Origin: Melioribacteraceae bacterium
GTDB lineage: Bacteria > Bacteroidota > Ignavibacteria > Ignavibacteriales > Melioribacteraceae
DNA: 63,290 bases
NCBI GenBank assembly: GCA_021739765.1
Contig: JAIPBD010000024.1
Span: 1-63,290, forward strand
Direction of reading: 5' to 3'
Part shown: positions 1 to 63,290 of the stretch, piece by piece
Layout of the letters: every line of letters starts with the position of its first letter
How positions within the stretch are numbered: position 1 is the first letter of the stretch
Made by a program: the position numbers and the translations under genes
The notes under the pieces: generated by a model
The model's database searches: none
What the model was told of the DNA's origin: nothing
Seen by the model: the letters and a program-made list of their open reading frames with translations, nothing else

Positions 1-2461
1 TTGGAATAAAGCCTTCGTCCTTAATAACGCCAATTCTGTTTTTATCACTTAACCTCACTTGAGTAATCAACGATTTATCCTTCTTTGGTCTTGTACTTAA
101 AACCGTAATTTCATCACCGGTCAACCCATCAGCGGATACTTTTACTTTTATTTCCCCCTCTTCATCAGTTGATCTTATAATCGTTGTTATGGGCAAGTAT
201 GTGTACATAACTCCATCCATTGCCCAATTTTTATCGATATCCGTCATATAAATTTCCGGAGTTATAAGTTCGGCCGGTCCTTCAACACTCCAATGAAGAG
301 TTGGGTTCGTAGCAAGAACCGGATTGTTTTGAGCATCAACAGCATCAACTCGAATCACAGATATTCCATCACGACCTGCATTAATTTGAGGTTGTTTCGT
401 TGAGAGCACTAATTTTTTAGGTTCACCTGCCATTTGAATTTTATACTCAATCGACTCTTCTCCGGATCGTGCAACAGCTTTTAATTCGCCTTCTTCAACT
501 AAAATATTTTGAAATTCAACAGTGTGAAAATTTTCAGAATTCGGATGTAGAGCGCCCTGCGATTTACCATTAACAAAAAGTTCAACCTCTTCGCAATTGG
601 AATCAACTTGAAAGTTTTTTTTCTGTCCGATATATTTTTTTTGCCAATTGTGTGGTTGGATAAATATCATTGATTTTGTAGAATAATTTGCCTGCCATAA
701 ATAATACATGTATTTGGGAATTCGGTATAAGTCCGTCCAACCTTTTGGATTAATGTGTTTCAGAGGAACGTTTTCGTATTCTCTGTCCGCTCCGTGATCG
801 GCATATAACCATGCTACAACATTTTCATCAATTCGACCCCGAATACTGGCGTCTTTAACCCTTGCCATTTTGTGCTGCCATTCTTCCGTTCCCGCAGATT
901 GTCCGCTTTTAGGTTTTTCTTTTGTATTAACCGGTTCAAGATCGCGTACATCTTTGTTGTACCACCCACGAACCGTAACACGAAGTAGGTTTTCCATATC
1001 AAGATTTTTAGCATTATGAGTTACATATTCACCGTAATTTTCTGTTTTCCGCTCATGCAAAATTCTTGTTGTATCTTCCTCCCACGCCCATTTTGAATCA
1101 GCGGCATCATCTGTTTCATTGCCCACGCTCCAAAAGAAAATGCTCGGATGATTCCTATCGCGTCTGATCATTTCACGAACATTGGCCTCCTGGATTTCCT
1201 CTCCAAAGTCGATACTTTTAATATTGGGAACTTCTTCAGCAGTAATTATTCCGAGTGTATCGGTCAAATCATAAATTAAAGGATCGTTTGGATAGTGCCC
1301 GGTTCGCATAAAATTATGTCCGAGGTCATGTCTTATTTCGTACATTTCGTTTCTGTGAATCCATTTCGGCATCGCGTCTCCGAGCCATGGATACTCTTGA
1401 TGGCGATTTGTTCCATGAATATGTATTTGCTTACCGTTGACTAAGAGCCGGTTGGTTTCATAATTCCATTCGAACCACCGAATACCAAAAGTGCTGTGGT
1501 AAAGATCGATTATGGTTCCGTCAGACCGTAACTCGATTACGAGATTATAAAGATGGGGAGTGAGATTCGACCATAACTTTGGATTTAATATTTCATTACT
1601 TTTTATATTTATTTTAGAAATTTTACTATTCGGCAAGTCATAATCGCGATACATTGTATCGATAACAAAAAACTCTGAATCCAGTATATAAGCATAGACT
1701 TGAATTGATTTTTGCTTTTCCGATTCGTTTTTAATAAATGCATTTATATCGACAACTGCTTTTGTCGAATCAACTATAGGGGTAGTAATAAATGTACCGC
1801 CTTCATGTTCCGCTGAGCCTTGATACGGAATATATATATTATTGGTTACGACTATTCTTGCATCGCGATAAATGCCGCCGTAAACATTCCAATTGCCTGC
1901 CGTCATCGGAGGAATTCCTCCGAACTTATCATCACGCCGATTTGAAACCGCCATGCTGAGTAAATTTTCTTCGCCGTATTTTATATATTCGGAAATATCA
2001 AAATAGAAGCTGGTAAATCCGCCTTTGTGCTCGCCTACATAATTTCCGTTTACGTACAATCGTGAATATTTTTGAACCCCGTCAAATTCTACAAATACTT
2101 TTTTATCGGATAATGATTTATCGATTTGAATTTTTTTTCTGTACCAACCCCAGCCTTTCCACCAATAAGGATCGTCTCTTTCTGACGCATTTCGTATAAA
2201 TGGATGAACCTCCCCGGTAGTTTCAAATGTGCTCCAAGTATGAGGAAGCGCAATCGCATCCCAAGTACTATCATTGTAATTTATTGACGAAACGTTATCA
2301 TCGAATTTATGTTGTGGGAAGTAATTAAAAGTCCAGTCATTATTAATGCTTTCAACTATCCGTGGATTATCAAGCGCATATTTTTGCTGTGATTGAGAAA
2401 AACTTTGTACGTTAATTAACAGAAGAAAAATCGGAATAAGCGTATGAACATTTTTTAACAT
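1..2461 (-). CDS. Glycoside hydrolase family 2 protein (beta-galactosidase-like), C-terminus cut by window edge
   Basis: The minus frame opens with ATG at 2461 and stays open for about 820 codons to the left edge. It starts with a signal peptide (LIPIFLLLINVQSFSQ). The GH2 order follows: a jelly-roll sugar-binding domain to about residue 190 (ALPHTWS, WYRKKI, LYVNG), an Ig-like domain, a TIM barrel from about 300 (HIHGTNRHQEYP, NFMRTGHYPNDP) and C-terminal Ig-like domains. The predicted acid/base is E449 in FFWSVGNETDD. I see no clear nucleophile motif (usually EY or EFG); the expected area reads RIDENVVAWLYADHGAD. It follows the sulfatase gene by 26 bp and is presumably the last visible gene of the polysaccharide operon. 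It probably removes a terminal sugar from a desulfated oligosaccharide in the periplasm. The family is clear, but the substrate is unknown. Confidence 0.9.
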   Translation of the reverse strand, partial: MLKNVHTLIPIFLLLINVQSFSQSQQKYALDNPRIVESINNDWTFNYFPQHKFDDNVSSINYNDSTWDAIALPHTWSTFETTGEVHPFIRNASERDDPYWWKGWGWYRKKIQIDKSLSDKKVFVEFDGVQKYSRLYVNGNYVGEHKGGFTSFYFDISEYIKYGEENLLSMAVSNRRDDKFGGIPPMTAGNWNVYGGIYRDARIVVTNNIYIPYQGSAEHEGGTFITTPIVDSTKAVVDINAFIKNESEKQKSIQVYAYILDSEFFVIDTMYRDYDLPNSKISKINIKSNEILNPKLWSNLTPHLYNLVIELRSDGTIIDLYHSTFGIRWFEWNYETNRLLVNGKQIHIHGTNRHQEYPWLGDAMPKWIHRNEMYEIRHDLGHNFMRTGHYPNDPLIYDLTDTLGIITAEEVPNIKSIDFGEEIQEANVREMIRRDRNHPSIFFWSVGNETDDAADSKWAWEEDTTRILHERKTENYGEYVTHNAKNLDMENLLRVTVRGWYNKDVRDLEPVNTKEKPKSGQSAGTEEWQHKMARVKDASIRGRIDENVVAWLYADHGADREYENVPLKHINPKGWTDLYRIPKYMYYLWQANYSTKSMIFIQPHNWQKKYIGQKKNFQVDSNCEEVELFVNGKSQGALHPNSENFHTVEFQNILVEEGELKAVARSGEESIEYKIQMAGEPKKLVLSTKQPQINAGRDGISVIRVDAVDAQNNPVLATNPTLHWSVEGPAELITPEIYMTDIDKNWAMDGVMYTYLPITTIIRSTDEEGEIKVKVSADGLTGDEITVLSTRPKKDKSLITQVRLSDKNRIGVIKDEGFIP

Positions 2462-2487
2462 ATATCTCTCAAGTATTTTTAATCGGA

Positions 2488-4041
2488 TTAGTTGAAACTT
2501 ACGGTATCGTTTGTTTTGTTTTGCCACTCGTATATTTTGACTTCCAATTTTTTGATAATTCCTTCAAAATGTGAATCGTCAAACAGATTAGTTTCTTCAA
2601 AAGGATCTTCGTTTAAATTAAATAGTTGATTTTTATCTCTGTCACTCAAACACAACTTCCACCCATCGGGGGAAACAACAGTTCTTATGGATTGATCCGC
2701 CAGATATTCTCGATCAATTTTTGCAACATTGTCATCAGACTTAGGCAATCTTTTAGATAACGGTCTTAAAGTATTAGGATTCCATTCGATAAAAACATGA
2801 TCCTCAACCAGCTCTCCACCCAGTAAAAATGGGGCAAACGAATGTCCTTCTAATTCAACATGTTTCTTTTTATTTAAAAAGTCTAATAATGTTGGAGCCA
2901 AATCGATTTGGCTTACTGGGTTTTCAACAATTAATTGCTTTTTAATTTTTTGTGGAAACCTAATCATCAACGGAACTCGCACGGCTTCTTCGTACATAAC
3001 AGTTTTTAATGCCATTTTATGAGACCCCATCATGTCGCCATGTTCGCTCGTAAATACAACGATGGTGTTCTTTCGAAGTCCTAATTCATCCAGTTTATTT
3101 AGCACCTCTCCAACACTGGCATCAACTTGTGAAATTAAACCCCAGTAGTTTGAGATCATTTGTCTCCAGCTATTTTCATCTTTTAGCGAATATCCCTTTG
3201 CACCGTTTTCTATGAAATCATCTCGAAGTAATTGATTTCTTATCGGTTCGTTTTCTTCGAGAGGGTCGTTAAAATTTTTTGGCAGTTCAACATCCTCAGC
3301 GGAATACATATTATCATTCGGACCGTTAAAGGGCGAGTGCGGTTCGAAAAAACCGAGGAACAACATAAATGGATTATCCTTATTTCGTTCCAAAAACAAT
3401 TTACCGCGAAGTTCAACAAATTTAGTTTTGCTGTGTTCGATTGGTAATTTGCTTACAAATTTGCGCGAAAACGTTCCTTCTTTTTCGTCCGGGGAGTAGC
3501 CCTTTTCTATCAACCAATGATGATATGCGCTCAGTTTATCTTTCGGCTTCCCGGCTGAAAAATATTCAGAGTAGCCGTCCTCAATCGTTTCCCATTCCGA
3601 AAATCCGTGTTGCGGAAAAACTTCATCCCCTAAATGCCATTTACCGATATATCCGGTTTTATAATCACCATCATTTAATAATTCCGGAAGACATTTTGTA
3701 TCAGATTTTAACGGAATATTATTGGCAGTGCAGCTATTTGTATGTGGCCATAAACCTGTCATAATTGTAGAACGGGCGGGTGTACAAACGGGCTGTGAAA
3801 CATACGCTTTTCTAAAAACGACGGATTCGTTTGCCAATTTATTTAGATTCGGAACCCTAATTTTATGATTTCCATATACAGCGAGTGTGTCAGCCCTTTG
3901 TTGATCTGTAAGGATAAATAATAAGTTGGGTTTGGTTTTTGGAGATTCAATAAAACCAAACGAGGAATAAGCTGCAGTTCCAATCGCCGCCAACCCTGTA
4001 GTTTTGATAAACGATCTTCTGTTAAATGATGTGCTTCGCAT
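2488..4041 (-). CDS. Sulfatase (S1 family), Tat-like signal
   Basis: This 517-residue protein hydrolyses sulfate esters, probably on a polysaccharide. A Tat-like signal NRRSFIKTTG at residues 7-16 implies folded export to the periplasm. Metal-site residues lie in LTDQQRAD (44-51). The sulfatase signature CTPAR holds C86, the cysteine that is converted to formylglycine in this family. The second signature YIGKWHLG is at 131-138, and SEHGDMMGSHK supplies further metal and active-site residues. The length is normal for S1. Its start lies 1 bp after the stop of the next upstream sulfatase, so the two are surely co-transcribed and probably translationally coupled. The maturation enzyme is not in this window. 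The overall look is of a choline- or iduronate-sulfatase type, but the subfamily cannot be fixed by eye. Confidence 0.95.
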   Translation of the reverse strand: MRSTSFNRRSFIKTTGLAAIGTAAYSSFGFIESPKTKPNLLFILTDQQRADTLAVYGNHKIRVPNLNKLANESVVFRKAYVSQPVCTPARSTIMTGLWPHTNSCTANNIPLKSDTKCLPELLNDGDYKTGYIGKWHLGDEVFPQHGFSEWETIEDGYSEYFSAGKPKDKLSAYHHWLIEKGYSPDEKEGTFSRKFVSKLPIEHSKTKFVELRGKLFLERNKDNPFMLFLGFFEPHSPFNGPNDNMYSAEDVELPKNFNDPLEENEPIRNQLLRDDFIENGAKGYSLKDENSWRQMISNYWGLISQVDASVGEVLNKLDELGLRKNTIVVFTSEHGDMMGSHKMALKTVMYEEAVRVPLMIRFPQKIKKQLIVENPVSQIDLAPTLLDFLNKKKHVELEGHSFAPFLLGGELVEDHVFIEWNPNTLRPLSKRLPKSDDNVAKIDREYLADQSIRTVVSPDGWKLCLSDRDKNQLFNLNEDPFEETNLFDDSHFEGIIKKLEVKIYEWQNKTNDTVSFN

Positions 4042-4042
4042 A

Positions 4043-5446
4043 TTATTCCAGATAGAAATTATAATCCGGATTATCCTGCCGAGCTGTTTTCAAATATAAT
4101 TTTAGATCAGAAAATTCTTTTTCATAAAGGTGGGAAACTTCGAAAAGCTCTCTCGGATCATATCTCAGATTGTAGAACTCATAACCTTTGGCTGAACGTA
4201 ATATTTTCCAATCATCCTTTCGTGCCGCTTGATAGGATTCACCCTTGATCGTAAATTCCCAGTACACATAGTCGTGTTCTTTTTGAGATTTACCGGTTAA
4301 TGAGGGCAAAAATGAAATTCCGTCGGTATCCCCCTTATAATCAGATTCGCTTAACTCAACCATTGTGGGGAAAAAATCCCAAAAAGTTGAAACGTGATGT
4401 GAAAATGAATTTGGATTTATTTTGCCCGGCCAACGTGCGATAAACGGAACACGAATTCCCCCTTCATATAAATCACGCTTACCACCTTTAAAGGGGCCGC
4501 TACTGTTGAAATAGTTCGGATCACCTCCATTTTTCGGGCTTGGTCCGTTATCACTTGTAAAGATGACCAAAGTGTTTTCATCAATGTTTAATTTTTTTAA
4601 TAGCTTGGAAATTTCACCGATGTCTTTATCCATTCTTGAAATCATTGCCGCGTAGGCAGCTCGGGGTGAATCAGTTTGGAATTCATCGTCTTTGTAAGGT
4701 TGTTCGGGATATTTCCCTTTATATAAATCCAAGGAATCTTCGGGGACATCTAAATCAGAATGTGGAATCGTATAAGGCAAATAAAGGAAAAAAGGCTCGT
4801 CTTTATTATTTTTTATAAAGTTCAAAGCTTCTTTCGTAAACAGATCGTGCACGTAAGATTTTCGATCGCCATTTAAATTTCCCGGTAAATGCTCCTTTTC
4901 TTCATTTCGCCAGATGTACTCCGGATAATAACTATGCGCATTTGCTTGATTTAAAAAGCCGAACCAATAATCGAATCCATGTTTATTTGGTGTTCCTTCA
5001 GTTCCTGGTTCCCCCAGCCCCCATTTCCCGATGATTCCGGTTTTGTATCCCGCATCTCTTAAAACCTTCGCAACTGTTACGTCCGTTTTTCTTAGAGAGA
5101 CTCGGGCATTGTTTTTATCAAAGTTATCTCTGATAGTTGTGTGGCCGGAATGGAAACCCGTCATCAAACAACATCTTGATGGGGCGCAAACCGTACTTCC
5201 CGAGTAATGCTGGGTAAACCTCATTCCCTCGTTAGCGAGTTTGTCAATATTTTTTGTTTTGAATTTATCCTGACCATAACAACTTAAATCACCATATCCA
5301 AGATCATCAGCTAAAATATAAATAACATTTGGTTTTTTGTTTGATTTGGAAAAAGAGGCAAAATTTGCTTTCTGAGCAGCCATTAATCCAACAGTTGCCA
5401 TGCCTGTAGTTTTTAAAAAATTTCTGCGCGTATAATTGATTTCCAT
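4043..5446 (-). CDS. Sulfatase (arylsulfatase A-like, S1 family), Tat-like signal
   Basis: This 467-residue protein has a Tat-like N-terminus TRRNFLKTTG (6-15), then the classical arylsulfatase start ADDLGYGDLSCYG with the paired metal ligands D47 and D48. The signature CAPSR holds C87, the formylglycine cysteine, and TGIIGKWGLG is the second motif. FTSDNGPSPKNGG carries the later Asp-Asn metal ligands. All core residues are present, so it should be active after maturation. It sits between two other sulfatases and ends 1 bp before the next gene. The family members act on sulfated sugars or aryl sulfates; the operon argues for a carbohydrate substrate. It is clearly a different subtype from both neighbours rather than a recent duplicate. 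Confidence 0.95.
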   Translation of the reverse strand: MEINYTRRNFLKTTGMATVGLMAAQKANFASFSKSNKKPNVIYILADDLGYGDLSCYGQDKFKTKNIDKLANEGMRFTQHYSGSTVCAPSRCCLMTGFHSGHTTIRDNFDKNNARVSLRKTDVTVAKVLRDAGYKTGIIGKWGLGEPGTEGTPNKHGFDYWFGFLNQANAHSYYPEYIWRNEEKEHLPGNLNGDRKSYVHDLFTKEALNFIKNNKDEPFFLYLPYTIPHSDLDVPEDSLDLYKGKYPEQPYKDDEFQTDSPRAAYAAMISRMDKDIGEISKLLKKLNIDENTLVIFTSDNGPSPKNGGDPNYFNSSGPFKGGKRDLYEGGIRVPFIARWPGKINPNSFSHHVSTFWDFFPTMVELSESDYKGDTDGISFLPSLTGKSQKEHDYVYWEFTIKGESYQAARKDDWKILRSAKGYEFYNLRYDPRELFEVSHLYEKEFSDLKLYLKTARQDNPDYNFYLE

Positions 5447-5520
5447 TTTACATAACCTTAGAATAAAATCCGCGCCGATTCAAAATTACCACATAAAAAA
5501 CCGACGCGTGGAGACACTAA

Positions 5521-6987
5521 TCAGAATCCATATTTTTCAATTCTATATTCTATAACTTTATCCAACTCCTTTTTTGATTCTGGAATTGAACCAAGATCGC
5601 CTGTTGAAACGATCCAATCATCTAATATTTTTCTATGTTTTTCAAGCTGCACCGAATAGTTAGGATCGTTTGCCAAGTTGTTTGTTTCAAACGGATCGGC
5701 CAGCAAATCATAAAATTCCTCTTCCGGTTTTGATTCCGCCATAAATGCTTGCTGTGTTTCCGTTAATTTATTTTCAGCGTGCAAATCCTTCATTAATTGA
5801 AGGACCGGATATCTCGTATCTTTGTATCTGTTTTGCTGCGTATAAGGCAGTTCCGGGAAGAAGTTTCTGATGTAATTAAAATGTTTCGAATGAACGCTTC
5901 TGACCCTGTCAACGGTAGCATCCGCGCGGTCTCTGGCTCCGATAATATAATCTCGTTCGGGTATATTATGATCTAAGAATGGTATTCCTTCCATATAGGA
6001 GGGGATGTCAATTCCGGCTAATTGAAGTGTTGTTGCCGTCAGATCAATTCCACTTACCATTTTGTCATTAATTTTTCCAGCTTCAATTTTACCGGGCCAC
6101 CGCACGATCATAGGAATATGAAGGCCGGGATGATACAACCATTGTTTAGCCCTTAACATTGCGCGACCTTCATCGGCAAGGAAAAACACAACTGTATTTT
6201 CAGAAAGTCCTTCCTCATCAAGTCGGTTCATTAATTGACCAAAAAATTCATCGGTCATTTGTATCGCGTTTAAATATGTCGCCCAATCTTCCCGGGTAAT
6301 TTTATGGTCGGGGTAGTATGGTGGAATCGAAATTTTATCAGGATCAACTTTTTTGCTGAACTTTTCGGCTTTTTCCCATCCCGGTCCCCGGTGTGTAGAC
6401 ATAAAAGTTAATTGAGCAAAAAATGGTTGCCCTTCTTGTCGATCACTCCAATCGGTTCCTTCAAAGACATCACCGTCGTATGCGAAATTAAAATCTTCCT
6501 TTCCTGATCCGCGAAAACCGATTTTCTTATTTTTGCTCCCTTTTTTGTTCGGATTGTCATTTACCGTATAATATCCTGCTTCTTTTAAGTATTCGGTAAT
6601 CGGTTTTATTCCATCGGGCAGCGGTTTCTTAAATTCATCCAAAGTTCTGTGGTTGTGAGCACCGATAGAAGTTTGATACATTCCGGTTATCATCGCCGAT
6701 CTGCTGGGAGAACAAATTGAGCAAGTTGTGTAAGCGTTGGTATATCGGGTTCCTTCGGTGGCGAATTTATCGATGTTTGGAGTTTCCACGTCATGGTTTC
6801 CATAGCAGCCCAAATCCGGACAAATATCTTCCGCCATAACCCAAAGAATATTTGGTTTTGCAGAGTTTGAAGAATTAAAATGCGAATTGTGATTTGCCTT
6901 TATATTTTTAGGCATCAATATGTTCGGGATCATTGCGGCTCCAAACGAAGCCGCAGTAGTTCCCTTTATAAAATTCCTTCTATCCAT
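5521..6987 (-). CDS. Sulfatase (heparan N-sulfatase-like S1 type), Tat-like signal
   Basis: This 488-residue protein begins DRRNFIKGTTAASFG, a Tat-like signal starting at residue 2. The metal-site region AEDICPDLGCYG (52-63) has Glu-Asp (E53, D54) where arylsulfatases have Asp-Asp. The signature CSPSRS places the formylglycine cysteine at C92. The second motif is degenerate (GYYTVNDNPNKKG) and lacks the GKWHLG of the other two sulfatases, a pattern I associate with the N-sulfoglucosamine sulfohydrolase-like branch. STHRGPGWE follows at mid-protein. It lies 18 bp after the propeller gene and 74 bp before the next sulfatase, so it belongs to the same operon. The different active site suggests a different sulfate position or linkage. 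Substrate unknown. Confidence 0.93.
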   Translation of the reverse strand: MDRRNFIKGTTAASFGAAMIPNILMPKNIKANHNSHFNSSNSAKPNILWVMAEDICPDLGCYGNHDVETPNIDKFATEGTRYTNAYTTCSICSPSRSAMITGMYQTSIGAHNHRTLDEFKKPLPDGIKPITEYLKEAGYYTVNDNPNKKGSKNKKIGFRGSGKEDFNFAYDGDVFEGTDWSDRQEGQPFFAQLTFMSTHRGPGWEKAEKFSKKVDPDKISIPPYYPDHKITREDWATYLNAIQMTDEFFGQLMNRLDEEGLSENTVVFFLADEGRAMLRAKQWLYHPGLHIPMIVRWPGKIEAGKINDKMVSGIDLTATTLQLAGIDIPSYMEGIPFLDHNIPERDYIIGARDRADATVDRVRSVHSKHFNYIRNFFPELPYTQQNRYKDTRYPVLQLMKDLHAENKLTETQQAFMAESKPEEEFYDLLADPFETNNLANDPNYSVQLEKHRKILDDWIVSTGDLGSIPESKKELDKVIEYRIEKYGF

Positions 6988-7005
6988 GGATCAGTTCGCT
7001 TGGAA

Positions 7006-9147
7006 TTATTTGATTAAAATCATTTTCTTAGTTTGTATAAAATCTTGTGATACTAATTTGTAGAAATAAATTCCCGATGATAAATGAGTCGCGTTAAATG
7101 AAACAGTATAAGTTCCTGCACTCATTTGATCGTTTACTAATTCTCCGACCGTCCGGCCAAGTGCATCAAAAACTATTAATTGAACATCGCCTGAATTCGG
7201 AACACTGAATTCAATTTTGGTAGTTGGATTAAACGGGTTTGGATAATTTTGCGAAAGATTAAATCCTTCAGGAATAACTTCACTTCTATTAACTTCAACC
7301 GAAGTAACCATTACACCGGTGGTTATAACTTCATCACCTTGACCCGTTACAACCGCGGTTCCACCATTAAACATAAAAACACCACGCAGTTTTGAAGTTG
7401 AGCCACTCTCTTGTTTTGTCCAATTATTCCCACCATCTGTAGTTAAAATCACCAATCCGTTTTGTCCGACAGCTAATCCGTTGTTATCATCCATAAAGTA
7501 ACTACGCCACATTTTCTCGCCTTCGGGGTAATCGATAGTTGCAAATGTTGCTCCGCCATCTGTTGTTTTTTGGATTCCGCCATCACCAATTACCATAAAT
7601 GTTAATGCATCCCAAACTTTTAGATCGCGAACAGTACCGGCTGCATTATAGACGCTATCCCAAGAAGCGCCTCCATCTGTGGTTCGATAAACGATATTTG
7701 TTTTGCCACCGGTGTAACCGATGTTTGCATCAACAAACGCGATACTATTTAAATCTTTACTTGCTTCGGTTGGATTTGTTACATAATCCCAACTTGCTCC
7801 GCCATCAGTAGATTTTAAAACAACATTTGTTCCACATGCAAATATCAAATCATCATCAACAACAGAATATCCAATTATATTTGAAGCGGTATCCAAATCT
7901 ATTGTGTTCCAGCTGTTGCCCGCGTCTGCTGACTGATAAATTTTACCGGAATTACCGAAGGCCAAACCATCTGTTCCCGCGTCACTAAACCAAATGTGGT
8001 TAATATGATCCAGCCCTGATCCAACAGGTTGAATCGGAGAAGTCCATGATCCGCCACCATCAACGGTTTTTAAGATGCCGCCTTCTGAAGTACCTACAAC
8101 AATCGTATTAGGACTAAGCATCCAAGCTGTGTTGATAGCCTTTGCCGAACTTTCCGGGAATGTTACATTTGTATAGTTAATTGTCCAGGAATCAAATCCG
8201 ACGACTTCTTCAACGCCCATTGTTATAATTTCATCTCCTTGCCCTGAAACCGCCCCAATTCCGGTATCGTATAAAAAGACTCCTCGAAGCTTGGAAGAGG
8301 ATCCACTCTCTTCTTTCGTCCAAGTTGTTCCACCATCGGTAGTTTTAATTACCAACCCATTTTGTCCAACTGCCAAGCCGTTGTTTGCATCCATAAAATG
8401 ACCACGCCATAACTTCTCACCTTCCGGATAAGTTATTTCCGTCCAGGTACCGCCACCATCGGTCGTTTTCTGAATTCCCGCATCACCGATTACCAATAAA
8501 TTTAACGCGTTCATAACTTGAATATCTCTAACGGTTCCGCCTGCATTATGCACGCTATCCCAAGAAACACCGCCATTAACCGTTCTGTAAACAATGTTGG
8601 TTTTACCACCCGTAAAGCCAACATTTGCATCTGCAAAACTAATCGAGTTTAAATCTTTACCTGAAGCCGTTGGATTTGATAAACTATCCCATGTTTCACC
8701 GGCATCGGTAGATTTTAAGACAATACTTGTTCCACAAGCATAAATGTTATTATCATCAACATAAGATATTCCATAAAGATCTTGTGAATACCCGGTAGAA
8801 ATTGAATTCCATGTATCACCGGCATCCACCGATTTATAAACTATACCGGCATTCGCCACAGTAAGCGCATTTGTACCTGCTTCGTTCATCCAAATATGAT
8901 TTATATGGCCGGTTGCGCCGGGTGAAATTTTTACAGACCAGCTTGCACCACCATTTACAGTTTTTACAATTCCTCCTTCTCCGGTAACAATTATTAATGT
9001 TGATTCATTAATCATGTGGATCGAATTAAGAGCCATCGCTGATCCATCAGGGAATATGGTTCCCGTGTGATTCAAGCTCCACTGAGCTTTTACTGTAACC
9101 GCGCCAACAATTAACATTAGGATTACTAAGTAAGTTTTTTTGAACAT
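7006..9147 (-). CDS. Secreted YCF48/BNR-type beta-propeller with internal duplication and T9SS tail
   Basis: I place the start at ATG 9147 because AAGGAGGG lies just upstream; an upstream TTG at 9174 lacks such a site. The product (713 residues) has a signal peptide (FKKTYLVILMLIVGAVTVKA). It then carries two tandem copies of a roughly 290-residue propeller unit, each rich in repeats of the form KTTDGGxTW and both containing YPEGEKxWR and DxNNGLAVGQNGLV. The C-terminus has LSQNYPNPFNPTTKIEF and ends in KKMILIK, a type A sorting domain for type IX secretion, so the protein should be cell-surface attached or released. No catalytic residues are evident; glycan binding or scaffolding is possible. 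It is co-operonic with the sulfatases (18 bp) and the barrel protein (36 bp). Confidence 0.85.
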   Translation of the reverse strand: MFKKTYLVILMLIVGAVTVKAQWSLNHTGTIFPDGSAMALNSIHMINESTLIIVTGEGGIVKTVNGGASWSVKISPGATGHINHIWMNEAGTNALTVANAGIVYKSVDAGDTWNSISTGYSQDLYGISYVDDNNIYACGTSIVLKSTDAGETWDSLSNPTASGKDLNSISFADANVGFTGGKTNIVYRTVNGGVSWDSVHNAGGTVRDIQVMNALNLLVIGDAGIQKTTDGGGTWTEITYPEGEKLWRGHFMDANNGLAVGQNGLVIKTTDGGTTWTKEESGSSSKLRGVFLYDTGIGAVSGQGDEIITMGVEEVVGFDSWTINYTNVTFPESSAKAINTAWMLSPNTIVVGTSEGGILKTVDGGGSWTSPIQPVGSGLDHINHIWFSDAGTDGLAFGNSGKIYQSADAGNSWNTIDLDTASNIIGYSVVDDDLIFACGTNVVLKSTDGGASWDYVTNPTEASKDLNSIAFVDANIGYTGGKTNIVYRTTDGGASWDSVYNAAGTVRDLKVWDALTFMVIGDGGIQKTTDGGATFATIDYPEGEKMWRSYFMDDNNGLAVGQNGLVILTTDGGNNWTKQESGSTSKLRGVFMFNGGTAVVTGQGDEVITTGVMVTSVEVNRSEVIPEGFNLSQNYPNPFNPTTKIEFSVPNSGDVQLIVFDALGRTVGELVNDQMSAGTYTVSFNATHLSSGIYFYKLVSQDFIQTKKMILIK

Positions 9148-9183
9148 GTGCCCTCCTTGTTTGTGAAAAACCAATTTTTTACA

Positions 9184-10692
9184 TCAAAGTTTTATTGAAT
9201 AAGAAATAATCGCCTTACTATTGTAATAGAATGAATAGTTGCGATTATTTAAGTATAAATCGTAATATTTAAGTTGTGAATAAGAGTAAGCGGCGAAAAT
9301 TTTACCGAAGAAAAAGTTATATCCGACTCCAAAACTGTAATGTGATTCGATCGGACCTAAATCGGTGATTGCGTTTGATTCGCCTACGAATGGTTTGCTC
9401 GAATTCCTGTAACCCGCAATTAGAGTAAGATTCTCCATTGGTTGGTACTCGATTCCCGCGCTAAAAGTTCTTGAATTAACGTATGAATTTGATTGTCCCA
9501 GTGTATCACTCGACTTTTCAAATTCCGATTTGCTGAGAGGATTGTATTTATAATCAATCGAAAATTTTAACAATTCATGCGGATGGAAAACAATTCCCAG
9601 TCCCAAGTTATATGGGAGATTTAGTTTATCCGTGCCTGAGCTGTCGAATGAAGTTGAAGATGTTGAATCAACAATTGAATAATTGTAATTCCATTCTCTC
9701 TCAAGAGTTGAAGAAGGAGTATATGTCAATCCGAAACTGAAATTATCCAAGTTTATCACGGTTCCGATTGTAAACGCTAAAGAGGAAAACTTTGAAACGC
9801 CTTGTTGTTTTTGCTCATTAAAATCATACGTGAAATTCCAGTCATCCAATCCGGATTTATTTTCAAAAACAAAAATCCCGACTCTGTCGAGTGCCAGTTT
9901 GTCATCGGTTTCGCCATTGAGGTAATTTGCTTTCAGACCAATTCTAAAAGTATTATCAATTTCATAAGCAAGACCAAAACTAAAATCGTTTAAAACTCCA
10001 ATTCTCTCGCGATTGTAAATTGACCATATTGGTTTAAGAGTATCCGTTTGAGGCAAACTGCCCGGCGCACCAAAATGCGGGTCTAAAGTGGTTCCGTTCC
10101 AATCCACATCATTTATTAATCGTCTATTATAAGAGAACCCGAACGCGAAATTTCGCCCCATTAATTCCATTGGTAATGCGGCTTGAATACTCAAAAAATC
10201 CGTTTTATCATTAGCCGTTTGAAAATCCGCGACATCTTCCGAGTAAGGATCATTTCCTCTATCCGGCAGGCTAAATTCATCGAGATTCCAAGCATAAGGC
10301 GAAGTTCTTTTTATCATTTCGCTAGCCCAAATTCCATTCTGCTCCATTGTCGGAGTATAAAGTCCATCGAGATACAATGAAAGATTCAAGCGTGGAGAAC
10401 CCGGAAGCCAAACATTGTTTTTTCTAAAACTGTTTGAACTGTGTGTTGCCGATACTTCGAATGACAACTTATCAAGCCCGATCATACCGGCCGGATTGAA
10501 GTTGATTGATTGTAACTCTCCCACTCTTCCGATAAATGATTCTCCAAGCGCCATACTCTTCGCGTTGTGTGACCCGAAATCAAATAATCCTTGATAACTA
10601 AGCAGACTTCCATTTCCTTGTCCGATTAATTTTGTACTAAATCCAATTGAAAGAATTATTATATAGAACGATATAGTTTTCATTAAATTCAT
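9184..10692 (-). CDS. Outer-membrane beta-barrel protein (PorV/FadL-like)
   Basis: This 502-residue protein has a signal peptide (MKTISFYIIILSIGFSTKLIGQ). The N-terminal motif AKSMALGESFIGRVGELQSINFNPAGMIGL resembles in layout the start of PorV/PorQ and FadL-type barrels (GxGxA/NPAG). It is followed by long alternating amphipathic strands such as FAFGFSYNRR, FSFGLAYEID, FRIGLKANYL and LTLIAGYRNSS, and it ends in a strand with an aromatic residue (ISYSIKL). It is therefore probably a 14-strand-like outer-membrane transport or assembly barrel. It lies 12 bp downstream of a second PorV-like gene. It may be an outer-membrane channel for oligosaccharides or a type IX shuttle partner. Assignment below the barrel level is not possible from sequence alone. 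Confidence 0.75.
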   Translation of the reverse strand: MNLMKTISFYIIILSIGFSTKLIGQGNGSLLSYQGLFDFGSHNAKSMALGESFIGRVGELQSINFNPAGMIGLDKLSFEVSATHSSNSFRKNNVWLPGSPRLNLSLYLDGLYTPTMEQNGIWASEMIKRTSPYAWNLDEFSLPDRGNDPYSEDVADFQTANDKTDFLSIQAALPMELMGRNFAFGFSYNRRLINDVDWNGTTLDPHFGAPGSLPQTDTLKPIWSIYNRERIGVLNDFSFGLAYEIDNTFRIGLKANYLNGETDDKLALDRVGIFVFENKSGLDDWNFTYDFNEQKQQGVSKFSSLAFTIGTVINLDNFSFGLTYTPSSTLEREWNYNYSIVDSTSSTSFDSSGTDKLNLPYNLGLGIVFHPHELLKFSIDYKYNPLSKSEFEKSSDTLGQSNSYVNSRTFSAGIEYQPMENLTLIAGYRNSSKPFVGESNAITDLGPIESHYSFGVGYNFFFGKIFAAYSYSQLKYYDLYLNNRNYSFYYNSKAIISYSIKL

Positions 10693-10704
10693 AAAATTAG
10701 ATGC

Positions 10705-11697
10705 CTAATCTCCCGAATATCCGAAGCTGAAACGGTGTACCGAATCCAAAAAGTCGCCGAATGGCACATAGGCATAATCAAACCTTATATTATTCCAGAA
10801 AAGCCCGAATCCTGCTGTGATTGTTTCTTCGTCAAAATTCATTTTATATCCACCGCGAATAAACACTAAATCATCGTAAGAATATTCCATCCCGATAACT
10901 TGTTGCTGTTCATAATCTCTCGGGTGAACTATCGAGTAAGCAAACAGTAAACGAGAATGAGGAATGTTTGTTATGAAAGCATCCGAATAATCAATCAAAT
11001 AGGCTGATATTCCCACTTCGAATGTTTGTGGTAACGGATATTTATCTTCAACGAATTGCACTTCGGGTCCGAATTGCCTAACCGCAGCTCCCAAACGAAT
11101 CGATTTAAATCCCGTATCGTACGTGAGCCCCGCATCAAACAATACCGAAGAGCTGCTTTCGAGGATTAAGTCTTCGCCTGCGTATTTTGCGCTAAATCCA
11201 AATGAAAATTTATCCGTCAATGATCGCGCATAACTCAAACCAACCATGTAAGCACTTGGTGAAATCGTTTGACCGGTTAATCCGGGATTAAAAGAACCAT
11301 TCGATAAAAACCCTAGGCTTGAAACTTTTGTAACCTGGATGGAACCGTAATCGGCGAAAATTCCGAACAACCCGACGACTCCAACGTTGCCCAAATTATA
11401 ACTTAAAGAAGCCGCATAGATTTTTGTATCAATGAACCAATCAACATGTGAAACGGAAACATCATAACTTTTTGTATTTACTATTCCTGCAGGATTATAA
11501 AACAAAGATTCTGAAGTCTGCGCGATCGCTGTAAACGATTCACCCAGTGCAGTCGCTCTCGCATTCGTCGAAACTTTTAGAAACTGAAACGATGTAGTTC
11601 CAACCTTTTGTGAATAAATTTCTTTAGGCACAAAAGAACAAGTCAACAATAAAATTGAGACTAAAGTTTTTGTGATATTTCTTTTAGTTAAAATCAT
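10705..11697 (-). CDS. PorV/PorQ family outer-membrane protein
   Basis: This 330-residue protein has a signal peptide (to about residue 29) and the family hallmark FLKVSTNARATALGESFTA followed by LFYNPAGI. It then has repeated barrel strands (YAASLSYNLGNVGVVGLFG, FSFGFSAKYAGEDL, IRLGAAVRQFG) and a terminal strand FSFGYSG. PorV/PorQ proteins are barrels linked to type IX secretion, where PorV shuttles cargo to the attachment complex. Its operon contains at least one clear type IX cargo (7006-9147) and a second probable one just upstream (gap 4 bp). A dedicated role in delivering those surface proteins is an inference. Paralogs in this group are numerous, so the exact role is uncertain. Confidence 0.85.
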   Translation of the reverse strand: MILTKRNITKTLVSILLLTCSFVPKEIYSQKVGTTSFQFLKVSTNARATALGESFTAIAQTSESLFYNPAGIVNTKSYDVSVSHVDWFIDTKIYAASLSYNLGNVGVVGLFGIFADYGSIQVTKVSSLGFLSNGSFNPGLTGQTISPSAYMVGLSYARSLTDKFSFGFSAKYAGEDLILESSSSVLFDAGLTYDTGFKSIRLGAAVRQFGPEVQFVEDKYPLPQTFEVGISAYLIDYSDAFITNIPHSRLLFAYSIVHPRDYEQQQVIGMEYSYDDLVFIRGGYKMNFDEETITAGFGLFWNNIRFDYAYVPFGDFLDSVHRFSFGYSGD

Positions 11698-11701
11698 ATT
11701 G

Positions 11702-13987
11702 TTATTTTATAACCAAAAATTTTCCTTTAGAGGTTTGGCCATCAGGAGTTCGGACAACGAAGTAATACATTCCTGACGCCAGTTCTTGGAAATTCCTCGA
11801 AATCTGAAGCCAAGTAACAGAATAAACCGGTTCGTCATGTTCAATTGATTGAATTAACTGACCAGCAAAAGAGTAAATATTGATTGTACATTTTTCCGGT
11901 AATCCGTAAAAACCCAACATCCCTTCTGCAGCTTCGCCTTCGAAACCGGATGAGATATAGAACGGATTAGGTACAACATGTACTTCATCGAGCTTTGTTA
12001 CCGCCTTTATCGATCGGGTATGTTTTACAAAATTTGTCTTTCCGCTATAATTTCCATTTGCGTCCGAGGAAACAATCGAATAATACTTGGTTTCACCAAC
12101 TTTAAATGTCGGATCGATATCTTCATATAAATACGAATTGCCGGATGAATAATTACCGACGGAGACGGAATCCAGTAATTTCCAAGGTCCGATTCTTGAT
12201 TCACTTCGGTAAATGAAATACTCATTTACAGGCCCCGTTAATTTTGGATGCGCAAAACTTTCAACATGATTTTCCCACGAAATAGTTACCGGTCCTTGCT
12301 CCGTGCTCGAAGCGGTGAAGATTGGTGCGGGAGGCGGCACATCTAAATTATAAACTCCTTTTTCCGGGTTTTCCGTTGGCCATAAAAATCCGGCGACAGG
12401 TCTTTTAGTTGTTTGATCAAATGGGATTGAAACACCTCTGTAAGCTTCCCAAGCTTTGTGGGTAACATCTTGAACGGACACCACGTCTGAATTTACATAG
12501 TCTGGAATTCCAAAATCCGCGACATAATCTTCCGTTAATACTTGTCCATCAATAGAAACTTTGGTGTTCCAAGAATTCGCGATATTCCATTGTTTGTAAT
12601 CAACTCCGCCCATTAATTGTTTCGATTTTTCACCACCAAATCCAGCTACTTCAGCCAAAGAAAATTTCAATATTTCACCTTGATCGAGAGTATAAGGACC
12701 GAACATTAATAATCTTTTTGCGGCTCTTTGACTGTCATCAAACAGATATGCCGCGCGTCCTTCCCATTCTGCGGATGGTGGTTCATAATCTGTTCCGGTT
12801 TGGTAGATGGCTTCTTTGTAATCAACATCCATCCAACCGAGTTGCTGCACGCGAGTAGAGTATGATTGTTTTTCGTTCAGGTTATTATATGGTTGCTTGA
12901 GGCGTTTATTGTTATCAATCTCGATGTAGTTGCCTCCACCATCCTGAGTCAATGTTCCCTGAGTAACCAATTCTGATTCATTAACGTTCGGGTTAGAAGG
13001 ATCAATTACAGCGAGGTGTTCGGTATCATAATATAGAATAGTAAAACCGACTGCTTGCGGACTACCGAGTCCACCGCCATTTTTTCCGGTTTGAGCAAAT
13101 TCAAGGAATAAATCAGCGTCAGGCTCCGGTTTCCCCGCTTTTGTTGTATCTCCGGCGGTTCCACCATCTTGAGAATAACTTAACCAGTAGTCAGGATCGT
13201 GCCATCCTTTTAGATCGCTGTATCCAAGAGCCAAGTCATCAACCAGTCCGGGTTTGTTTTTCCATTGTCGATACCATCTTTGGTAACCATACAATGATGG
13301 ACCCAAACTATAATCAAAAGAAATTATAACATCTCGGAGTTGTTCGGTTTGTTCAATTTCCGGATCGCCATCAATATTGCCTGTGTATTCAAATTCATAT
13401 TCATAAATGATCATATCATCATAATCGGGATAACTCCAAGCCCTTGAAGTTCTGGTAACTGTGATTCCAAGATTCGTATTCCATTTGGAGATTATTATTT
13501 CTTCCGCTTCATCCGGATCATAAGAAGCATTTAATGTTCCATCGGGATTAAGTGGGAAGTTTTCGATTTTTTCAATTGAAAGAGGAAATGCCCAAATGTC
13601 ATCCGGCAATTCCGGTAAATCACCCTTTCCGGTTCCTCCGCAAAACGAATAAATTCGTTTAGCTGTACCGGGTTTACTTACTAAATTTCCGGCTAACCAA
13701 ATGCCGCCGCCCCAAGCATTATGCTGACCGCTGTATTCGCGAGAATTAACTACTGTCGCGGAATAACCGGGCCATTCCATTGATGGACTTAAAATTTTAT
13801 CAAAACCTAATATTTGTGCCGGTCGCCCAACTTCACCGGTATTGTAAATAGTTTGATGCAAAACACCGCGCGTATGAGTTCTGAAATCTTTGGATTGTGC
13901 ACTACTTTCGATATACGTAAAAAGCGTTATCACAAGTATAATTTGAGTTAAAAGTTTCGCGCAATATTTTTGGTTATTTGTATTCAT
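11702..13987 (-). CDS. Large secreted protein with FN3-like and T9SS-type C-terminal domains
   Basis: This 761-residue protein has a signal peptide (AKLLTQIILVITLFTYIESSAQ). A long N-terminal region of unknown fold contains RTHTRGVLHQTIYNTGEVG. A fibronectin III-like stretch at about 555-660 contains PVTISWENH and YFIYRSES. A C-terminal domain resembles type IX sorting domains (VVPNPFYISSG, GMYYFVVRTPDG, ending KGKFLVIK). I do not recognise a catalytic motif. It lies 1 bp after the TonB receptor gene and 4 bp before the PorV-like gene. This is the place where SusD would stand in a Bacteroidota locus, so it is a candidate surface glycan-binding partner of the receptor. That role is inference from position only; there is no SusD-like sequence. 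Confidence 0.75.
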   Translation of the reverse strand: MNTNNQKYCAKLLTQIILVITLFTYIESSAQSKDFRTHTRGVLHQTIYNTGEVGRPAQILGFDKILSPSMEWPGYSATVVNSREYSGQHNAWGGGIWLAGNLVSKPGTAKRIYSFCGGTGKGDLPELPDDIWAFPLSIEKIENFPLNPDGTLNASYDPDEAEEIIISKWNTNLGITVTRTSRAWSYPDYDDMIIYEYEFEYTGNIDGDPEIEQTEQLRDVIISFDYSLGPSLYGYQRWYRQWKNKPGLVDDLALGYSDLKGWHDPDYWLSYSQDGGTAGDTTKAGKPEPDADLFLEFAQTGKNGGGLGSPQAVGFTILYYDTEHLAVIDPSNPNVNESELVTQGTLTQDGGGNYIEIDNNKRLKQPYNNLNEKQSYSTRVQQLGWMDVDYKEAIYQTGTDYEPPSAEWEGRAAYLFDDSQRAAKRLLMFGPYTLDQGEILKFSLAEVAGFGGEKSKQLMGGVDYKQWNIANSWNTKVSIDGQVLTEDYVADFGIPDYVNSDVVSVQDVTHKAWEAYRGVSIPFDQTTKRPVAGFLWPTENPEKGVYNLDVPPPAPIFTASSTEQGPVTISWENHVESFAHPKLTGPVNEYFIYRSESRIGPWKLLDSVSVGNYSSGNSYLYEDIDPTFKVGETKYYSIVSSDANGNYSGKTNFVKHTRSIKAVTKLDEVHVVPNPFYISSGFEGEAAEGMLGFYGLPEKCTINIYSFAGQLIQSIEHDEPVYSVTWLQISRNFQELASGMYYFVVRTPDGQTSKGKFLVIK

Positions 13988-13988
13988 A

Positions 13989-16964
13989 TTAAAATTTTAT
14001 TACGGTTCCTACTCTGAAAGATCTGGGAGAATTACTGATTATTCTTGCTCTCCAACTTGTTATGTATGGGGATTCTTCATCGACACTTGCTTCTTCAAGT
14101 GACTCGATTCCATCTCGTTCTAATTTTGTAAGCCGAATAATATTTGTGTATGTCGAATACGAATAATGTTTCTCGTTCAGAATATTAAATCCTTCCAAAT
14201 AAACTGTTACGTTAGTTTTACCGAAATCGAACTTTTTTTGGATTCGGAGGCTCATATCATTTTCCGTACGAGTCTCTTTATTAAACAATAATCCTTTTCC
14301 GTCGGGATCCCACGTATACGGTCTGCCGGTCATCATTTTATAGGTAAGGCTCGCCGAAAATCCACTAAGAGGAAGCGTACCAAAAACTTCAGGACCGAAA
14401 TTCTTTGGTGTTTGGAAACGTAGGTTTGCAACTACCCGGTGTTTACGGTTAAAATCGAGTGTAACATCTTCCGGATCGGGAAGATCAATTGTTTGTCCGG
14501 AGGAAGTTGCTGTTTCATAAAAAGAAATTGGATTATCGAATGGTGTGGCGGATTTACCGGATGCGTCCTGGTAATTATACCGAAGAATTGAGCTGAAAAA
14601 TCCCACCCGTTTTTCAAGACTGATATGAAAGCCTTTGATATTTGCGTAATCAAGATTTGAAAACGTATAATAAGGAACGAAATTTTTATCAAAATAAATT
14701 GATTGCTGTATTAAATCCTGAACATCTTTATAATAAGCACTTATTTCCAGCTTAATATCGAAAGGCAAACCCTGAACCAAACCAATGTCGTAAGCGATTG
14801 TCTGCTCCGGTTTTAATCTCGGATTACCGAGTTGTAATACTTGCCCCGAACCTGAAACTTCAGTGGTAAGAATTCTTTTCATTGGCGGCCGTTGAATAAA
14901 CACGCCATAATTCAAGTAAACCACAGATTCAGCGGTTATCGGAAATGAGATTCCGACACGTGGTTGTAATTTACCGAAGAATGAAGTTTCGTCTTTTTCC
15001 GCATATTCTTCACTTTGAGCCGGACCTGAACCGGGATCGCTCGGATCAAAATTGGGATTTCTTAATGGAGAATAAATGTTGCTTAAATAAGTATAATTGA
15101 AATCATAGAAGTCGTAACGCAAACCGATGTTCGCGATCATTCCTTCAAATTCCATTTTGTCTTGAATGAATAACGCGCCTTCGTATGGGAAAACGCTATA
15201 TCGTTCGATTTTTGATTCGGCAACAGTATTTAAACCTGCCAAATTATTCACGTTCAAGTCATAATAAGTGAATTGGATTCCAGCTTTTACAAGGTTGTTT
15301 TTAGATAATTGACTTGTTAATGTTGATTTAAGATTATAGGTTTTTGATCGTTCGTAACTGATAAACGGATTAAAATCCCCGACTCTAAATCCGGAAGGAT
15401 TGTTGATATACCAATCGGCATACAAGATATCATAAGCCGCTAATGAGTCGCTTTCTTTTCTGTATAACCCTTCCTGTAAAAAATCCGGTCGTTCTTCCGA
15501 CCTTGTATCCAAAAAGTCTAAACTGATTTCTCCGAAAGCGGAATTACTAAAAACATGATTCCAAGAAAGACCGATTTGATAAACATTCTCGGTAATTTTG
15601 GGAATACCAATTTCTCGATCAAATGCCCAATCCACAAACGAACCGGCGTTAACTTTATTAACAAATTTATCGTAATAGTTAAAATTAACTTTAAACTTAT
15701 TGCTTGTATCATATTTGAAAACCAAATTGCTCATAACTTGCATTTCTCTGTTGGGATTGGGAGTCGGGATAATCCCATAATTCTCCTTATATCTTCCGGC
15801 AACAAAAAGTCTAAGTTTTGAGGCAATAGGTCCGCCTACGGAAAAATCGAACCTGACATCCGGTTTATTCAAATATTCCCAACCAACTTCACGAACCATT
15901 TGCATCCATTGGTTCCGTGCGAATGTCGCGATTCTCAAACTATCTTCCGAGTTCGAAAGAAAATTCAGATACCGATCAAATGGTCCGAGATTTGTTCCCG
16001 GATTTTCCGGGTTGTTATTAAACAACCATTCTGATGGTTCTTTTAAATCCGCATAAAATGGCATATTTTCCGGTGCGTAGAAACTTCCGCCCCAGGTATC
16101 ATAACCGGGCAAGTTGGATGTTAATTCGAATGATGTCGTCCAACTGTTCCCTCCTTCCTTCGTTACAATATTAACAATCCCCGATTGCGCGTTTCCATAT
16201 TCCGCGCTAAAACCGCTTGTGTAAACCTCCACTTCTTGCAGTCCGGTTGTTAAAGGTTGAAATGAGCTGTTGTTCGAAATAGGGTTTACGATGCTTGATC
16301 CATTTACAAGATAAAGAGATTCACCTGTTCTTCCGCCGCGAAAATGATTATCAACCACATCCGCTTGAAGTTCCAAAATGCTTTGAATATTTGTGACTCC
16401 CGCGAGCGACTCCAATTCGGGAACGGTGTAAGATTGTTTCGAAGATGTTTGATCGATTTCTATTTTTAACTCATTATACGCGGTGATAACCACTTCATCG
16501 GTTTCAAACGATTTTTCGCTCAATCCAAAATCAACCAAAGTTGTTTTATCTATAGACACTTTAACATCTTTTTGAACCGAGGTTGTGTATCCGATGTATG
16601 TAGCTTTTATGGAATAAGAACCGGGAGGGATATTTAATATATAATAGTCGCCATTTATATCCGTTGCCGCGCCATAGGTTTCTGACATTTTAACTTCGGA
16701 ACCATTTTCGAGTTTTGAAACAAGGATGATATTTACTCCGATTAACGGTTCACCTGTCTTTGTGTCTAATACTGTCCCCGCAATTTTTCCCGTTTCTCCG
16801 GCAAATGTGACTTGTGTGAAAACAAAACTTAAAATCAAGAATAGCTGTGGCATGTAAAATCGATAAAAAATCGACTTTGAAGGAGAGATAAGATTAACTC
16901 TATTTCGGTGAATCAGTTTGATTGTGTTTACTCTCAATGTTTTATGAATAATCAAGCTCAACAA
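13989..16964 (-). CDS. TonB-dependent receptor with carboxypeptidase D-like N-terminal domain
   Basis: This 991-residue outer-membrane active transporter comprises a signal region (PQLFLILSFVFTQVTFA, cleavage near A55) and a carboxypeptidase-regulatory-like domain at about 59-148 (GKIAGTVLDTKTGEPLIGVN). A plug follows (NIQSILELQADVV, HFRGGRTGESLYLVNGSSI, GNAQSGIVNIVTKEG). Next comes a 22-strand-type barrel with GVFIQRPPMKRIL and RPYTWDPDGKG, ending in FRVGTVIKF with a terminal Phe. ATG at 16964 gives an unusually long pre-signal segment; ATG at 16853 starts directly at the signal peptide and is a good alternative. It is the first gene of the operon and probably imports sulfated oligosaccharides. 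It faces the membrane-bound regulator gene at 17324 across a 359-bp divergent gap. Confidence 0.92.
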   Translation of the reverse strand: MLSLIIHKTLRVNTIKLIHRNRVNLISPSKSIFYRFYMPQLFLILSFVFTQVTFAGETGKIAGTVLDTKTGEPLIGVNIILVSKLENGSEVKMSETYGAATDINGDYYILNIPPGSYSIKATYIGYTTSVQKDVKVSIDKTTLVDFGLSEKSFETDEVVITAYNELKIEIDQTSSKQSYTVPELESLAGVTNIQSILELQADVVDNHFRGGRTGESLYLVNGSSIVNPISNNSSFQPLTTGLQEVEVYTSGFSAEYGNAQSGIVNIVTKEGGNSWTTSFELTSNLPGYDTWGGSFYAPENMPFYADLKEPSEWLFNNNPENPGTNLGPFDRYLNFLSNSEDSLRIATFARNQWMQMVREVGWEYLNKPDVRFDFSVGGPIASKLRLFVAGRYKENYGIIPTPNPNREMQVMSNLVFKYDTSNKFKVNFNYYDKFVNKVNAGSFVDWAFDREIGIPKITENVYQIGLSWNHVFSNSAFGEISLDFLDTRSEERPDFLQEGLYRKESDSLAAYDILYADWYINNPSGFRVGDFNPFISYERSKTYNLKSTLTSQLSKNNLVKAGIQFTYYDLNVNNLAGLNTVAESKIERYSVFPYEGALFIQDKMEFEGMIANIGLRYDFYDFNYTYLSNIYSPLRNPNFDPSDPGSGPAQSEEYAEKDETSFFGKLQPRVGISFPITAESVVYLNYGVFIQRPPMKRILTTEVSGSGQVLQLGNPRLKPEQTIAYDIGLVQGLPFDIKLEISAYYKDVQDLIQQSIYFDKNFVPYYTFSNLDYANIKGFHISLEKRVGFFSSILRYNYQDASGKSATPFDNPISFYETATSSGQTIDLPDPEDVTLDFNRKHRVVANLRFQTPKNFGPEVFGTLPLSGFSASLTYKMMTGRPYTWDPDGKGLLFNKETRTENDMSLRIQKKFDFGKTNVTVYLEGFNILNEKHYSYSTYTNIIRLTKLERDGIESLEEASVDEESPYITSWRARIISNSPRSFRVGTVIKF

Positions 16965-17040
16965 AAAATTAGGAATTTGGATTTCGCCTTTAAGTCACGA
17001 TACATTATAGTTCGCAAGCATCAAAGACAAAAGTAATAAC

Positions 17041-17052
17041 ATGTTATAACAT
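17041..17052. promoter_or_regulatory. 12-bp perfect palindrome upstream of the TonB receptor operon
   Basis: ATGTTATAACAT is a perfect palindrome 76 bp upstream of the receptor ATG at 16964. It is flanked by AAC on one side and TGTT on the other, so a weaker outer symmetry exists. It lies in the divergent gap and could be a dimer binding site for a transcription factor. This is a sequence observation only; AT-rich DNA produces such palindromes by chance at times. Confidence 0.35.
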
Positions 17053-17185
17053 TGTTAAACAACCCAAAACGTCTCCAAATGGGCCAAATTCTAATTTATT
17101 CTTGTTTTCCGATCAGCTGATATAATTATCGCATTAACATATATTTTTGCGGTTATATTTCTAAAATGAATTTCAGGGCAGAGAA

Positions 17186-17213
17186 AAATCGATAATATTA
17201 TCAAATCGATAAT
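17186..17213. promoter_or_regulatory. 11-bp direct repeat, candidate operator in the divergent gap
   Basis: AAATCGATAAT occurs at 17186-17196 and again at 17203-17213, 17 bp apart, with a perfect 12-bp palindrome GATAATATTATC at 17191-17202 between the copies. Nothing else in this 359-bp gap is comparably ordered. Direct repeats spaced by more than one helical turn suit a tandem-binding winged-helix regulator, and the gene next door encodes one. Operator function is inferred. Confidence 0.45.
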
Positions 17214-17323
17214 CCATAATTACAAATCTATTTATATAATTTCTCAGTTGGGATACGTTCTAATAGAGTTGTTAATATGAAAAGAAATTTGTTAGATTGA
17301 GATATATTTTTTAGGGTCGAGAC

Positions 17324-18589
17324 TTGAAAACAGAAAGAGAATTAATCGACCAAATATTGGAAAAAATTGAATCGAGCAAGGACTTTAACTCAGAAACCGA
17401 TTTAAAAATTCTAAAATATTTGGTTGGCGCATATATCGAAAACCGAACCGTAAAGGAAATCGATATCGCCAAAAATATTTTTGGTCGAGACGATAGTTTT
17501 AATCCGATGGATGATTCGGTCGTCCGATCACATATGTATTCTCTCCGAAAACAATTAAAGATCTTTAATATTTCTGAAGGTGCTGATGAACCAATTAAAT
17601 TGGTGGTTCCCAAAGGGCATTACCGGGTTGAAATAATCGACAAAGCTAAAAAAGATGAAAAAAAATCACACTTGATCAACACCGCGCTTCTCATTCTTCC
17701 GCTTCTACTTGTTTTAAGTATTTCGTATACAATATATCTACAAAGTGAAAATTCGGAACTTAACAATCGTTTAACCAGATTTAATATTGAGGATGAATTC
17801 CACCCAATTTGGACCGATTTTGTTGAATCTGAATTACCGACGATTTTAGTTCTTGGGAATTATTTTGTTTTGAAGAAAAAAAGCAACAATGAAGAAAAAA
17901 GTATTCTTATCAGAGATACAAGAATTAATTCGTCAGAAGATTTTAAGAAGTATTTGAAAAAAAACCCATCCCCCGATTTTGATTTAGTTGAAGCTCCCGT
18001 ATCATATCTGGGCGTTGAGGCGCCTTACGTGGTTTCGCATTTAACTCGAGAGTTTAGGGGTGCGAGAAACCAGCTATCGTTTAAACTCGCCTCGGAATTA
18101 AGCTGGGAGGATATTCAGAAAAACAATATTGTATTTGTCGGGAGCGTAAAAACACTCGGAATTCTCGACTATTATTTTAACTTTCTGAGATTCAAATACA
18201 GTATTTTCCCCCACAATATTTATTATACCCCTAATTTAAAAGACACCAGCGAGGTAATTCTGTTGGACGCCAACCATCAAGGAAAATTCCATGACGATTA
18301 CACCGTTGTGGCAAAAGGCCCCGGTCATCATAATAACACAATTATGCTCATTACGTCCTTTTCATCATTTGGGAAAACAGAGCCGATTAAGAAACTCGTT
18401 TCCAGAACTTTTCAAAATGATTTGATAGAATCCGAATTGATCGATAAAGAAATGCCGAAATATTTTGAAATGTTAATAAAAGTAAATGGGATTGAACGAA
18501 GTGGTTTTAATCTCGAAGTAATGCACTTTCACAATATTGATTCAACTAAATTTGCGGTTCCGACAAATACTTCAGAAACCACAAATTAG
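17324..18589 (+). CDS. Membrane-anchored winged-helix transcriptional regulator
   Basis: The start is TTG at 17324 with AGGG 7 bp upstream. The 421-residue product has a cytoplasmic winged-helix-like domain at about 20-105 with ENRTVKEIDIAKNIFGRDD, DDSVVRSHMYSLRKQLK and VVPKGHYRVEI. This pattern matches the N-terminal DNA-binding domain seen in many membrane-bound regulators (and some annotated as adenylate cyclase-like) in which a phrase like VFGRDxxFdPxxDpvVR is followed by IPKGxY. One transmembrane helix follows at about 116-138 (LINTALLILPLLLVLSISY). After it comes a periplasmic alpha/beta domain with NNIVFVGSVKTLGIL and DYTVVAKGPGHHNNTIMLITSFSSFG. It is transcribed away from the TonB receptor operon and is the best local candidate for its regulator. 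Signal and DNA target are unknown. Confidence 0.75.
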   Translation: MKTERELIDQILEKIESSKDFNSETDLKILKYLVGAYIENRTVKEIDIAKNIFGRDDSFNPMDDSVVRSHMYSLRKQLKIFNISEGADEPIKLVVPKGHYRVEIIDKAKKDEKKSHLINTALLILPLLLVLSISYTIYLQSENSELNNRLTRFNIEDEFHPIWTDFVESELPTILVLGNYFVLKKKSNNEEKSILIRDTRINSSEDFKKYLKKNPSPDFDLVEAPVSYLGVEAPYVVSHLTREFRGARNQLSFKLASELSWEDIQKNNIVFVGSVKTLGILDYYFNFLRFKYSIFPHNIYYTPNLKDTSEVILLDANHQGKFHDDYTVVAKGPGHHNNTIMLITSFSSFGKTEPIKKLVSRTFQNDLIESELIDKEMPKYFEMLIKVNGIERSGFNLEVMHFHNIDSTKFAVPTNTSETTN

Positions 18590-18751
18590 ATTTGTCAATC
18601 TGACGGTTGGATGAATTATTAAAGACTAAAATCCTGCCGCTTATTCATTAAAATGGAACTAGAAAATCTTACAAAGATTATTCAAATACTTTCGTGAGAA
18701 TAATTTTAAAATGTTATAAACTTTACAACTGCATGTATGCGTGAATTACTT

Positions 18752-19555
18752 TCATTTCGTATTTTCTTTTTTTGATGACAATTGTACAAACCGCAATCCC
18801 AGTTTTGATCTTATTCCCCGTGTGCTATCCAAAAAAGGTTTTAATTTTTTTGCAAAATATAAATACTTGTTTTGCTTCCTGAAATCATCCGGTTTTATGC
18901 GCAGATTTGTTCTCGCGGAGATACCTTTTACGACGGGTTCAATCTTGAACTCAAAACATTTTGCTCCATTATTCTGAGCTTCCGTTATTGAATCGTACAA
19001 GGCAGTCTGGATAAAATATTTTTCCGTACCATTTATTTTGCTATGATATTTAATAAAGTAGGTTTCATAAAACGATTTTGCCGCGCCAAAGAACAAGGTT
19101 TCAGCAAATTTGCGATCGTGTTGAAATGTTGTAATCACATCAACTTTTTGATAACTCTTTATCTCATCAACTAACTTCTTAAAGTTTTTTATAAAATAGC
19201 GGCCGGAGACTTTAATAATAAAATCAGCGTTTTTTATTAACTCAGAATGCAAAAGAGCATACTTGATTATTTCCATTTCCCCGTAACTTTTTCCAAGTTT
19301 TGGGTTATTGTTGCCGTCAAAGGAGAAAAACTCAATCCTTTCATTATTGTTGTCCGACTTTGGATTTGCAATGGCCTTAATCCTTGTCAAATCACTATCG
19401 GAATTTTCACAAAAAACTATCGGCAAATCTGTTTCTTTTTCCCATTTTTTGAGGGCTTTGATATAATCCGATTCTCTTATTTTCGGATCTTTGCGGACGG
19501 TATAAATGGTCTCGCCGGCATTTATGCAAGCGGTTAACAAAATCACAATTTTCAT
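18752..19555 (-). CDS. Glycosyltransferase-like protein of polysaccharide loci
   Basis: This 267-residue protein has no signal peptide or membrane helix. It begins KIVILLTACINAGETIYTV and contains KKWEKETDLPIVFCENSD, RIEFFSFDGNN, KSYGEMEIIKYAL and DFIIKVSGRYFI. This set recalls uncharacterised GT-A-like proteins found in capsule and lipopolysaccharide loci (typical phrase ILLTxCINP, then GKGYGEM and ITGR). No DXD motif is obvious. It stands alone, convergent with the regulator gene at 17324 and divergent from the nucleoid-associated gene. The glycosyltransferase role is tentative. Confidence 0.55.
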   Translation of the reverse strand: MKIVILLTACINAGETIYTVRKDPKIRESDYIKALKKWEKETDLPIVFCENSDSDLTRIKAIANPKSDNNNERIEFFSFDGNNNPKLGKSYGEMEIIKYALLHSELIKNADFIIKVSGRYFIKNFKKLVDEIKSYQKVDVITTFQHDRKFAETLFFGAAKSFYETYFIKYHSKINGTEKYFIQTALYDSITEAQNNGAKCFEFKIEPVVKGISARTNLRIKPDDFRKQNKYLYFAKKLKPFLDSTRGIRSKLGLRFVQLSSKKENTK

Positions 19556-19764
19556 CTAATTCCTTCAATTTTGGTATAACTCTGAAATGAATTTAATTAC
19601 ACCCAATTTTGGGTAGCGCACCACAATTATCGCACAATTTATTTGCAAAGAATAATGGGTTATAAAGATAAAGCTAATTTCGATTTGTGAAAGATTTTAT
19701 GCGTCTGTTTAATTAATTCATGTACATTTGTGAACCGATTTTTCAAACAAAAATAAGATCAACA

Positions 19765-20811
19765 ATGGCTACCCTGGACTTCTCTCAAACGAATTTGCAA
19801 AAATTAATTACTCACAAAGTAGGTAACAAACAAAGGGAAGAAGAATTAACGCTTTCCGATAGTTTGACAAAATACAACGAAGAAACGACTGATTTTATCC
19901 TCAAATATTTTTTATATCCTTTTAAGAATGAAGAGTTGTTCAACTTCCACCATCCTGATGGTCTTCAATCAAACGAAGTTTACAAATACGTTAGCAACAT
20001 CTTCGATTCGAGAGGCGACTTCCCGACAAACACACAAGAAATCGCAAAAATTCTTTACGAATTTTCTGACCATCCCAATATTAAGGAGGGCAACTTAAAT
20101 GTGGCGTTTTTTAATGACGCGATTATTGGTGGTGAAATCGTTGACGCGATTGGAATTTTTAAGTCGGAAACTACCGTTCCATTTCTAAGCATGAGTGAAA
20201 AGGAGACCGGATTTGTTTTGGATCATCAGTTCGGATTTGAGATAAAAGGGATTGACAAAGCGTGTATTATTTTTAATACAAATCAACAGAACGGTTTTAT
20301 AGTTATGGCGATTGATAATACTAACAAATCCAAAGGTGCCCAATTTTGGAGGGATGAATTTCTAAACCTCAAACCGATAAATAATGAATACCGCATGACG
20401 GCTCAGCTTTTGAACATCACAAAGGATTTCGCCTCGCAGCAATTCGTAGAGGAATTCGATGCCGACAAAACCGAGCAAATTGATTTGATGAATAGATCTG
20501 TAAAATATTTTAAAACCCACGATTCTTACGATAAAGAGGAATTTGAGGAAGAAGTATTAAAAGACGAGAAAGTTATAAAATCTTTCAGAAGTTTTGATGA
20601 CGGATACCGCGCTGAAAATGACGTAGAGCTTTATGATTCATTTGAAATCTCTCCTCAAGCTGTTTCCAAACAAGCCAGGATATTTAAAAGTGTTTTAAAA
20701 CTCGATAAAGATTTTCACATTTATATTCATGGTGATCGAGAGAAAATTCAAAAGGGAGTTGAGACAAACGGAAGGAAGTATTACAAATTTTATTACGAAA
20801 ACGAAGCTTAG
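19765..20811 (+). CDS. Nucleoid-associated protein (NA37/YejK family)
   Basis: I start at ATG 19765 (348 residues), where the family begins with DFSQTNLQKLITHKVGNKQ; the upstream in-frame 15 residues look non-conserved. Internal features match the Bacteroidota form of the family: an N-terminal LxKxxxHxVGNK, LLFNFHHPDGLQSNEVY-like segments, FFNDAIIGGEIVDAIGIFKSE, FGFEIKGIDKACIIFNT, FWRDEFLNL and an acidic C-terminal half ending with FHIYIHGDREKIQKG. These proteins associate with DNA; their role outside gammaproteobacteria is poorly known. It is a single-gene unit with no operon partner. Confidence 0.88.
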   Translation: MATLDFSQTNLQKLITHKVGNKQREEELTLSDSLTKYNEETTDFILKYFLYPFKNEELFNFHHPDGLQSNEVYKYVSNIFDSRGDFPTNTQEIAKILYEFSDHPNIKEGNLNVAFFNDAIIGGEIVDAIGIFKSETTVPFLSMSEKETGFVLDHQFGFEIKGIDKACIIFNTNQQNGFIVMAIDNTNKSKGAQFWRDEFLNLKPINNEYRMTAQLLNITKDFASQQFVEEFDADKTEQIDLMNRSVKYFKTHDSYDKEEFEEEVLKDEKVIKSFRSFDDGYRAENDVELYDSFEISPQAVSKQARIFKSVLKLDKDFHIYIHGDREKIQKGVETNGRKYYKFYYENEA

Positions 20812-20852
20812 CACAAACGACCAAAATAATTTAAAATACGAACAGTCGTATA

Positions 20853-21566
20853 TTATTTAATATAATCTTCATGAACGAATAACATATCCGTCCAACCCGC
20901 AACTTTGTGACGTTGTTTTATCGGATAAATCGTAACGAGCTTAAACTTTCTATTAATTAAAAATTCGTATAATTCTCCAAAAGAAGGGAGATCTTCATAC
21001 AATTTCGCAAAGGTTACTTCCATGTACAAAAGTCCAACACAGCCATTTGCGATCATAGTTTCAGCACCCTTTAAAACTTCCAGCTCAAATCCTTGTGTAT
21101 CAATCTTTAAAATGTCGATCATCTCCACTTTTTGTTCTGAGCAGAAATCATCAATCGATTTTACCTTAACTGTTAATTCATTCTCGATTTCTCCCCAGCC
21201 GCTCTCACCTAATCTTAAAAATGAGCTCATGGGTGATCTTGAATTTTCGAAAAACTTCCTTTCTTCCGGAACAGCTCCCAGAGCAAAATTCCAACAATTA
21301 ACATTCCGTATTTCCGAAACATTTTGGGTGAGGATCTCAAATGTATTTTCGCTTGGTTCGAATGAATGGATAACCCCTTCAGGAAATACCTCATCAAGCA
21401 TTTTAGCAGTTTGACCAATGTTAGCTCCAACATCAAACAATATTGGTTTATCATTTTTTATAAATCTCGCCATGTCCCAATATGGTTTTAGCAGATTTGG
21501 TTTCGGCTGATATTTGACAACATCATATCCCAATTTTCTGAAAACATTCTTAATAATTTGTTTCAT
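20853..21566 (-). CDS. FkbM family methyltransferase
   Basis: This 237-residue SAM-dependent methyltransferase has motif I ILFDVGANIGQTAKML at about 38-53, then VIHSFEPSENTFEIL, KSIDDFCSEQ, DILKIDTQGFELEVLKGAE and GLLYMEV, the standard FkbM order. FkbM-type enzymes O-methylate sugars or other hydroxyls. The gene is not in an obvious operon here, but two more FkbM-like genes lie in the glycan cluster at 48588 and 49402, so a role in surface glycan methylation is plausible. It is convergent with the nucleoid-associated gene (41 bp apart). Confidence 0.85.
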   Translation of the reverse strand: MKQIIKNVFRKLGYDVVKYQPKPNLLKPYWDMARFIKNDKPILFDVGANIGQTAKMLDEVFPEGVIHSFEPSENTFEILTQNVSEIRNVNCWNFALGAVPEERKFFENSRSPMSSFLRLGESGWGEIENELTVKVKSIDDFCSEQKVEMIDILKIDTQGFELEVLKGAETMIANGCVGLLYMEVTFAKLYEDLPSFGELYEFLINRKFKLVTIYPIKQRHKVAGWTDMLFVHEDYIK

Positions 21567-21723
21567 TTATAATTTCTCACCGGTGGCGTTTGGAAGTAAA
21601 TCGTTGAAGAAATGTAAGTCACCTTCATTCGCAATAATTAATTGTGAATTTACAGAAATCTCTGTCCATAAATGAAGTTTTTAGACATCTATTCTGAGCA
21701 ACAGTTTGTTGAAGGTAGTAAAT

Positions 21724-21758
21724 ATTCTAAGCGGTTATAAACCATAACCGCTTAGAAT
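21724..21758 (-). terminator. Perfect 15-bp hairpin after the propeller gene
   Basis: ATTCTAAGCGGTTAT at 21724-21738 is the exact inverse of 21744-21758, with a 5-nt loop. It begins 5 bp beyond the stop codon of the minus-strand gene at 21764. On the minus strand it is followed only by a weak T stretch (ATATTT). It is a likely transcription terminator or mRNA 3-prime stabiliser for that gene. Confidence 0.75.
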
Positions 21759-21763
21759 GTTAA

Positions 21764-23470
21764 TTATTTGACAAGCAACATCTTTTTTGTTGAGATAAAA
21801 CTTTCCGACTGCAAAGTATAGAAGTACAATCCGGAAGTTAGATGTTCTGCATTAAACTCAATATTGTAATTTCCGGCAGCTTTATAGTCGTTTACAAGCA
21901 AAGCAACTTCTTCTCCAAGCATATTAAAGACTTTTAAACTTACATTGGATTCGGTGGGCAATTCAAATTGAATTGTAGTCGTCGGATTAAACGGATTTGG
22001 GTAATTTTGAGACAGCCGAAAATCCGAGATTCTCGAATCTATTTCGTCCCCTGCTGATGTTACTCCTATTTTTGTATCTAACTTAACAAAAGTAATATAA
22101 TCTGTATTTGTGGTTTGCTCCCAAGTTTCGAAACCGGCATAAATTATTTCATTCTCGTCAACTTTCATATCAAGAATTCCTTTATAATTTCCACCGCTTC
22201 CATCTTTTAATCCTTCCTTTTCCCAAGTCCAAATAACTTTTCCTGAAGGATCATATTTAACAAATTCAACAAATTGTGTGCTCAGAAAAGTTGAAGAATC
22301 AACTATTATTTTTTTGAACGCCGCATAGGTGTAATTGTTGTTATCGAGCACCAACCCTAATGGAATATCACTTTGCCCAGCTTTGTCCCGCGTGTAAGTC
22401 CAAGCTGTTTCACCCGCATCATCAAATCCAACGAGGAAAATTTTATACTCAAATGGCCAGGTAGAAGTTGATCCTTTAAAACTTAAAACAGCTTGCCCGT
22501 TTGAGTTGATGCTTAAATTTCTGGGTAAAATCGCAAAGGAACCTTCGCTTGGCAAAAAGTTTGATTTATATACCAGGGCAAATTCATTTGAAAATTTATA
22601 CAAAGCATGTGGATTTCCGCTCGTAGTTGAGTTATCCAAGTCGCTTCCATAAATGTAAATATTTCCGTCTGCATCAATTTCTGAAGTATGCGTTGAGATC
22701 GACAGGTCTGCTCCTTCAACATAAATTGAATCCATTAATAAATCTCCGGTCGCATTGTATTTGAGCAGCAAAATTCCATTTAGCTCACCGAAAAACCAAT
22801 GACTGGTATGCACGATATTCCCGGTAAGTATGATATCCCCATTTTTGTCAAGAAAAATATCCTTCACTGATTCGCCGAAGTAATCAACATTATTATACAT
22901 ACGTGTCCAAAGCGTATCCCCATCGCTGTTAAATTTTGCGGTTGCGATATCAAGATTGGTCTCACTGTCTCGAGTATTTCTCATTTCTCCGGCTGCATAC
23001 ACATTTCCATCGCCATCCACGGTAATGGATAGCACTTTATCCTCGTGGTCGTTTGTGCCGTTTAATGTAGTCTGCCAAAGTTTATTTCCGTCAGGATCAT
23101 ATTTAGCAACAATCCAATCACGTTTCCACCAACCACCTGCATCCTGTAAATATCCGGCAATATAAACATTTCCATCCGCATCAACAGCCACGCACTCGCC
23201 TTGATCTTGATCATTTACCGATTCGTTATTTATTGCGTCGGACCACAAACTATCGCCATTACTGCTAATTTTTAGGGTATAAAGATCTTTTAGGGAGCTC
23301 TCGCTAACTCCATAATCAATATTCCCGCCTATTACCAGATCCCCGTTCGGATCCATACGGAGCGCATATATGTTTTTTCCGATTGTAGATTTTTCCCAGA
23401 TTAGCTGAGCATTTGTTGTAGATGAAATTGTTAATAAAACAACTAAATAGATTATGTAACGTTTTTTCAT
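21764..23470 (-). CDS. Secreted SBBP-type beta-propeller with T9SS tail
   Basis: I start at ATG 23470, preceded by TTGAGGG as ribosome binding site; a TTG four codons upstream lies within that site. The product has 568 residues: a signal peptide (KKRYIIYLVVLLTISSTTNA) and a propeller with repeated DADGNVYIAGYL, VAKYDPDGNKLWQT and FNSDGDTLWTRMY-like units. A type A sorting domain LSQNYPNPFNPTTTIQFELP ends in KKMLLVK. This indicates export by type IX secretion to the surface. No enzymatic motif is visible. A strong hairpin follows the stop. It lies between an FkbM gene and a two-component system on the same strand but is separated from both by over 100 bp. Confidence 0.85.
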   Translation of the reverse strand: MKKRYIIYLVVLLTISSTTNAQLIWEKSTIGKNIYALRMDPNGDLVIGGNIDYGVSESSLKDLYTLKISSNGDSLWSDAINNESVNDQDQGECVAVDADGNVYIAGYLQDAGGWWKRDWIVAKYDPDGNKLWQTTLNGTNDHEDKVLSITVDGDGNVYAAGEMRNTRDSETNLDIATAKFNSDGDTLWTRMYNNVDYFGESVKDIFLDKNGDIILTGNIVHTSHWFFGELNGILLLKYNATGDLLMDSIYVEGADLSISTHTSEIDADGNIYIYGSDLDNSTTSGNPHALYKFSNEFALVYKSNFLPSEGSFAILPRNLSINSNGQAVLSFKGSTSTWPFEYKIFLVGFDDAGETAWTYTRDKAGQSDIPLGLVLDNNNYTYAAFKKIIVDSSTFLSTQFVEFVKYDPSGKVIWTWEKEGLKDGSGGNYKGILDMKVDENEIIYAGFETWEQTTNTDYITFVKLDTKIGVTSAGDEIDSRISDFRLSQNYPNPFNPTTTIQFELPTESNVSLKVFNMLGEEVALLVNDYKAAGNYNIEFNAEHLTSGLYFYTLQSESFISTKKMLLVK

Positions 23471-23593
23471 AATTTCCCTCAATGTTAATTATTTAATCTT
23501 TGCGGTTGGGGAGTATCTGAATAAGTAGAATACTGAAAACAAGTTAAACGGCAACTCAGCTTTCTACAATCCCCGACATAGGGGATAAGACGT

Positions 23594-24262
23594 CTAATTT
23601 AGATTGTTCTTGATTAGATTTTCTTTCAAAGCGACTTTTACGACCGCTCCTCTGGAGTGTACTTGAAGTTTTTTATAGATGTTTTTAACATGCGACCTTA
23701 CCGTATGTTCACTAATATTAAGATTTTTCGCAATTGCGTACTCGGTATCGTCGTTTACGATAGCTTGAAGAACTTGAATTTCGCGATCTGTCAATTCGAA
23801 CTTTTCCGATTTATTTGTCCGCTTTTCTTTTCCGCGAATCAAGCTTAATACTTTTCTCGCAATTGATTTTGAAAGCGGAACGCCACCCGATTTTAAATTA
23901 TGTATCGCTTCAATTATCTCTTCAGTTGACGCATCTTTTAACAAGTATCCGGACGCACCGGCCAAAATCGATTCAAATATATCAGCTTCTTCACGAAAAA
24001 CTGTGAGCATAACTACTTCTATGGAAGGATATTGTTCCCTAATTATTTTAACGGTTTCAACACCATTCATTTTGGGCATTTCAAAATCCATTAAAATAAT
24101 TTCGGGGAGGGAATTTGGATTCAATTTGCTGAGTTTATCTAATAAGTCGAGTCCATTTTCCGCAAATGTTACAATTTCAATTTCTTCAAAAAAAGAAAAA
24201 CGTTTGGCGTAATTTTTTCTCGTTACCGGATTGTCTTCAGCGACAGCAATTTTTATTCTCAT
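23594..24262 (-). CDS. NarL/LuxR-family response regulator
   Basis: This 222-residue protein has a receiver domain with the acidic pocket E9-D10, phospho-acceptor D59 (EIILMDFEMPKMNG), T86 and K108 (GYLLKDAS). A LuxR-type helix-turn-helix follows at about 155-215 (ELTDREIQVLQAIVND, NLNISEHTVRSHVKNIYKKL). It should be phosphorylated by the adjacent sensor kinase, whose stop codon region lies 31 bp upstream, and then bind DNA. All key residues are present. Confidence 0.95.
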   Translation of the reverse strand: MRIKIAVAEDNPVTRKNYAKRFSFFEEIEIVTFAENGLDLLDKLSKLNPNSLPEIILMDFEMPKMNGVETVKIIREQYPSIEVVMLTVFREEADIFESILAGASGYLLKDASTEEIIEAIHNLKSGGVPLSKSIARKVLSLIRGKEKRTNKSEKFELTDREIQVLQAIVNDDTEYAIAKNLNISEHTVRSHVKNIYKKLQVHSRGAVVKVALKENLIKNNLN

Positions 24263-24293
24263 AATTAAAAGATTTTTCTAAAAGGTAAAATTT

Positions 24294-27200
24294 TCAATCC
24301 CCTATTGAGGGTAAATTTAATTCTAATTGAATTTTTACACCTTGATCGGGTTGTGTATCAATTCCAAATGCGGCATCAATTTTTTCCGCTCTATTTTTCA
24401 TGATGCTAATCCCGCTGAAGTGTTTTTTTTCTTGATTAAAACCAACGCCATTATCACAAACAATTATTTTTATCAAATCTTTCCGTTTGGCTTTGAACTC
24501 TACAGAAAGTGTTGTTGCTCCAGAATATTTCAAAGAATTGTGAATTGACTCTTGAAGAATTCTCAATAAATTAAGGGCCTGTGTAGGTGAAAGTTGATAG
24601 TCGTGTTCCAAATTATCCGTTATTTCGATTTTAATGAAGGGGTAGTATTTTCTTCGTTTTGCAACAAAATCCCGGATTAACAATATTAGCTCTGCAAGAG
24701 TGTTGGTTGAACTATTTAAAGACCAAATTGTATTTCTCAAATCATTTATTGTGCTTCTGGTTTGCAGTTCCAAATCTTTAATATTTTCGTTCATCTTTGA
24801 GCTGCTTTTTGAATCCACATATTTTTGAGTTATCTCCAAACCCGTCGCGATATTCGTTAGATTAGCTCCAACATGGTCGTGCAGTTCACTTGAAATCCTC
24901 TCTCTTTCCTCTCTAATCCTATTCTCCAATCGAAGCGCGTCCAACTTTCTTTTATACTTAAAAATAAAATATGAACGGATTATCAATATTATCAGTGAAA
25001 TTGCGAATAATGAAACCGCTGCTCTGAACCAATCTGTCATCCAAAATGGCGGCCGAATTACAACGGCGACCTCTGCAAATTCAAAAACGGATTCGCCTTT
25101 ACTCCCAAGTGTTTTAACACGGAATTTATAGTCTCCCGGATCAATATTACTAAAACTGGCGTATCTTCTATTCTCAATATTTACCCAATCCGGGCTCAAT
25201 CCTTCTAATTGGTAAAGATACTTTACCTCCTCTGGATTTCGAAAATTTAACGCCGCAAATTCGAATGAAAAGTAGTTTTGTGAATAATCAAGATTTATCC
25301 TTGATTTAGATGTAATTGCGGTGTCGAGTGGATATTCCTTTTCGAAAATTTTAAATGAAGTTAGCACAACTTTCGGCATATTGACTTCCACTTCAATCCG
25401 TGAAATATCAATCACCATAAGCCCTTCGTTCGTTCCGGCTAAAATTATTTTCTCATCTAACAATTCTAAAGCGCGATCGGTAAAATCTGTGGTTGGCAAA
25501 CCGTCATTGATTCCAAAATTAGTTAATTGCTTTAAATTGCGCTCCAACTTGGTAAGTCCGGCTGCGGAGGTTACCCAAAAATTTTGAGAAGTATCCTGAA
25601 GAACACCAATGATTACATCATCCGGCAATCCATCTTTTTTATTAATTATTTCAACCGATTCGGTTATCGGATCGAAAATATTGATTCCATTATTAGTGCA
25701 TAACCAAAGCAGTTCGTTTTTAGATTCATAAATCTGAGTGATATGATTACTTGACAACCGCCCCTTTTCACCTCTTTGGTTGGTGTATGAGATGAATAAA
25801 TCTTCTTCCTCGGAATATTTATTCAATCCGCCGGTTGGGGTTCCTGCCCAAAGCGTACCATCCTTTGAAACAAACAAATCAAGAACGGTATTATCTCGCA
25901 GAAATCTTGAAGACTGATTATTTTTAGAATAATTGGTAAACGTTTTTGTTTTAGGATTAAATTTATCAATTCCTTTTTCCGCAAAACCAATCCAGATATT
26001 TCCGGCATGATCCTCGGCAACCGCGTTAACTTGGTTTTCTGATAAGGTATTCTTAGAATTTTTATTGTGTTGATAAGTAATAAATTTTTCGTTTCGAGTG
26101 TTAAATTCAGCGAATCCGCCATCAAGATTCCAGCAAGCGATTAGCAAATTTCCATTATTGGATTTATTAATATCACGAACATAGTCCGAAGGAATTGTGT
26201 TTTTATCATTCGCTCGAAAATGCTTATACACAAATTCTGTCCGAAATAAATTATCGCTGTTCCGTTCAGCCTTATTTAATCCCCCGAACTTTGTTCCCAC
26301 CCAAATATATTTTTCATCAATATGGAGGCTTTTAATAAAATTGTCACTCAAAGAATTTGATTTTTTTGGATCTGATTTCAACAAACGAATTTCTAATTTG
26401 TTTTTAATTATTTTAAGTAGCCCGTTTTCTTCCGTTCCTGCCCAAATTATTCCGGATTTATCCTCAAAAATATTTCTGATTGTAAATTTTGAAATGTCTT
26501 CGGATCGATTTGTTACACTAATCTCTATAAAATTAAACTTGCTGTCTGCAGAATTAAGATCAGCATATATTATTCCTTTGTTATATGTGCCAACCCACAG
26601 CATATTGCGGCTATCAACCAAAAGGCTCCAGTAGCTGTTTTCCTCACTTCCTTTCAAATCAACTTTAATCTCAGTGGACTTAAACTGGAATGATTCGGGC
26701 GTGTATTCGATTTTATAAATTCCATTCCAAAATGCCGACCAAATTACAATACCCTTGTTCGATTTCTGCTCAGAAAACGACAAAACTTCGCTTGCTTTTT
26801 TATTTGACGAATTTAGAACAATTTCTTTAATAACGCCTTTATCAGCCAATTGATCCGGCTGAATCACTTTTGAGTAATTAATAACGAAAAGACCCCCTTG
26901 TGTACCAATCCATATATTTTCCGCACTATCCTTCATTAATGAGTAAACGCGGATTTTATCTGAAAGATTTTTACCCGGGAGTTTGATTTTTTTTATCTGA
27001 TTCGATTGTTTTTCTAAATAAAATAACCCGGAAGGATTTACACCAACAAAAACATTACCAAATTTATCCTCGCAAATCGCGTGAACCGCTCCCTCTCCAA
27101 TTGAGTTCTCACTCTCCGTATGATGTTGGTAATTCGTAAATTTGTTTTGACTGTGGTTATAAAGATTCAGACCATTTTTATTTGTCCCGATCCACAATTG

Positions 27201-27494
27201 CCCCGTCGAACTTTCAAAAAGCGAATTGATATAATTACCTGAGATTGAAAAGGAATCAACATCGCCTATTTTAAACTGATTGAATTCGTATCCATTAAAT
27301 CTATTAAGTCCGAATTGAGTGCCGACCCAAAGAAATCCTTTTTGGTCTTGAGTGATACATAACCCGCTGTTGTGAGTTAATCCATCCCTTTTTGTAATCA
27401 GATTAATATTGAATTTGTCGGTTTGTCCAGCAATCGGATTCGCTAATAAAAGCAAAAGAAATATGATTAGTGAATTTTCGCATTTTGCGCGCAT
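24294..27494 (-). CDS. Sensor histidine kinase with Reg_prop propeller and Y_Y_Y domain
   Basis: This 1066-residue protein has a signal peptide, then a long periplasmic two-bladed-propeller-type sensor built from Reg_prop repeats (KGFLWVGTQFGLNRF, GQLWIGTNKNGLNLY, GIIWAGTEENGLLKI, NELLWLCTNNGINIF). A Y_Y_Y domain (YLYQLEGLSPDWVN, DYKFRVKTLGSKGE) and one transmembrane helix near residue 810 follow. The cytoplasmic kinase is of the HisKA_3 type: ERERISSELHDHVG with H872, N-box around ESIHNSLKYS (E982) and DNGVGF at about 1014. Unlike the Bacteroides hybrid systems, the receiver and DNA-binding parts are separate, in the next gene. Such sensors often detect oligosaccharides; it may watch the sulfated glycan locus 7 kb away, but this is inferred. 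Confidence 0.93.
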   Translation of the reverse strand: MRAKCENSLIIFLLLLLANPIAGQTDKFNINLITKRDGLTHNSGLCITQDQKGFLWVGTQFGLNRFNGYEFNQFKIGDVDSFSISGNYINSLFESSTGQLWIGTNKNGLNLYNHSQNKFTNYQHHTESENSIGEGAVHAICEDKFGNVFVGVNPSGLFYLEKQSNQIKKIKLPGKNLSDKIRVYSLMKDSAENIWIGTQGGLFVINYSKVIQPDQLADKGVIKEIVLNSSNKKASEVLSFSEQKSNKGIVIWSAFWNGIYKIEYTPESFQFKSTEIKVDLKGSEENSYWSLLVDSRNMLWVGTYNKGIIYADLNSADSKFNFIEISVTNRSEDISKFTIRNIFEDKSGIIWAGTEENGLLKIIKNKLEIRLLKSDPKKSNSLSDNFIKSLHIDEKYIWVGTKFGGLNKAERNSDNLFRTEFVYKHFRANDKNTIPSDYVRDINKSNNGNLLIACWNLDGGFAEFNTRNEKFITYQHNKNSKNTLSENQVNAVAEDHAGNIWIGFAEKGIDKFNPKTKTFTNYSKNNQSSRFLRDNTVLDLFVSKDGTLWAGTPTGGLNKYSEEEDLFISYTNQRGEKGRLSSNHITQIYESKNELLWLCTNNGINIFDPITESVEIINKKDGLPDDVIIGVLQDTSQNFWVTSAAGLTKLERNLKQLTNFGINDGLPTTDFTDRALELLDEKIILAGTNEGLMVIDISRIEVEVNMPKVVLTSFKIFEKEYPLDTAITSKSRINLDYSQNYFSFEFAALNFRNPEEVKYLYQLEGLSPDWVNIENRRYASFSNIDPGDYKFRVKTLGSKGESVFEFAEVAVVIRPPFWMTDWFRAAVSLFAISLIILIIRSYFIFKYKRKLDALRLENRIREERERISSELHDHVGANLTNIATGLEITQKYVDSKSSSKMNENIKDLELQTRSTINDLRNTIWSLNSSTNTLAELILLIRDFVAKRRKYYPFIKIEITDNLEHDYQLSPTQALNLLRILQESIHNSLKYSGATTLSVEFKAKRKDLIKIIVCDNGVGFNQEKKHFSGISIMKNRAEKIDAAFGIDTQPDQGVKIQLELNLPSIGD

Positions 27495-27863
27495 TTCTAC
27501 ATAAGTAAATTTGATAGTGAAACCCGTTTAGAAAATACCAGATATTAACAATTTCCTGATAAATAATTTATCGATTTTAGAAAAAGATTTTTACCAAATT
27601 CAGACCAAAAGCTGCAGGAATCTCAAGTTTACACCACATCTCGAATAAAAATAATATGAAAAATGTCTCTGATTTTAAGTTCGCTTCTAAATTGCAAACT
27701 TCTAACAATACTTAATGTATATAGATGTTATATATATAAAATATGATATTTCTACTTCCACTTGACATCAGTTAGTATTATTTGTACACTAATAACAATC
27801 CAAAGGTGTTAGTTAAATGCTTTTGAAATAACCGATATGTGAAACGAATTAGAAGGAGGAGCT
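27495..27863. promoter_or_regulatory. Divergent intergenic region with a promoter candidate for the sodC operon
   Basis: This 369-bp gap holds TTGACA at 27762-27767, followed after 17 bp by TACACT at 27785-27790, a fair -35/-10 pair pointing to the plus-strand coiled-coil gene. Around it the sequence GTTAGT (27771-27776), its inverse-like ACTAATAAC (27788-27796) and TGTTAGT (27807-27813) recur, which could be operator sites. Upstream DNA is very AT-rich (TATATATAAAATATGA near 27730). I see no gene in the gap. Confidence 0.45.
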
Positions 27864-28154
27864 ATGAATAATTTGAATGAATTTATCACGATGACACAGA
27901 ACAAACTTAATGAATTTGGTACTTCGCTTGAAAAAATTAAAAAGGAGGCAAGCCAAATGGAAAAAAACGGCAAAATTGAACTAAAAAAATTTATTCTTGA
28001 TATCGAACAGAAAAAAAATGAGATCGAGTATAAACTTGGGGAATTGAGAGAAAAAGGCGAATCTGCGCTCGATAACATGAAGGATGGAATAAATAATTCA
28101 ATGGAAACAATCGGTAAATCTTTCCAAAAGGTAAAAACCGATTTGTATAAATAA
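27864..28154 (+). CDS. Small coiled-coil protein
   Basis: This 96-residue protein is charged and helical throughout, with no signal or membrane segment. Lys and Glu dominate and heptad-like spacing of Leu, Ile and Met runs across KKFILDIEQKKNEIEYKLGELREKGES. The start is secure: AGAAGGAGGAG precedes ATG. I do not recognise the family; amphipathic helical proteins of this kind are often stress-related. It lies 54 bp upstream of the superoxide dismutase gene and very likely shares its transcript, which hints at oxidative or envelope stress. Function unknown. Confidence 0.75.
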   Translation: MNNLNEFITMTQNKLNEFGTSLEKIKKEASQMEKNGKIELKKFILDIEQKKNEIEYKLGELREKGESALDNMKDGINNSMETIGKSFQKVKTDLYK

Positions 28155-28208
28155 TCTGATCTCGCTTTAACCGAATTTATAATTGAAAAGTTAAGGAGGT
28201 AATGATTA

Positions 28209-28772
28209 ATGATTTTAAATAAAATTAAATATTCTTTTTTCGTAACCGCAATTTTCATTATCGGTTGTAACCAACCTGATGATGATTTATACGACAAAAC
28301 AACCGCTGAGTTTCGTTTCGCGGTGGCAGAAGTTCAATCGTTATATGAAGATGGTCAAATTTCCGGAGTAGTAAACTTCAATTTAACGTCTACAGGTGTT
28401 GAAGTAATTGCGGATATCAAAGGATTGCCACGAGGTGAATACGGTTTCCATATTCATCAGTTTGGTGATTTACGGTCTGATGATGGTTCCTCGCTTGGGG
28501 GACATTTTAATCCGGGCAATAAACCGCATGGTGAACCTGGCACAGAGAACAGTCATGCAGGTGATCTGCCAAATATTGTAGCTTTGAACGATTCTGTAGC
28601 CCAATTAAAATTCGCTAACTCAAAAATCGGTTTCAGCGGAAAAGAATCTATCATTGGGCGCGCTGTGGTGATTCATGCAATGGAAGACGATTACAATTCG
28701 CAGCCATCCGGAAATGCCGGACAAAGAATCGCCGCGGGAATTATTGGAATCGCAAACGATAAGGTCTACTAA
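28209..28772 (+). CDS. sodC: Cu-Zn superoxide dismutase lipoprotein
   Basis: This 187-residue protein has a lipoprotein signal with Cys at C20 (AIFIIGC), so it is membrane-anchored in the periplasm, where it would dismutate superoxide to peroxide and oxygen. All metal ligands are visible: H81 and H83 (GFHIHQFGD), bridging H99 (GGHFNP), H107, H116 and D119 (HAGDLPN), and H156 (VVIHAMEDD). The late Arg is R173 in GNAGQR. Odd point: both cysteines of the conserved intrasubunit disulfide are missing. The first is absent from the loop before GGHFNP, and the second is replaced by A176 in RIAAGIIG, so C20 is the only cysteine. AAGGAGGT precedes the start. A hairpin terminator follows the stop. Confidence 0.93.
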   Translation: MILNKIKYSFFVTAIFIIGCNQPDDDLYDKTTAEFRFAVAEVQSLYEDGQISGVVNFNLTSTGVEVIADIKGLPRGEYGFHIHQFGDLRSDDGSSLGGHFNPGNKPHGEPGTENSHAGDLPNIVALNDSVAQLKFANSKIGFSGKESIIGRAVVIHAMEDDYNSQPSGNAGQRIAAGIIGIANDKVY

Positions 28773-28776
28773 TTGA

Positions 28777-28801
28777 AAAGGAGCGCTCTACGTGCTCCTT
28801 T
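28777..28801 (+). terminator. Intrinsic terminator after sodC
   Basis: AAAGGAGC (28777-28784) pairs exactly with GCTCCTTT (28794-28801) around a 9-nt loop, followed by a pyrimidine-rich tail CCTTCTTT. It lies 4 bp after the sodC stop codon and should end the two-gene transcript. Confidence 0.75.
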
Positions 28802-28802
28802 C

Positions 28803-29148
28803 CTTCTTTAAACCACTTGCGAACATCACTTCCTCCGGTTCACACAACATCGGTTTTTGATAACTCTGCAAAATCTATTTGACTCACATAGCTTTTTAGA
28901 AAGTACGAGAAGTTTAATAATTGCTAAAAAAAAGTGCTCCTTCCCCCGATTAAAAGTGGTATGATAATAATGATTATATTTCTCGGTCAGATAATTCGGG
29001 AGTGCTGTCTCAGTGAAACACCTTATATTATCATAACAAACAATGTGAACTTAATCATTTGTAAATATAGCTCGCTATTTTTGAAACAACTCAAAACCAT
29101 AGCAGTGATTATAATTTATTCTAAAGCTCTACTACTAACGGAGATCAA
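28803..29148. other. Gene-free gap before the peptide transporter
   Basis: I see no supported gene here. A 72-codon plus frame at 28934-29152 has no ribosome site, an odd hydrophobic mix and overlaps the transporter start. The only useful element is CGGAG just ahead of the ATG at 29149. A transporter promoter must lie here, but no clear motif stands out. Confidence 0.5.
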
Positions 29149-30477
29149 ATGAAAATACGACACCCAAAAGGTTTACCGGTTTTATTCTTTACGGAAATGT
29201 GGGAACGGTTCAGTTTCTACGGAATGCGGGCAATACTTGTGCTCTACTTAACTAAAGAAACTATCGGCGAAAATCCGGGTATGGGATGGAGCAATTCAGA
29301 TGCGCTTGTGCTTTACGGATGGTATACGATGCTTGTTTATGTGATGGCGATTCCCGGAGGAATAATCGCGGATAAATTTCTTGGTCAGAAGAAAACTGTA
29401 TTAATTGGCGGAATTCTCATTGCCGCCGGACAGCTTACACTTGCGGTTACGAGCGAAGTGTTCTTTTATTCTGGTTTGATGCTAATTATTTTTGGCGTAG
29501 GTCTTCTTAAACCGAATATTTCAACAATGGTTGGCGGATTATACAAAGAAGGTGATCCAAGACGCGACAGCGGTTTTACAATTTTTTATATCGGTATAAA
29601 CATTGGCGCCGCAGTCGCTCCATTAATTGTTGGGTACGTCGGCGAAGTGTATGGATGGCACATCGGTTTTTCACTGGCAGGATTTGGTATGATTTTCGGT
29701 CAACTGGTTTATTTATGGGGTCAAAAACATTTAACAGAAGTCGGTAATTATACCCCTTCGCCCAAAATTGAAGGGACTAAAAATAATAAACCGTTAACAT
29801 CGATTGAAAAAGATCGCATAATCGTTTTGCTAATTTCATTTTTGATTGTGATCATTTTCTGGGGAGCTTATGAGCAAGCCGGCGGTTTGATGAATCTTTA
29901 CACAAAAGAAAAAATAAACCGGATGATATTTGGCTGGGAAATTCCCGCAAGCACTTTTCAATCTGTCCCCGCAATTTTTGTGATTCTTTTTGGAACGGCA
30001 GTTGCCGCGTTTTGGGAAAAGAGAAACAGAAAGGGCAAAGAATCTTCTTCAATTTTTAAGATGGCGATCGGTACAATAATTATGGGAACAGGATTTTTAA
30101 TGATGACCGGAGCGGCAATTGAAGCTCAAACATCCGAAAAAGCATTGCTGATCTGGTTGATACTTTCATATTTGCTACAAGTTATCGGCGAACTTTCAAT
30201 TTCTCCTGTAGCACTTTCGTTTATCACGAAACTCGCGCCTGTAAAATATGCTTCAATAATGATGGGTGTTTACTTTGCTGCTACCGGTCTCGGCAACAAA
30301 TTGGCGGGTCTGGTCGGTGAATTTGCTCAAAACGCAGGTGAACTTGAAGTCTTTGCGGGAATATTTGTGTTCTGCGTATTCTTCGGATTGCTGCTTCTGG
30401 TTTTCTTCAAAAAACTAAAAAAACTTACTCATGGAGCAGAAAACATTAATTCGGAAGAACCGGTGGAATTGACTTAA
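29149..30477 (+). CDS. POT/PTR family proton-coupled oligopeptide transporter
   Basis: This 442-residue inner-membrane protein has about 12-14 hydrophobic helices. The family signature is at the N-terminus: LFFTEMWERFSFYGMRAILVLYL (E-x-x-E-R-F/x-Y-Y-x-M-x-x type). FGVGLLKPNISTMVGGLY with DPRRDSGFTIFYIGINIGA is the second PTR signature, and the central loop is short. It imports di- or tripeptides with protons. It stands alone; genes on both sides are unrelated. It has the bacterial length and no obvious damage. Confidence 0.93.
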   Translation: MKIRHPKGLPVLFFTEMWERFSFYGMRAILVLYLTKETIGENPGMGWSNSDALVLYGWYTMLVYVMAIPGGIIADKFLGQKKTVLIGGILIAAGQLTLAVTSEVFFYSGLMLIIFGVGLLKPNISTMVGGLYKEGDPRRDSGFTIFYIGINIGAAVAPLIVGYVGEVYGWHIGFSLAGFGMIFGQLVYLWGQKHLTEVGNYTPSPKIEGTKNNKPLTSIEKDRIIVLLISFLIVIIFWGAYEQAGGLMNLYTKEKINRMIFGWEIPASTFQSVPAIFVILFGTAVAAFWEKRNRKGKESSSIFKMAIGTIIMGTGFLMMTGAAIEAQTSEKALLIWLILSYLLQVIGELSISPVALSFITKLAPVKYASIMMGVYFAATGLGNKLAGLVGEFAQNAGELEVFAGIFVFCVFFGLLLLVFFKKLKKLTHGAENINSEEPVELT

Positions 30478-30797
30478 AACATTTAATTAAATAATATTTT
30501 TTCGGAGTTTCACAACAGAGCGTTGGTTCGTTAATATACTTTTGAAATACTTCGCCGAACATTTTTGTATGATCACTAAAATGGGAATTGTATATTCGCT
30601 GTGGATTTTTTAGTCGTTTGTGGAAAAACACTACATCCTATTGAATTCCGGAGCAACCGAAAAGTGTTTGGCGATCTGGCAAATCTGTTTTTTGTTTTAA
30701 ATGCCGAACCGGATCATTCGCTTATTTTAGTAAATAAAGTACAACCGTTTTCTTTTTAACTAAAGCATTATTAAAAAATTAAAAGGATAATCGATCC
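30478..30797. other. Intergenic stretch with a doubtful small frame
   Basis: There is no convincing gene. A 52-codon frame from GTG 30601 to 30759 on the plus strand has mixed protein-like composition but no ribosome site and no family that I recognise. Short A/T runs follow the transporter stop, but there is no clear hairpin. AAAAGGATAA at 30781-30790 is probably the ribosome site for the following TTG-started glycosyltransferase. Confidence 0.4.
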
Positions 30798-31838
30798 TTG
30801 AATAACCCATCAATATCTGTAGTTTTATCTGTCTTAAATGGTGAGAAATATCTTCCGGAGGCAATTGAAAGTGTTCTCAAGCAATCTTTCACGGATTTTG
30901 AATTCATCATCGTAAATGACGGATCAACTGACAAAACAGCCGACATTCTAAAAGAGATAACCGATCCGAGGGTGAAAATAATCACAAATGAACAAAATCT
31001 TGGAATTTCCAATAGTAGAAATATTGCTCAAAACCATTCAATGGGGAAATATATTGTAGTTATTGACGCGGATGATATTTCTGTATCGACCAGATTTGAA
31101 GAGCAATTTACGTTTATGGAGCAAAATCCGGATATAGATATATGCGGCAGCTACTATGATTATATCGATGAAGGAACGGTGATTACTCGTTATGTATCAG
31201 ACGAAGAGATAAAAATTGCTTTACTGGAAGGATGCGCAATTAAGCATGGTTCAAGCATCTATCGTAAATCGTCCTTTGTTAAAAACAATCTTTATTACAA
31301 TGCTGATTTTATCGCCGCACAGGACTATGAATTGTTGTCTCGCGGTTCATCTTTTCTTAAATACCACAATATTCCGAAAGTATTATATCACTACCGAAAA
31401 CATGACGATCAAATCTCTTCGGCCCGAAAGAAGTTAATGGCGGATGAAACGGACAGAATTAAAAAAATCGAAATTGATAAAATCATAATTGAACGGTCCG
31501 AGGAAGAAAATGATTACCACAACAGAATTTGCAGAAAAGATTTTTCGCAAATCGGGTCCAAATATGTTCAATATATTGATTGGTTAAATAAGCTTGAGAA
31601 TACCAATGCTAAGAAAAAAGTTTATAATGAAGAATTATTCTCAGAGTTTATAAAGAGATTAAAATCAATCACGAATAAAGCATTCTCAGACAATGAATTT
31701 ATCCTTACGTCTGATTACAATTGGCGAAAGTTATATCGTTTTTTTACTTTGGAAATCAACCCCTACAAATATTATAATTTAACAACTCGATTCGCCATTT
31801 CCCTTAAGTGTCTTTTCTATATTAGAAGAACAAACTGA
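30798..31838 (+). CDS. Glycosyltransferase family 2
   Basis: This 346-residue protein starts at TTG 30798 with AAAAGGA upstream. The GT-A fold is clear: SISVVLSVLNGEKYLPEAIESVLKQS, VNDGSTDK at about 40-47, and VIDADD with D90, D92 and D93 for nucleotide-sugar and metal binding. A second acidic motif lies in FIAAQDYELLSRGS, followed by the partner phrase ILYHYRKHDDQIS type (KVLYHYRKHDDQIS). The C-terminal 120 residues are charged and unassigned. It is cytoplasmic or peripheral, with no membrane helix. It probably adds a sugar to a surface glycan; donor and acceptor are unknown. Another GT2 gene follows after 159 bp. Confidence 0.9.
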   Translation: MNNPSISVVLSVLNGEKYLPEAIESVLKQSFTDFEFIIVNDGSTDKTADILKEITDPRVKIITNEQNLGISNSRNIAQNHSMGKYIVVIDADDISVSTRFEEQFTFMEQNPDIDICGSYYDYIDEGTVITRYVSDEEIKIALLEGCAIKHGSSIYRKSSFVKNNLYYNADFIAAQDYELLSRGSSFLKYHNIPKVLYHYRKHDDQISSARKKLMADETDRIKKIEIDKIIIERSEEENDYHNRICRKDFSQIGSKYVQYIDWLNKLENTNAKKKVYNEELFSEFIKRLKSITNKAFSDNEFILTSDYNWRKLYRFFTLEINPYKYYNLTTRFAISLKCLFYIRRTN

Positions 31839-31997
31839 AAGCAAATTTTGAAACAACGTTCTTCCGGCTCAATTTGTATTGGCAAAAGATTTGTAGAACG
31901 ATATCCAAAAAAATAACTACAATATCTTAGTTTTAGCATAAGTCTTAATGCAAATATATTTTTATCTTCTTTTAGAATAATCAGTAATAATGAAAGT

Positions 31998-32927
31998 ATG
32001 TCAAATTTGATGATTTCCGTAATAATTCCAAGTTATAACTACGATTCTTTCGTAGGAGACGCTATTAAAAGCATTCAAGCTCAAACTTACAAGAATTGGG
32101 AATGTATTGTTGTTGATGACGGGTCAGCCGATAACACTAAATCAATAGTTGGCGAGTTTTGCAAAAATGATCCCAGAATAACATACTTTTATCAAGAAAA
32201 TAGCGGGTTGAGCGCATCAAGGAACAATGGTATTAAAAAGTCGTCGGGAGAACTTATCGCGCTTCTCGATGCCGATGATACCTTTATGCCCGATAAACTT
32301 GAACAACAAATCAGAATATTGGAAGAACATAAAGCCGATCTAATTTTCTCCAACGCCAAAGCGATAAAACTCGACCGCGAATCGAATTTTAATCAATACG
32401 GAGAAATTAAATGGAAAAGCCCTCTCGACTATATTGGGCGAAATCCGATAATCCCTTCTTCAGTATTAATGACACGAAAATTATTTGATTCGGTGGGCGA
32501 ATTCAGTGAAGAACTAAAGTCTATAGAAGATGGTGATTATTGGTTTAGAGCCGCGCTTGAGGGGTGGAAGTTCGTTTACGATCCGGTTGAAAGGATTGTA
32601 AAAAAGAACCATAATCAAAATATGATGTCAAATAAAATTAGAATGTACGAATATCATATAATTGTACTCAGGAAAAGTCTGGAGTTATTGTATAAATCAG
32701 ATTTTAAGTATCAGAAAAAAGATCTTAATAACGCATTGGATAAACGATTAGAAACCATCCGCTGGTACGCGAGAGATGTGGGAGATTATAAACTGGTATT
32801 TAATGTTTATCGACTCGGGATAGAATTAGTTGGATTAAATTATTTAATAAGAAACAAAACGCGCAAATCATTTCAATATGATGTTATTCAATTTCTACGC
32901 CAAAAAGTTTTCCAAAAAACCGGATAA
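31998..32927 (+). CDS. Glycosyltransferase family 2
   Basis: This 309-residue protein has the GT2 core: MISVIIPSYNYDSFVGDAIKSI, VVDDGSADNT at about 38-47, SGLSASRNNGIKKSSGE, and LLDADDTF with D91, D93 and D94. IEDGDYWFRAALEGW is the later acidic, acceptor-side motif. No membrane segment is present. The family transfers sugars from nucleotide donors. It is separate in sequence from its upstream GT2 neighbour. The DNA just beyond its stop is decayed, so the original operon continuity with the sulfotransferases downstream may have been lost. Confidence 0.9.
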   Translation: MSNLMISVIIPSYNYDSFVGDAIKSIQAQTYKNWECIVVDDGSADNTKSIVGEFCKNDPRITYFYQENSGLSASRNNGIKKSSGELIALLDADDTFMPDKLEQQIRILEEHKADLIFSNAKAIKLDRESNFNQYGEIKWKSPLDYIGRNPIIPSSVLMTRKLFDSVGEFSEELKSIEDGDYWFRAALEGWKFVYDPVERIVKKNHNQNMMSNKIRMYEYHIIVLRKSLELLYKSDFKYQKKDLNNALDKRLETIRWYARDVGDYKLVFNVYRLGIELVGLNYLIRNKTRKSFQYDVIQFLRQKVFQKTG

Positions 32928-33493
32928 ATTTTTGTTCATTATGAAATCTCCATCGATAAAAAAATTACTAAACGCTCCCCGTCAAGTTCAAGGTTGGTCA
33001 TCGAACGACGAAACTATTTCATCTTTTGGGAAACCGCAGAGTTTAGAAATCTTACCTAAAGTATCAATTGTGGTTCAGAGACATCGTTAAGCCCAAATAT
33101 TTTTCAAGATGACGACTCCTCTATTATTTATTCGACACCACATCTTGGAGTAACATTAGATATTGATATATTTAAAAATGAGTTTCGGATTAACAATAAG
33201 TGGGGTTCCCATCAGAACAAACCCAAAGGTTAAATCAACAGCAGAGAACAAGATTTTTGTCTTTTAAATCATTTAAAGTTTGTCTTTGTTTGTACAGAAT
33301 TCCATTGGCAAAAGTTGTCTGTCGAATTGATAGAGAAGTTTAGGATTTGAACAATGCAGAAAAAGATGGCGGAAAATTCTATCGCATATCGCAATACCAC
33401 AAAATTGGTTTCTGCTCGAGTTAGAATAGAACAAAACTATTTATTGGATAAGCTGAAGAACCATAATAGAAAAGATTTATGAAAGGAAGTTGA
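32928..33493 (+). pseudogene. Decayed coding stretch between a glycosyltransferase and the sulfotransferases
   Basis: In 566 bp without an intact gene, several short frames look like protein remnants. From 32941 a 49-codon frame contains PRQVQGWSSNDETISSFG and PKVSIVVQ, then stops. A different frame, open from about 33060 to 33233, reads SIIYSTPHLGVTLDIDIFK and EFRINNKWGSHQNKP. A third, 33354-33482, gives a 42-residue basic peptide ending just before the next ribosome site. Protein-like text in shifting frames suggests a gene broken by frameshifts and deletions. I cannot name the parent family. Confidence 0.4.
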
Positions 33494-34222
33494 ATGATAA
33501 TTTCACATCAAAAAAAATTTGTAATGTACCGTCCTTGGAAAACCGCCAGTCAAACGATGAGTGCTAGACTCAAAAAATATAACGATACGACCTATCCATG
33601 GTTTTTTCATTTCAGTCCTTACATGAACCGACTCGTTTGCCAGCATATAACTTGCGCGGATTTTGCATGTTTACCCGAGAGCAAACTCGGATATTTTTCA
33701 GCTTCTTTTGTTAGAAACCCGTATGACAGGGTTTATTCGGGATTCCAACAAATTCAAAGCGATGTTGATTTCCCGCCGGGAAATCGTAAACGTGAAGAGT
33801 GGATAAACCGGTTACTGACTGATCAATTAGACGAACTTTTCGCAATGCTAAAAAAGGCTAAATTCGATTTTAATCGGTGGTTCGAAATTCTTGGCGAAGA
33901 ATTAATTTATGAAGTTGGGCGAAATTCAAACTTTATGCTGCACCCCGCTCACTACTGGACACATATAAACGGTGAACAAGCCGTTGATTTTATTGGACGA
34001 GTTGAAAATTTCGAGGATGATTTCAAAATCTTCTTGTCGAAAATCGATATTGATTCCGTAGAATCTATTAATGCAAATGTTTCGGGAAAGACGAACATCC
34101 CCGAAGAAAGCCGGAATGAATATCGATATACAAATCGAATGAAACCCAAAACAATAGAAAAAATAAATCGAGTATTCGAAAAAGATTTTGAACTTTTCGG
34201 TTACAAAATGATTAACTCATAA
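33494..34222 (+). CDS. Sulfotransferase, P-loop type (Sulfotransfer_2-like), copy 1
   Basis: This 242-residue cytoplasmic protein probably transfers sulfate from PAPS to a carbohydrate. Near the N-terminus RPWKTASQTMSARL (13-26) takes the place of the 5-prime phosphosulfate loop. SFVRNPYDRVYSGF (71-84) is the 3-prime phosphate-binding motif. HPAHYWTHINGE and IGRVENFEDDF are typical of heparan 2-O-sulfotransferase-like families. AAGGAAG lies before ATG. A tandem paralog follows 52 bp downstream, nearly the same length and about three-quarters identical by eye, so this is a fairly recent duplication. Together with the sulfotransferases at 46897 and 47681 it implies sulfated glycan synthesis. 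Confidence 0.85.
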   Translation: MIISHQKKFVMYRPWKTASQTMSARLKKYNDTTYPWFFHFSPYMNRLVCQHITCADFACLPESKLGYFSASFVRNPYDRVYSGFQQIQSDVDFPPGNRKREEWINRLLTDQLDELFAMLKKAKFDFNRWFEILGEELIYEVGRNSNFMLHPAHYWTHINGEQAVDFIGRVENFEDDFKIFLSKIDIDSVESINANVSGKTNIPEESRNEYRYTNRMKPKTIEKINRVFEKDFELFGYKMINS

Positions 34223-34274
34223 TTGTGTTCTTAAAATATCACTCAACTAATATTGCTCAACCGGATCGATCCAA

Positions 34275-35003
34275 ATGATTATTTCACATAGCAAAAAATT
34301 TATAATGTTCCGCCCGTGGAAAACAGCAAGCCAGACAATGTCACAACGTCTTAAGACATTCAGCGAAAGCACATATCCATATTTTTTCTACTTCAATCCT
34401 TTTCTGAATAGAATTGTTCATCAACACATCACCTGCGCAGATTTTGCTTGTCTCCCGGAAAGCAAGCTTGGCTATTTTTCAGCCTCGTTTGTCAGAAACC
34501 CTTACGACCGAGTCTATTCGGGTTTCCTTCAGCTTCAAAAGGACATAGATTTTCAACCCAGCGCTAAATTTCCCGCAGATTGGATTAAACGTTTGGTCTT
34601 AACTCAGTTAGATGAAATTTTTGAAGAATTCAAAAAGGCAAATTTTGATTTTGATAGGTGGTTCCAGCGAGTCGGCGAAGAACAAATTTACGAAATTGGG
34701 CGCAATTCAAGCTTTCCGCTTCATCCAGCTCACTATTGGACACACTTAAACGGAGAAAAATGTGTTGATTTCGTCGGTCGAGTTGAAAATTTCGAGAATG
34801 ATTTCAAAGTATTCCTATCTAAAACCAATATTGATTCCATCGAATCGATAAATGCAAATGTTTCTGGATCGAGCAATTTCCCCGAAGAAAGCCCGAATGA
34901 ATATCGATATACAAACCGTATGAAACCTAAAACAATAGAAAAAATTAATCGAATATTCGAAAAAGATTTTGAATTGTTTGATTATAAAATGATCGGGAAA
35001 TAA
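34275..35003 (+). CDS. Sulfotransferase, P-loop type (Sulfotransfer_2-like), copy 2
   Basis: This tandem paralog of the gene at 33494 has the same length of 242 residues. It keeps RPWKTASQTMSQRL, HITCADFACLPESKLGYFSA, SFVRNPYDRVYSGF and HPAHYWTHLNGE unchanged or almost so. Differences concentrate at 28-48 and 87-135, the likely acceptor-binding parts, suggesting separate acceptor positions rather than simple dosage. The start ATG at 34275 has no strong ribosome site. It is the last gene before tRNA-Lys on the other strand. A sulfotransferase role is well supported; the target sugar is not known. Confidence 0.85.
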   Translation: MIISHSKKFIMFRPWKTASQTMSQRLKTFSESTYPYFFYFNPFLNRIVHQHITCADFACLPESKLGYFSASFVRNPYDRVYSGFLQLQKDIDFQPSAKFPADWIKRLVLTQLDEIFEEFKKANFDFDRWFQRVGEEQIYEIGRNSSFPLHPAHYWTHLNGEKCVDFVGRVENFENDFKVFLSKTNIDSIESINANVSGSSNFPEESPNEYRYTNRMKPKTIEKINRIFEKDFELFDYKMIGK

Positions 35004-35019
35004 CGATGGGAAAAATCAG

Positions 35020-35092
35020 TGCACCCTGCCGGGTTCGAACCGGCGACCTAATGATTAAGAGTCATTTGCTCTGCCAACTGAGCTAAGGGTGC
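35020..35092 (-). tRNA. tRNA-Lys, anticodon CTT
   Basis: The minus strand reads GCACCCTTAGCTCAGTTGGC, then the anticodon arm AATGA-CTCTTAA-TCATT with loop anticodon CTT. The T arm follows with GTTCGAACC, and the acceptor closes AGGGTGC plus A. All cloverleaf stems pair. The 3-prime CCA is not encoded in the DNA. It sits alone between the sulfotransferase pair and the LytTR gene. Confidence 0.97.
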
Positions 35093-35245
35093 TCTCAAAA
35101 ATAATCATTTTGCCGTTGCTTTCAAATTGTTGTATTAAATTCGGGGAATTGTATTAATCGAAAATTTCTGATCAACAATTACATCTTTATTAAAGATTAA
35201 ATAAAGAACTCGTCCAGAAAGTTAGAGTTTCTTCGATAAGGATTA

Positions 35246-35917
35246 TTAAACTTTCATCTTTCTTCTAAATTCTTTTTGATAAGTCGTACCAACAGTAATT
35301 TGTTTGCCGTTTATTTCGACTTCATCTCGATGAATTACATCGATTTTGTCCAGATTAATTATGTACGATTTATGAACTTGTTGAAAGTTTTCTGGGAGTT
35401 TGTCCAATGCTTCGGTTATCGATTCGCGCGCAAGTATTTTTTTATCCGGCAAGAAATACATCATATAATTGCCTTCCTTTTTCAAGTATAATATATCGTC
35501 CAACTCAACACTGTGAATCTCAAATCCGCTTTTAATTAAATATTTGTTTTGCTGTTTCTCGGTGGCCGGCGAGTTTTTCAGCACTTTATTAACAGCTTTG
35601 GTAAATCGTTCAAATCCGATTGGTTTTAATAAATAATCAACAGCGTTTACTTCGTAACTTTCTACAGCGTATTCCGAATACGCGGTTGTAAATATTATTT
35701 TTGTTTCCGATGGAATTAATTTGGAAAGCGCGACGCCCGATAAATTGGGCATATTAATATCAAGGAAAACAATATCAACCTTCTCATTTGATAAATACTC
35801 AATTGCTTTCAGTCCATTCCGAAATGTATTAATCAATTTGATGCTTTTAAAATGCACCAAATAGTTTTGTAATAACTCAATCGCTTTGGGCTCATCATCA
35901 ACTATTATTGCTTTCAT
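35246..35917 (-). CDS. LytTR-family response regulator
   Basis: This 223-residue protein has a receiver with D7-D8, phospho-acceptor D53 (VDIVFLDINMPNLSG), TTAYSEYAVESYEVNAVDYLLKPI and the conserved Lys in LLKP. A LytTR DNA-binding domain follows at about 125-223 (DILYLKKEGNYMMYF, FQQVHKSYIINLDKI, ITVGTTYQKEFRRKM). It overlaps the 3-prime end of the sensor kinase gene by 20 bp, a standard coupled pair. LytTR regulators often control secreted factors, competence or exopolysaccharide; the target is unknown here. Confidence 0.95.
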   Translation of the reverse strand: MKAIIVDDEPKAIELLQNYLVHFKSIKLINTFRNGLKAIEYLSNEKVDIVFLDINMPNLSGVALSKLIPSETKIIFTTAYSEYAVESYEVNAVDYLLKPIGFERFTKAVNKVLKNSPATEKQQNKYLIKSGFEIHSVELDDILYLKKEGNYMMYFLPDKKILARESITEALDKLPENFQQVHKSYIINLDKIDVIHRDEVEINGKQITVGTTYQKEFRRKMKV

Positions 35918-36929
35918 CGGTAATTAATTCCATGTCTACTAAAAAATTTTCGTTGCTTATAATTCTCAATTTGTGTTTATCGGGATAAATCAATTCAAGC
36001 CTTTTTTTCACGGAAGAAATGCCGGTTCTTGGATTTTGAATCGATACGGATTTATGCAGCGTTTTATTTTTCACCAAAAATTTTATTTTGCCGTGAGAGG
36101 ATAAATCAAAATTAACTTCAATTTTTGAATGAGTTTCGGGTTCGGTTCCATACTTAAAGGCGTTTTCGATAAAAGAGACAAATACCCCCGGCTCCACCAA
36201 TTGTTCATCGAAATTGCCATTTACTGAAAGCTTAAAATCAACTTCCCCTTTTTCAAAACGAAGCAGTTGCAATTCAGAATAGTTTCTTAAAAATTCAATT
36301 TCATTTTTGACGCTTACTTTTTCCGCTGAATTTTCTTCGACCACATACCGCAAAAGGAAAGAGAGCTTTTCAATCGATTCGGCTAAAAGTGGTGATTTTT
36401 TCTGATCAACCATTGATAAAAGATTATTAAGTGCATTAAATAAAAAATGTGGCTGCAACTGATTTCGTAACAAGGTCAGCTGAAATTGTTTTTTTTCAGC
36501 GATCAGTTTTTGTTTTTGATGTTCCGATCTCAGCCAATTTTTCGCGAGCCCGTATGCTGCAGAAATACTATAGTAAAAAAGAATTACTCCAATCGAAATT
36601 GACGAAGGAACTTTTTGAAGATATGAGCTGACAATTAACCATCCCAGAATTGAAAGAAATACAAGCCCAGAAGAATACCAAATTAAATGTACTTTGCTTG
36701 ATAGGTATTTATGAAATAAAAATAAGTTTAGATAGAATAGAAGCAGCGCGACGCTAAGGTATGCCGATAATTCCAATATAATATCGGAGTCCCGAATTAT
36801 CTCAACTGTTTCAATTCCGTTTTCTATTTGAATTTCATGAAAAGTTATCGAAAAACTGTTGAGAATTAACCATAGGGTTCCGGTCCAAAATAGAATGTTG
36901 ATTAATATTTCAATTGATTTTTTGCCCAT
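35898..36929 (-). CDS. LytS/YehU-type sensor histidine kinase
   Basis: This 343-residue membrane kinase has about four hydrophobic helices (10-31, 51-73, 83-104, 109-130) with one small extracytoplasmic loop. The HisKA-like box of the His_kinase family is LTLLRNQLQPHFLFNALNNLL with H161. The N-box is FIENAFKYG, and LVKNKTL and RTGISSVKKRLELIYP form the nucleotide-binding end. It shares a 20-bp overlap with its LytTR regulator gene. No large sensor domain is present, so the signal is probably sensed in or near the membrane. Confidence 0.93.
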   Translation of the reverse strand: MGKKSIEILINILFWTGTLWLILNSFSITFHEIQIENGIETVEIIRDSDIILELSAYLSVALLLFYLNLFLFHKYLSSKVHLIWYSSGLVFLSILGWLIVSSYLQKVPSSISIGVILFYYSISAAYGLAKNWLRSEHQKQKLIAEKKQFQLTLLRNQLQPHFLFNALNNLLSMVDQKKSPLLAESIEKLSFLLRYVVEENSAEKVSVKNEIEFLRNYSELQLLRFEKGEVDFKLSVNGNFDEQLVEPGVFVSFIENAFKYGTEPETHSKIEVNFDLSSHGKIKFLVKNKTLHKSVSIQNPRTGISSVKKRLELIYPDKHKLRIISNENFLVDMELITDESNNS

Positions 36930-37128
36930 AACGGCAAATATATTAAAGTTTTATCTCATCAAAATTTCTTGTTATGAATAGTTCCTTTGATGTTACGAAT
37001 GGCTTGAGTTCGATATCTACATACCAAATCTTCAAAACATCACATTATGAATGACTTTTGTAACATTATACCATTTGTGGTTTAGTAAAGGATTACTTTT
37101 GTCTAAAATCAAAAGAGAGGAAAGCAAA

Positions 37129-38553
37129 ATGAAATCAATACTTACCGTTATTCTGTTTTCGATCATTTTTATTTCGTGCGAAGGAAGTTCATTAAAAAAT
37201 GGCGACTCCCTCGCTGTTGAAAATCTCGAATCTAAAGTTGATAATCTGGTTAAAAGTTACATCGATATTGACATATTTTCCGGCGTTGTTCTCATCGCGA
37301 AGGATGGGAAGCCGGTTTATCACAAAGCGTTTGGACTTGCGAATCGGGAACAGATTATTTCGAATACAATTAATACACATTTTGATCTCGGAAGCATGAA
37401 CAAAACGTTTACAAAAGTCGCGGCGTTAAAATTGGTGGATGAAGGGAAATTAAAATTAAATGACAAACTCAGAAAATTTTTAGACGGTTTCCCTACTGAA
37501 GCAGCCGAAAAAATAACCGTTCAGCATCTGCTTAACCATCAATCCGGATACGGTGGTTACCATACACCCGAGTATTGGGAAATTCCATTGGAAGAAAAAA
37601 GTTTGCAAACGGCTCTAAATCAAATTCGAACATTGCCTCTTATGTTTGCTCCGGGAACAGATCGTGAATATAGTAATGCTGGATACGTTTTACTCGGTTT
37701 GATAATCGAGAAAGCAGCCGGAAAATCATATTATGATGTAATAGAAGAAAAAATCACGAAACCTCTGGAATTAAAAAACACATTTCTCCGCGATAAATAT
37801 TCCGTCCCAAATCGTGCAATCGGTTATTACAAAAATATGAGAGGCGAACTCTTTAGCAACGAAGAATTCGGAGAAATTCCCACTCCGGCGGGAGGTTTTT
37901 ATTCAACAACTTCTGATATTCTAAAATTTTACCGCGCATATTTTTATGGCGATAAATTGTGGAATGATGAAATCAGAAAGTTGGATGAAGGGTTCCGGTT
38001 TTTTAAAGAACAAATGAATACGGGCGGAGCGATTCCACATGCGGGAGGATTCGAAGGTTCAAATACTGTTTTGTATGAAATTTTGAGGGATAGAATATCG
38101 GTAGTTGTATTCGCGAATATGGATGAAGTTGTTGCCGAAAATTTAGGCGCCGGAATTCTGGATATAATTAGAAATAAAATCCCCGATCAACCGTCTTTGC
38201 CTGCCGAACAAGCAGTTTATAACGCTTATGAACAGCATGGAATTAATTACATCAAAACAAATTGGGAAAAATTGACGAAAAACTGGCATCCTTCAGATCC
38301 CAAAGATATGATATTGAACCAAATGGGATATGAGTTTTTGTTCGATGAAAACGTAAACGACGCTCTTAAAATATTCGAATTAAATACCGAATTGTTTCCC
38401 GAGATCGCCAATTGTTGGGATAGTTATGGCGAAGCTTTGTTAAAATCCGGTGACAAACACGCAAGCCTCAAAGCATATAAAAAAGCGCTTTCGATAAATC
38501 CTAACATGGAATCGGCAAAAAATAAAATTATGGAGTTGAGTGGTGATAATTAA
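37129..38553 (+). CDS. Serine hydrolase lipoprotein (beta-lactamase/class C PBP fold) with TPR-like tail
   Basis: I start at ATG 37129, preceded by AGAGAGGAAAG; an upstream in-frame ATG at 37051 gives no signal peptide. The product has 474 residues: a lipoprotein signal with C17 (FSIIFISC), then the beta-lactamase-related domain with the catalytic SMNK tetrad (S89, K92) and YSNAGYV as the Tyr-x-Asn motif. GGFEGSNTVLYEI comes at the third-motif position. The last 90 residues resemble a tetratricopeptide repeat (LNTELFPEIANCWDSYGEALLKSG, AYKKALSINP). Family members include D-aminopeptidases and esterases, so the substrate is unknown. An intrinsic terminator lies 80 bp downstream. Confidence 0.88.
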   Translation: MKSILTVILFSIIFISCEGSSLKNGDSLAVENLESKVDNLVKSYIDIDIFSGVVLIAKDGKPVYHKAFGLANREQIISNTINTHFDLGSMNKTFTKVAALKLVDEGKLKLNDKLRKFLDGFPTEAAEKITVQHLLNHQSGYGGYHTPEYWEIPLEEKSLQTALNQIRTLPLMFAPGTDREYSNAGYVLLGLIIEKAAGKSYYDVIEEKITKPLELKNTFLRDKYSVPNRAIGYYKNMRGELFSNEEFGEIPTPAGGFYSTTSDILKFYRAYFYGDKLWNDEIRKLDEGFRFFKEQMNTGGAIPHAGGFEGSNTVLYEILRDRISVVVFANMDEVVAENLGAGILDIIRNKIPDQPSLPAEQAVYNAYEQHGINYIKTNWEKLTKNWHPSDPKDMILNQMGYEFLFDENVNDALKIFELNTELFPEIANCWDSYGEALLKSGDKHASLKAYKKALSINPNMESAKNKIMELSGDN

Positions 38554-38633
38554 TTTAATGCGCTTAAATCAGCATACGAATACGTTCCAATAAAACAAAC
38601 CGCAATTAGAAAAACGAGTTTGAAATGTTCATT

Positions 38634-38670
38634 AGCAGGTAAATTTGATTACAAACCTGCTGTTTTTATT
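38634..38670 (+). terminator. Intrinsic terminator after the serine hydrolase gene
   Basis: AGCAGGT (38634-38640) pairs with ACCTGCT (38655-38661) across a 14-nt loop and is followed by G and the T-rich run TTTTTATTT. This is a good rho-independent terminator on the plus strand. The surrounding gap (38554-38875) otherwise holds no gene; AAAGGAA near 38866 is the ribosome site of the TerB-like gene. Confidence 0.8.
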
Positions 38671-38875
38671 TAACTCCACAGCACAAAGTATTTGAATCTC
38701 TTTTCAAGAAAGTTCTTCAAATCTGAACTCGAATAATATTATTCCATCCTCTGTTTTTGAAAATGAGACATTCGGTCGTTTTTATTTATTCCATTTTATT
38801 ATTCATTAAAAAAAAAGTATATTATTGTTTACAGCCTGTAACATTCGTCTGATTTAATTCTTTAAAGGAATAAAA

Positions 38876-39331
38876 ATGGGACTATTCGGTTCAAACAAAA
38901 ACAAACAACAAAAAATGCGGTTTTTTCACATGTTTGCACTTGCATCGGCAGATGGCAAAATTGATGAAGCCGAACGGCAAATGATTCTCAACATGGGCAC
39001 AAAATGGGGAATGTCCGGTGAAGAGATGTCGCAAATCATAAATAATCCTTCAAGTGTGGAAATGACTCCACCACGTAATCTTGAGGAAGGTGTACTTCAA
39101 ATGGTTGAGCTCGTGGATCTTATGATTGCGGATGGTAAAATCACAGAAGAAGAATATGAGTATCTTTTCAGAATTTCTCCACAGCTGCATATTCCGAGCA
39201 GTGCTGCCGAACTTGTGTTAAACAAAATTATTGATGAGTCGATCAGAGTAAAACAACATCAGTACTTACCCCGTCATGACATGTTACTGAACGAAATTAA
39301 AAATTTAATTCAAATGGCAGGTGGGTATTAA
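38876..39331 (+). CDS. TerB-like domain protein
   Basis: This 151-residue soluble protein is helical, with two Asp-rich motifs typical of the TerB fold: ALASADGKIDEAERQMI at about 22-38 and DLMIADGKITEEEYEYL at about 82-98. These acidic loops bind metal ions in TerB-domain proteins. TerB domains occur in tellurite-resistance operons and also alone in many genomes; no other ter gene is nearby, so a stress or metal-linked role is only possible. AAAGGAA precedes the ATG. It is convergent with the small membrane-protein gene, 2 bp apart. Confidence 0.8.
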   Translation: MGLFGSNKNKQQKMRFFHMFALASADGKIDEAERQMILNMGTKWGMSGEEMSQIINNPSSVEMTPPRNLEEGVLQMVELVDLMIADGKITEEEYEYLFRISPQLHIPSSAAELVLNKIIDESIRVKQHQYLPRHDMLLNEIKNLIQMAGGY

Positions 39332-39333
39332 AT

Positions 39334-39642
39334 TTATTTCGGCTCCCAATCAACAGCGTCACAAGGTACATAATCTTCCTTCGGATGTTCATCGTATTTC
39401 AAGCAGAGAATTGCCGTCTCATCAAAATGTTTGCAAGTAGAACAGAGGGTTCCTTCAATAATTTTTCTGTTCTTATCACGGAACATTTGATATTGAATCA
39501 CTGCAGGATGAATTATTACACCGTAGATTGTAGTTATTCCAATAACAAACCAAATTTTATATTCGATATAATCATATAAAATCCATAGACTGAGAATAAG
39601 CAGCCCGGTGCGAATTATTCCCCAATAAATTATTCCACCCAT
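39334..39642 (-). CDS. Small two-helix membrane protein with a cysteine cluster
   Basis: This 102-residue protein has two hydrophobic helices (about 4-22 and 28-48). A soluble tail carries four cysteines (CSTCKHFDETAILCLKYDEH and then C93 near VPCDAVDWEP), in a CxxC-x(9)-C-x(13)-C layout that could bind zinc or an iron-sulfur centre. The pattern is too ordered for a chance frame. I do not recognise a named family. It overlaps no other gene and is convergent with the TerB-like gene, with stops 2 bp apart. Function unknown. Confidence 0.7.
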   Translation of the reverse strand: MGGIIYWGIIRTGLLILSLWILYDYIEYKIWFVIGITTIYGVIIHPAVIQYQMFRDKNRKIIEGTLCSTCKHFDETAILCLKYDEHPKEDYVPCDAVDWEPK

Positions 39643-39752
39643 ATTTTCCCGATTTTTTGCGGTCTTAAATCAACAAATGTTGAAATTGATTTTAGAGCGA
39701 TATTAACCTAACTTTTGTTCTTAATTTAACTTAAATATTCTTTATAAATCAT

Positions 39753-40721
39753 TTGAATAACGAAAATAACATCCCGGCAAAAACTAAATCCGAATTTAAA
39801 TCTCTAACGGTTTTAGTTCCTTTATTAAATGAAGAAGAATCTCTGAAACCTTTGGTTGAAGCAATTTACAAAGCCGTTTCACCTCTGGAAATTGCGACAG
39901 AAATCCTATTTGTTGATGATGGAAGTAAAGATAAGTCGTTAAAAATCATAAAAGAACTTAAAGCCCAGGATAACCGGATCAGGTGTGTAAGTTTCAGGAA
40001 AAATTACGGCAAATCAGCAGCGTTACATATTGGGTTCAGGGAATCCGAAGGCGATGTTATTATTACGATGGATGCCGATCTTCAAGATGATCCCGCTGAA
40101 ATTCCCAATTTGATCGCAAAATTAGAAGAAGGGTTTGATATGGTTTCCGGCTGGAAAAAAGTCCGCCATGATCCTTTTATTAAACGGCACTCATCAAAAT
40201 TTTTCAATTATATGACGAAAGTAATGTCGGGAATTGATATTCACGATTTTAACTGCGGCCTCAAAGCCTACAGAAAAGATGTTGTGAAAAACATCTCTGT
40301 TTATGGCGAACTTCACAGATATGTTCCCGTTCTGGCAGATTGGCAAGGTTTTTCGGTTTCCGAAATTGCCGTAAAACATCATCTCCGAAAATACGGCAAA
40401 ACAAAATTTGGAATCTCTCGCTTTTTTAAAGGTTTTGTTGATTTAATTACCGTCATTTTTACAACCCGTTTTATTACACGCCCGATGCATCTTTTCGGAT
40501 TTTTGGGAGCGTTTACATTTTTAGCAGGATTTGCAATTAGCGCTTGGCTCTCAATCGAGAAAGTTTTTTATGGGATGGCGCTCAGTAATCGTCCGATTTT
40601 ATTCCTCGGAGTTTTACTTATTATCGTCGGAATTCAGTTTTTCTCAATTGGTTTAATCGGAGAAATTATGGTTCACAATTCCCAGCCCGATAAAGAATAT
40701 TCGATAAAAGAAATACTTTAA
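39753..40721 (+). CDS. Membrane GT2 glycosyltransferase (DPM1/GtrB-like)
   Basis: The start is TTG at 39753. The 322-residue product has the polyprenyl-phosphate sugar synthase pattern: LTVLVPLLNEEESL, FVDDGSKDKS, FRKNYGKSAALHIGF, MDADLQDDPAEIP (D107-D113) and NCGLKAYRKDV. Two membrane helices follow near the C-terminus (about 243-265 and 282-308). Such enzymes load a sugar onto undecaprenyl phosphate at the inner leaflet, making a donor for GT-C enzymes on the outer side. A GT-C enzyme at 51616 and the YfhO protein at 43050 in the same operon could use it. It is the first gene of the cluster. Confidence 0.9.
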   Translation: MNNENNIPAKTKSEFKSLTVLVPLLNEEESLKPLVEAIYKAVSPLEIATEILFVDDGSKDKSLKIIKELKAQDNRIRCVSFRKNYGKSAALHIGFRESEGDVIITMDADLQDDPAEIPNLIAKLEEGFDMVSGWKKVRHDPFIKRHSSKFFNYMTKVMSGIDIHDFNCGLKAYRKDVVKNISVYGELHRYVPVLADWQGFSVSEIAVKHHLRKYGKTKFGISRFFKGFVDLITVIFTTRFITRPMHLFGFLGAFTFLAGFAISAWLSIEKVFYGMALSNRPILFLGVLLIIVGIQFFSIGLIGEIMVHNSQPDKEYSIKEIL

Positions 40722-40730
40722 TTTCCTCAA

Positions 40731-41768
40731 TTGGAAAAGCCATTTTACAAATATCTCTTCTCGGTGATAATTCCAACTTTTAATCGTGTTGATGAAATTG
40801 AAGAATTGCTCCTTTCTCTAAACAAACAAGTAATAGAATTTTCAAAATTCGAAATCGTAGTTGTTGACGACGGATCAACCGACAATACTGAAACTCTGAT
40901 CCATTCTTTTCGGGCCGAATCCAAACTTCAGATTAAATTTTTCAAACAAGATCATAGAGGTCCGGGAGAAGCAAGAAATCTTGGGATGCAAAAATCGGAA
41001 GGTGAATTTCTTCTTTTTATCGATAGCGATTGCATCGCAGATCAAAACTGGCTTTCCGCTTATGAAACGGCAATTCTGAAATTTGATCCTATCGGATTTG
41101 GCGGCCCCGATAAAGTCCTTCCAAATTTCAGCCCGCTTCAAAAAGCCATCGATTATTCGATGACATCCTTCATCACCACCGGTGGAATTCGCGGTCATTC
41201 AAAAAAGAAAATTTCAAAATATTATCCGCGTAGTTTTAATATGGGTGTTAGAGCAGATGTGGTTCAAAAAATTGGCGGAATGAATAAACTTCGTCACGGA
41301 CAAGATATCGAATTCAGCAACAGAATTTTGAATACCGGCGGGAAAGTGATAAAGGTTGATGACGCCGTTGTTTACCATAAACGAAGGATGTCGATTAAGA
41401 AATTTTTCAAACAAGTAAATAATTGGGGTATTGCGCGAATCAATCTCTACAAAATTGATAAAAAAATGCTGGAAGCGGTTCATTTTTTTCCCGCGCTCGG
41501 AACCATAATTTCTTTTATTACTATTGTTTTGGCGATCATTTTCCCAAATATTTTCGGATGGTTTATTCTTGCCGGATTAGCAGCTTTGTTGCTTATGTCC
41601 GCTCATTCAATAATTAAATACAAAGATGTTCGTGTATTTTTCTTTGTGCCTATAGTTGTTCCCACACAAATATTCGGATATGGCGTCGGGTTTATTTTTG
41701 CTTTTATAAAAAGAGTTGTATTCGGTAAAAGCGAGTTTACAGGTTTTACACGCAACTATTATAAATGA
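40731..41768 (+). CDS. Glycosyltransferase family 2 with C-terminal membrane helices
   Basis: The start is TTG at 40731, 9 bp after the previous stop. The 345-residue product has a GT2 core: FSVIIPTFNRVDEI, VVDDGSTDNT, PGEARNLGMQKSEGE and FIDSDCIAD. HGQDIEFSNRILNTGG is the ED-type acceptor motif. C-terminal hydrophobic helices (ALGTIISFITIVLAIIF, WFILAGLAALLLMSA, FFVPIVVPTQIFGYG) anchor it in the inner membrane. It probably extends a lipid-linked glycan. The stop overlaps the next start in ATGA, so translation is coupled. Confidence 0.9.
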   Translation: MEKPFYKYLFSVIIPTFNRVDEIEELLLSLNKQVIEFSKFEIVVVDDGSTDNTETLIHSFRAESKLQIKFFKQDHRGPGEARNLGMQKSEGEFLLFIDSDCIADQNWLSAYETAILKFDPIGFGGPDKVLPNFSPLQKAIDYSMTSFITTGGIRGHSKKKISKYYPRSFNMGVRADVVQKIGGMNKLRHGQDIEFSNRILNTGGKVIKVDDAVVYHKRRMSIKKFFKQVNNWGIARINLYKIDKKMLEAVHFFPALGTIISFITIVLAIIFPNIFGWFILAGLAALLLMSAHSIIKYKDVRVFFFVPIVVPTQIFGYGVGFIFAFIKRVVFGKSEFTGFTRNYYK

Positions 41769-43039
41769 AAAAAAAGGTCTTGTTTATATCATATTATTGG
41801 CCTCCATCGGGAAAAGCCTCATTGCATTGGCCGGTTAACGTTATTAAACATTTGGCTCAATCCGATTGGGAACCTATTGTGTTAACCGTAAATGCAGAAA
41901 GTTTTACCGAGAAGGATTATTCCCTGCTCTCCGAAATTTCGCCCGAATTAAAGGTTATTAAAACTCCCGTCTTTGAAGTTTTTGATTTATACAAAAAATT
42001 CATTGGTAAAAAGAAGGGCGAGAGGCTTTCTGTTTCGGAAACAATGTCTGTCGAAGGCAAAAGCTGGCAGCAAAAATTTTCGATGTGGTTAAGAATGAAT
42101 TTTTTTATCCCCGATGCAAGGGTTACTTGGTATCCTTCTGCTGTAAAACACGGAAAAGCGGAGTTAAAGAAATTTTTGGGAAATGAAAAGCTTGAAGCAA
42201 TAATTTCTATCGGTACACCACACAGCACTCACCTTATCGGCAAAAAGTTGGCAAAATTTTTTGGTTCGGCTTTTATTCCGTTTTTTAGCGATCCGTGGAC
42301 AAGCATTTCATACTATGAAAAGTTTAAACGAAGTTCGATAACTTCATCGCTCGATTTACGTTTAGAAGCCAACGTTCTCAAAAACGCGCATGAAGTGATT
42401 TTCGTTACCCGAAATACCGAGAAAGAGTATTTGGAAAAATATCCTTTCCTCGAAAAACGAACCAATGTTCTTTATTGGGGTTATAACGAAGAGAAATTTA
42501 GCGGAATTGATTTTTCGTTATCGCCAAACGAAGAAAAAATTATTCTTCATTCGGGGAATTTGTTCGATTATCAAAATCCGGCCGAATTTTGGAAAACCGT
42601 AAAAAAGCAAATTGATTCGGGCAATAAATTAAGGCTTCATTTTACGGGAACTGTTGGCCCCCGAATTAAAGAATCAATTAAAGAAAACGGGCTCGAACCG
42701 TTCACAAATTACTTGGGTTTTGTATCTTATGATGAGTTATTAAATCAGTTGGGAAAAGCGGATTATCTGCTTGAATGTTCATATAACAGCAAACATATTC
42801 CTGGTAAAACTTTTGAATATCTCCGAACCGCAAAGCCGATAATTGCATTTGGGGATAACCCGGAGTTGGGAAGTTTAATTTCAGAAGCTAACGCCGGAAT
42901 GTTATTTGACTATACTGAGAGCGGAGAAGATTTTTTTGAAAAAGTCACAACTTTTAAAACGGACGAAAAGTTTGTTTCCCAATTTGAAAGACAAAACATC
43001 ACACAAAAACTGATTAAAATTTTAGAAAAAGTTAAGTAG
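41765..43039 (+). CDS. Glycosyltransferase (GT4-like)
   Basis: This 424-residue protein has the two-Rossmann shape of GT-B enzymes: N-terminal KVLFISYYWPPSGKASLHWPV, FISIGTPHSTHLIGKKLA-like and FFSDPWTS. The C-terminal donor half has ILHSGNLFDYQNPAEFWK, LRLHFTGTVGP, YLLECSYNSKHIPGKTFEYL and KPIIAFGDNPELG. The Glu and Pro-Gly features fit GT4-like retaining transferases using nucleotide sugars. It starts within the stop of the previous gene (ATGA) and is followed by a YfhO-type gene 10 bp later, so it is firmly part of the operon. Confidence 0.85.
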   Translation: MKKKVLFISYYWPPSGKASLHWPVNVIKHLAQSDWEPIVLTVNAESFTEKDYSLLSEISPELKVIKTPVFEVFDLYKKFIGKKKGERLSVSETMSVEGKSWQQKFSMWLRMNFFIPDARVTWYPSAVKHGKAELKKFLGNEKLEAIISIGTPHSTHLIGKKLAKFFGSAFIPFFSDPWTSISYYEKFKRSSITSSLDLRLEANVLKNAHEVIFVTRNTEKEYLEKYPFLEKRTNVLYWGYNEEKFSGIDFSLSPNEEKIILHSGNLFDYQNPAEFWKTVKKQIDSGNKLRLHFTGTVGPRIKESIKENGLEPFTNYLGFVSYDELLNQLGKADYLLECSYNSKHIPGKTFEYLRTAKPIIAFGDNPELGSLISEANAGMLFDYTESGEDFFEKVTTFKTDEKFVSQFERQNITQKLIKILEKVK

Positions 43040-43049
43040 TAAAGAGGAA

Positions 43050-45560
43050 TTGAAATTGACAAAGAAAGCGAAAAGAAGCAAAAAGAACATTTCAGAAAAG
43101 AGACAAAGCAAAAATCGATTTGGAATTGAGATCGGTGAAAAAATTCCCGAAAAATATCATAATATTGCCGGACTTGGCATAATTGTTCTTGCCTTGATGC
43201 TCTTTTTATCTCCCCTCTATTTTGGTGATAAAACATTTCAATCCGGCGATGTGATCACACAAAGCAGTTATCAAACATTTTTTGAATCTTCCGATAATAC
43301 TACGTGGAACCCATACATTTTTTGCGGAATGCCGATGTTTGGAAGCGCGGGTTGGTACGATATTGCAAACAATCTGATTGTGGAAGTTCGCACCGGACTT
43401 ACAAATTTATTCAACGACCGTTATGCCGGCTATTCTTTTTTCCTTCTTATCCTCGGATTCGGATCGTTTTATCTGATGCGGTTCAAAAAGTATTCTGTCG
43501 GAATTTCTTTATTCACAGCTATTTCAACTCTGTTTTCCGTTGCCATAATTTCTTTGCTTTTCGAGGGACATATAAACAGGATGACAACCTTGGTTTGCCT
43601 TCCATTTATGTTTCTTTTGTTACTAAAGATGCAGGAAAAAATAAAACTGCTCGATGTTGTTCTGATGTTGTTCCTCGCCAAATTGTTATTTAGCCAATGG
43701 CACGTCCAAATTATTTTTTACATCTATTTTGTGATCACATCGTATTTCGTATTCTATTTTATTTACGCGTTTATCAAAAAGAATAACGAACTGAAAATGA
43801 ACCTCGTTAAATCCGCTCTTATAATCGGTTTGATAACCGGACTCGGTTTCTCGATGCAGTATTATAGACTTGGGCAAATGTACGAGTATACTCCATCCTC
43901 AACCCGAGGATCAAAAAGTGTGTTGGATTTAGAAAACAAAACCGAGAGACAATCAGATGAGGAATTCTATCAATACTCTACGAATTGGTCTTTCTCGCCC
44001 GGCGAAGTTGTAACATTTTTTGTTCCTTCTTGGTATGGATTCGGACATTCGATTTACAAAGGCCCGTTAACGCAAAACCGTGAAGTTGAAGTAAATACTT
44101 ATTTCGGTCAAATGCCTTTTACACACACAGCGTTTTATATGGGAATTGTTGTGCTGATGCTCGCCATCCTCGGAATGATTCTAAAGTGGGAAAATCCATT
44201 CATCAAATTTTTAGTAATCCTGATGCTTGTCTCGTTATTCCTTTCTTTCGGTCGCAACTTCCCCGTTCTTTACGATTTATTCTATAAATATGTTCCATTC
44301 TTCGAGAAGTTCAGAGCACCAACCATGATTTTGCATATTCTGCAAATTTTCCTTCCTGTTGCTGCAGGAATGGGTTTGGCGGAAATCATCAAACGGACGA
44401 AAGAATCAGACTTACAGATTGAGAAAATTGTTAAAAACTCGTTATTTGTGTCGGCGGGATTACTTGTCCTCTCGTTTGTATTAACCTCCGCGTTGTCTAA
44501 TTTCTTTATTGAAAGAGCACAATCTTTCGGTGAGAAAGCAACACGATTGGCTCAGCTTCACGATTATATGGGCGAAATGTTCGCGTCAGATGTTCAAATG
44601 ATGTTCTTTCTGATAACCGCGACCGCTGGAATTCTCTGGCTCTACATTAATCGAAAAATCACCGAATCGCTGTTGATGATAGTAATTATTGGTTTATCCA
44701 TTTTTGATATTTGGCGCATCGATTTCCGGGCTTTATCATTCGAAGAAAAATCCGCGAAAGAAGCTTTGTTCGATAAACCGAATTATATAAAAGTAATCGA
44801 AGACCAAAATGATCAGAACCCGTTTCGTTTAATAAATCTTAAACAAGATCAATCAATGGGTTCGCTCAGGCAAAATTCAAATTTCCACATGTATTTTTTG
44901 ATGGAGGATTTTTACGGATATTCATCACTTAAACCAAGATCGTATCAAGATTTTATCGATGTAACCGGTCCCGCCAATCCGACACTCTGGAATATGCTTA
45001 ATGTAAAATATGTTGTTTCGGAAAAACGAATGCCTTACGAAGGACTTGTTCCAATTAGCAGCGATGCCCAAACAACGGTGCACCTGAACACTAACGCCCT
45101 CGGAAGAGCATATTTTATCGATTCGGTTGATGTGCTCAGCGGACTTGAACTTATCAATAAATTTAAAGGCGCGGGATTCAATCCAAAAGAAATTGGATTT
45201 GTTGAAACCCAATTAGAAATTGAAAAACCGGACAGCACTGCTTCGATAAAAATCTTAAAATATGAAACAACATATACAGAATTGGCGGTTAACGCCTCGG
45301 GTAATAATCTCGTCTTTTTCGGAAATACTTTTTACAACAAAGGATGGCACGCAAAAATTGATGGCGTTGAAACCCCGATTTACAAAGTGAATCACGGTTT
45401 TATGGGCGTTGTTGTTCCGGAAGGCGAACACAAAGTAGAATTTGTTTACGCTCCTGCAACATTTGAAACCGGAAAGTATCTTTCTCTTGTCTTAAATGTT
45501 ATGATGTTCGGACTATTTGGATTTGCTCTGTTAAAGTTAAAATCAGCTAAAAAAGACTAG
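43050..45560 (+). CDS. YfhO-type multi-spanning membrane protein
   Basis: This 836-residue protein has about 13 hydrophobic helices and a large extracytoplasmic C-terminal part. The YfhO family pattern is visible: an early ESSDNTTWNPYIFCGMPMFG segment, KYVPFFEKFRAPTMILHI mid-protein, and near the end NTFYNKGWHAKIDGVETPI with VPEGEHKVEFVY. Family members are GT-C-like membrane proteins linked to glycosylation of surface polymers. TTG at 43050 is the listed start; TTG at 43056 has better spacing from AAAGAGG and is equally likely. It could transfer a sugar from a lipid carrier outside the inner membrane. Conserved early acidic residues suit that, but activity is inferred. Confidence 0.85.
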   Translation: MKLTKKAKRSKKNISEKRQSKNRFGIEIGEKIPEKYHNIAGLGIIVLALMLFLSPLYFGDKTFQSGDVITQSSYQTFFESSDNTTWNPYIFCGMPMFGSAGWYDIANNLIVEVRTGLTNLFNDRYAGYSFFLLILGFGSFYLMRFKKYSVGISLFTAISTLFSVAIISLLFEGHINRMTTLVCLPFMFLLLLKMQEKIKLLDVVLMLFLAKLLFSQWHVQIIFYIYFVITSYFVFYFIYAFIKKNNELKMNLVKSALIIGLITGLGFSMQYYRLGQMYEYTPSSTRGSKSVLDLENKTERQSDEEFYQYSTNWSFSPGEVVTFFVPSWYGFGHSIYKGPLTQNREVEVNTYFGQMPFTHTAFYMGIVVLMLAILGMILKWENPFIKFLVILMLVSLFLSFGRNFPVLYDLFYKYVPFFEKFRAPTMILHILQIFLPVAAGMGLAEIIKRTKESDLQIEKIVKNSLFVSAGLLVLSFVLTSALSNFFIERAQSFGEKATRLAQLHDYMGEMFASDVQMMFFLITATAGILWLYINRKITESLLMIVIIGLSIFDIWRIDFRALSFEEKSAKEALFDKPNYIKVIEDQNDQNPFRLINLKQDQSMGSLRQNSNFHMYFLMEDFYGYSSLKPRSYQDFIDVTGPANPTLWNMLNVKYVVSEKRMPYEGLVPISSDAQTTVHLNTNALGRAYFIDSVDVLSGLELINKFKGAGFNPKEIGFVETQLEIEKPDSTASIKILKYETTYTELAVNASGNNLVFFGNTFYNKGWHAKIDGVETPIYKVNHGFMGVVVPEGEHKVEFVYAPATFETGKYLSLVLNVMMFGLFGFALLKLKSAKKD

Positions 45561-45568
45561 TATATAAA

Positions 45569-46888
45569 TTGCCAAATAAAATAAACCTAAAAGGCGAAGT
45601 CTTTAAAAAATACTTTTCGAATCTAAGCTGGCTTTTCGTTGAGAAGATCTTTCGTTTAGTTTTTAACTTTGCTGTAAGCGTTTATGTCGTAAGATACCTT
45701 GGCCCGGAAAATAACGGTGTTCTTGCATTTTCAATCTCAGTCGCTACAATCCTAACCGCATTTTCAAATTTGGGACTTCGCGGAATATTTGTAAGGCAAA
45801 TAGTAGATGATGAAGAGAACACAATCAAATATTTGGGTACAACTTTTTATTTAAAGTTAATCTCTTCAATACTGCTGTTTTTGTCGGTTGTTATTTATTA
45901 CCTGCTGAACCCAAATGTTGAACGCCTTGTTTTACTATTTGTTTCGCTTTCGGTAATCTTTCAATCAATGCAAATCTTTGAGTTTTTCTTTCAGGCAAAA
46001 GTAGAATCCAAATTCGCGGTTCAATCAAAATTCTGGGGAATTGCGCTTTCCAACATTCTAAAAATTTGGTTGATTTTGAGTGCCGCAAAAATTGAATATT
46101 TTGGAATCGCTTATACGGTGGAATTCGCTGTTCAAGGATTTGTGATGTTATTCTATTTCAAAAGGAACTATTCAATCCTTCCGGCTTGGAAATATGATTT
46201 TGGAATCGCGCGAAGTCTGCTTAAAGACTCATGGCCATTATTTTTCTCCGCCGCCGCAAGTGTGATTTACTTAAAAGTCGATAAAATTATTTTAATGGAA
46301 TTGATGAGCAAAGCAACCGTCGGCATTTATGATTCCGCGACCCGCATTTGCGAAAGTATAAATTTTTTGCCTTTAATTATTACAACAACTTTGCTTCCCG
46401 CAATTGTAAAATCAAAAAAAATGAACAGAGAGATATATGATGGTCGATCTCAAAAATTATACGATTTGCTTACCTGGATTGCGTACGCGGTTGTTATTCC
46501 AATTGCGGTTTTCTCTCAAGAAATTATTGATTTACTATACCAGTCGGATTTTGAATCGGCCGGAAGTGTTCTAAGAATTTATATTATAGCCAGCATTCCG
46601 ATATTTATTTATATGGGAAACAGTCAATTTTTGATCACCGAAAATCTTACAAAAACATACCTTTACCGGGCAGTTTTAGGAATGATCGCGAATGTCGGGT
46701 TGAACCTTTATCTGATACCGATCTATGGAATGATGGGAGCCGCTTACGCAACTTTGGTTTCATATTCGGTAGCCGCATTTTCAGTAGTTCTATTTCCGTC
46801 TTCACGGAATCATTTTAAGATGATTGTAAAATCACTATTTATGGTAAATTTACCGAAGTTTGTTATTGGAAGAATTAAAAACAGTTAA
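45569..46888 (+). CDS. Oligosaccharide flippase (Wzx-like, MOP superfamily)
   Basis: This 439-residue protein has about 12-14 membrane helices. The N-terminus NLSWLFVEKIFRLVFNFAVSVYVVRYLGPENNGVL is characteristic of polysaccharide flippases. DSWPLFFSAAASVIYLKVDKIILMELM is the second-half signature, and ATRICESINFLPLIITTTLLPAIV follows. It would flip lipid-linked glycan across the inner membrane. Start is TTG at 45569, 8 bp after the YfhO gene. Its presence indicates a Wzx-type export route, although no obvious Wzy polymerase is in the window. Confidence 0.92.
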   Translation: MPNKINLKGEVFKKYFSNLSWLFVEKIFRLVFNFAVSVYVVRYLGPENNGVLAFSISVATILTAFSNLGLRGIFVRQIVDDEENTIKYLGTTFYLKLISSILLFLSVVIYYLLNPNVERLVLLFVSLSVIFQSMQIFEFFFQAKVESKFAVQSKFWGIALSNILKIWLILSAAKIEYFGIAYTVEFAVQGFVMLFYFKRNYSILPAWKYDFGIARSLLKDSWPLFFSAAASVIYLKVDKIILMELMSKATVGIYDSATRICESINFLPLIITTTLLPAIVKSKKMNREIYDGRSQKLYDLLTWIAYAVVIPIAVFSQEIIDLLYQSDFESAGSVLRIYIIASIPIFIYMGNSQFLITENLTKTYLYRAVLGMIANVGLNLYLIPIYGMMGAAYATLVSYSVAAFSVVLFPSSRNHFKMIVKSLFMVNLPKFVIGRIKNS

Positions 46889-46896
46889 CGAATAAA

Positions 46897-47684
46897 ATGA
46901 ATTTCAAAGCAGCGCATAAAATTATTGATGGATTCAAATTCCCTTATAAAAATCGTTTGGACGATCTGTTTATTATCTCTTATCCGAGGAGTGGTTCGCA
47001 CTGGTTAAAATTTCTTATTGCGAATGCTTTAAAGGTACATTTTAAGATCGAAACAGAAGTCAATTTTTTCAATATTCATCAAATAATTCCACATCTTCCG
47101 ACCAAACGTCCATTCAAAAAACTGGAAATCAGCGAAACTCCTCCGTTTGGAATTGAATCAATTTCGAGAATTCTTCACACGCATTCTCCTTTTAATTATC
47201 ACATGCAAAATGTGATTTTACTTTTACGCAATCCCTTCGATGTTGTTGAATCTTATTATTTTCTCGAAAACTCATTCAATAAAATTAAAAGCCGGGAACG
47301 TTTTATAGTTTCTAAAACTAATGAGTGGATAAATCATACTAAAAGCTGGCTACATTACAATCAGAAAGATTGGGTAACACACCGGGGATTTCAGAGAGTA
47401 ATACTTTTTCGATACGAGAACTTAAAAATGTGATGGATTTGATAGGAATTCAATGCTCCGACGAGGAGATTAAATCCGCTGTTGAGTTGTCTTCTGTTTC
47501 AAATATGAAGGAGTCAGAAAAGAAATTCAAAACCGGCAAAGTCAATCCGGAGTCAAATTCCGATTTTGTGCGAAAAGGGAAAACAGATTATGGCGGTGGT
47601 CTTTCCGAAAAGGAAAAATCAATTGTTACAAATTTGTTGACGAAGCATGATCTGGATTGGTTGGCGAAACACGGTATAAAATGA
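46897..47684 (+). pseudogene. Sulfotransferase split by a frameshift/deletion
   Basis: The first frame (46897-47433) starts with ATG and gives SYPRSGSHWLKFLI (28-41, phosphosulfate loop) and LLLRNPFDVVESYY (108-121, 3-prime phosphate motif). It reaches VILFRYENLK and then stops at TGA. The shifted frame continues with RELKNVMDLIGIQCSDEEI, the standard following segment, and runs to 47684. In intact relatives about ten residues separate these two parts, so DNA has been lost as well as the frame. The break lies in GAGAACTTAAAAATG near 47421, where both homologies use the same bases. The final TGA overlaps the ATG of the next gene, so the second frame marks the original end. Probably inactive. 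Confidence 0.75.
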
Positions 47685-48583
47685 AAAAACCAAACTTGTT
47701 TATTGTTGGAGCCGCAAAGGCCGGTACTACAACGCTTTGGAAATATTTGAAACAGCACCCTAATGTTTATATGCCAGATGATGAAATCAGCAAAGAACCA
47801 TCCTACTTTTCAACAAAGTTTCATAAGCTGGATTTGAATCGTTATTTGGAATTGTTCTCGGAAGCCGCTGAATCCCACAAAATTATCGGCGAAGCTTCAA
47901 CGGCTTACTTAACAGATCCAACGAGTTGTCAAAAAATCTATGAATTTAATCCCGAATCAAAGATCATTATTATTTTACGAAATCCGGCCGACCGCGCATA
48001 TTCACTTTACAATTGGATGAGGCAAGAGGGATACGAACTTGCGACTTCTTTTGAAGATGCGCTAAAAAAGGAAAAAAAGCGTGTCGAAAAAAAAATTCCG
48101 AATTTTTTCGAATCCGCTTTTTATTGGAACTACCTCTATTTCAATTCCGGGTTGTATTACGAGCAAGTCAAACGGTACGTGGATGGTTTTGGCGAGAATG
48201 TACTTGTGTTAACATTTGAAGAGTTTATGTTAAATCAAAAAGCGGAAATGGAAAAAATTTATCGATTCCTCGGTTTAGAATTTATCGAAACCTCCGTTTC
48301 AAAGGAGAATGAATCTTTAGACATTTATTCACCATATTTACAATTCATTTTTAGAAAACTCAGTAAATTAGTGAGTGATTTCAAATCGGTCTTTGTTTCA
48401 AAAACAACTGATAAAAAGAGACGCGATTTTTTGATTTATTTTGGCCAAAAAAAGATTCGTCCCCAAAGAATGTCTGAAATCACAAGAAAAATATTATTAG
48501 AAAAGTATAAGGCTGACATAATCAAACTATCCGATTTAACAAAAATGGATTTTACTTCTTGGCTGAAAACCGGGATAAATTAA
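47681..48583 (+). CDS. Sulfotransferase (Sulfotransfer_1 type)
   Basis: I place the start at ATG 47681, overlapping the previous stop as ATGA, rather than eight codons upstream. The product has 300 residues. LFIVGAAKAGTTTLWKYL (6-23) is the phosphosulfate loop with the catalytic-type Lys, followed by KEPSYFS (38-44). IIIILRNPADRAYSLYNWM (95-113) is the 3-prime phosphate-binding motif with Arg and Ser. This matches heparan N-sulfotransferase-like bacterial enzymes that transfer sulfate from PAPS to sugars. It directly follows the broken sulfotransferase and precedes FkbM methyltransferases, so the glycan made here is probably both sulfated and methylated. Confidence 0.92.
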   Translation: MKKPNLFIVGAAKAGTTTLWKYLKQHPNVYMPDDEISKEPSYFSTKFHKLDLNRYLELFSEAAESHKIIGEASTAYLTDPTSCQKIYEFNPESKIIIILRNPADRAYSLYNWMRQEGYELATSFEDALKKEKKRVEKKIPNFFESAFYWNYLYFNSGLYYEQVKRYVDGFGENVLVLTFEEFMLNQKAEMEKIYRFLGLEFIETSVSKENESLDIYSPYLQFIFRKLSKLVSDFKSVFVSKTTDKKRRDFLIYFGQKKIRPQRMSEITRKILLEKYKADIIKLSDLTKMDFTSWLKTGIN

Positions 48584-48587
48584 TTAA

Positions 48588-49415
48588 ATGAAATTACTTG
48601 TCGAGAAAAAATTCGCCGGACTTTATCTATTTCTGACAAACAGCAATTACCGTCATTATATTAAACTCCTCACCTTCTACGGAAATAAAAAAAGATTCAA
48701 AACTACTGAAGTAAAACTTGGAAAGATTAATCTAAAACTTCCCGATTGCCGCTCTTTTATTCCGCAGTATGAAGATATTTTTGTAGAGGAAAACTATCAG
48801 TTCGAATCATATTCCGAAAATCCGGTAATCATCGATTGCGGCGCAAACGTTGGCCTAAGCTCAATATACTTTAGCCGGTTATATCCCACGGCAACGATTT
48901 ATGCATTTGAAGCCGATCCAGAAATTTTCAAATTTCTCCAATCTAATTTGTCAACAAACAAGTGCTCAAATATTGAAGCAATCAACAAAGCCGTTTGGAA
49001 AGAGGACGGTGAAATAAGTCTTTCAACAGAAGGAGCTGATGGAGCTTCGGTTGTTTACAATGAAAAATCCATCAAGATTCCTTCAATAAGATTTTCGGAT
49101 TATCTCAGTAAGTTCGAAAATATTGATATGATTAAAATGGATATCGAAGGAGCCGAATACGATGTACTGATGGATTGTAAAGACGAGCTGGCCAAAACAC
49201 AAAACTTATTTATTGAATACCATTCCCACAAAAACGATAACCAAAAGTTGGGCGATGTTTTAAAATTGCTCGAAGATTTGGGGTTTCGGTATTTTATTAA
49301 ATCGGGCATGAAAAGAAAAATTCCGTTGATAAATTTTGAGAAAACCTCCTCAGTTGGTTTTGATTTGATGTTAAATATTTACGCAAAAAAGCTGGATAGA
49401 AATGAATCTAATTGA
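48588..49415 (+). CDS. FkbM family methyltransferase
   Basis: This 275-residue SAM-dependent enzyme has motif I VIIDCGANVGLSSIYFSRLYP at about 79-99, then IYAFEADPEIFKFL, SIRFSDYLSKF, and IDMIKMDIEGAEYDVLMD, all standard for FkbM. It probably adds a methyl group to a sugar hydroxyl. Its start is 4 bp after the sulfotransferase stop, and its 3-prime end overlaps the next gene by 14 bp. No membrane segment. Confidence 0.9.
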   Translation: MKLLVEKKFAGLYLFLTNSNYRHYIKLLTFYGNKKRFKTTEVKLGKINLKLPDCRSFIPQYEDIFVEENYQFESYSENPVIIDCGANVGLSSIYFSRLYPTATIYAFEADPEIFKFLQSNLSTNKCSNIEAINKAVWKEDGEISLSTEGADGASVVYNEKSIKIPSIRFSDYLSKFENIDMIKMDIEGAEYDVLMDCKDELAKTQNLFIEYHSHKNDNQKLGDVLKLLEDLGFRYFIKSGMKRKIPLINFEKTSSVGFDLMLNIYAKKLDRNESN

Positions 49416-50361
49416 TAAAATTCTGACCCGAAATGAATTTTTGGAAAAACCGCCCGTTCTTGTTGATATCGGTGCTTCCGGACAAATTCACGAACGATGG
49501 AAAAAGATTGCTAAATATTCGGTTTGCATCGCATTTGACGCCGACGATCGCGATCTGGAATATTCTCGAAAGGAATCAAAAGATTACAAAGAGTTGATTG
49601 TAATTAACTCCCTCGTTAATGATGTTGAATCTGAAAACCAGAAATTCTACCTGACAGCCCATCCGCATTGTTCAAGTATGCTTCCTCCCGATTCCGAAAA
49701 CCTTAAAGGCTGGAGTTATGCTCCGAAATTTGAAATTGATAAAGTTGTTGAAATCAAAGCAACCACCATCGGCAAGTCTTTGGACAAATTGAACATTTCT
49801 TATATCGATTGGATGAAATCCGACTCGCAAGGATTAGATCTTCGACTTTTTAAAAGCATCGGGGAAAATATTCGCAATAATATTTTCGTTGTAGAATTTG
49901 AACCCGGAATAATGCATGCTTATCAAGGCGAAGATAAAATGTATCAAGTGTTAGAATACATGACGAAAGAAAATCAATTTTGGATGTCGGATTTTATTTT
50001 GAAGGGTGCCCAAAAGTTTGACTCGAATTATTTTAATAAATTTTATTCGACTCCATTTAAGAAAAAACTTGCCGAACATTCGCTGAAGAAAAGTCCGGGC
50101 TGGGCTGAAATGATTTACATCAACTCTTTTAATAATTCAAGCAAATTGACCGAACGTGATTTTCTGCTCGGATGGATTGTTTCAACATTGCAGCAGCAGC
50201 ACGGATTTGCCTACGAACTTGCGCTAAAAGGAAAACAGTTATTCGACGATAATCAATTTGCGGAAATGGAAAAACATTCGGAGAAAAAAATAAAGAATGG
50301 TGTTTATTCAACAAAATTGTTTTTGCCGACCATTAAAAACCTTGTTAAAAGATTTCGATAA
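49402..50361 (+). CDS. FkbM-like methyltransferase (divergent)
   Basis: This 319-residue protein starts within the previous gene (overlap 14 bp). The N-terminal half holds VLVDIGASGQIHERWKKIAK, CIAFDADDRDLEYS, TIGKSLDKLNISYIDWMKSDSQGLDLRLFKSI and FVVEFEPG, which follow the FkbM order of SAM-binding and catalytic segments. The C-terminal 130 residues are unassigned. The motif-I glycine pattern GASG is looser than normal (GANxG), so substrate or even activity could differ. It ends exactly at the A of the next ATG (overlap 1 bp). Confidence 0.75.
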   Translation: MNLIDKILTRNEFLEKPPVLVDIGASGQIHERWKKIAKYSVCIAFDADDRDLEYSRKESKDYKELIVINSLVNDVESENQKFYLTAHPHCSSMLPPDSENLKGWSYAPKFEIDKVVEIKATTIGKSLDKLNISYIDWMKSDSQGLDLRLFKSIGENIRNNIFVVEFEPGIMHAYQGEDKMYQVLEYMTKENQFWMSDFILKGAQKFDSNYFNKFYSTPFKKKLAEHSLKKSPGWAEMIYINSFNNSSKLTERDFLLGWIVSTLQQQHGFAYELALKGKQLFDDNQFAEMEKHSEKKIKNGVYSTKLFLPTIKNLVKRFR

Positions 50362-51611
50362 TGAAAATCGTTCACGTAAATAATTTCGAAGTTTCGGGCG
50401 GCGCTGCCCGCGCAATGCAAAACATTCACGCATCTCTCAGACTATTGGGCGTTGATTCAAAAATTCTTGCGCAATACAAAACGAGTGACGACAACAATGC
50501 GTTTGGACTTAATTCTTCTAGGTTTGATAAAATTAAGTCCGATCTAAGGTCAAATGCGGACACAATTCAGCGTTTGCTTTTAGCCAGACCCGAAAAAGGT
50601 AAGTTTTCATTCGGCAGCTTGGGAACCGATATTGCAAATCATGACGAGATCAAATCAGCGGATGTTGTTCATCTGCATTGGATTAATAATGGATTTTTGT
50701 CTCTCCGATCACTAAATCAACTTTTTAAATCGAAAAAAATTATCGTCTGGACACTCCACGATATGTGGGCTTTTACCGGCGGCTGCCATTACAGCGATGG
50801 TTGTGAAAATTTTTTTATGCACTGCGGAAATTGTCCTTACTTAAAATTGAATGGAAAATCCGACAAATCATTTCAACAACATTTCACCAAAACAGAAATT
50901 TATGATAAAGCAACGTTGCAAATAGTTACTTGCAGCAACTGGTTAGGCGGGCTCGCGAAACAATCAACATTGCTTTCGGGAAAAGGCGTTTCGGTAATTC
51001 CAAATCCAATTAATATGGCAACATATTCTAATGTGGAAAAAAGGAAAGCAAAAGGAAAACTCTCCCTGGATTCAAACAAGATTCACATGCTTTTTGGAAC
51101 CTGGTCTCTAAAAGATAAAAGGAAGGGATTTTTTCTTTTGAACGAAGCTATTCATTTACTTAAGAAGAAAAACATTTCGGGTGAAATAGAACTGTTGTTT
51201 TTTGGAAGAGTCGATGAATCCAAATTGGACCTGCCATTTCCGTATAAATCGTTTGGAAGATTAAGCAACGAAAACGAAATCGCAAATTTATATTCCGCTG
51301 CCGATTTTTCCGTTGTCCCTTCTCTCGAGGATAATTTACCCAATACCGTTATGGAGTCTTTATCTTGCGGAACTCCCGTTTTGGCATTTAATATTGGTGG
51401 TATTCCAGATATGGTTGATCATAAAAAGAATGGTTATCTTGTAAACGATCTTAATTCTGAAGCGCTTGAAAACGGGTTGGAGTGGTTTATTAATAACAAA
51501 AAAGAATGGGACGAGCTTTCAAAAAATGCCAGACTTAAGGTTGAAAATAATTTTTCGTTTGAAAAAATCGGTAAGGCATACAAGGAACTTTACACAAAAC
51601 TTATAAACTAA
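50361..51611 (+). CDS. Glycosyltransferase family 4
   Basis: This 416-residue GT-B enzyme begins KIVHVNNFEVSGGAARAMQNIH, followed by VVHLHWINNGFLSL and WTLHDMWAFTGGCHYSDGC, the latter found in a distinct GT4 group. The donor half has FGRVDESKLDLP, FSVVPSLEDNLPNTVMESLSCGTPVLAFNIGGIPD with the EX7E-like Glu pair, and ends in a helix. It transfers a sugar from a nucleotide donor at the cytoplasmic face. It overlaps the previous gene by 1 bp and is followed by a GT-C gene after 4 bp. Confidence 0.93.
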   Translation: MKIVHVNNFEVSGGAARAMQNIHASLRLLGVDSKILAQYKTSDDNNAFGLNSSRFDKIKSDLRSNADTIQRLLLARPEKGKFSFGSLGTDIANHDEIKSADVVHLHWINNGFLSLRSLNQLFKSKKIIVWTLHDMWAFTGGCHYSDGCENFFMHCGNCPYLKLNGKSDKSFQQHFTKTEIYDKATLQIVTCSNWLGGLAKQSTLLSGKGVSVIPNPINMATYSNVEKRKAKGKLSLDSNKIHMLFGTWSLKDKRKGFFLLNEAIHLLKKKNISGEIELLFFGRVDESKLDLPFPYKSFGRLSNENEIANLYSAADFSVVPSLEDNLPNTVMESLSCGTPVLAFNIGGIPDMVDHKKNGYLVNDLNSEALENGLEWFINNKKEWDELSKNARLKVENNFSFEKIGKAYKELYTKLIN

Positions 51612-51615
51612 CAGT

Positions 51616-53043
51616 ATGAACCTTCTTCAAAATTACTACAAATACATATTACTTCTTATCCTTGCTGTAATTACAATCTATAACTTATCGTTTCAAGTCA
51701 GTCTTGAAACCAACAAATCCGGTCAGTATGATGAACAGATGTGGACCGGAGCTTCTATTACTTCCTATGAGATGTTTTTTAATGACTATAATCGTGAAGG
51801 CGTTGTTCCCGAACGATGGTTCCGAACATTTGCGCAGCGTAATAATTACAATTTACAAAAAATGCCTTACGACGAGTTGCAATGGTTTGATGACGCTTTA
51901 TGGACCTTTGGCTGGAAAGCGCCCAATATTGCTAAATATTTAATGGGTTTTGCAATTGTGAATTTTGGTGATAACGTTGATCCGGATGGATACTTTTATA
52001 AATTTTCACAAAACCGCGATGAGAATAAATGGCCTGGAAATTTTGCCCCTGAAGAATTTGTATTAATCGCTCGAACCACAAACGCTGTTTTAACTTTTAT
52101 TACAATTGTTGTAATTGTAATTACGGGGTGGCTGTTTTTTAATTATTGGGTTGGTTTTATTGCCGGTTTCTATCTCGCCCTGAATGAAAACTTTATAAGA
52201 GTCTCTTCAGCCGCGGGCGTTGATGGCGCGTCGATAATGTTCTCCGCACTGGTAGTTTTATTTTCTTTCTTTTTTATCAAACATCTTTATAACTCCGACA
52301 ACAGAAAACAAATTCTAATTTTCGGCTCTTTGATCGGAATCTCGTTTCCGCTTGCTGTTGGAAGTAAACTAAGCGCCGCGCTTAACGGATATGTTTTTGT
52401 AATATTTATAGTTATTGCGACATTCTACTTCATCAAACAAACCAATTCAAAAGACAAAAAAAGGAAAGCGCTTACCGCGGCAATAGATTTGCGGAAAAAT
52501 TATTTAACAAATCTTGCCATTTCTGCGATTGTAATACTCTCATTGACATATATAATCTTCGTCTACTCCAATCCGGTTTTGTACGATTCCGCCATTTTAA
52601 AAATGCGGATGATTAACGATTCCGTTAAAGAGTTTTTTGATATTCGGGCAAACGCCAAAGGAAGCACCGAATTAAACGAAAGCTGGCTGATCGGATTATG
52701 GTATGTAATTAAACGAAATTTAATCGTTCTTGAAGAAAATTATTACGCGACATTCGGAATACTGTTAAATTTTAAATTTAATTTACTTGACGGATTATTC
52801 TTTGGTTCGGGAATTTGGGCGCTTGCGAAACGAAGCTTCACGAAAATTAAAAATAACCTCAAAGCCGATTTCGAACTTTTCCTTTTAATTTGGATGCTCG
52901 TCTACCTTTGGGGAATTTCCGATTTTCTGTGGGCTGACTTTAGAAGATATTATATGCAGCTCTACCCGGGTTTTGCCATAATTATCGGAATCGGAATTGT
53001 TGAAATAATAAATCAAATTAAAACGAAGGTGGAGAAAAAATGA
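51616..53043 (+). CDS. GT-C membrane glycosyltransferase (GT39/83-like)
   Basis: This 475-residue protein has about ten membrane helices. The first extracytoplasmic loop has SGQYDEQMWTGASITSYEMFFNDYNREG, with the acidic pair typical of the catalytic site of lipid-phosphate-sugar-dependent GT-C enzymes (ArnT, PMT). A long loop ARTTNAVLTFITIVVIVITGW follows. It would use an undecaprenyl-phosphate sugar, perhaps made by the GT at 39753, to glycosylate lipid, glycan or protein on the outer side of the inner membrane. Its stop overlaps the glycosylasparaginase start (ATGA), so both are made together. Confidence 0.8.
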   Translation: MNLLQNYYKYILLLILAVITIYNLSFQVSLETNKSGQYDEQMWTGASITSYEMFFNDYNREGVVPERWFRTFAQRNNYNLQKMPYDELQWFDDALWTFGWKAPNIAKYLMGFAIVNFGDNVDPDGYFYKFSQNRDENKWPGNFAPEEFVLIARTTNAVLTFITIVVIVITGWLFFNYWVGFIAGFYLALNENFIRVSSAAGVDGASIMFSALVVLFSFFFIKHLYNSDNRKQILIFGSLIGISFPLAVGSKLSAALNGYVFVIFIVIATFYFIKQTNSKDKKRKALTAAIDLRKNYLTNLAISAIVILSLTYIIFVYSNPVLYDSAILKMRMINDSVKEFFDIRANAKGSTELNESWLIGLWYVIKRNLIVLEENYYATFGILLNFKFNLLDGLFFGSGIWALAKRSFTKIKNNLKADFELFLLIWMLVYLWGISDFLWADFRRYYMQLYPGFAIIIGIGIVEIINQIKTKVEKK

Positions 53044-54002
53044 AATCTTCACGCAGAAACTTTATCAAAACCGGGGTAATTGTAAGCGCCGGATTGGCTT
53101 TACCAAGTTGCGAAGTAAAAGTTGATGAGAAAAAGGTTGTAAAAAAACCGTTAGTTGTTTCCACCTGGAATCATGGTCTGAAAGCAAACGAAGTTGCAAT
53201 CGAAACGCTGCAAAACGGCGGCTCCGCGTTGGATGCGGTTGAGGCCGGAGTTCGAACGGCAGAAGACGATCCGGAAACAAACTCGGTCGGATATGGCGGC
53301 TTGCCTGATGCGAATGGAGATGTCACGCTTGACGCGTCAATTATGGATCATCTTGGAAACGCGGGCTCGGTCGCGTATATAAAAAATATTAAAAATCCGA
53401 TTTCTGTTGCACGGAAAGTGATGGAAGAAACTCCACACGTTATGTTAGCCGGAGACGGCGCAAAGCAGTTCGCGCTTAAAAACGGTTTTAAAGTAGAAAA
53501 CCTACTCACTGAAAACTCGAGAAAAAGTTGGGAAATTTGGAAAAAATCCAACTCAAACTCACCCGAAGAAAATCACGATACGATAGGTCAAATCTGTTTA
53601 GATGAAGAAGGAAATTTGTCCGGTGCGGTTACAACCAGCGGGCTCGCCTACAAAATCCCCGGAAGAGTCGGGGATTCTCCAATTATCGGCGCGGCTTTAT
53701 TCGTTGATAATGAAATAGGCGCAGCGTGTGCAACCGGAATGGGCGAATGGATGATGAAAACGCTTGGAAGTTTTCTGATCGTTGAAAAAATGAGGGAGGG
53801 ATTTTCTCCTCAAGAAGCCTGTGAATTTGCCGTTAGCCGTGTAAAAAGCAAAAACTACAATAACGAATATTTCCAAGCTGCTTACATTGCCGTAAACAAA
53901 TACGGTGAAGTTGGATCATACTCCTTGCAGCCCGGATTCGAATATGCCGTTGCCGGCAAAAACACAAACGAATTAATTAAAAGTCGTTCTTTAAATAAAT
54001 AA
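53040..54002 (+). CDS. Exported glycosylasparaginase (N4-GlcNAc-Asn amidase)
   Basis: This 320-residue Ntn-hydrolase cleaves the bond between Asn and GlcNAc. The N-terminus SSRRNFIKTGVIVSAGLALPSC carries both a Tat-like twin Arg and a lipobox Cys at C24, so it is probably a Tat-exported lipoprotein. The self-cleavage site is NHDTIG with T181 as new N-terminal nucleophile, and LAYKIPGRVGDSPIIGAALF with GMGEWMMKTLG supplies substrate-site residues, as in the well-studied flavobacterial enzyme. Length is normal for a precursor. It starts inside the stop of the GT-C gene and is thus coupled to a glycan biosynthesis operon, which is unusual for a degradative enzyme. Confidence 0.92.
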   Translation: MKSSRRNFIKTGVIVSAGLALPSCEVKVDEKKVVKKPLVVSTWNHGLKANEVAIETLQNGGSALDAVEAGVRTAEDDPETNSVGYGGLPDANGDVTLDASIMDHLGNAGSVAYIKNIKNPISVARKVMEETPHVMLAGDGAKQFALKNGFKVENLLTENSRKSWEIWKKSNSNSPEENHDTIGQICLDEEGNLSGAVTTSGLAYKIPGRVGDSPIIGAALFVDNEIGAACATGMGEWMMKTLGSFLIVEKMREGFSPQEACEFAVSRVKSKNYNNEYFQAAYIAVNKYGEVGSYSLQPGFEYAVAGKNTNELIKSRSLNK

Positions 54003-54010
54003 ATTTATTA

Positions 54011-54430
54011 ATGCCGTTTAAGCTAAATATCGAAAGTAATTATTCTTTTGTTTCCGACGCATCGGAGGAGTTGAAATTTTTTCTTATCGGCAAAAATGTA
54101 AACAAGGAAAAAATTACTTTTATTGAATTAATTTTAACCGAAGCGCTCAATAATGTAATTCAGCATTCATACGATTCCAGAACAGGGAATATGATCGAAA
54201 TAAGTGGAGATATTTCGGAAAATTTACTCGAATTAAAAATTAATGATTTTGGAAACCCGCGTGAAAATTTTATTATAAAAGCTCCGGAGTTTAATGCTGA
54301 GGACGTAAATTCCCTGCCGGAAAGCGGGATGGGATTGCATGTAATCAATGAGCTGGCCGATTCACTGCATTACGAATCAAATCAAGGTAAAAATATTTTC
54401 ACCATTAATGTTGATTTGGGCAAAACCTGA
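54011..54430 (+). CDS. RsbW/SpoIIAB-like ATPase (anti-sigma factor family)
   Basis: This 139-residue HATPase_c protein has the N-box LILTEALNNVIQHSYDS, the G1 box LKINDFGNPREN (D..G) and a G2-like SGMGLHVINELAD. This size and order match the serine kinase anti-sigma factors that switch partners with an anti-anti-sigma protein. No sigma factor or antagonist lies in the window. It starts 8 bp after the glycosylasparaginase stop, so it may share that transcript. The ATG at 54011 is preceded by weak ribosome-site sequence. Confidence 0.85.
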   Translation: MPFKLNIESNYSFVSDASEELKFFLIGKNVNKEKITFIELILTEALNNVIQHSYDSRTGNMIEISGDISENLLELKINDFGNPRENFIIKAPEFNAEDVNSLPESGMGLHVINELADSLHYESNQGKNIFTINVDLGKT

Positions 54431-54473
54431 TCTATATTTCAATTGTCTAATTATTTCACCAACTGCTAAAAAT

Positions 54474-56003
54474 TTGAAAAATTTACTAATTATTATACTA
54501 ATTCCGTTTGTTCTATTCGGGCAGGATACTACCCGAAGTAAAGCATTCAAAACATCCATTCCAATATCTAACGGTCCGCTTGTTAAAAAGAAGCAAGGAA
54601 CTTATCCGTTGATGGCCGGTTTCCTTTTGGTGAAGGAGGCAAACTCGGGAGATCCGCACGCACAACACGAGTTGGGAATTCGTTATCTGCTCGGAAAAGG
54701 ATTCGAAGCCGATACGGCAAAAGCGGTTTATTGGATTCAGGAAGCAGTTAAAAGAGGATTAGTTACGGCAAACTTTAACCTCGGACTAATGTTAAACAAT
54801 GAAACCGGAGTTCCCTGGAATCCGTTTGAAGCGTATAAATTATTTAAATATGCCGCCGAAAAAGGAATGCCGCCAAGTCAATATATGATCGGTCTGTTTT
54901 TGCTCGACAACCTTGTGGTTAATCGCGATTACAACGAAGCCTACAAATGGTTCAAAAGAGCTTCGAACGGAAAGTTTGAAGCGGCTGACGAAATAATCAA
55001 AGAACTAAAAAAAATGAATCTTGTAGTGGAACAGGACTCATTAAACGAAATCGTTAAATCGGATGCTTCCGCTTTTTTTGATGAATCGCTTCTGATGCAA
55101 AATAATTGGGAATTGGATTATTATGAATTTGAAGAGGATTCAAATGATGCCGAAAAATCCGATCAACTGTTTGAGGAGCTTCTTAACGAAGAGAACGATA
55201 AACTAAAAACGGTCCTGGGAATTTCATCAGAAAAAGATTCGGTTGAACTTCATAACAAATCTTCGATTGAGTTAGTAAAATACGCTTCCGAAGGTGGAAG
55301 TCCAGAAGCGCTTTTAATCTACGGTAAAAGTTTTCAGAAGGGTTTAATGAACGAAAAAAACACCCTTCGAGCCGCGCTGAATTACGTAAGAGCGGCAAGG
55401 CTGGGTTCTTTCAAAGCAGCGACTCAACTTCTTGAAATTACAAAGGACAGTACGTTTTTTGAATCCCTAAAGAGTGAGGTCGACAATAACAATCCCGACG
55501 CGATGTACGTTTGGGCAGGATTGGTCGGGCTCGGATTTGATTACCGCATCGCAGGCGACCAGGCGTTTGATCTTCTGGAACAAGCGGCCAAGTTGAATCA
55601 TGTAGACGCGATAATTGAACTTGGATTAACTTATTACTCGGGAACGCTGGTAGAACAAAACAAAGAAAAAGCTTTCGAATATTGGAAACGTGCCGCCGAA
55701 CTTGGAAGCACTGAAGCAAAAGTAAGAATCGCGTTTGCAGAAATTCTGGAGGAGAAAAAGTATAATTATAAATCAAATATCGCGGAGCTATCCGAAGCCG
55801 CTGAAAAAGGCTCAGTACTTGCCCAGACCGCAATGGGATATGTTTATGAAAACGGGGTTGGCGTAAAACAGCATAAAGCGACTGCCGCGACCTACTACCG
55901 ACGAGCATCAAACCGGGGAAATGAAACCGCTTTTAATTCTTTAAAAAACTTGTACGATGAAATCCGCCCGACTGATCCTGAGTTTCAGATTTTTGAGAAT
56001 TAA
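54474..56003 (+). CDS. Secreted Sel1-repeat protein
   Basis: I start at TTG 54474, which gives a good signal peptide (KNLLIIILIPFVLFG); a frame from 54348 overlapping the previous gene is not supported. The product (509 residues) is made of Sel1-like alpha-alpha repeats, for example AQHELGIRYLLGKGFEADTAKAVYWIQEA, ANFNLGLMLNNETG and AIIELGLTYYSGTLVEQNKEKAFEYWKRA. Such solenoids bind proteins or act in envelope signalling. An acidic non-repeat section lies at about 210-245. It ends 5 bp before the convergent gene at 56009. The partner is unknown. Confidence 0.85.
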   Translation: MKNLLIIILIPFVLFGQDTTRSKAFKTSIPISNGPLVKKKQGTYPLMAGFLLVKEANSGDPHAQHELGIRYLLGKGFEADTAKAVYWIQEAVKRGLVTANFNLGLMLNNETGVPWNPFEAYKLFKYAAEKGMPPSQYMIGLFLLDNLVVNRDYNEAYKWFKRASNGKFEAADEIIKELKKMNLVVEQDSLNEIVKSDASAFFDESLLMQNNWELDYYEFEEDSNDAEKSDQLFEELLNEENDKLKTVLGISSEKDSVELHNKSSIELVKYASEGGSPEALLIYGKSFQKGLMNEKNTLRAALNYVRAARLGSFKAATQLLEITKDSTFFESLKSEVDNNNPDAMYVWAGLVGLGFDYRIAGDQAFDLLEQAAKLNHVDAIIELGLTYYSGTLVEQNKEKAFEYWKRAAELGSTEAKVRIAFAEILEEKKYNYKSNIAELSEAAEKGSVLAQTAMGYVYENGVGVKQHKATAATYYRRASNRGNETAFNSLKNLYDEIRPTDPEFQIFEN

Positions 56004-56008
56004 TTTTT

Positions 56009-56521
56009 TTATTTGGAAATTGTTACGCCCACCAAAAAGCTTATCCTAACACCGCCTTTTCCTGTTGCCAGCGCAATGTTAAATGGTATGTTGATATCTT
56101 TCCCTTGCATTGCCCATCCAAAAGCAAAAACATAACCGACTCCTCCAAGAGATAAATTCGGTCCTAAGCCGAATTCATAACCGCTTGAACCGCGTAAACC
56201 AAAAAGCCACGAAATACTCGGGAGTAAAACGCCCTGTTCCGCGCCCCCAATTAACAGAACGTTTTCACTTAAAAGTGAATATCCGCCTTCCAAAGTAAAA
56301 ACGACTAATTCGTATTGCCAACCAAATTGAGTGATTACACTTCCAACATTCAACTCTTCTTTTACATCTTCGGCAAGGGAACCGGTTAGTACCGTTAAAC
56401 CTAATCTCGGACCCGCTAACTCCAACCCTTTATTTATGACATGTATGGAATCGCTGCTCTGGGAATAAATCTGTGAGGCAAAAAGTAGGATTGGAATTAT
56501 TAGAACTTTGTGTTTTTTCAT
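56009..56521 (-). CDS. Small secreted or outer-membrane protein
   Basis: This 170-residue protein has a signal peptide (KKHKVLIIPILLFASQIYS). The mature part has hydrophobic beta-strand-like stretches (PRLGLTVLTGSLAE, YELVVFTLEGGYSLL, GYEFGLGPNLSLGGVGYVFAFGW) and glycine- and aromatic-rich turns. It looks like a small barrel or lipocalin-like fold ending in VRISFLVGVTISK. I do not recognise the family. It is convergent with the Sel1 gene (5 bp) and monocistronic. Function unknown. Confidence 0.7.
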   Translation of the reverse strand: MKKHKVLIIPILLFASQIYSQSSDSIHVINKGLELAGPRLGLTVLTGSLAEDVKEELNVGSVITQFGWQYELVVFTLEGGYSLLSENVLLIGGAEQGVLLPSISWLFGLRGSSGYEFGLGPNLSLGGVGYVFAFGWAMQGKDINIPFNIALATGKGGVRISFLVGVTISK

Positions 56522-56708
56522 TGATTATTATTTCCCGAAAGAACTTAGTTGGTGATTCTTTAAATGATTCTGATTTTTTTTTGCGATAGAATTCAACAGA
56601 AAATAGACTAAATAACTTATTAATCCTACATGCATTATTAATACCAATTGTTCAGTAAGAGATATTTATAATTAGCCTGCATTCAACTGAGTTGGATCGA
56701 AACAAAAA

Positions 56709-60551
<3,843 letters not shown>

Positions 60552-60695
60552 TCATACTTAAATTCCAAAAATAAGATTGTTCGTCATTCAACTTCCACTT
60601 GTAAAATCGGAGAACAAAAGATACATATTATATAAGTCTAACTGTGGTTAAAACAACCAGCTTTTCAAGAGCTGATTCCACGTTTGCAATAAATT

Positions 60696-61035
60696 GTCCG
60701 CAGAAAAGTCCAACTTTTGGAGAATAAGAACCGGATTAGAAAAGTTGAACTTTTTAGAAATGGTCATATTTATTTGGAGAATTCTTTGTGTTTAGAGAAA
60801 GTTAATTATACAGAACTTTAAGAATGGAATTGGTAGTTTGAACTATATAATTAATTTTACAATTCAGATCAAAAATTATGACTAACAATAACACTGCCAA
60901 AATACACGATCTCCGGTTTCCCTTCACCCGTCTTCTCCTTCTACATTTTACTTTCTCCTTTCTACTTGTTTCTTGTGACACAACAGAACCACGAAACAAC
61001 GGCGTTTTAACCCTTACTCCCCTTGATGCTTCTTG
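60696..61035 (+). repeat. 340-bp direct repeat, copy 1 (upstream region plus N-terminus)
   Basis: Aligned base by base with 62454-62793 (offset 1758, no gaps) it differs at only 12 of 340 positions, about 96% identical. It covers 182 bp before the ATG at 60878 and the first 52 codons. A block of about 100 bp at 60754-60854 is unchanged. Past 61035 the two genes diverge at once to distantly related protein. It begins near an imperfect inverted repeat (60705-60718 with 60740-60753). Confidence 0.9.
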
Positions 61036-62179
61036 TACTGAAGTATGGATTAAAGTGGAAGCAAACGCTAACCTTGTTGGAACGGAGTTACAATTATTCC
61101 GTGACAATCAACCAACCGGTAGTTATACTCTTACCGGAACTGATACTACTTTTTATGAAAATAATCTTACCCCTTCAACAGATTATACATATAAAGCCGA
61201 AGCAAACGGCACAATTTCGAATAGTATTTCTGTCAATACCATGGAAACAACCTCCCAAAACTTCTCATTTGAGTCTTTCGAATTTGGTGACGGATACTCC
61301 TCTAGCTACTTTAATGATGTCTGGGTGTTTGATGAAAATAATATCTGGGCGGTGGGTTATATAAGTCCTTCCCAAACAGTTGATGGTGTTTATGTATCAA
61401 ATCCTAATATAATACGATGGAATGGAGAAACTTGGAAATTAGAGCAGCTTTCTGGAACATCAAGCGGTATATATGGTGTTTGGGCACTCGATACCAACCA
61501 CATCTTCTTTGCGAATGGTCAGATGATTGAATATAAGGATCATGTCTATCATGAATTTGCAGTCTCTGGTGATTGGCAGCAGGGTCAAGGTATCCACAAG
61601 CTCTGGGGTTCGGGAGCGGATAATATTTGGGGAGTCGGTCCAAGGGGAACAATTGTTCACTTTAACGGAAATGAGTGGAAGAAGATTGAGTTTGATACGG
61701 ATTTTGATTTTACCGGAATAACCGGAGATAAGACGACAGGTGTTTCGTATTCAATTGCAAATAAACCAAGTATAACAAAAATATTCCAACTAAATGAGGA
61801 CGATACAGTTCAAGAAATCTTTAACGGCGATGATTATACATGGAAATTTAGGTTTAGGAATGCCGTTTTTCTTAAAGGTAAACTCTACTTGCCAACTACA
61901 TTTATTCTAACATTAGTACCGGGAGATGAAAACTCCCTGACCAAATTAGAGTTCGTAAAAAGTTCATATGGGGTCAATTCAATTTCCGGTCAGGAAATAA
62001 ACGAAATATATTTCTTCGGTCCCAATGGATTTTTTATGCATTACAATGGAGTGAGATTTAGATATTTTCCAGCGACAACAACCACATGGATTTCTGGCGG
62101 GGGACATGCAGGCGGAGGAAGTGCGGCATGGGTGAACATGACAAATAATAAAGCAATTATAACATTAATCAGGAGATAA
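60878..62179 (+). CDS. Lipoprotein with FN3-like and propeller-type repeats
   Basis: This 433-residue protein has a signal peptide with a lipobox near residue 33 (FSFLLVSC), so it is anchored in a membrane. A short fibronectin-like domain spans about 40-120 (LTPLDASCTEVWIKVEA, STDYTYKAEANG). Propeller-like repeats follow (YFNDVWVFDENNIWAVGY, IYGVWALDTNHIFFANG, IHKLWGSGADNIWGVG, RGTIVHFNGNEWKKIE, LNEIYFFGPNGFFMHYNG-type). No enzyme motif is seen. Its first 52 codons and its upstream region are near-identical to those of the partial gene at 62636. Surface binding is plausible. Function unknown. Confidence 0.8.
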   Translation: MTNNNTAKIHDLRFPFTRLLLLHFTFSFLLVSCDTTEPRNNGVLTLTPLDASCTEVWIKVEANANLVGTELQLFRDNQPTGSYTLTGTDTTFYENNLTPSTDYTYKAEANGTISNSISVNTMETTSQNFSFESFEFGDGYSSSYFNDVWVFDENNIWAVGYISPSQTVDGVYVSNPNIIRWNGETWKLEQLSGTSSGIYGVWALDTNHIFFANGQMIEYKDHVYHEFAVSGDWQQGQGIHKLWGSGADNIWGVGPRGTIVHFNGNEWKKIEFDTDFDFTGITGDKTTGVSYSIANKPSITKIFQLNEDDTVQEIFNGDDYTWKFRFRNAVFLKGKLYLPTTFILTLVPGDENSLTKLEFVKSSYGVNSISGQEINEIYFFGPNGFFMHYNGVRFRYFPATTTTWISGGGHAGGGSAAWVNMTNNKAIITLIRR

Positions 62180-62181
62180 TA

Positions 62182-62328
62182 ATGAAAAGAATAACAATTA
62201 TGATCTTTCTTGTTTCCCAAGGCTGTCACAGCTTGTCCCGATGCTTCGGGAGTCATAATAACCGGTTAAGGATCAATAACCTTGACACAACCACCTCAAT
62301 ATTAAATCAAACCATAAACACAAACTAA
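62182..62328 (+). pseudogene. Truncated short frame running into a palindrome cluster
   Basis: AGGAG lies 6 bp before ATG 62182, and the first residues MKRITIMIFLVS look like a signal peptide. The frame then enters the palindrome cluster 62222-62268 and reads QGCHSLSRCFGSHNNRL, which resembles no protein, to a stop at 62328 (48 residues). The likely reading is a gene start interrupted by an inserted repeat or deleted behind its signal sequence. It is only 2 bp after the previous stop. A short functional peptide is less likely. Confidence 0.45.
62222..62268 (+). repeat. Cluster of three palindromes (REP-like)
   Basis: Three palindromes stand within 47 bp: GCTGTCACAGC (62222-62232), TCCCGATGCTTCGGGA (62236-62251, 6-bp stem, 4-nt loop) and TAACCGGTTA (62259-62268). 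AAGG (62268-62271) also pairs with CCTT (62280-62283). They are GC-rich relative to the AT-rich surroundings. This looks like a repetitive extragenic element; whether it recurs elsewhere cannot be told from this window. Confidence 0.55.
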
Positions 62329-62453
62329 AACAAATTCAAAAACATTTTCGTTTATCAAATACTTTCGCGCGGTCGTGGCTGTAATGGTTTAGCTATATTC
62401 TTACAATAACTGGCGCTAAAAAACCTCTGTGGTTTTTGTGTGGAAGAGTTTTA

Positions 62454-62793
62454 GTCCGCAACAAAGTTCAACTTTTGGAGGCTAAGAACCGGATTGGAAA
62501 AGTTGTACTTTTTAGAAATGGTCATATTTATTTGGAGAATTCTTTGTGTTTAGAGAAAGTTAATTATACAGAACTTTAAGAATGGAATTGGTAGTTTGAA
62601 CTATATAATTAATTATACAATTCAGATCAAAAATTATGACTAACAATAACATTGCCAAAATACTCGATCTCCGGTTTCCCTTCACCCGTCTTCTCCTTCT
62701 ACTTTTTACTTTCTCCTTTCTACTTGTTTCTTGTGATACAACAGAACCACGAAACAACGGCGTTTTAACCCTTACTCCCCTTGATGCTTCTTG
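62454..62793 (+). repeat. 340-bp direct repeat, copy 2 (upstream region plus N-terminus)
   Basis: This is the second copy of the block at 60696-61035, with 12 differences and no gap. It carries the same inverted repeat (62463-62476 with 62498-62511), the same upstream region and the same first 52 codons of the following lipoprotein gene. Confidence 0.9.
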
Positions 62794-63290
62794 CACAGAG
62801 GTTTGGCTGAAAGTGGAAAATGACGCTAACCTTATCGGTGTAGAACTTACACTTTTCCGGGATAAACAAGAATACGGCAGCTTTACTCTTACCGGAACTG
62901 ATACTATTCTTTTTTACGGTTATCTCCAACCCTCAACAAACTACACCTTTTTTGCTCAGATTAACGGCATTCCTTCCAACACGGTTAATATTACAACTAT
63001 GGATACCACAAGCCATGATTTTACTTGGCAGACTTTCACTTTCGGGGATGGAAGCGGGGGAAGCAGTTATCTTAATGATGTTGCCATAGTTGATGAAAAC
63101 AACATCTGGGCTGTGGGAATGATTTATGATAATGGGGAAAAATACAACGCCGTGCATTGGGATGGGAGTGAGTGGGAGTTACTAGCAATTGATTGGGATG
63201 GGGTTGTCTCCGAACTTCGAACCATCTTAGCTTTCTCTGCAAATGATATTATTCTGGGGAATGTGAATTTGCTTCATTGGAATGGAAATC
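62636..63290 (+). CDS. Lipoprotein paralog of the 60878 gene, cut by the right edge
   Basis: The frame opens at ATG 62636 and stays open to the end of the window (218 codons). The first 52 residues match the 60878 product almost exactly, with lipobox FSFLLVSC at about 26-33. The remainder is a diverged form of the same layout: an FN3-like part (TDTILFYGYLQPSTNYTFFA) and then SSYLNDVAIVDENNIWAVG and YNAVHWDGSEWELLA. It is a tandem paralog rather than an exact duplicate. Function unknown. Confidence 0.85.
   Translation, partial: MTNNNIAKILDLRFPFTRLLLLLFTFSFLLVSCDTTEPRNNGVLTLTPLDASCTEVWLKVENDANLIGVELTLFRDKQEYGSFTLTGTDTILFYGYLQPSTNYTFFAQINGIPSNTVNITTMDTTSHDFTWQTFTFGDGSGGSSYLNDVAIVDENNIWAVGMIYDNGEKYNAVHWDGSEWELLAIDWDGVVSELRTILAFSANDIILGNVNLLHWNGN

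Follow-up and report, generated by a model that had tools for sequence, protein, structure and literature searches.

What partners the TonB-dependent receptor of a polysaccharide operon in which no SusD can be recognized? The question is raised by a stretch of 63,290 nucleotides, here called the window, which is the entire contig C28 of a Melioribacteraceae genome of 4.54 Mb in 37 contigs. The original prediction placed nine genes on one strand, running from a TonB receptor to a GH2 enzyme through three sulfatases, and proposed that the receptor, a 761-residue secreted protein (here called S), and a PorV-type barrel may replace the SusC/SusD pair in this lineage.

Gene content of the operon

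All nine ORFs lie on the minus strand, as placed in that prediction, and are followed by a divergent gene:

2..2527, minus strand: GH2 glycosidase of at least 842 aa, running off the contig start (PF02836/PF02837)
2488..4041, minus strand: sulfatase 3, 517 aa (PF00884, E 2.4e-55)
4043..5446, minus strand: sulfatase 2, 467 aa (PF00884, E 6.6e-66)
5521..6987, minus strand: sulfatase 1, 488 aa (PF00884, E 2.5e-48)
7006..9174, minus strand: BNR/YCF48-like protein, 722 aa, TTG start, with an ordinary type A T9SS tail
9184..10692, minus strand: FadL/TodX-like barrel, 502 aa (PF03349, 41.1 bits, cut-off 29.7)
10705..11697, minus strand: PorV/PorQ-family barrel, 330 aa (NF033709, 187.6 bits, cut-off 90; family profile A2 versus PorV 6h3i, E 5.4e-32)
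11702..13987, minus strand: S protein, 761 aa, with a signal peptide (by eye), a beta-domain, an fn3-like domain, and a type IX C-terminal domain
13989..16964, minus strand: TonB-dependent receptor, 991 aa, with a carboxypeptidase-regulatory N-domain, a weak plug, and a barrel
17324..18589, plus strand: regulator-like gene, 421 aa, divergent, weak winged-helix (PF00486, 15.1 bits, cut-off 26.2)

From the GH2 gene to the receptor gene, the intergenic gaps are -40, 1, 74, 18, 9, 12, 4, and 1 bp. The predicted range of 1 to 74 bp holds for seven of the eight; the GH2 gap is -40 bp, a value that depends on the GTG chosen as the GH2 start. The predicted PorV/PorQ barrel and second barrel, of FadL/TodX type, both score above their cut-offs, as does the further type IX cargo that had been predicted, the BNR/YCF48-like protein, whose tail matches NCBIfam TIGR04183 with 46.4 bits (cut-off 23).

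The first 139 bp of the window, reverse-complemented, are identical to bases 1 to 139 of contig C11, and the operon therefore continues on C11. There, the same strand carries the rest of the GH2 frame, followed by DUF1961, GH88, a 262-aa protein, two sulfatases, an oligogalacturonate-lyase-like protein with a T9 tail, and a GH9 protein. The operon has the layout of a polysaccharide-utilization locus (PUL), a receptor co-localized with glycan enzymes: GH2 and the three sulfatases of the window, and the further enzymes on C11. Because the operon contains five sulfatases, GH88, and GH2, its target is probably a sulfated polysaccharide with uronic acids, and its enzymes would all serve one glycan.

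The regulator-like gene product has a membrane segment apparent by eye and a large C-terminal part. Its relatives are found upstream of the receptor in six other loci with a window-type S (L151, L159, L161, L176, L179, and L182), so it may control those cassette loci. Elsewhere in the window are a sensor-kinase-like protein with propeller repeats and Y_Y_Y and HisKA_3 domains (24294 to 27494) and a LacZ-type GH2 with C-terminal F5/8 type C and chitobiase-like domains (56709 to 60527).

Recurrence of the cassette

Searching the genome with the S and PorV proteins and then reading 20 regions gave 12 copies of a TonB-S-PorV cassette, the window and 11 others. The gene order is TonB, S, PorV in ten of them; it is TonB, PorV, S in L057, and in L056, three ORFs separate TonB from an S gene upstream of it. 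An orphan S on C13 and an S-like doublet on C8 were excluded from the 12. The orphan (C13, 26806 to 30048; L059, 6797 to 10051) has no adjoining receptor or PorV and lies behind a glycosidase-like gene; by eye, a similar gene and an ABC ATPase come after it.

An S profile matched all 58 same-family genomes at E<=1e-15 and 122 of 296 phylum genomes at E<=1e-30, with two candidates scored per phylum genome. We then read 40 loci of relatives, each from a different genome; they were chosen by hand among the best S matches listed and lie mostly off contig ends. The receptor clustered with S in all 40 and PorV in 39, the remaining region ending at the contig end; in L117, the PorV gene lies between receptor and S. 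A scan for window-type S (S761 type) gave 55 loci from Melioribacteraceae, other Ignavibacteria, KSB1, Calditrichia, Neomarinimicrobiota, or genomes named only "Bacteroidetes bacterium" or "bacterium." Among those with room on both sides, the trio was found in 47/49 (46/48 before L195 was re-read), the exceptions being L162, with a receptor fragment and no PorV found, and L197, where both receptor and S are fragmented. A fourth conserved member is the FadL-like barrel, present downstream in 41 of the 43 S761-type loci with room. The trio was also present in 20/20 loci sampled from other classes, likewise hand-picked from listed S matches. The co-occurrence search that the original prediction had called for thus found the trio in each set of loci. 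All 15 genomes behind the other-class loci have 3 to 19 matched S stretches each, with up to 55 candidates scored per genome.

No TonB-S-PorV trio was seen in 20 control regions, hand-chosen at round coordinates in 16 genomes, with four regions from the window's own genome. ORF picking dropped overlapping ORFs; six loci were re-read with them, and the control regions were read without them. SurA/PpiC-type peptidyl-prolyl isomerases were seen beside some cassettes (L057, 6304 to 7767; L060, 15532 to 17223; L061, 11753 to 13171), and this protein cluster occurs in 23 loci.

We compared the distance matrices of the cassette proteins by Mantel test. Among the 12 paralogues, receptor, S with its tail removed, and PorV correlate with r of 0.87 to 0.91, and pairs involving the S tail with r of 0.79 to 0.88 (P of 0.0005 each, the floor of the test); nearest neighbors agree for 4 to 7 of the 12. 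Across 106 trios, r is 0.91 to 0.96, a value that includes a contribution of the genome tree, whereas the 12-row r is obtained within one genome; nearest neighbors agree for 66 to 68 trios. The 106-row test repeats a 107-row one that had included a 190-aa S fragment. As judged from these sequence distances, receptor, S, and PorV co-diversify as one unit.

Searches for SusD

The original prediction had found no gene with SusD-like features, and searches of the whole genome agree: neither PF07980 (threshold E<=1) nor PF14322 (threshold E<=0.001) matched, and the genome-wide absence refers to these two models. In hhalign, S reached probabilities of 3.8% and 2.8% against the SusD profiles. A profile of ten SusD proteins from relatives, six from same-family and four from other-class loci, matched no ORF at E<=1 in the cassette or control regions. 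On this sequence evidence, S as a SusD homologue was ruled out. The structure prediction proposed as a check on a SusD fold gave a mostly beta model with sugar-enzyme-like matches; SusD is not among the 50 structural matches listed, a listing that by itself is no exclusion.

SusD and S can occur in the same genome. SusD-like_3 is present in 12 of the 58 family genomes, where the S count is lower, with a median of 4.5 versus 13 (S is counted as matched stretches, from no more than 14 scored candidates in a genome). Ten SusD loci, six of them from five same-family genomes and the rest from other classes, were read over 7 to 9.5 kb, and no S or PorV match was found in any. In the phylum sample, SusD was detected in 152/296 genomes. 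The window's class has 12 SusD-positive and 52 S-positive genomes, five of which have both; in other classes, SusD is also present in 52 of the 70 S-positive genomes. These 52 genomes rule out strict mutual exclusion, and S is therefore not a strict SusD substitute. S dominates in the window's lineage without excluding SusD elsewhere.

The receptor, the barrel, and the S protein

The window receptor has a weak Plug match (20.6, cut-off 23.9) and a strong barrel match (PF00593, 89.3, cut-off 27), and no SusC model appears among its NCBIfam matches (E<=0.1). Of the 30 Plug matches in the genome, ten are cassette receptors; the receptors of the window and of the cassette near 81 kb on C3 are missing from that list because their plug is weak. 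Against PDB, the receptor family profile (A3) finds Cir/FepA first and the SusC homologue 8aa4 more weakly (1.3e-13).

The PorV-type barrel scores below the equivalog cut-offs of both PorV (67.9, cut-off 250) and PorQ (95.2, cut-off 220). A single clade of the cassette PorVs, considered as a sign of one origin, appears in only 24% of bootstrap trees. We propose this PorV/PorQ-family barrel as the dedicated shuttle and anchor of S. As judged from the two components searched for, the genome encodes a type IX system (SprA_N, E 5.1e-51; PorU, 950.7 bits, cut-off 420), and PorU was matched in 58/58 family genomes, 57 of them above cut-off. A second PorU-like protein of 1787 aa, below the PorU cut-off, is encoded on C31 of the genome (G000; 117757 to 122376), and many relatives have similar long proteins.

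In Pfam and NCBIfam, S matches tail models only, all below cut-off. It has a beta-domain (residues ~31 to 550), an fn3-like domain (~550 to 660), and a type IX C-terminal domain (~662 to 761). The type IX-like tail of the original prediction is recovered as a PorZ-like tail in the model, with TIGR04183 at 20.9 bits against a cut-off of 23. The AlphaFold model is confident and mostly beta, and its structural matches are to the PorZ-like tail, an fn3-like domain, and carbohydrate-enzyme-like folds, the beta-domain resembling the N-domains of GH94/GH116 enzymes. The catalytic (alpha/alpha)6 barrel of those enzymes is absent from the model, in which helices are short and scattered and mainly strands follow residue 550; the resemblance to sugar enzymes gives no proof of function. 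No lipobox was seen in the first 45 residues of the window S, and a lipobox-like string occurs in that stretch in 3 of 107 S rows, by eye within the signal-peptide core. The S proteins, which range from 695 to 1261 aa, can be aligned as a single family.

The tail was compared with those of known type IX proteins. Of 47 S761 proteins, the type A tail model recognizes 42 (E<=0.01), the NCBIfam PorZ model 34, and the PorU model 13. A model built on the S tails themselves gives S a median of 127.4 bits versus 19.6 for 167 cargo tails gathered from the fetched loci. On models of same-lineage tails, the S tail has a median of 22.4 bits with PorU and 19.8 with cargo; S scores higher on PorU in 61/99, with a median difference of 2.5 bits. 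By these sequence scores, the S tail is a class of its own, apart from ordinary cargo tails, and the operon holds two tail classes side by side, type A in the BNR protein and the S tail with its own barrel. Descent of the S tail from PorU/PorZ had been raised by the NCBIfam and PDB profile matches and was rejected on the same-lineage scoring; we keep the relation to the PorZ tail as a likeness of predicted structure only. Because the S tail is about equidistant from PorU and cargo tails, a PorU/PorZ-like docking would rest on fold and gene pairing.

These data bear on whether S and the PorV-type barrel are simply an ordinary type IX cargo and its shuttle. PorU would then cut the tail and attach S to LPS; S would be a surface scaffold or glycan-binding protein standing on its own, and the receptor would be lidless. 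The type A matches of 42/47 S761 proteins and the PorU match in every family genome fit such a route, as does the shuttle role of PorV in P. gingivalis (PMC5562754). We nevertheless consider it unlikely, given the separate tail class, with cargo tails more than 100 bits below S in the median, and the PorV gene found with almost all S genes; it would also leave unexplained why the receptor is nearly always present and why the three proteins correlate within the genome.

Enzyme context

Whether the trio sits mainly away from carbohydrate genes had been named as a check, and it does not. Within the region fetched, a carbohydrate-enzyme or sulfatase match was found in 9 of the 12 own cassettes, 32/40 loci of relatives, 35/55 S761-type loci, and 9/20 loci of other classes versus 4/20 controls. 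The queries were mostly taken from the cassettes, and the contrast with the controls is therefore inflated; there may also be overlap between chondroitinase-B-type matches and those to other beta-helix proteins. When the count is limited to S761-type loci in which 8 kb or more lie downstream of S, 29/32 match any carbohydrate query and 25/32 the uronate/sulfate/pectin set. Genes of chondroitinase-B, heparinase/alginate-lyase, and GH88 type occur in S761-type loci outside this genome. The other cassettes of the genome are accompanied by sulfatase and rhamnogalacturonase-like genes (L053), GH106 (L054), pectinesterases and pectate lyase (L055), DUF5060/CBM9 proteins (L057), an ABC sugar-binding-type protein and GH2 (L058), GH5 with galactose genes (L060), GH99 (L061), and GH3 (L062). 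Seven of the genome's 15 sulfatases lie in cassette loci, the two on C11 included. A 47-kb contig (G000, C37, 1 to 47458), with all its listed ORFs on one strand, has no S cassette, although five sulfatases, proteins with T9 tails, and a match to GH2 are encoded on it.

Three cassettes have no recognized carbohydrate enzyme alongside: L063, with peptidases and AbgT; L056, with a V-type ATPase gene; and L064 (6271 to 14064; C32, 66 to 74 kb), with an S of 1261 aa and DnaE, an acyl-CoA dehydrogenase, and a GWxTD protein. The proposed replacement of SusC/SusD in this lineage thus stands as regards the SusD searches and the enzyme context, and has to be modified in that the cassette extends beyond one lineage, co-occurs with SusD, and in these three copies lacks recognized carbohydrate neighbors.

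Cassettes beside peptidases, AbgT, and housekeeping genes, together with the 9/20 matches in other classes, could also indicate a general outer-membrane unit for uptake of large nutrients or surface assembly, the proximity of enzymes mirroring the diet of the lineage. Peptides are indeed imported by RagAB-type relatives of SusCD. The excess of matches in own, relatives', and longer S761-type loci over controls and the carbohydrate-enzyme-like fold of S argue against this reading, and we give it a rather small chance. That an ordinary carbohydrate operon has unrelated type IX genes by chance, the trio being no unit, is highly improbable: the three protein families do exist separately, and T9SS cargos are common in these genomes (167 cargo tails in the fetched loci), but recurrence and co-diversification in each set and 0/20 control trios refute it.

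Comparison with known systems

Like SusC/SusD of Bacteroidia, the cassette has a TonB receptor with a carboxypeptidase-regulatory N-domain, an adjoining gene for a surface partner, multiple copies, and polysaccharide enzymes nearby. By sequence, S is no SusD; it lacks a lipobox, is modeled as a beta-domain with an fn3-like domain, ends in a type IX tail, and is paired with a PorV-type barrel of its own. The cassette receptor is by profile nearest Cir/FepA, with 8aa4 weaker. With PorU-PorV and PorZ-PorQ, the cassette shares a type IX-exported surface protein and a PorV-family barrel, the S tail matching the PorZ tail in predicted fold. It differs from them in that S is without a sortase or PorZ body, is multicopy, and is accompanied by a TonB receptor; in sequence, the S tail shows no clear preference for PorU over cargo. 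In P. gingivalis, PorV and PorQ have been suggested to hold PorU and PorZ (PMC5562754).

A dedicated barrel gene directly after the cargo gene is also seen for type B cargos with PorP/SprF (SprB-SprF), and PMC9143113 and PMC12618676 suggest these barrels as surface anchors. In contrast, the S tail is type A/PorZ-like, the barrel is of the PorV rather than the PorP/SprF family, and a TonB receptor belongs to the unit. By analogy with PorU/PorZ and these type B cargos, S may be held by its PorV-type barrel.

A receptor whose surface partner is not SusD has a parallel in BtuB-BtuG, BtuG being unrelated to SusD. BtuG is a surface lipoprotein, whereas S is predicted to be exported by type IX and has its own barrel. 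The BtuB-BtuG complex of TonB receptor and surface partner, which serves vitamin B12, is described in PMC10404256.

Proposed capture complex and its meaning

The module is real, conserved, and multicopy, and a SusCD-like role played by unrelated parts would agree with the order of its genes, with their surroundings, and with the fold of the partner. We regard it as probable, by a modest measure, that the operon is a PUL whose capture complex of TonB-dependent receptor, S, and PorV-family barrel replaces SusC and the lipoprotein SusD. S would cross the inner membrane by its signal peptide and be exported via the type IX system. Its C-terminal domain would be collected by its own PorV-type barrel, where S would stay docked, as proposed for PorU on PorV, PorZ on PorQ, and SprB on SprF. 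The beta-domain would lie over the TonB receptor, bind oligosaccharides released by surface enzymes, and pass them to the TonB-driven channel, while the sulfatases, GH2, GH88, and GH9 would desulfate and cut the sugar. We infer surface docking, glycan binding, a physical complex with the receptor, and the substrate from this arrangement. The cassette likely works like SusCD and is not SusCD as judged by its partner, which by sequence is no SusD and has no lipobox.

Among the open-access papers listed by keyword, we saw no description of the trio. One SusC, SusD, SusE operon is reported for Melioribacter roseus in a passage of PMC3534657, and the Caldithrix genome paper names TonB for vitamin uptake in the section concerned (PMC5317091). 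A review of TonB treats SusD in its Bacteroides glycan section and does not contain "type IX" or "T9SS" (PMC11658791). According to PMC10576277, gene clusters of Ignavibacteriales rarely contain susCD, and those of "Ca. Kapabacteria" do not contain it, which raises the question of the route of sugar uptake there. The cassette is a candidate answer for the polysaccharide eaters of these groups, and it offers a marker for predicting substrates in uncultured phyla. We see an even chance that Ignavibacteria, KSB1, Calditrichia, and Neomarinimicrobiota share a separately evolved glycan-capture machine, in which a TonB receptor is joined by a type IX-exported lid of sugar-enzyme fold on a dedicated PorV-type barrel. 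If this is true, a secretion shuttle would have turned into a permanent part of a nutrient importer, and PorV-family barrels would have a new role, that of anchoring a lid permanently.
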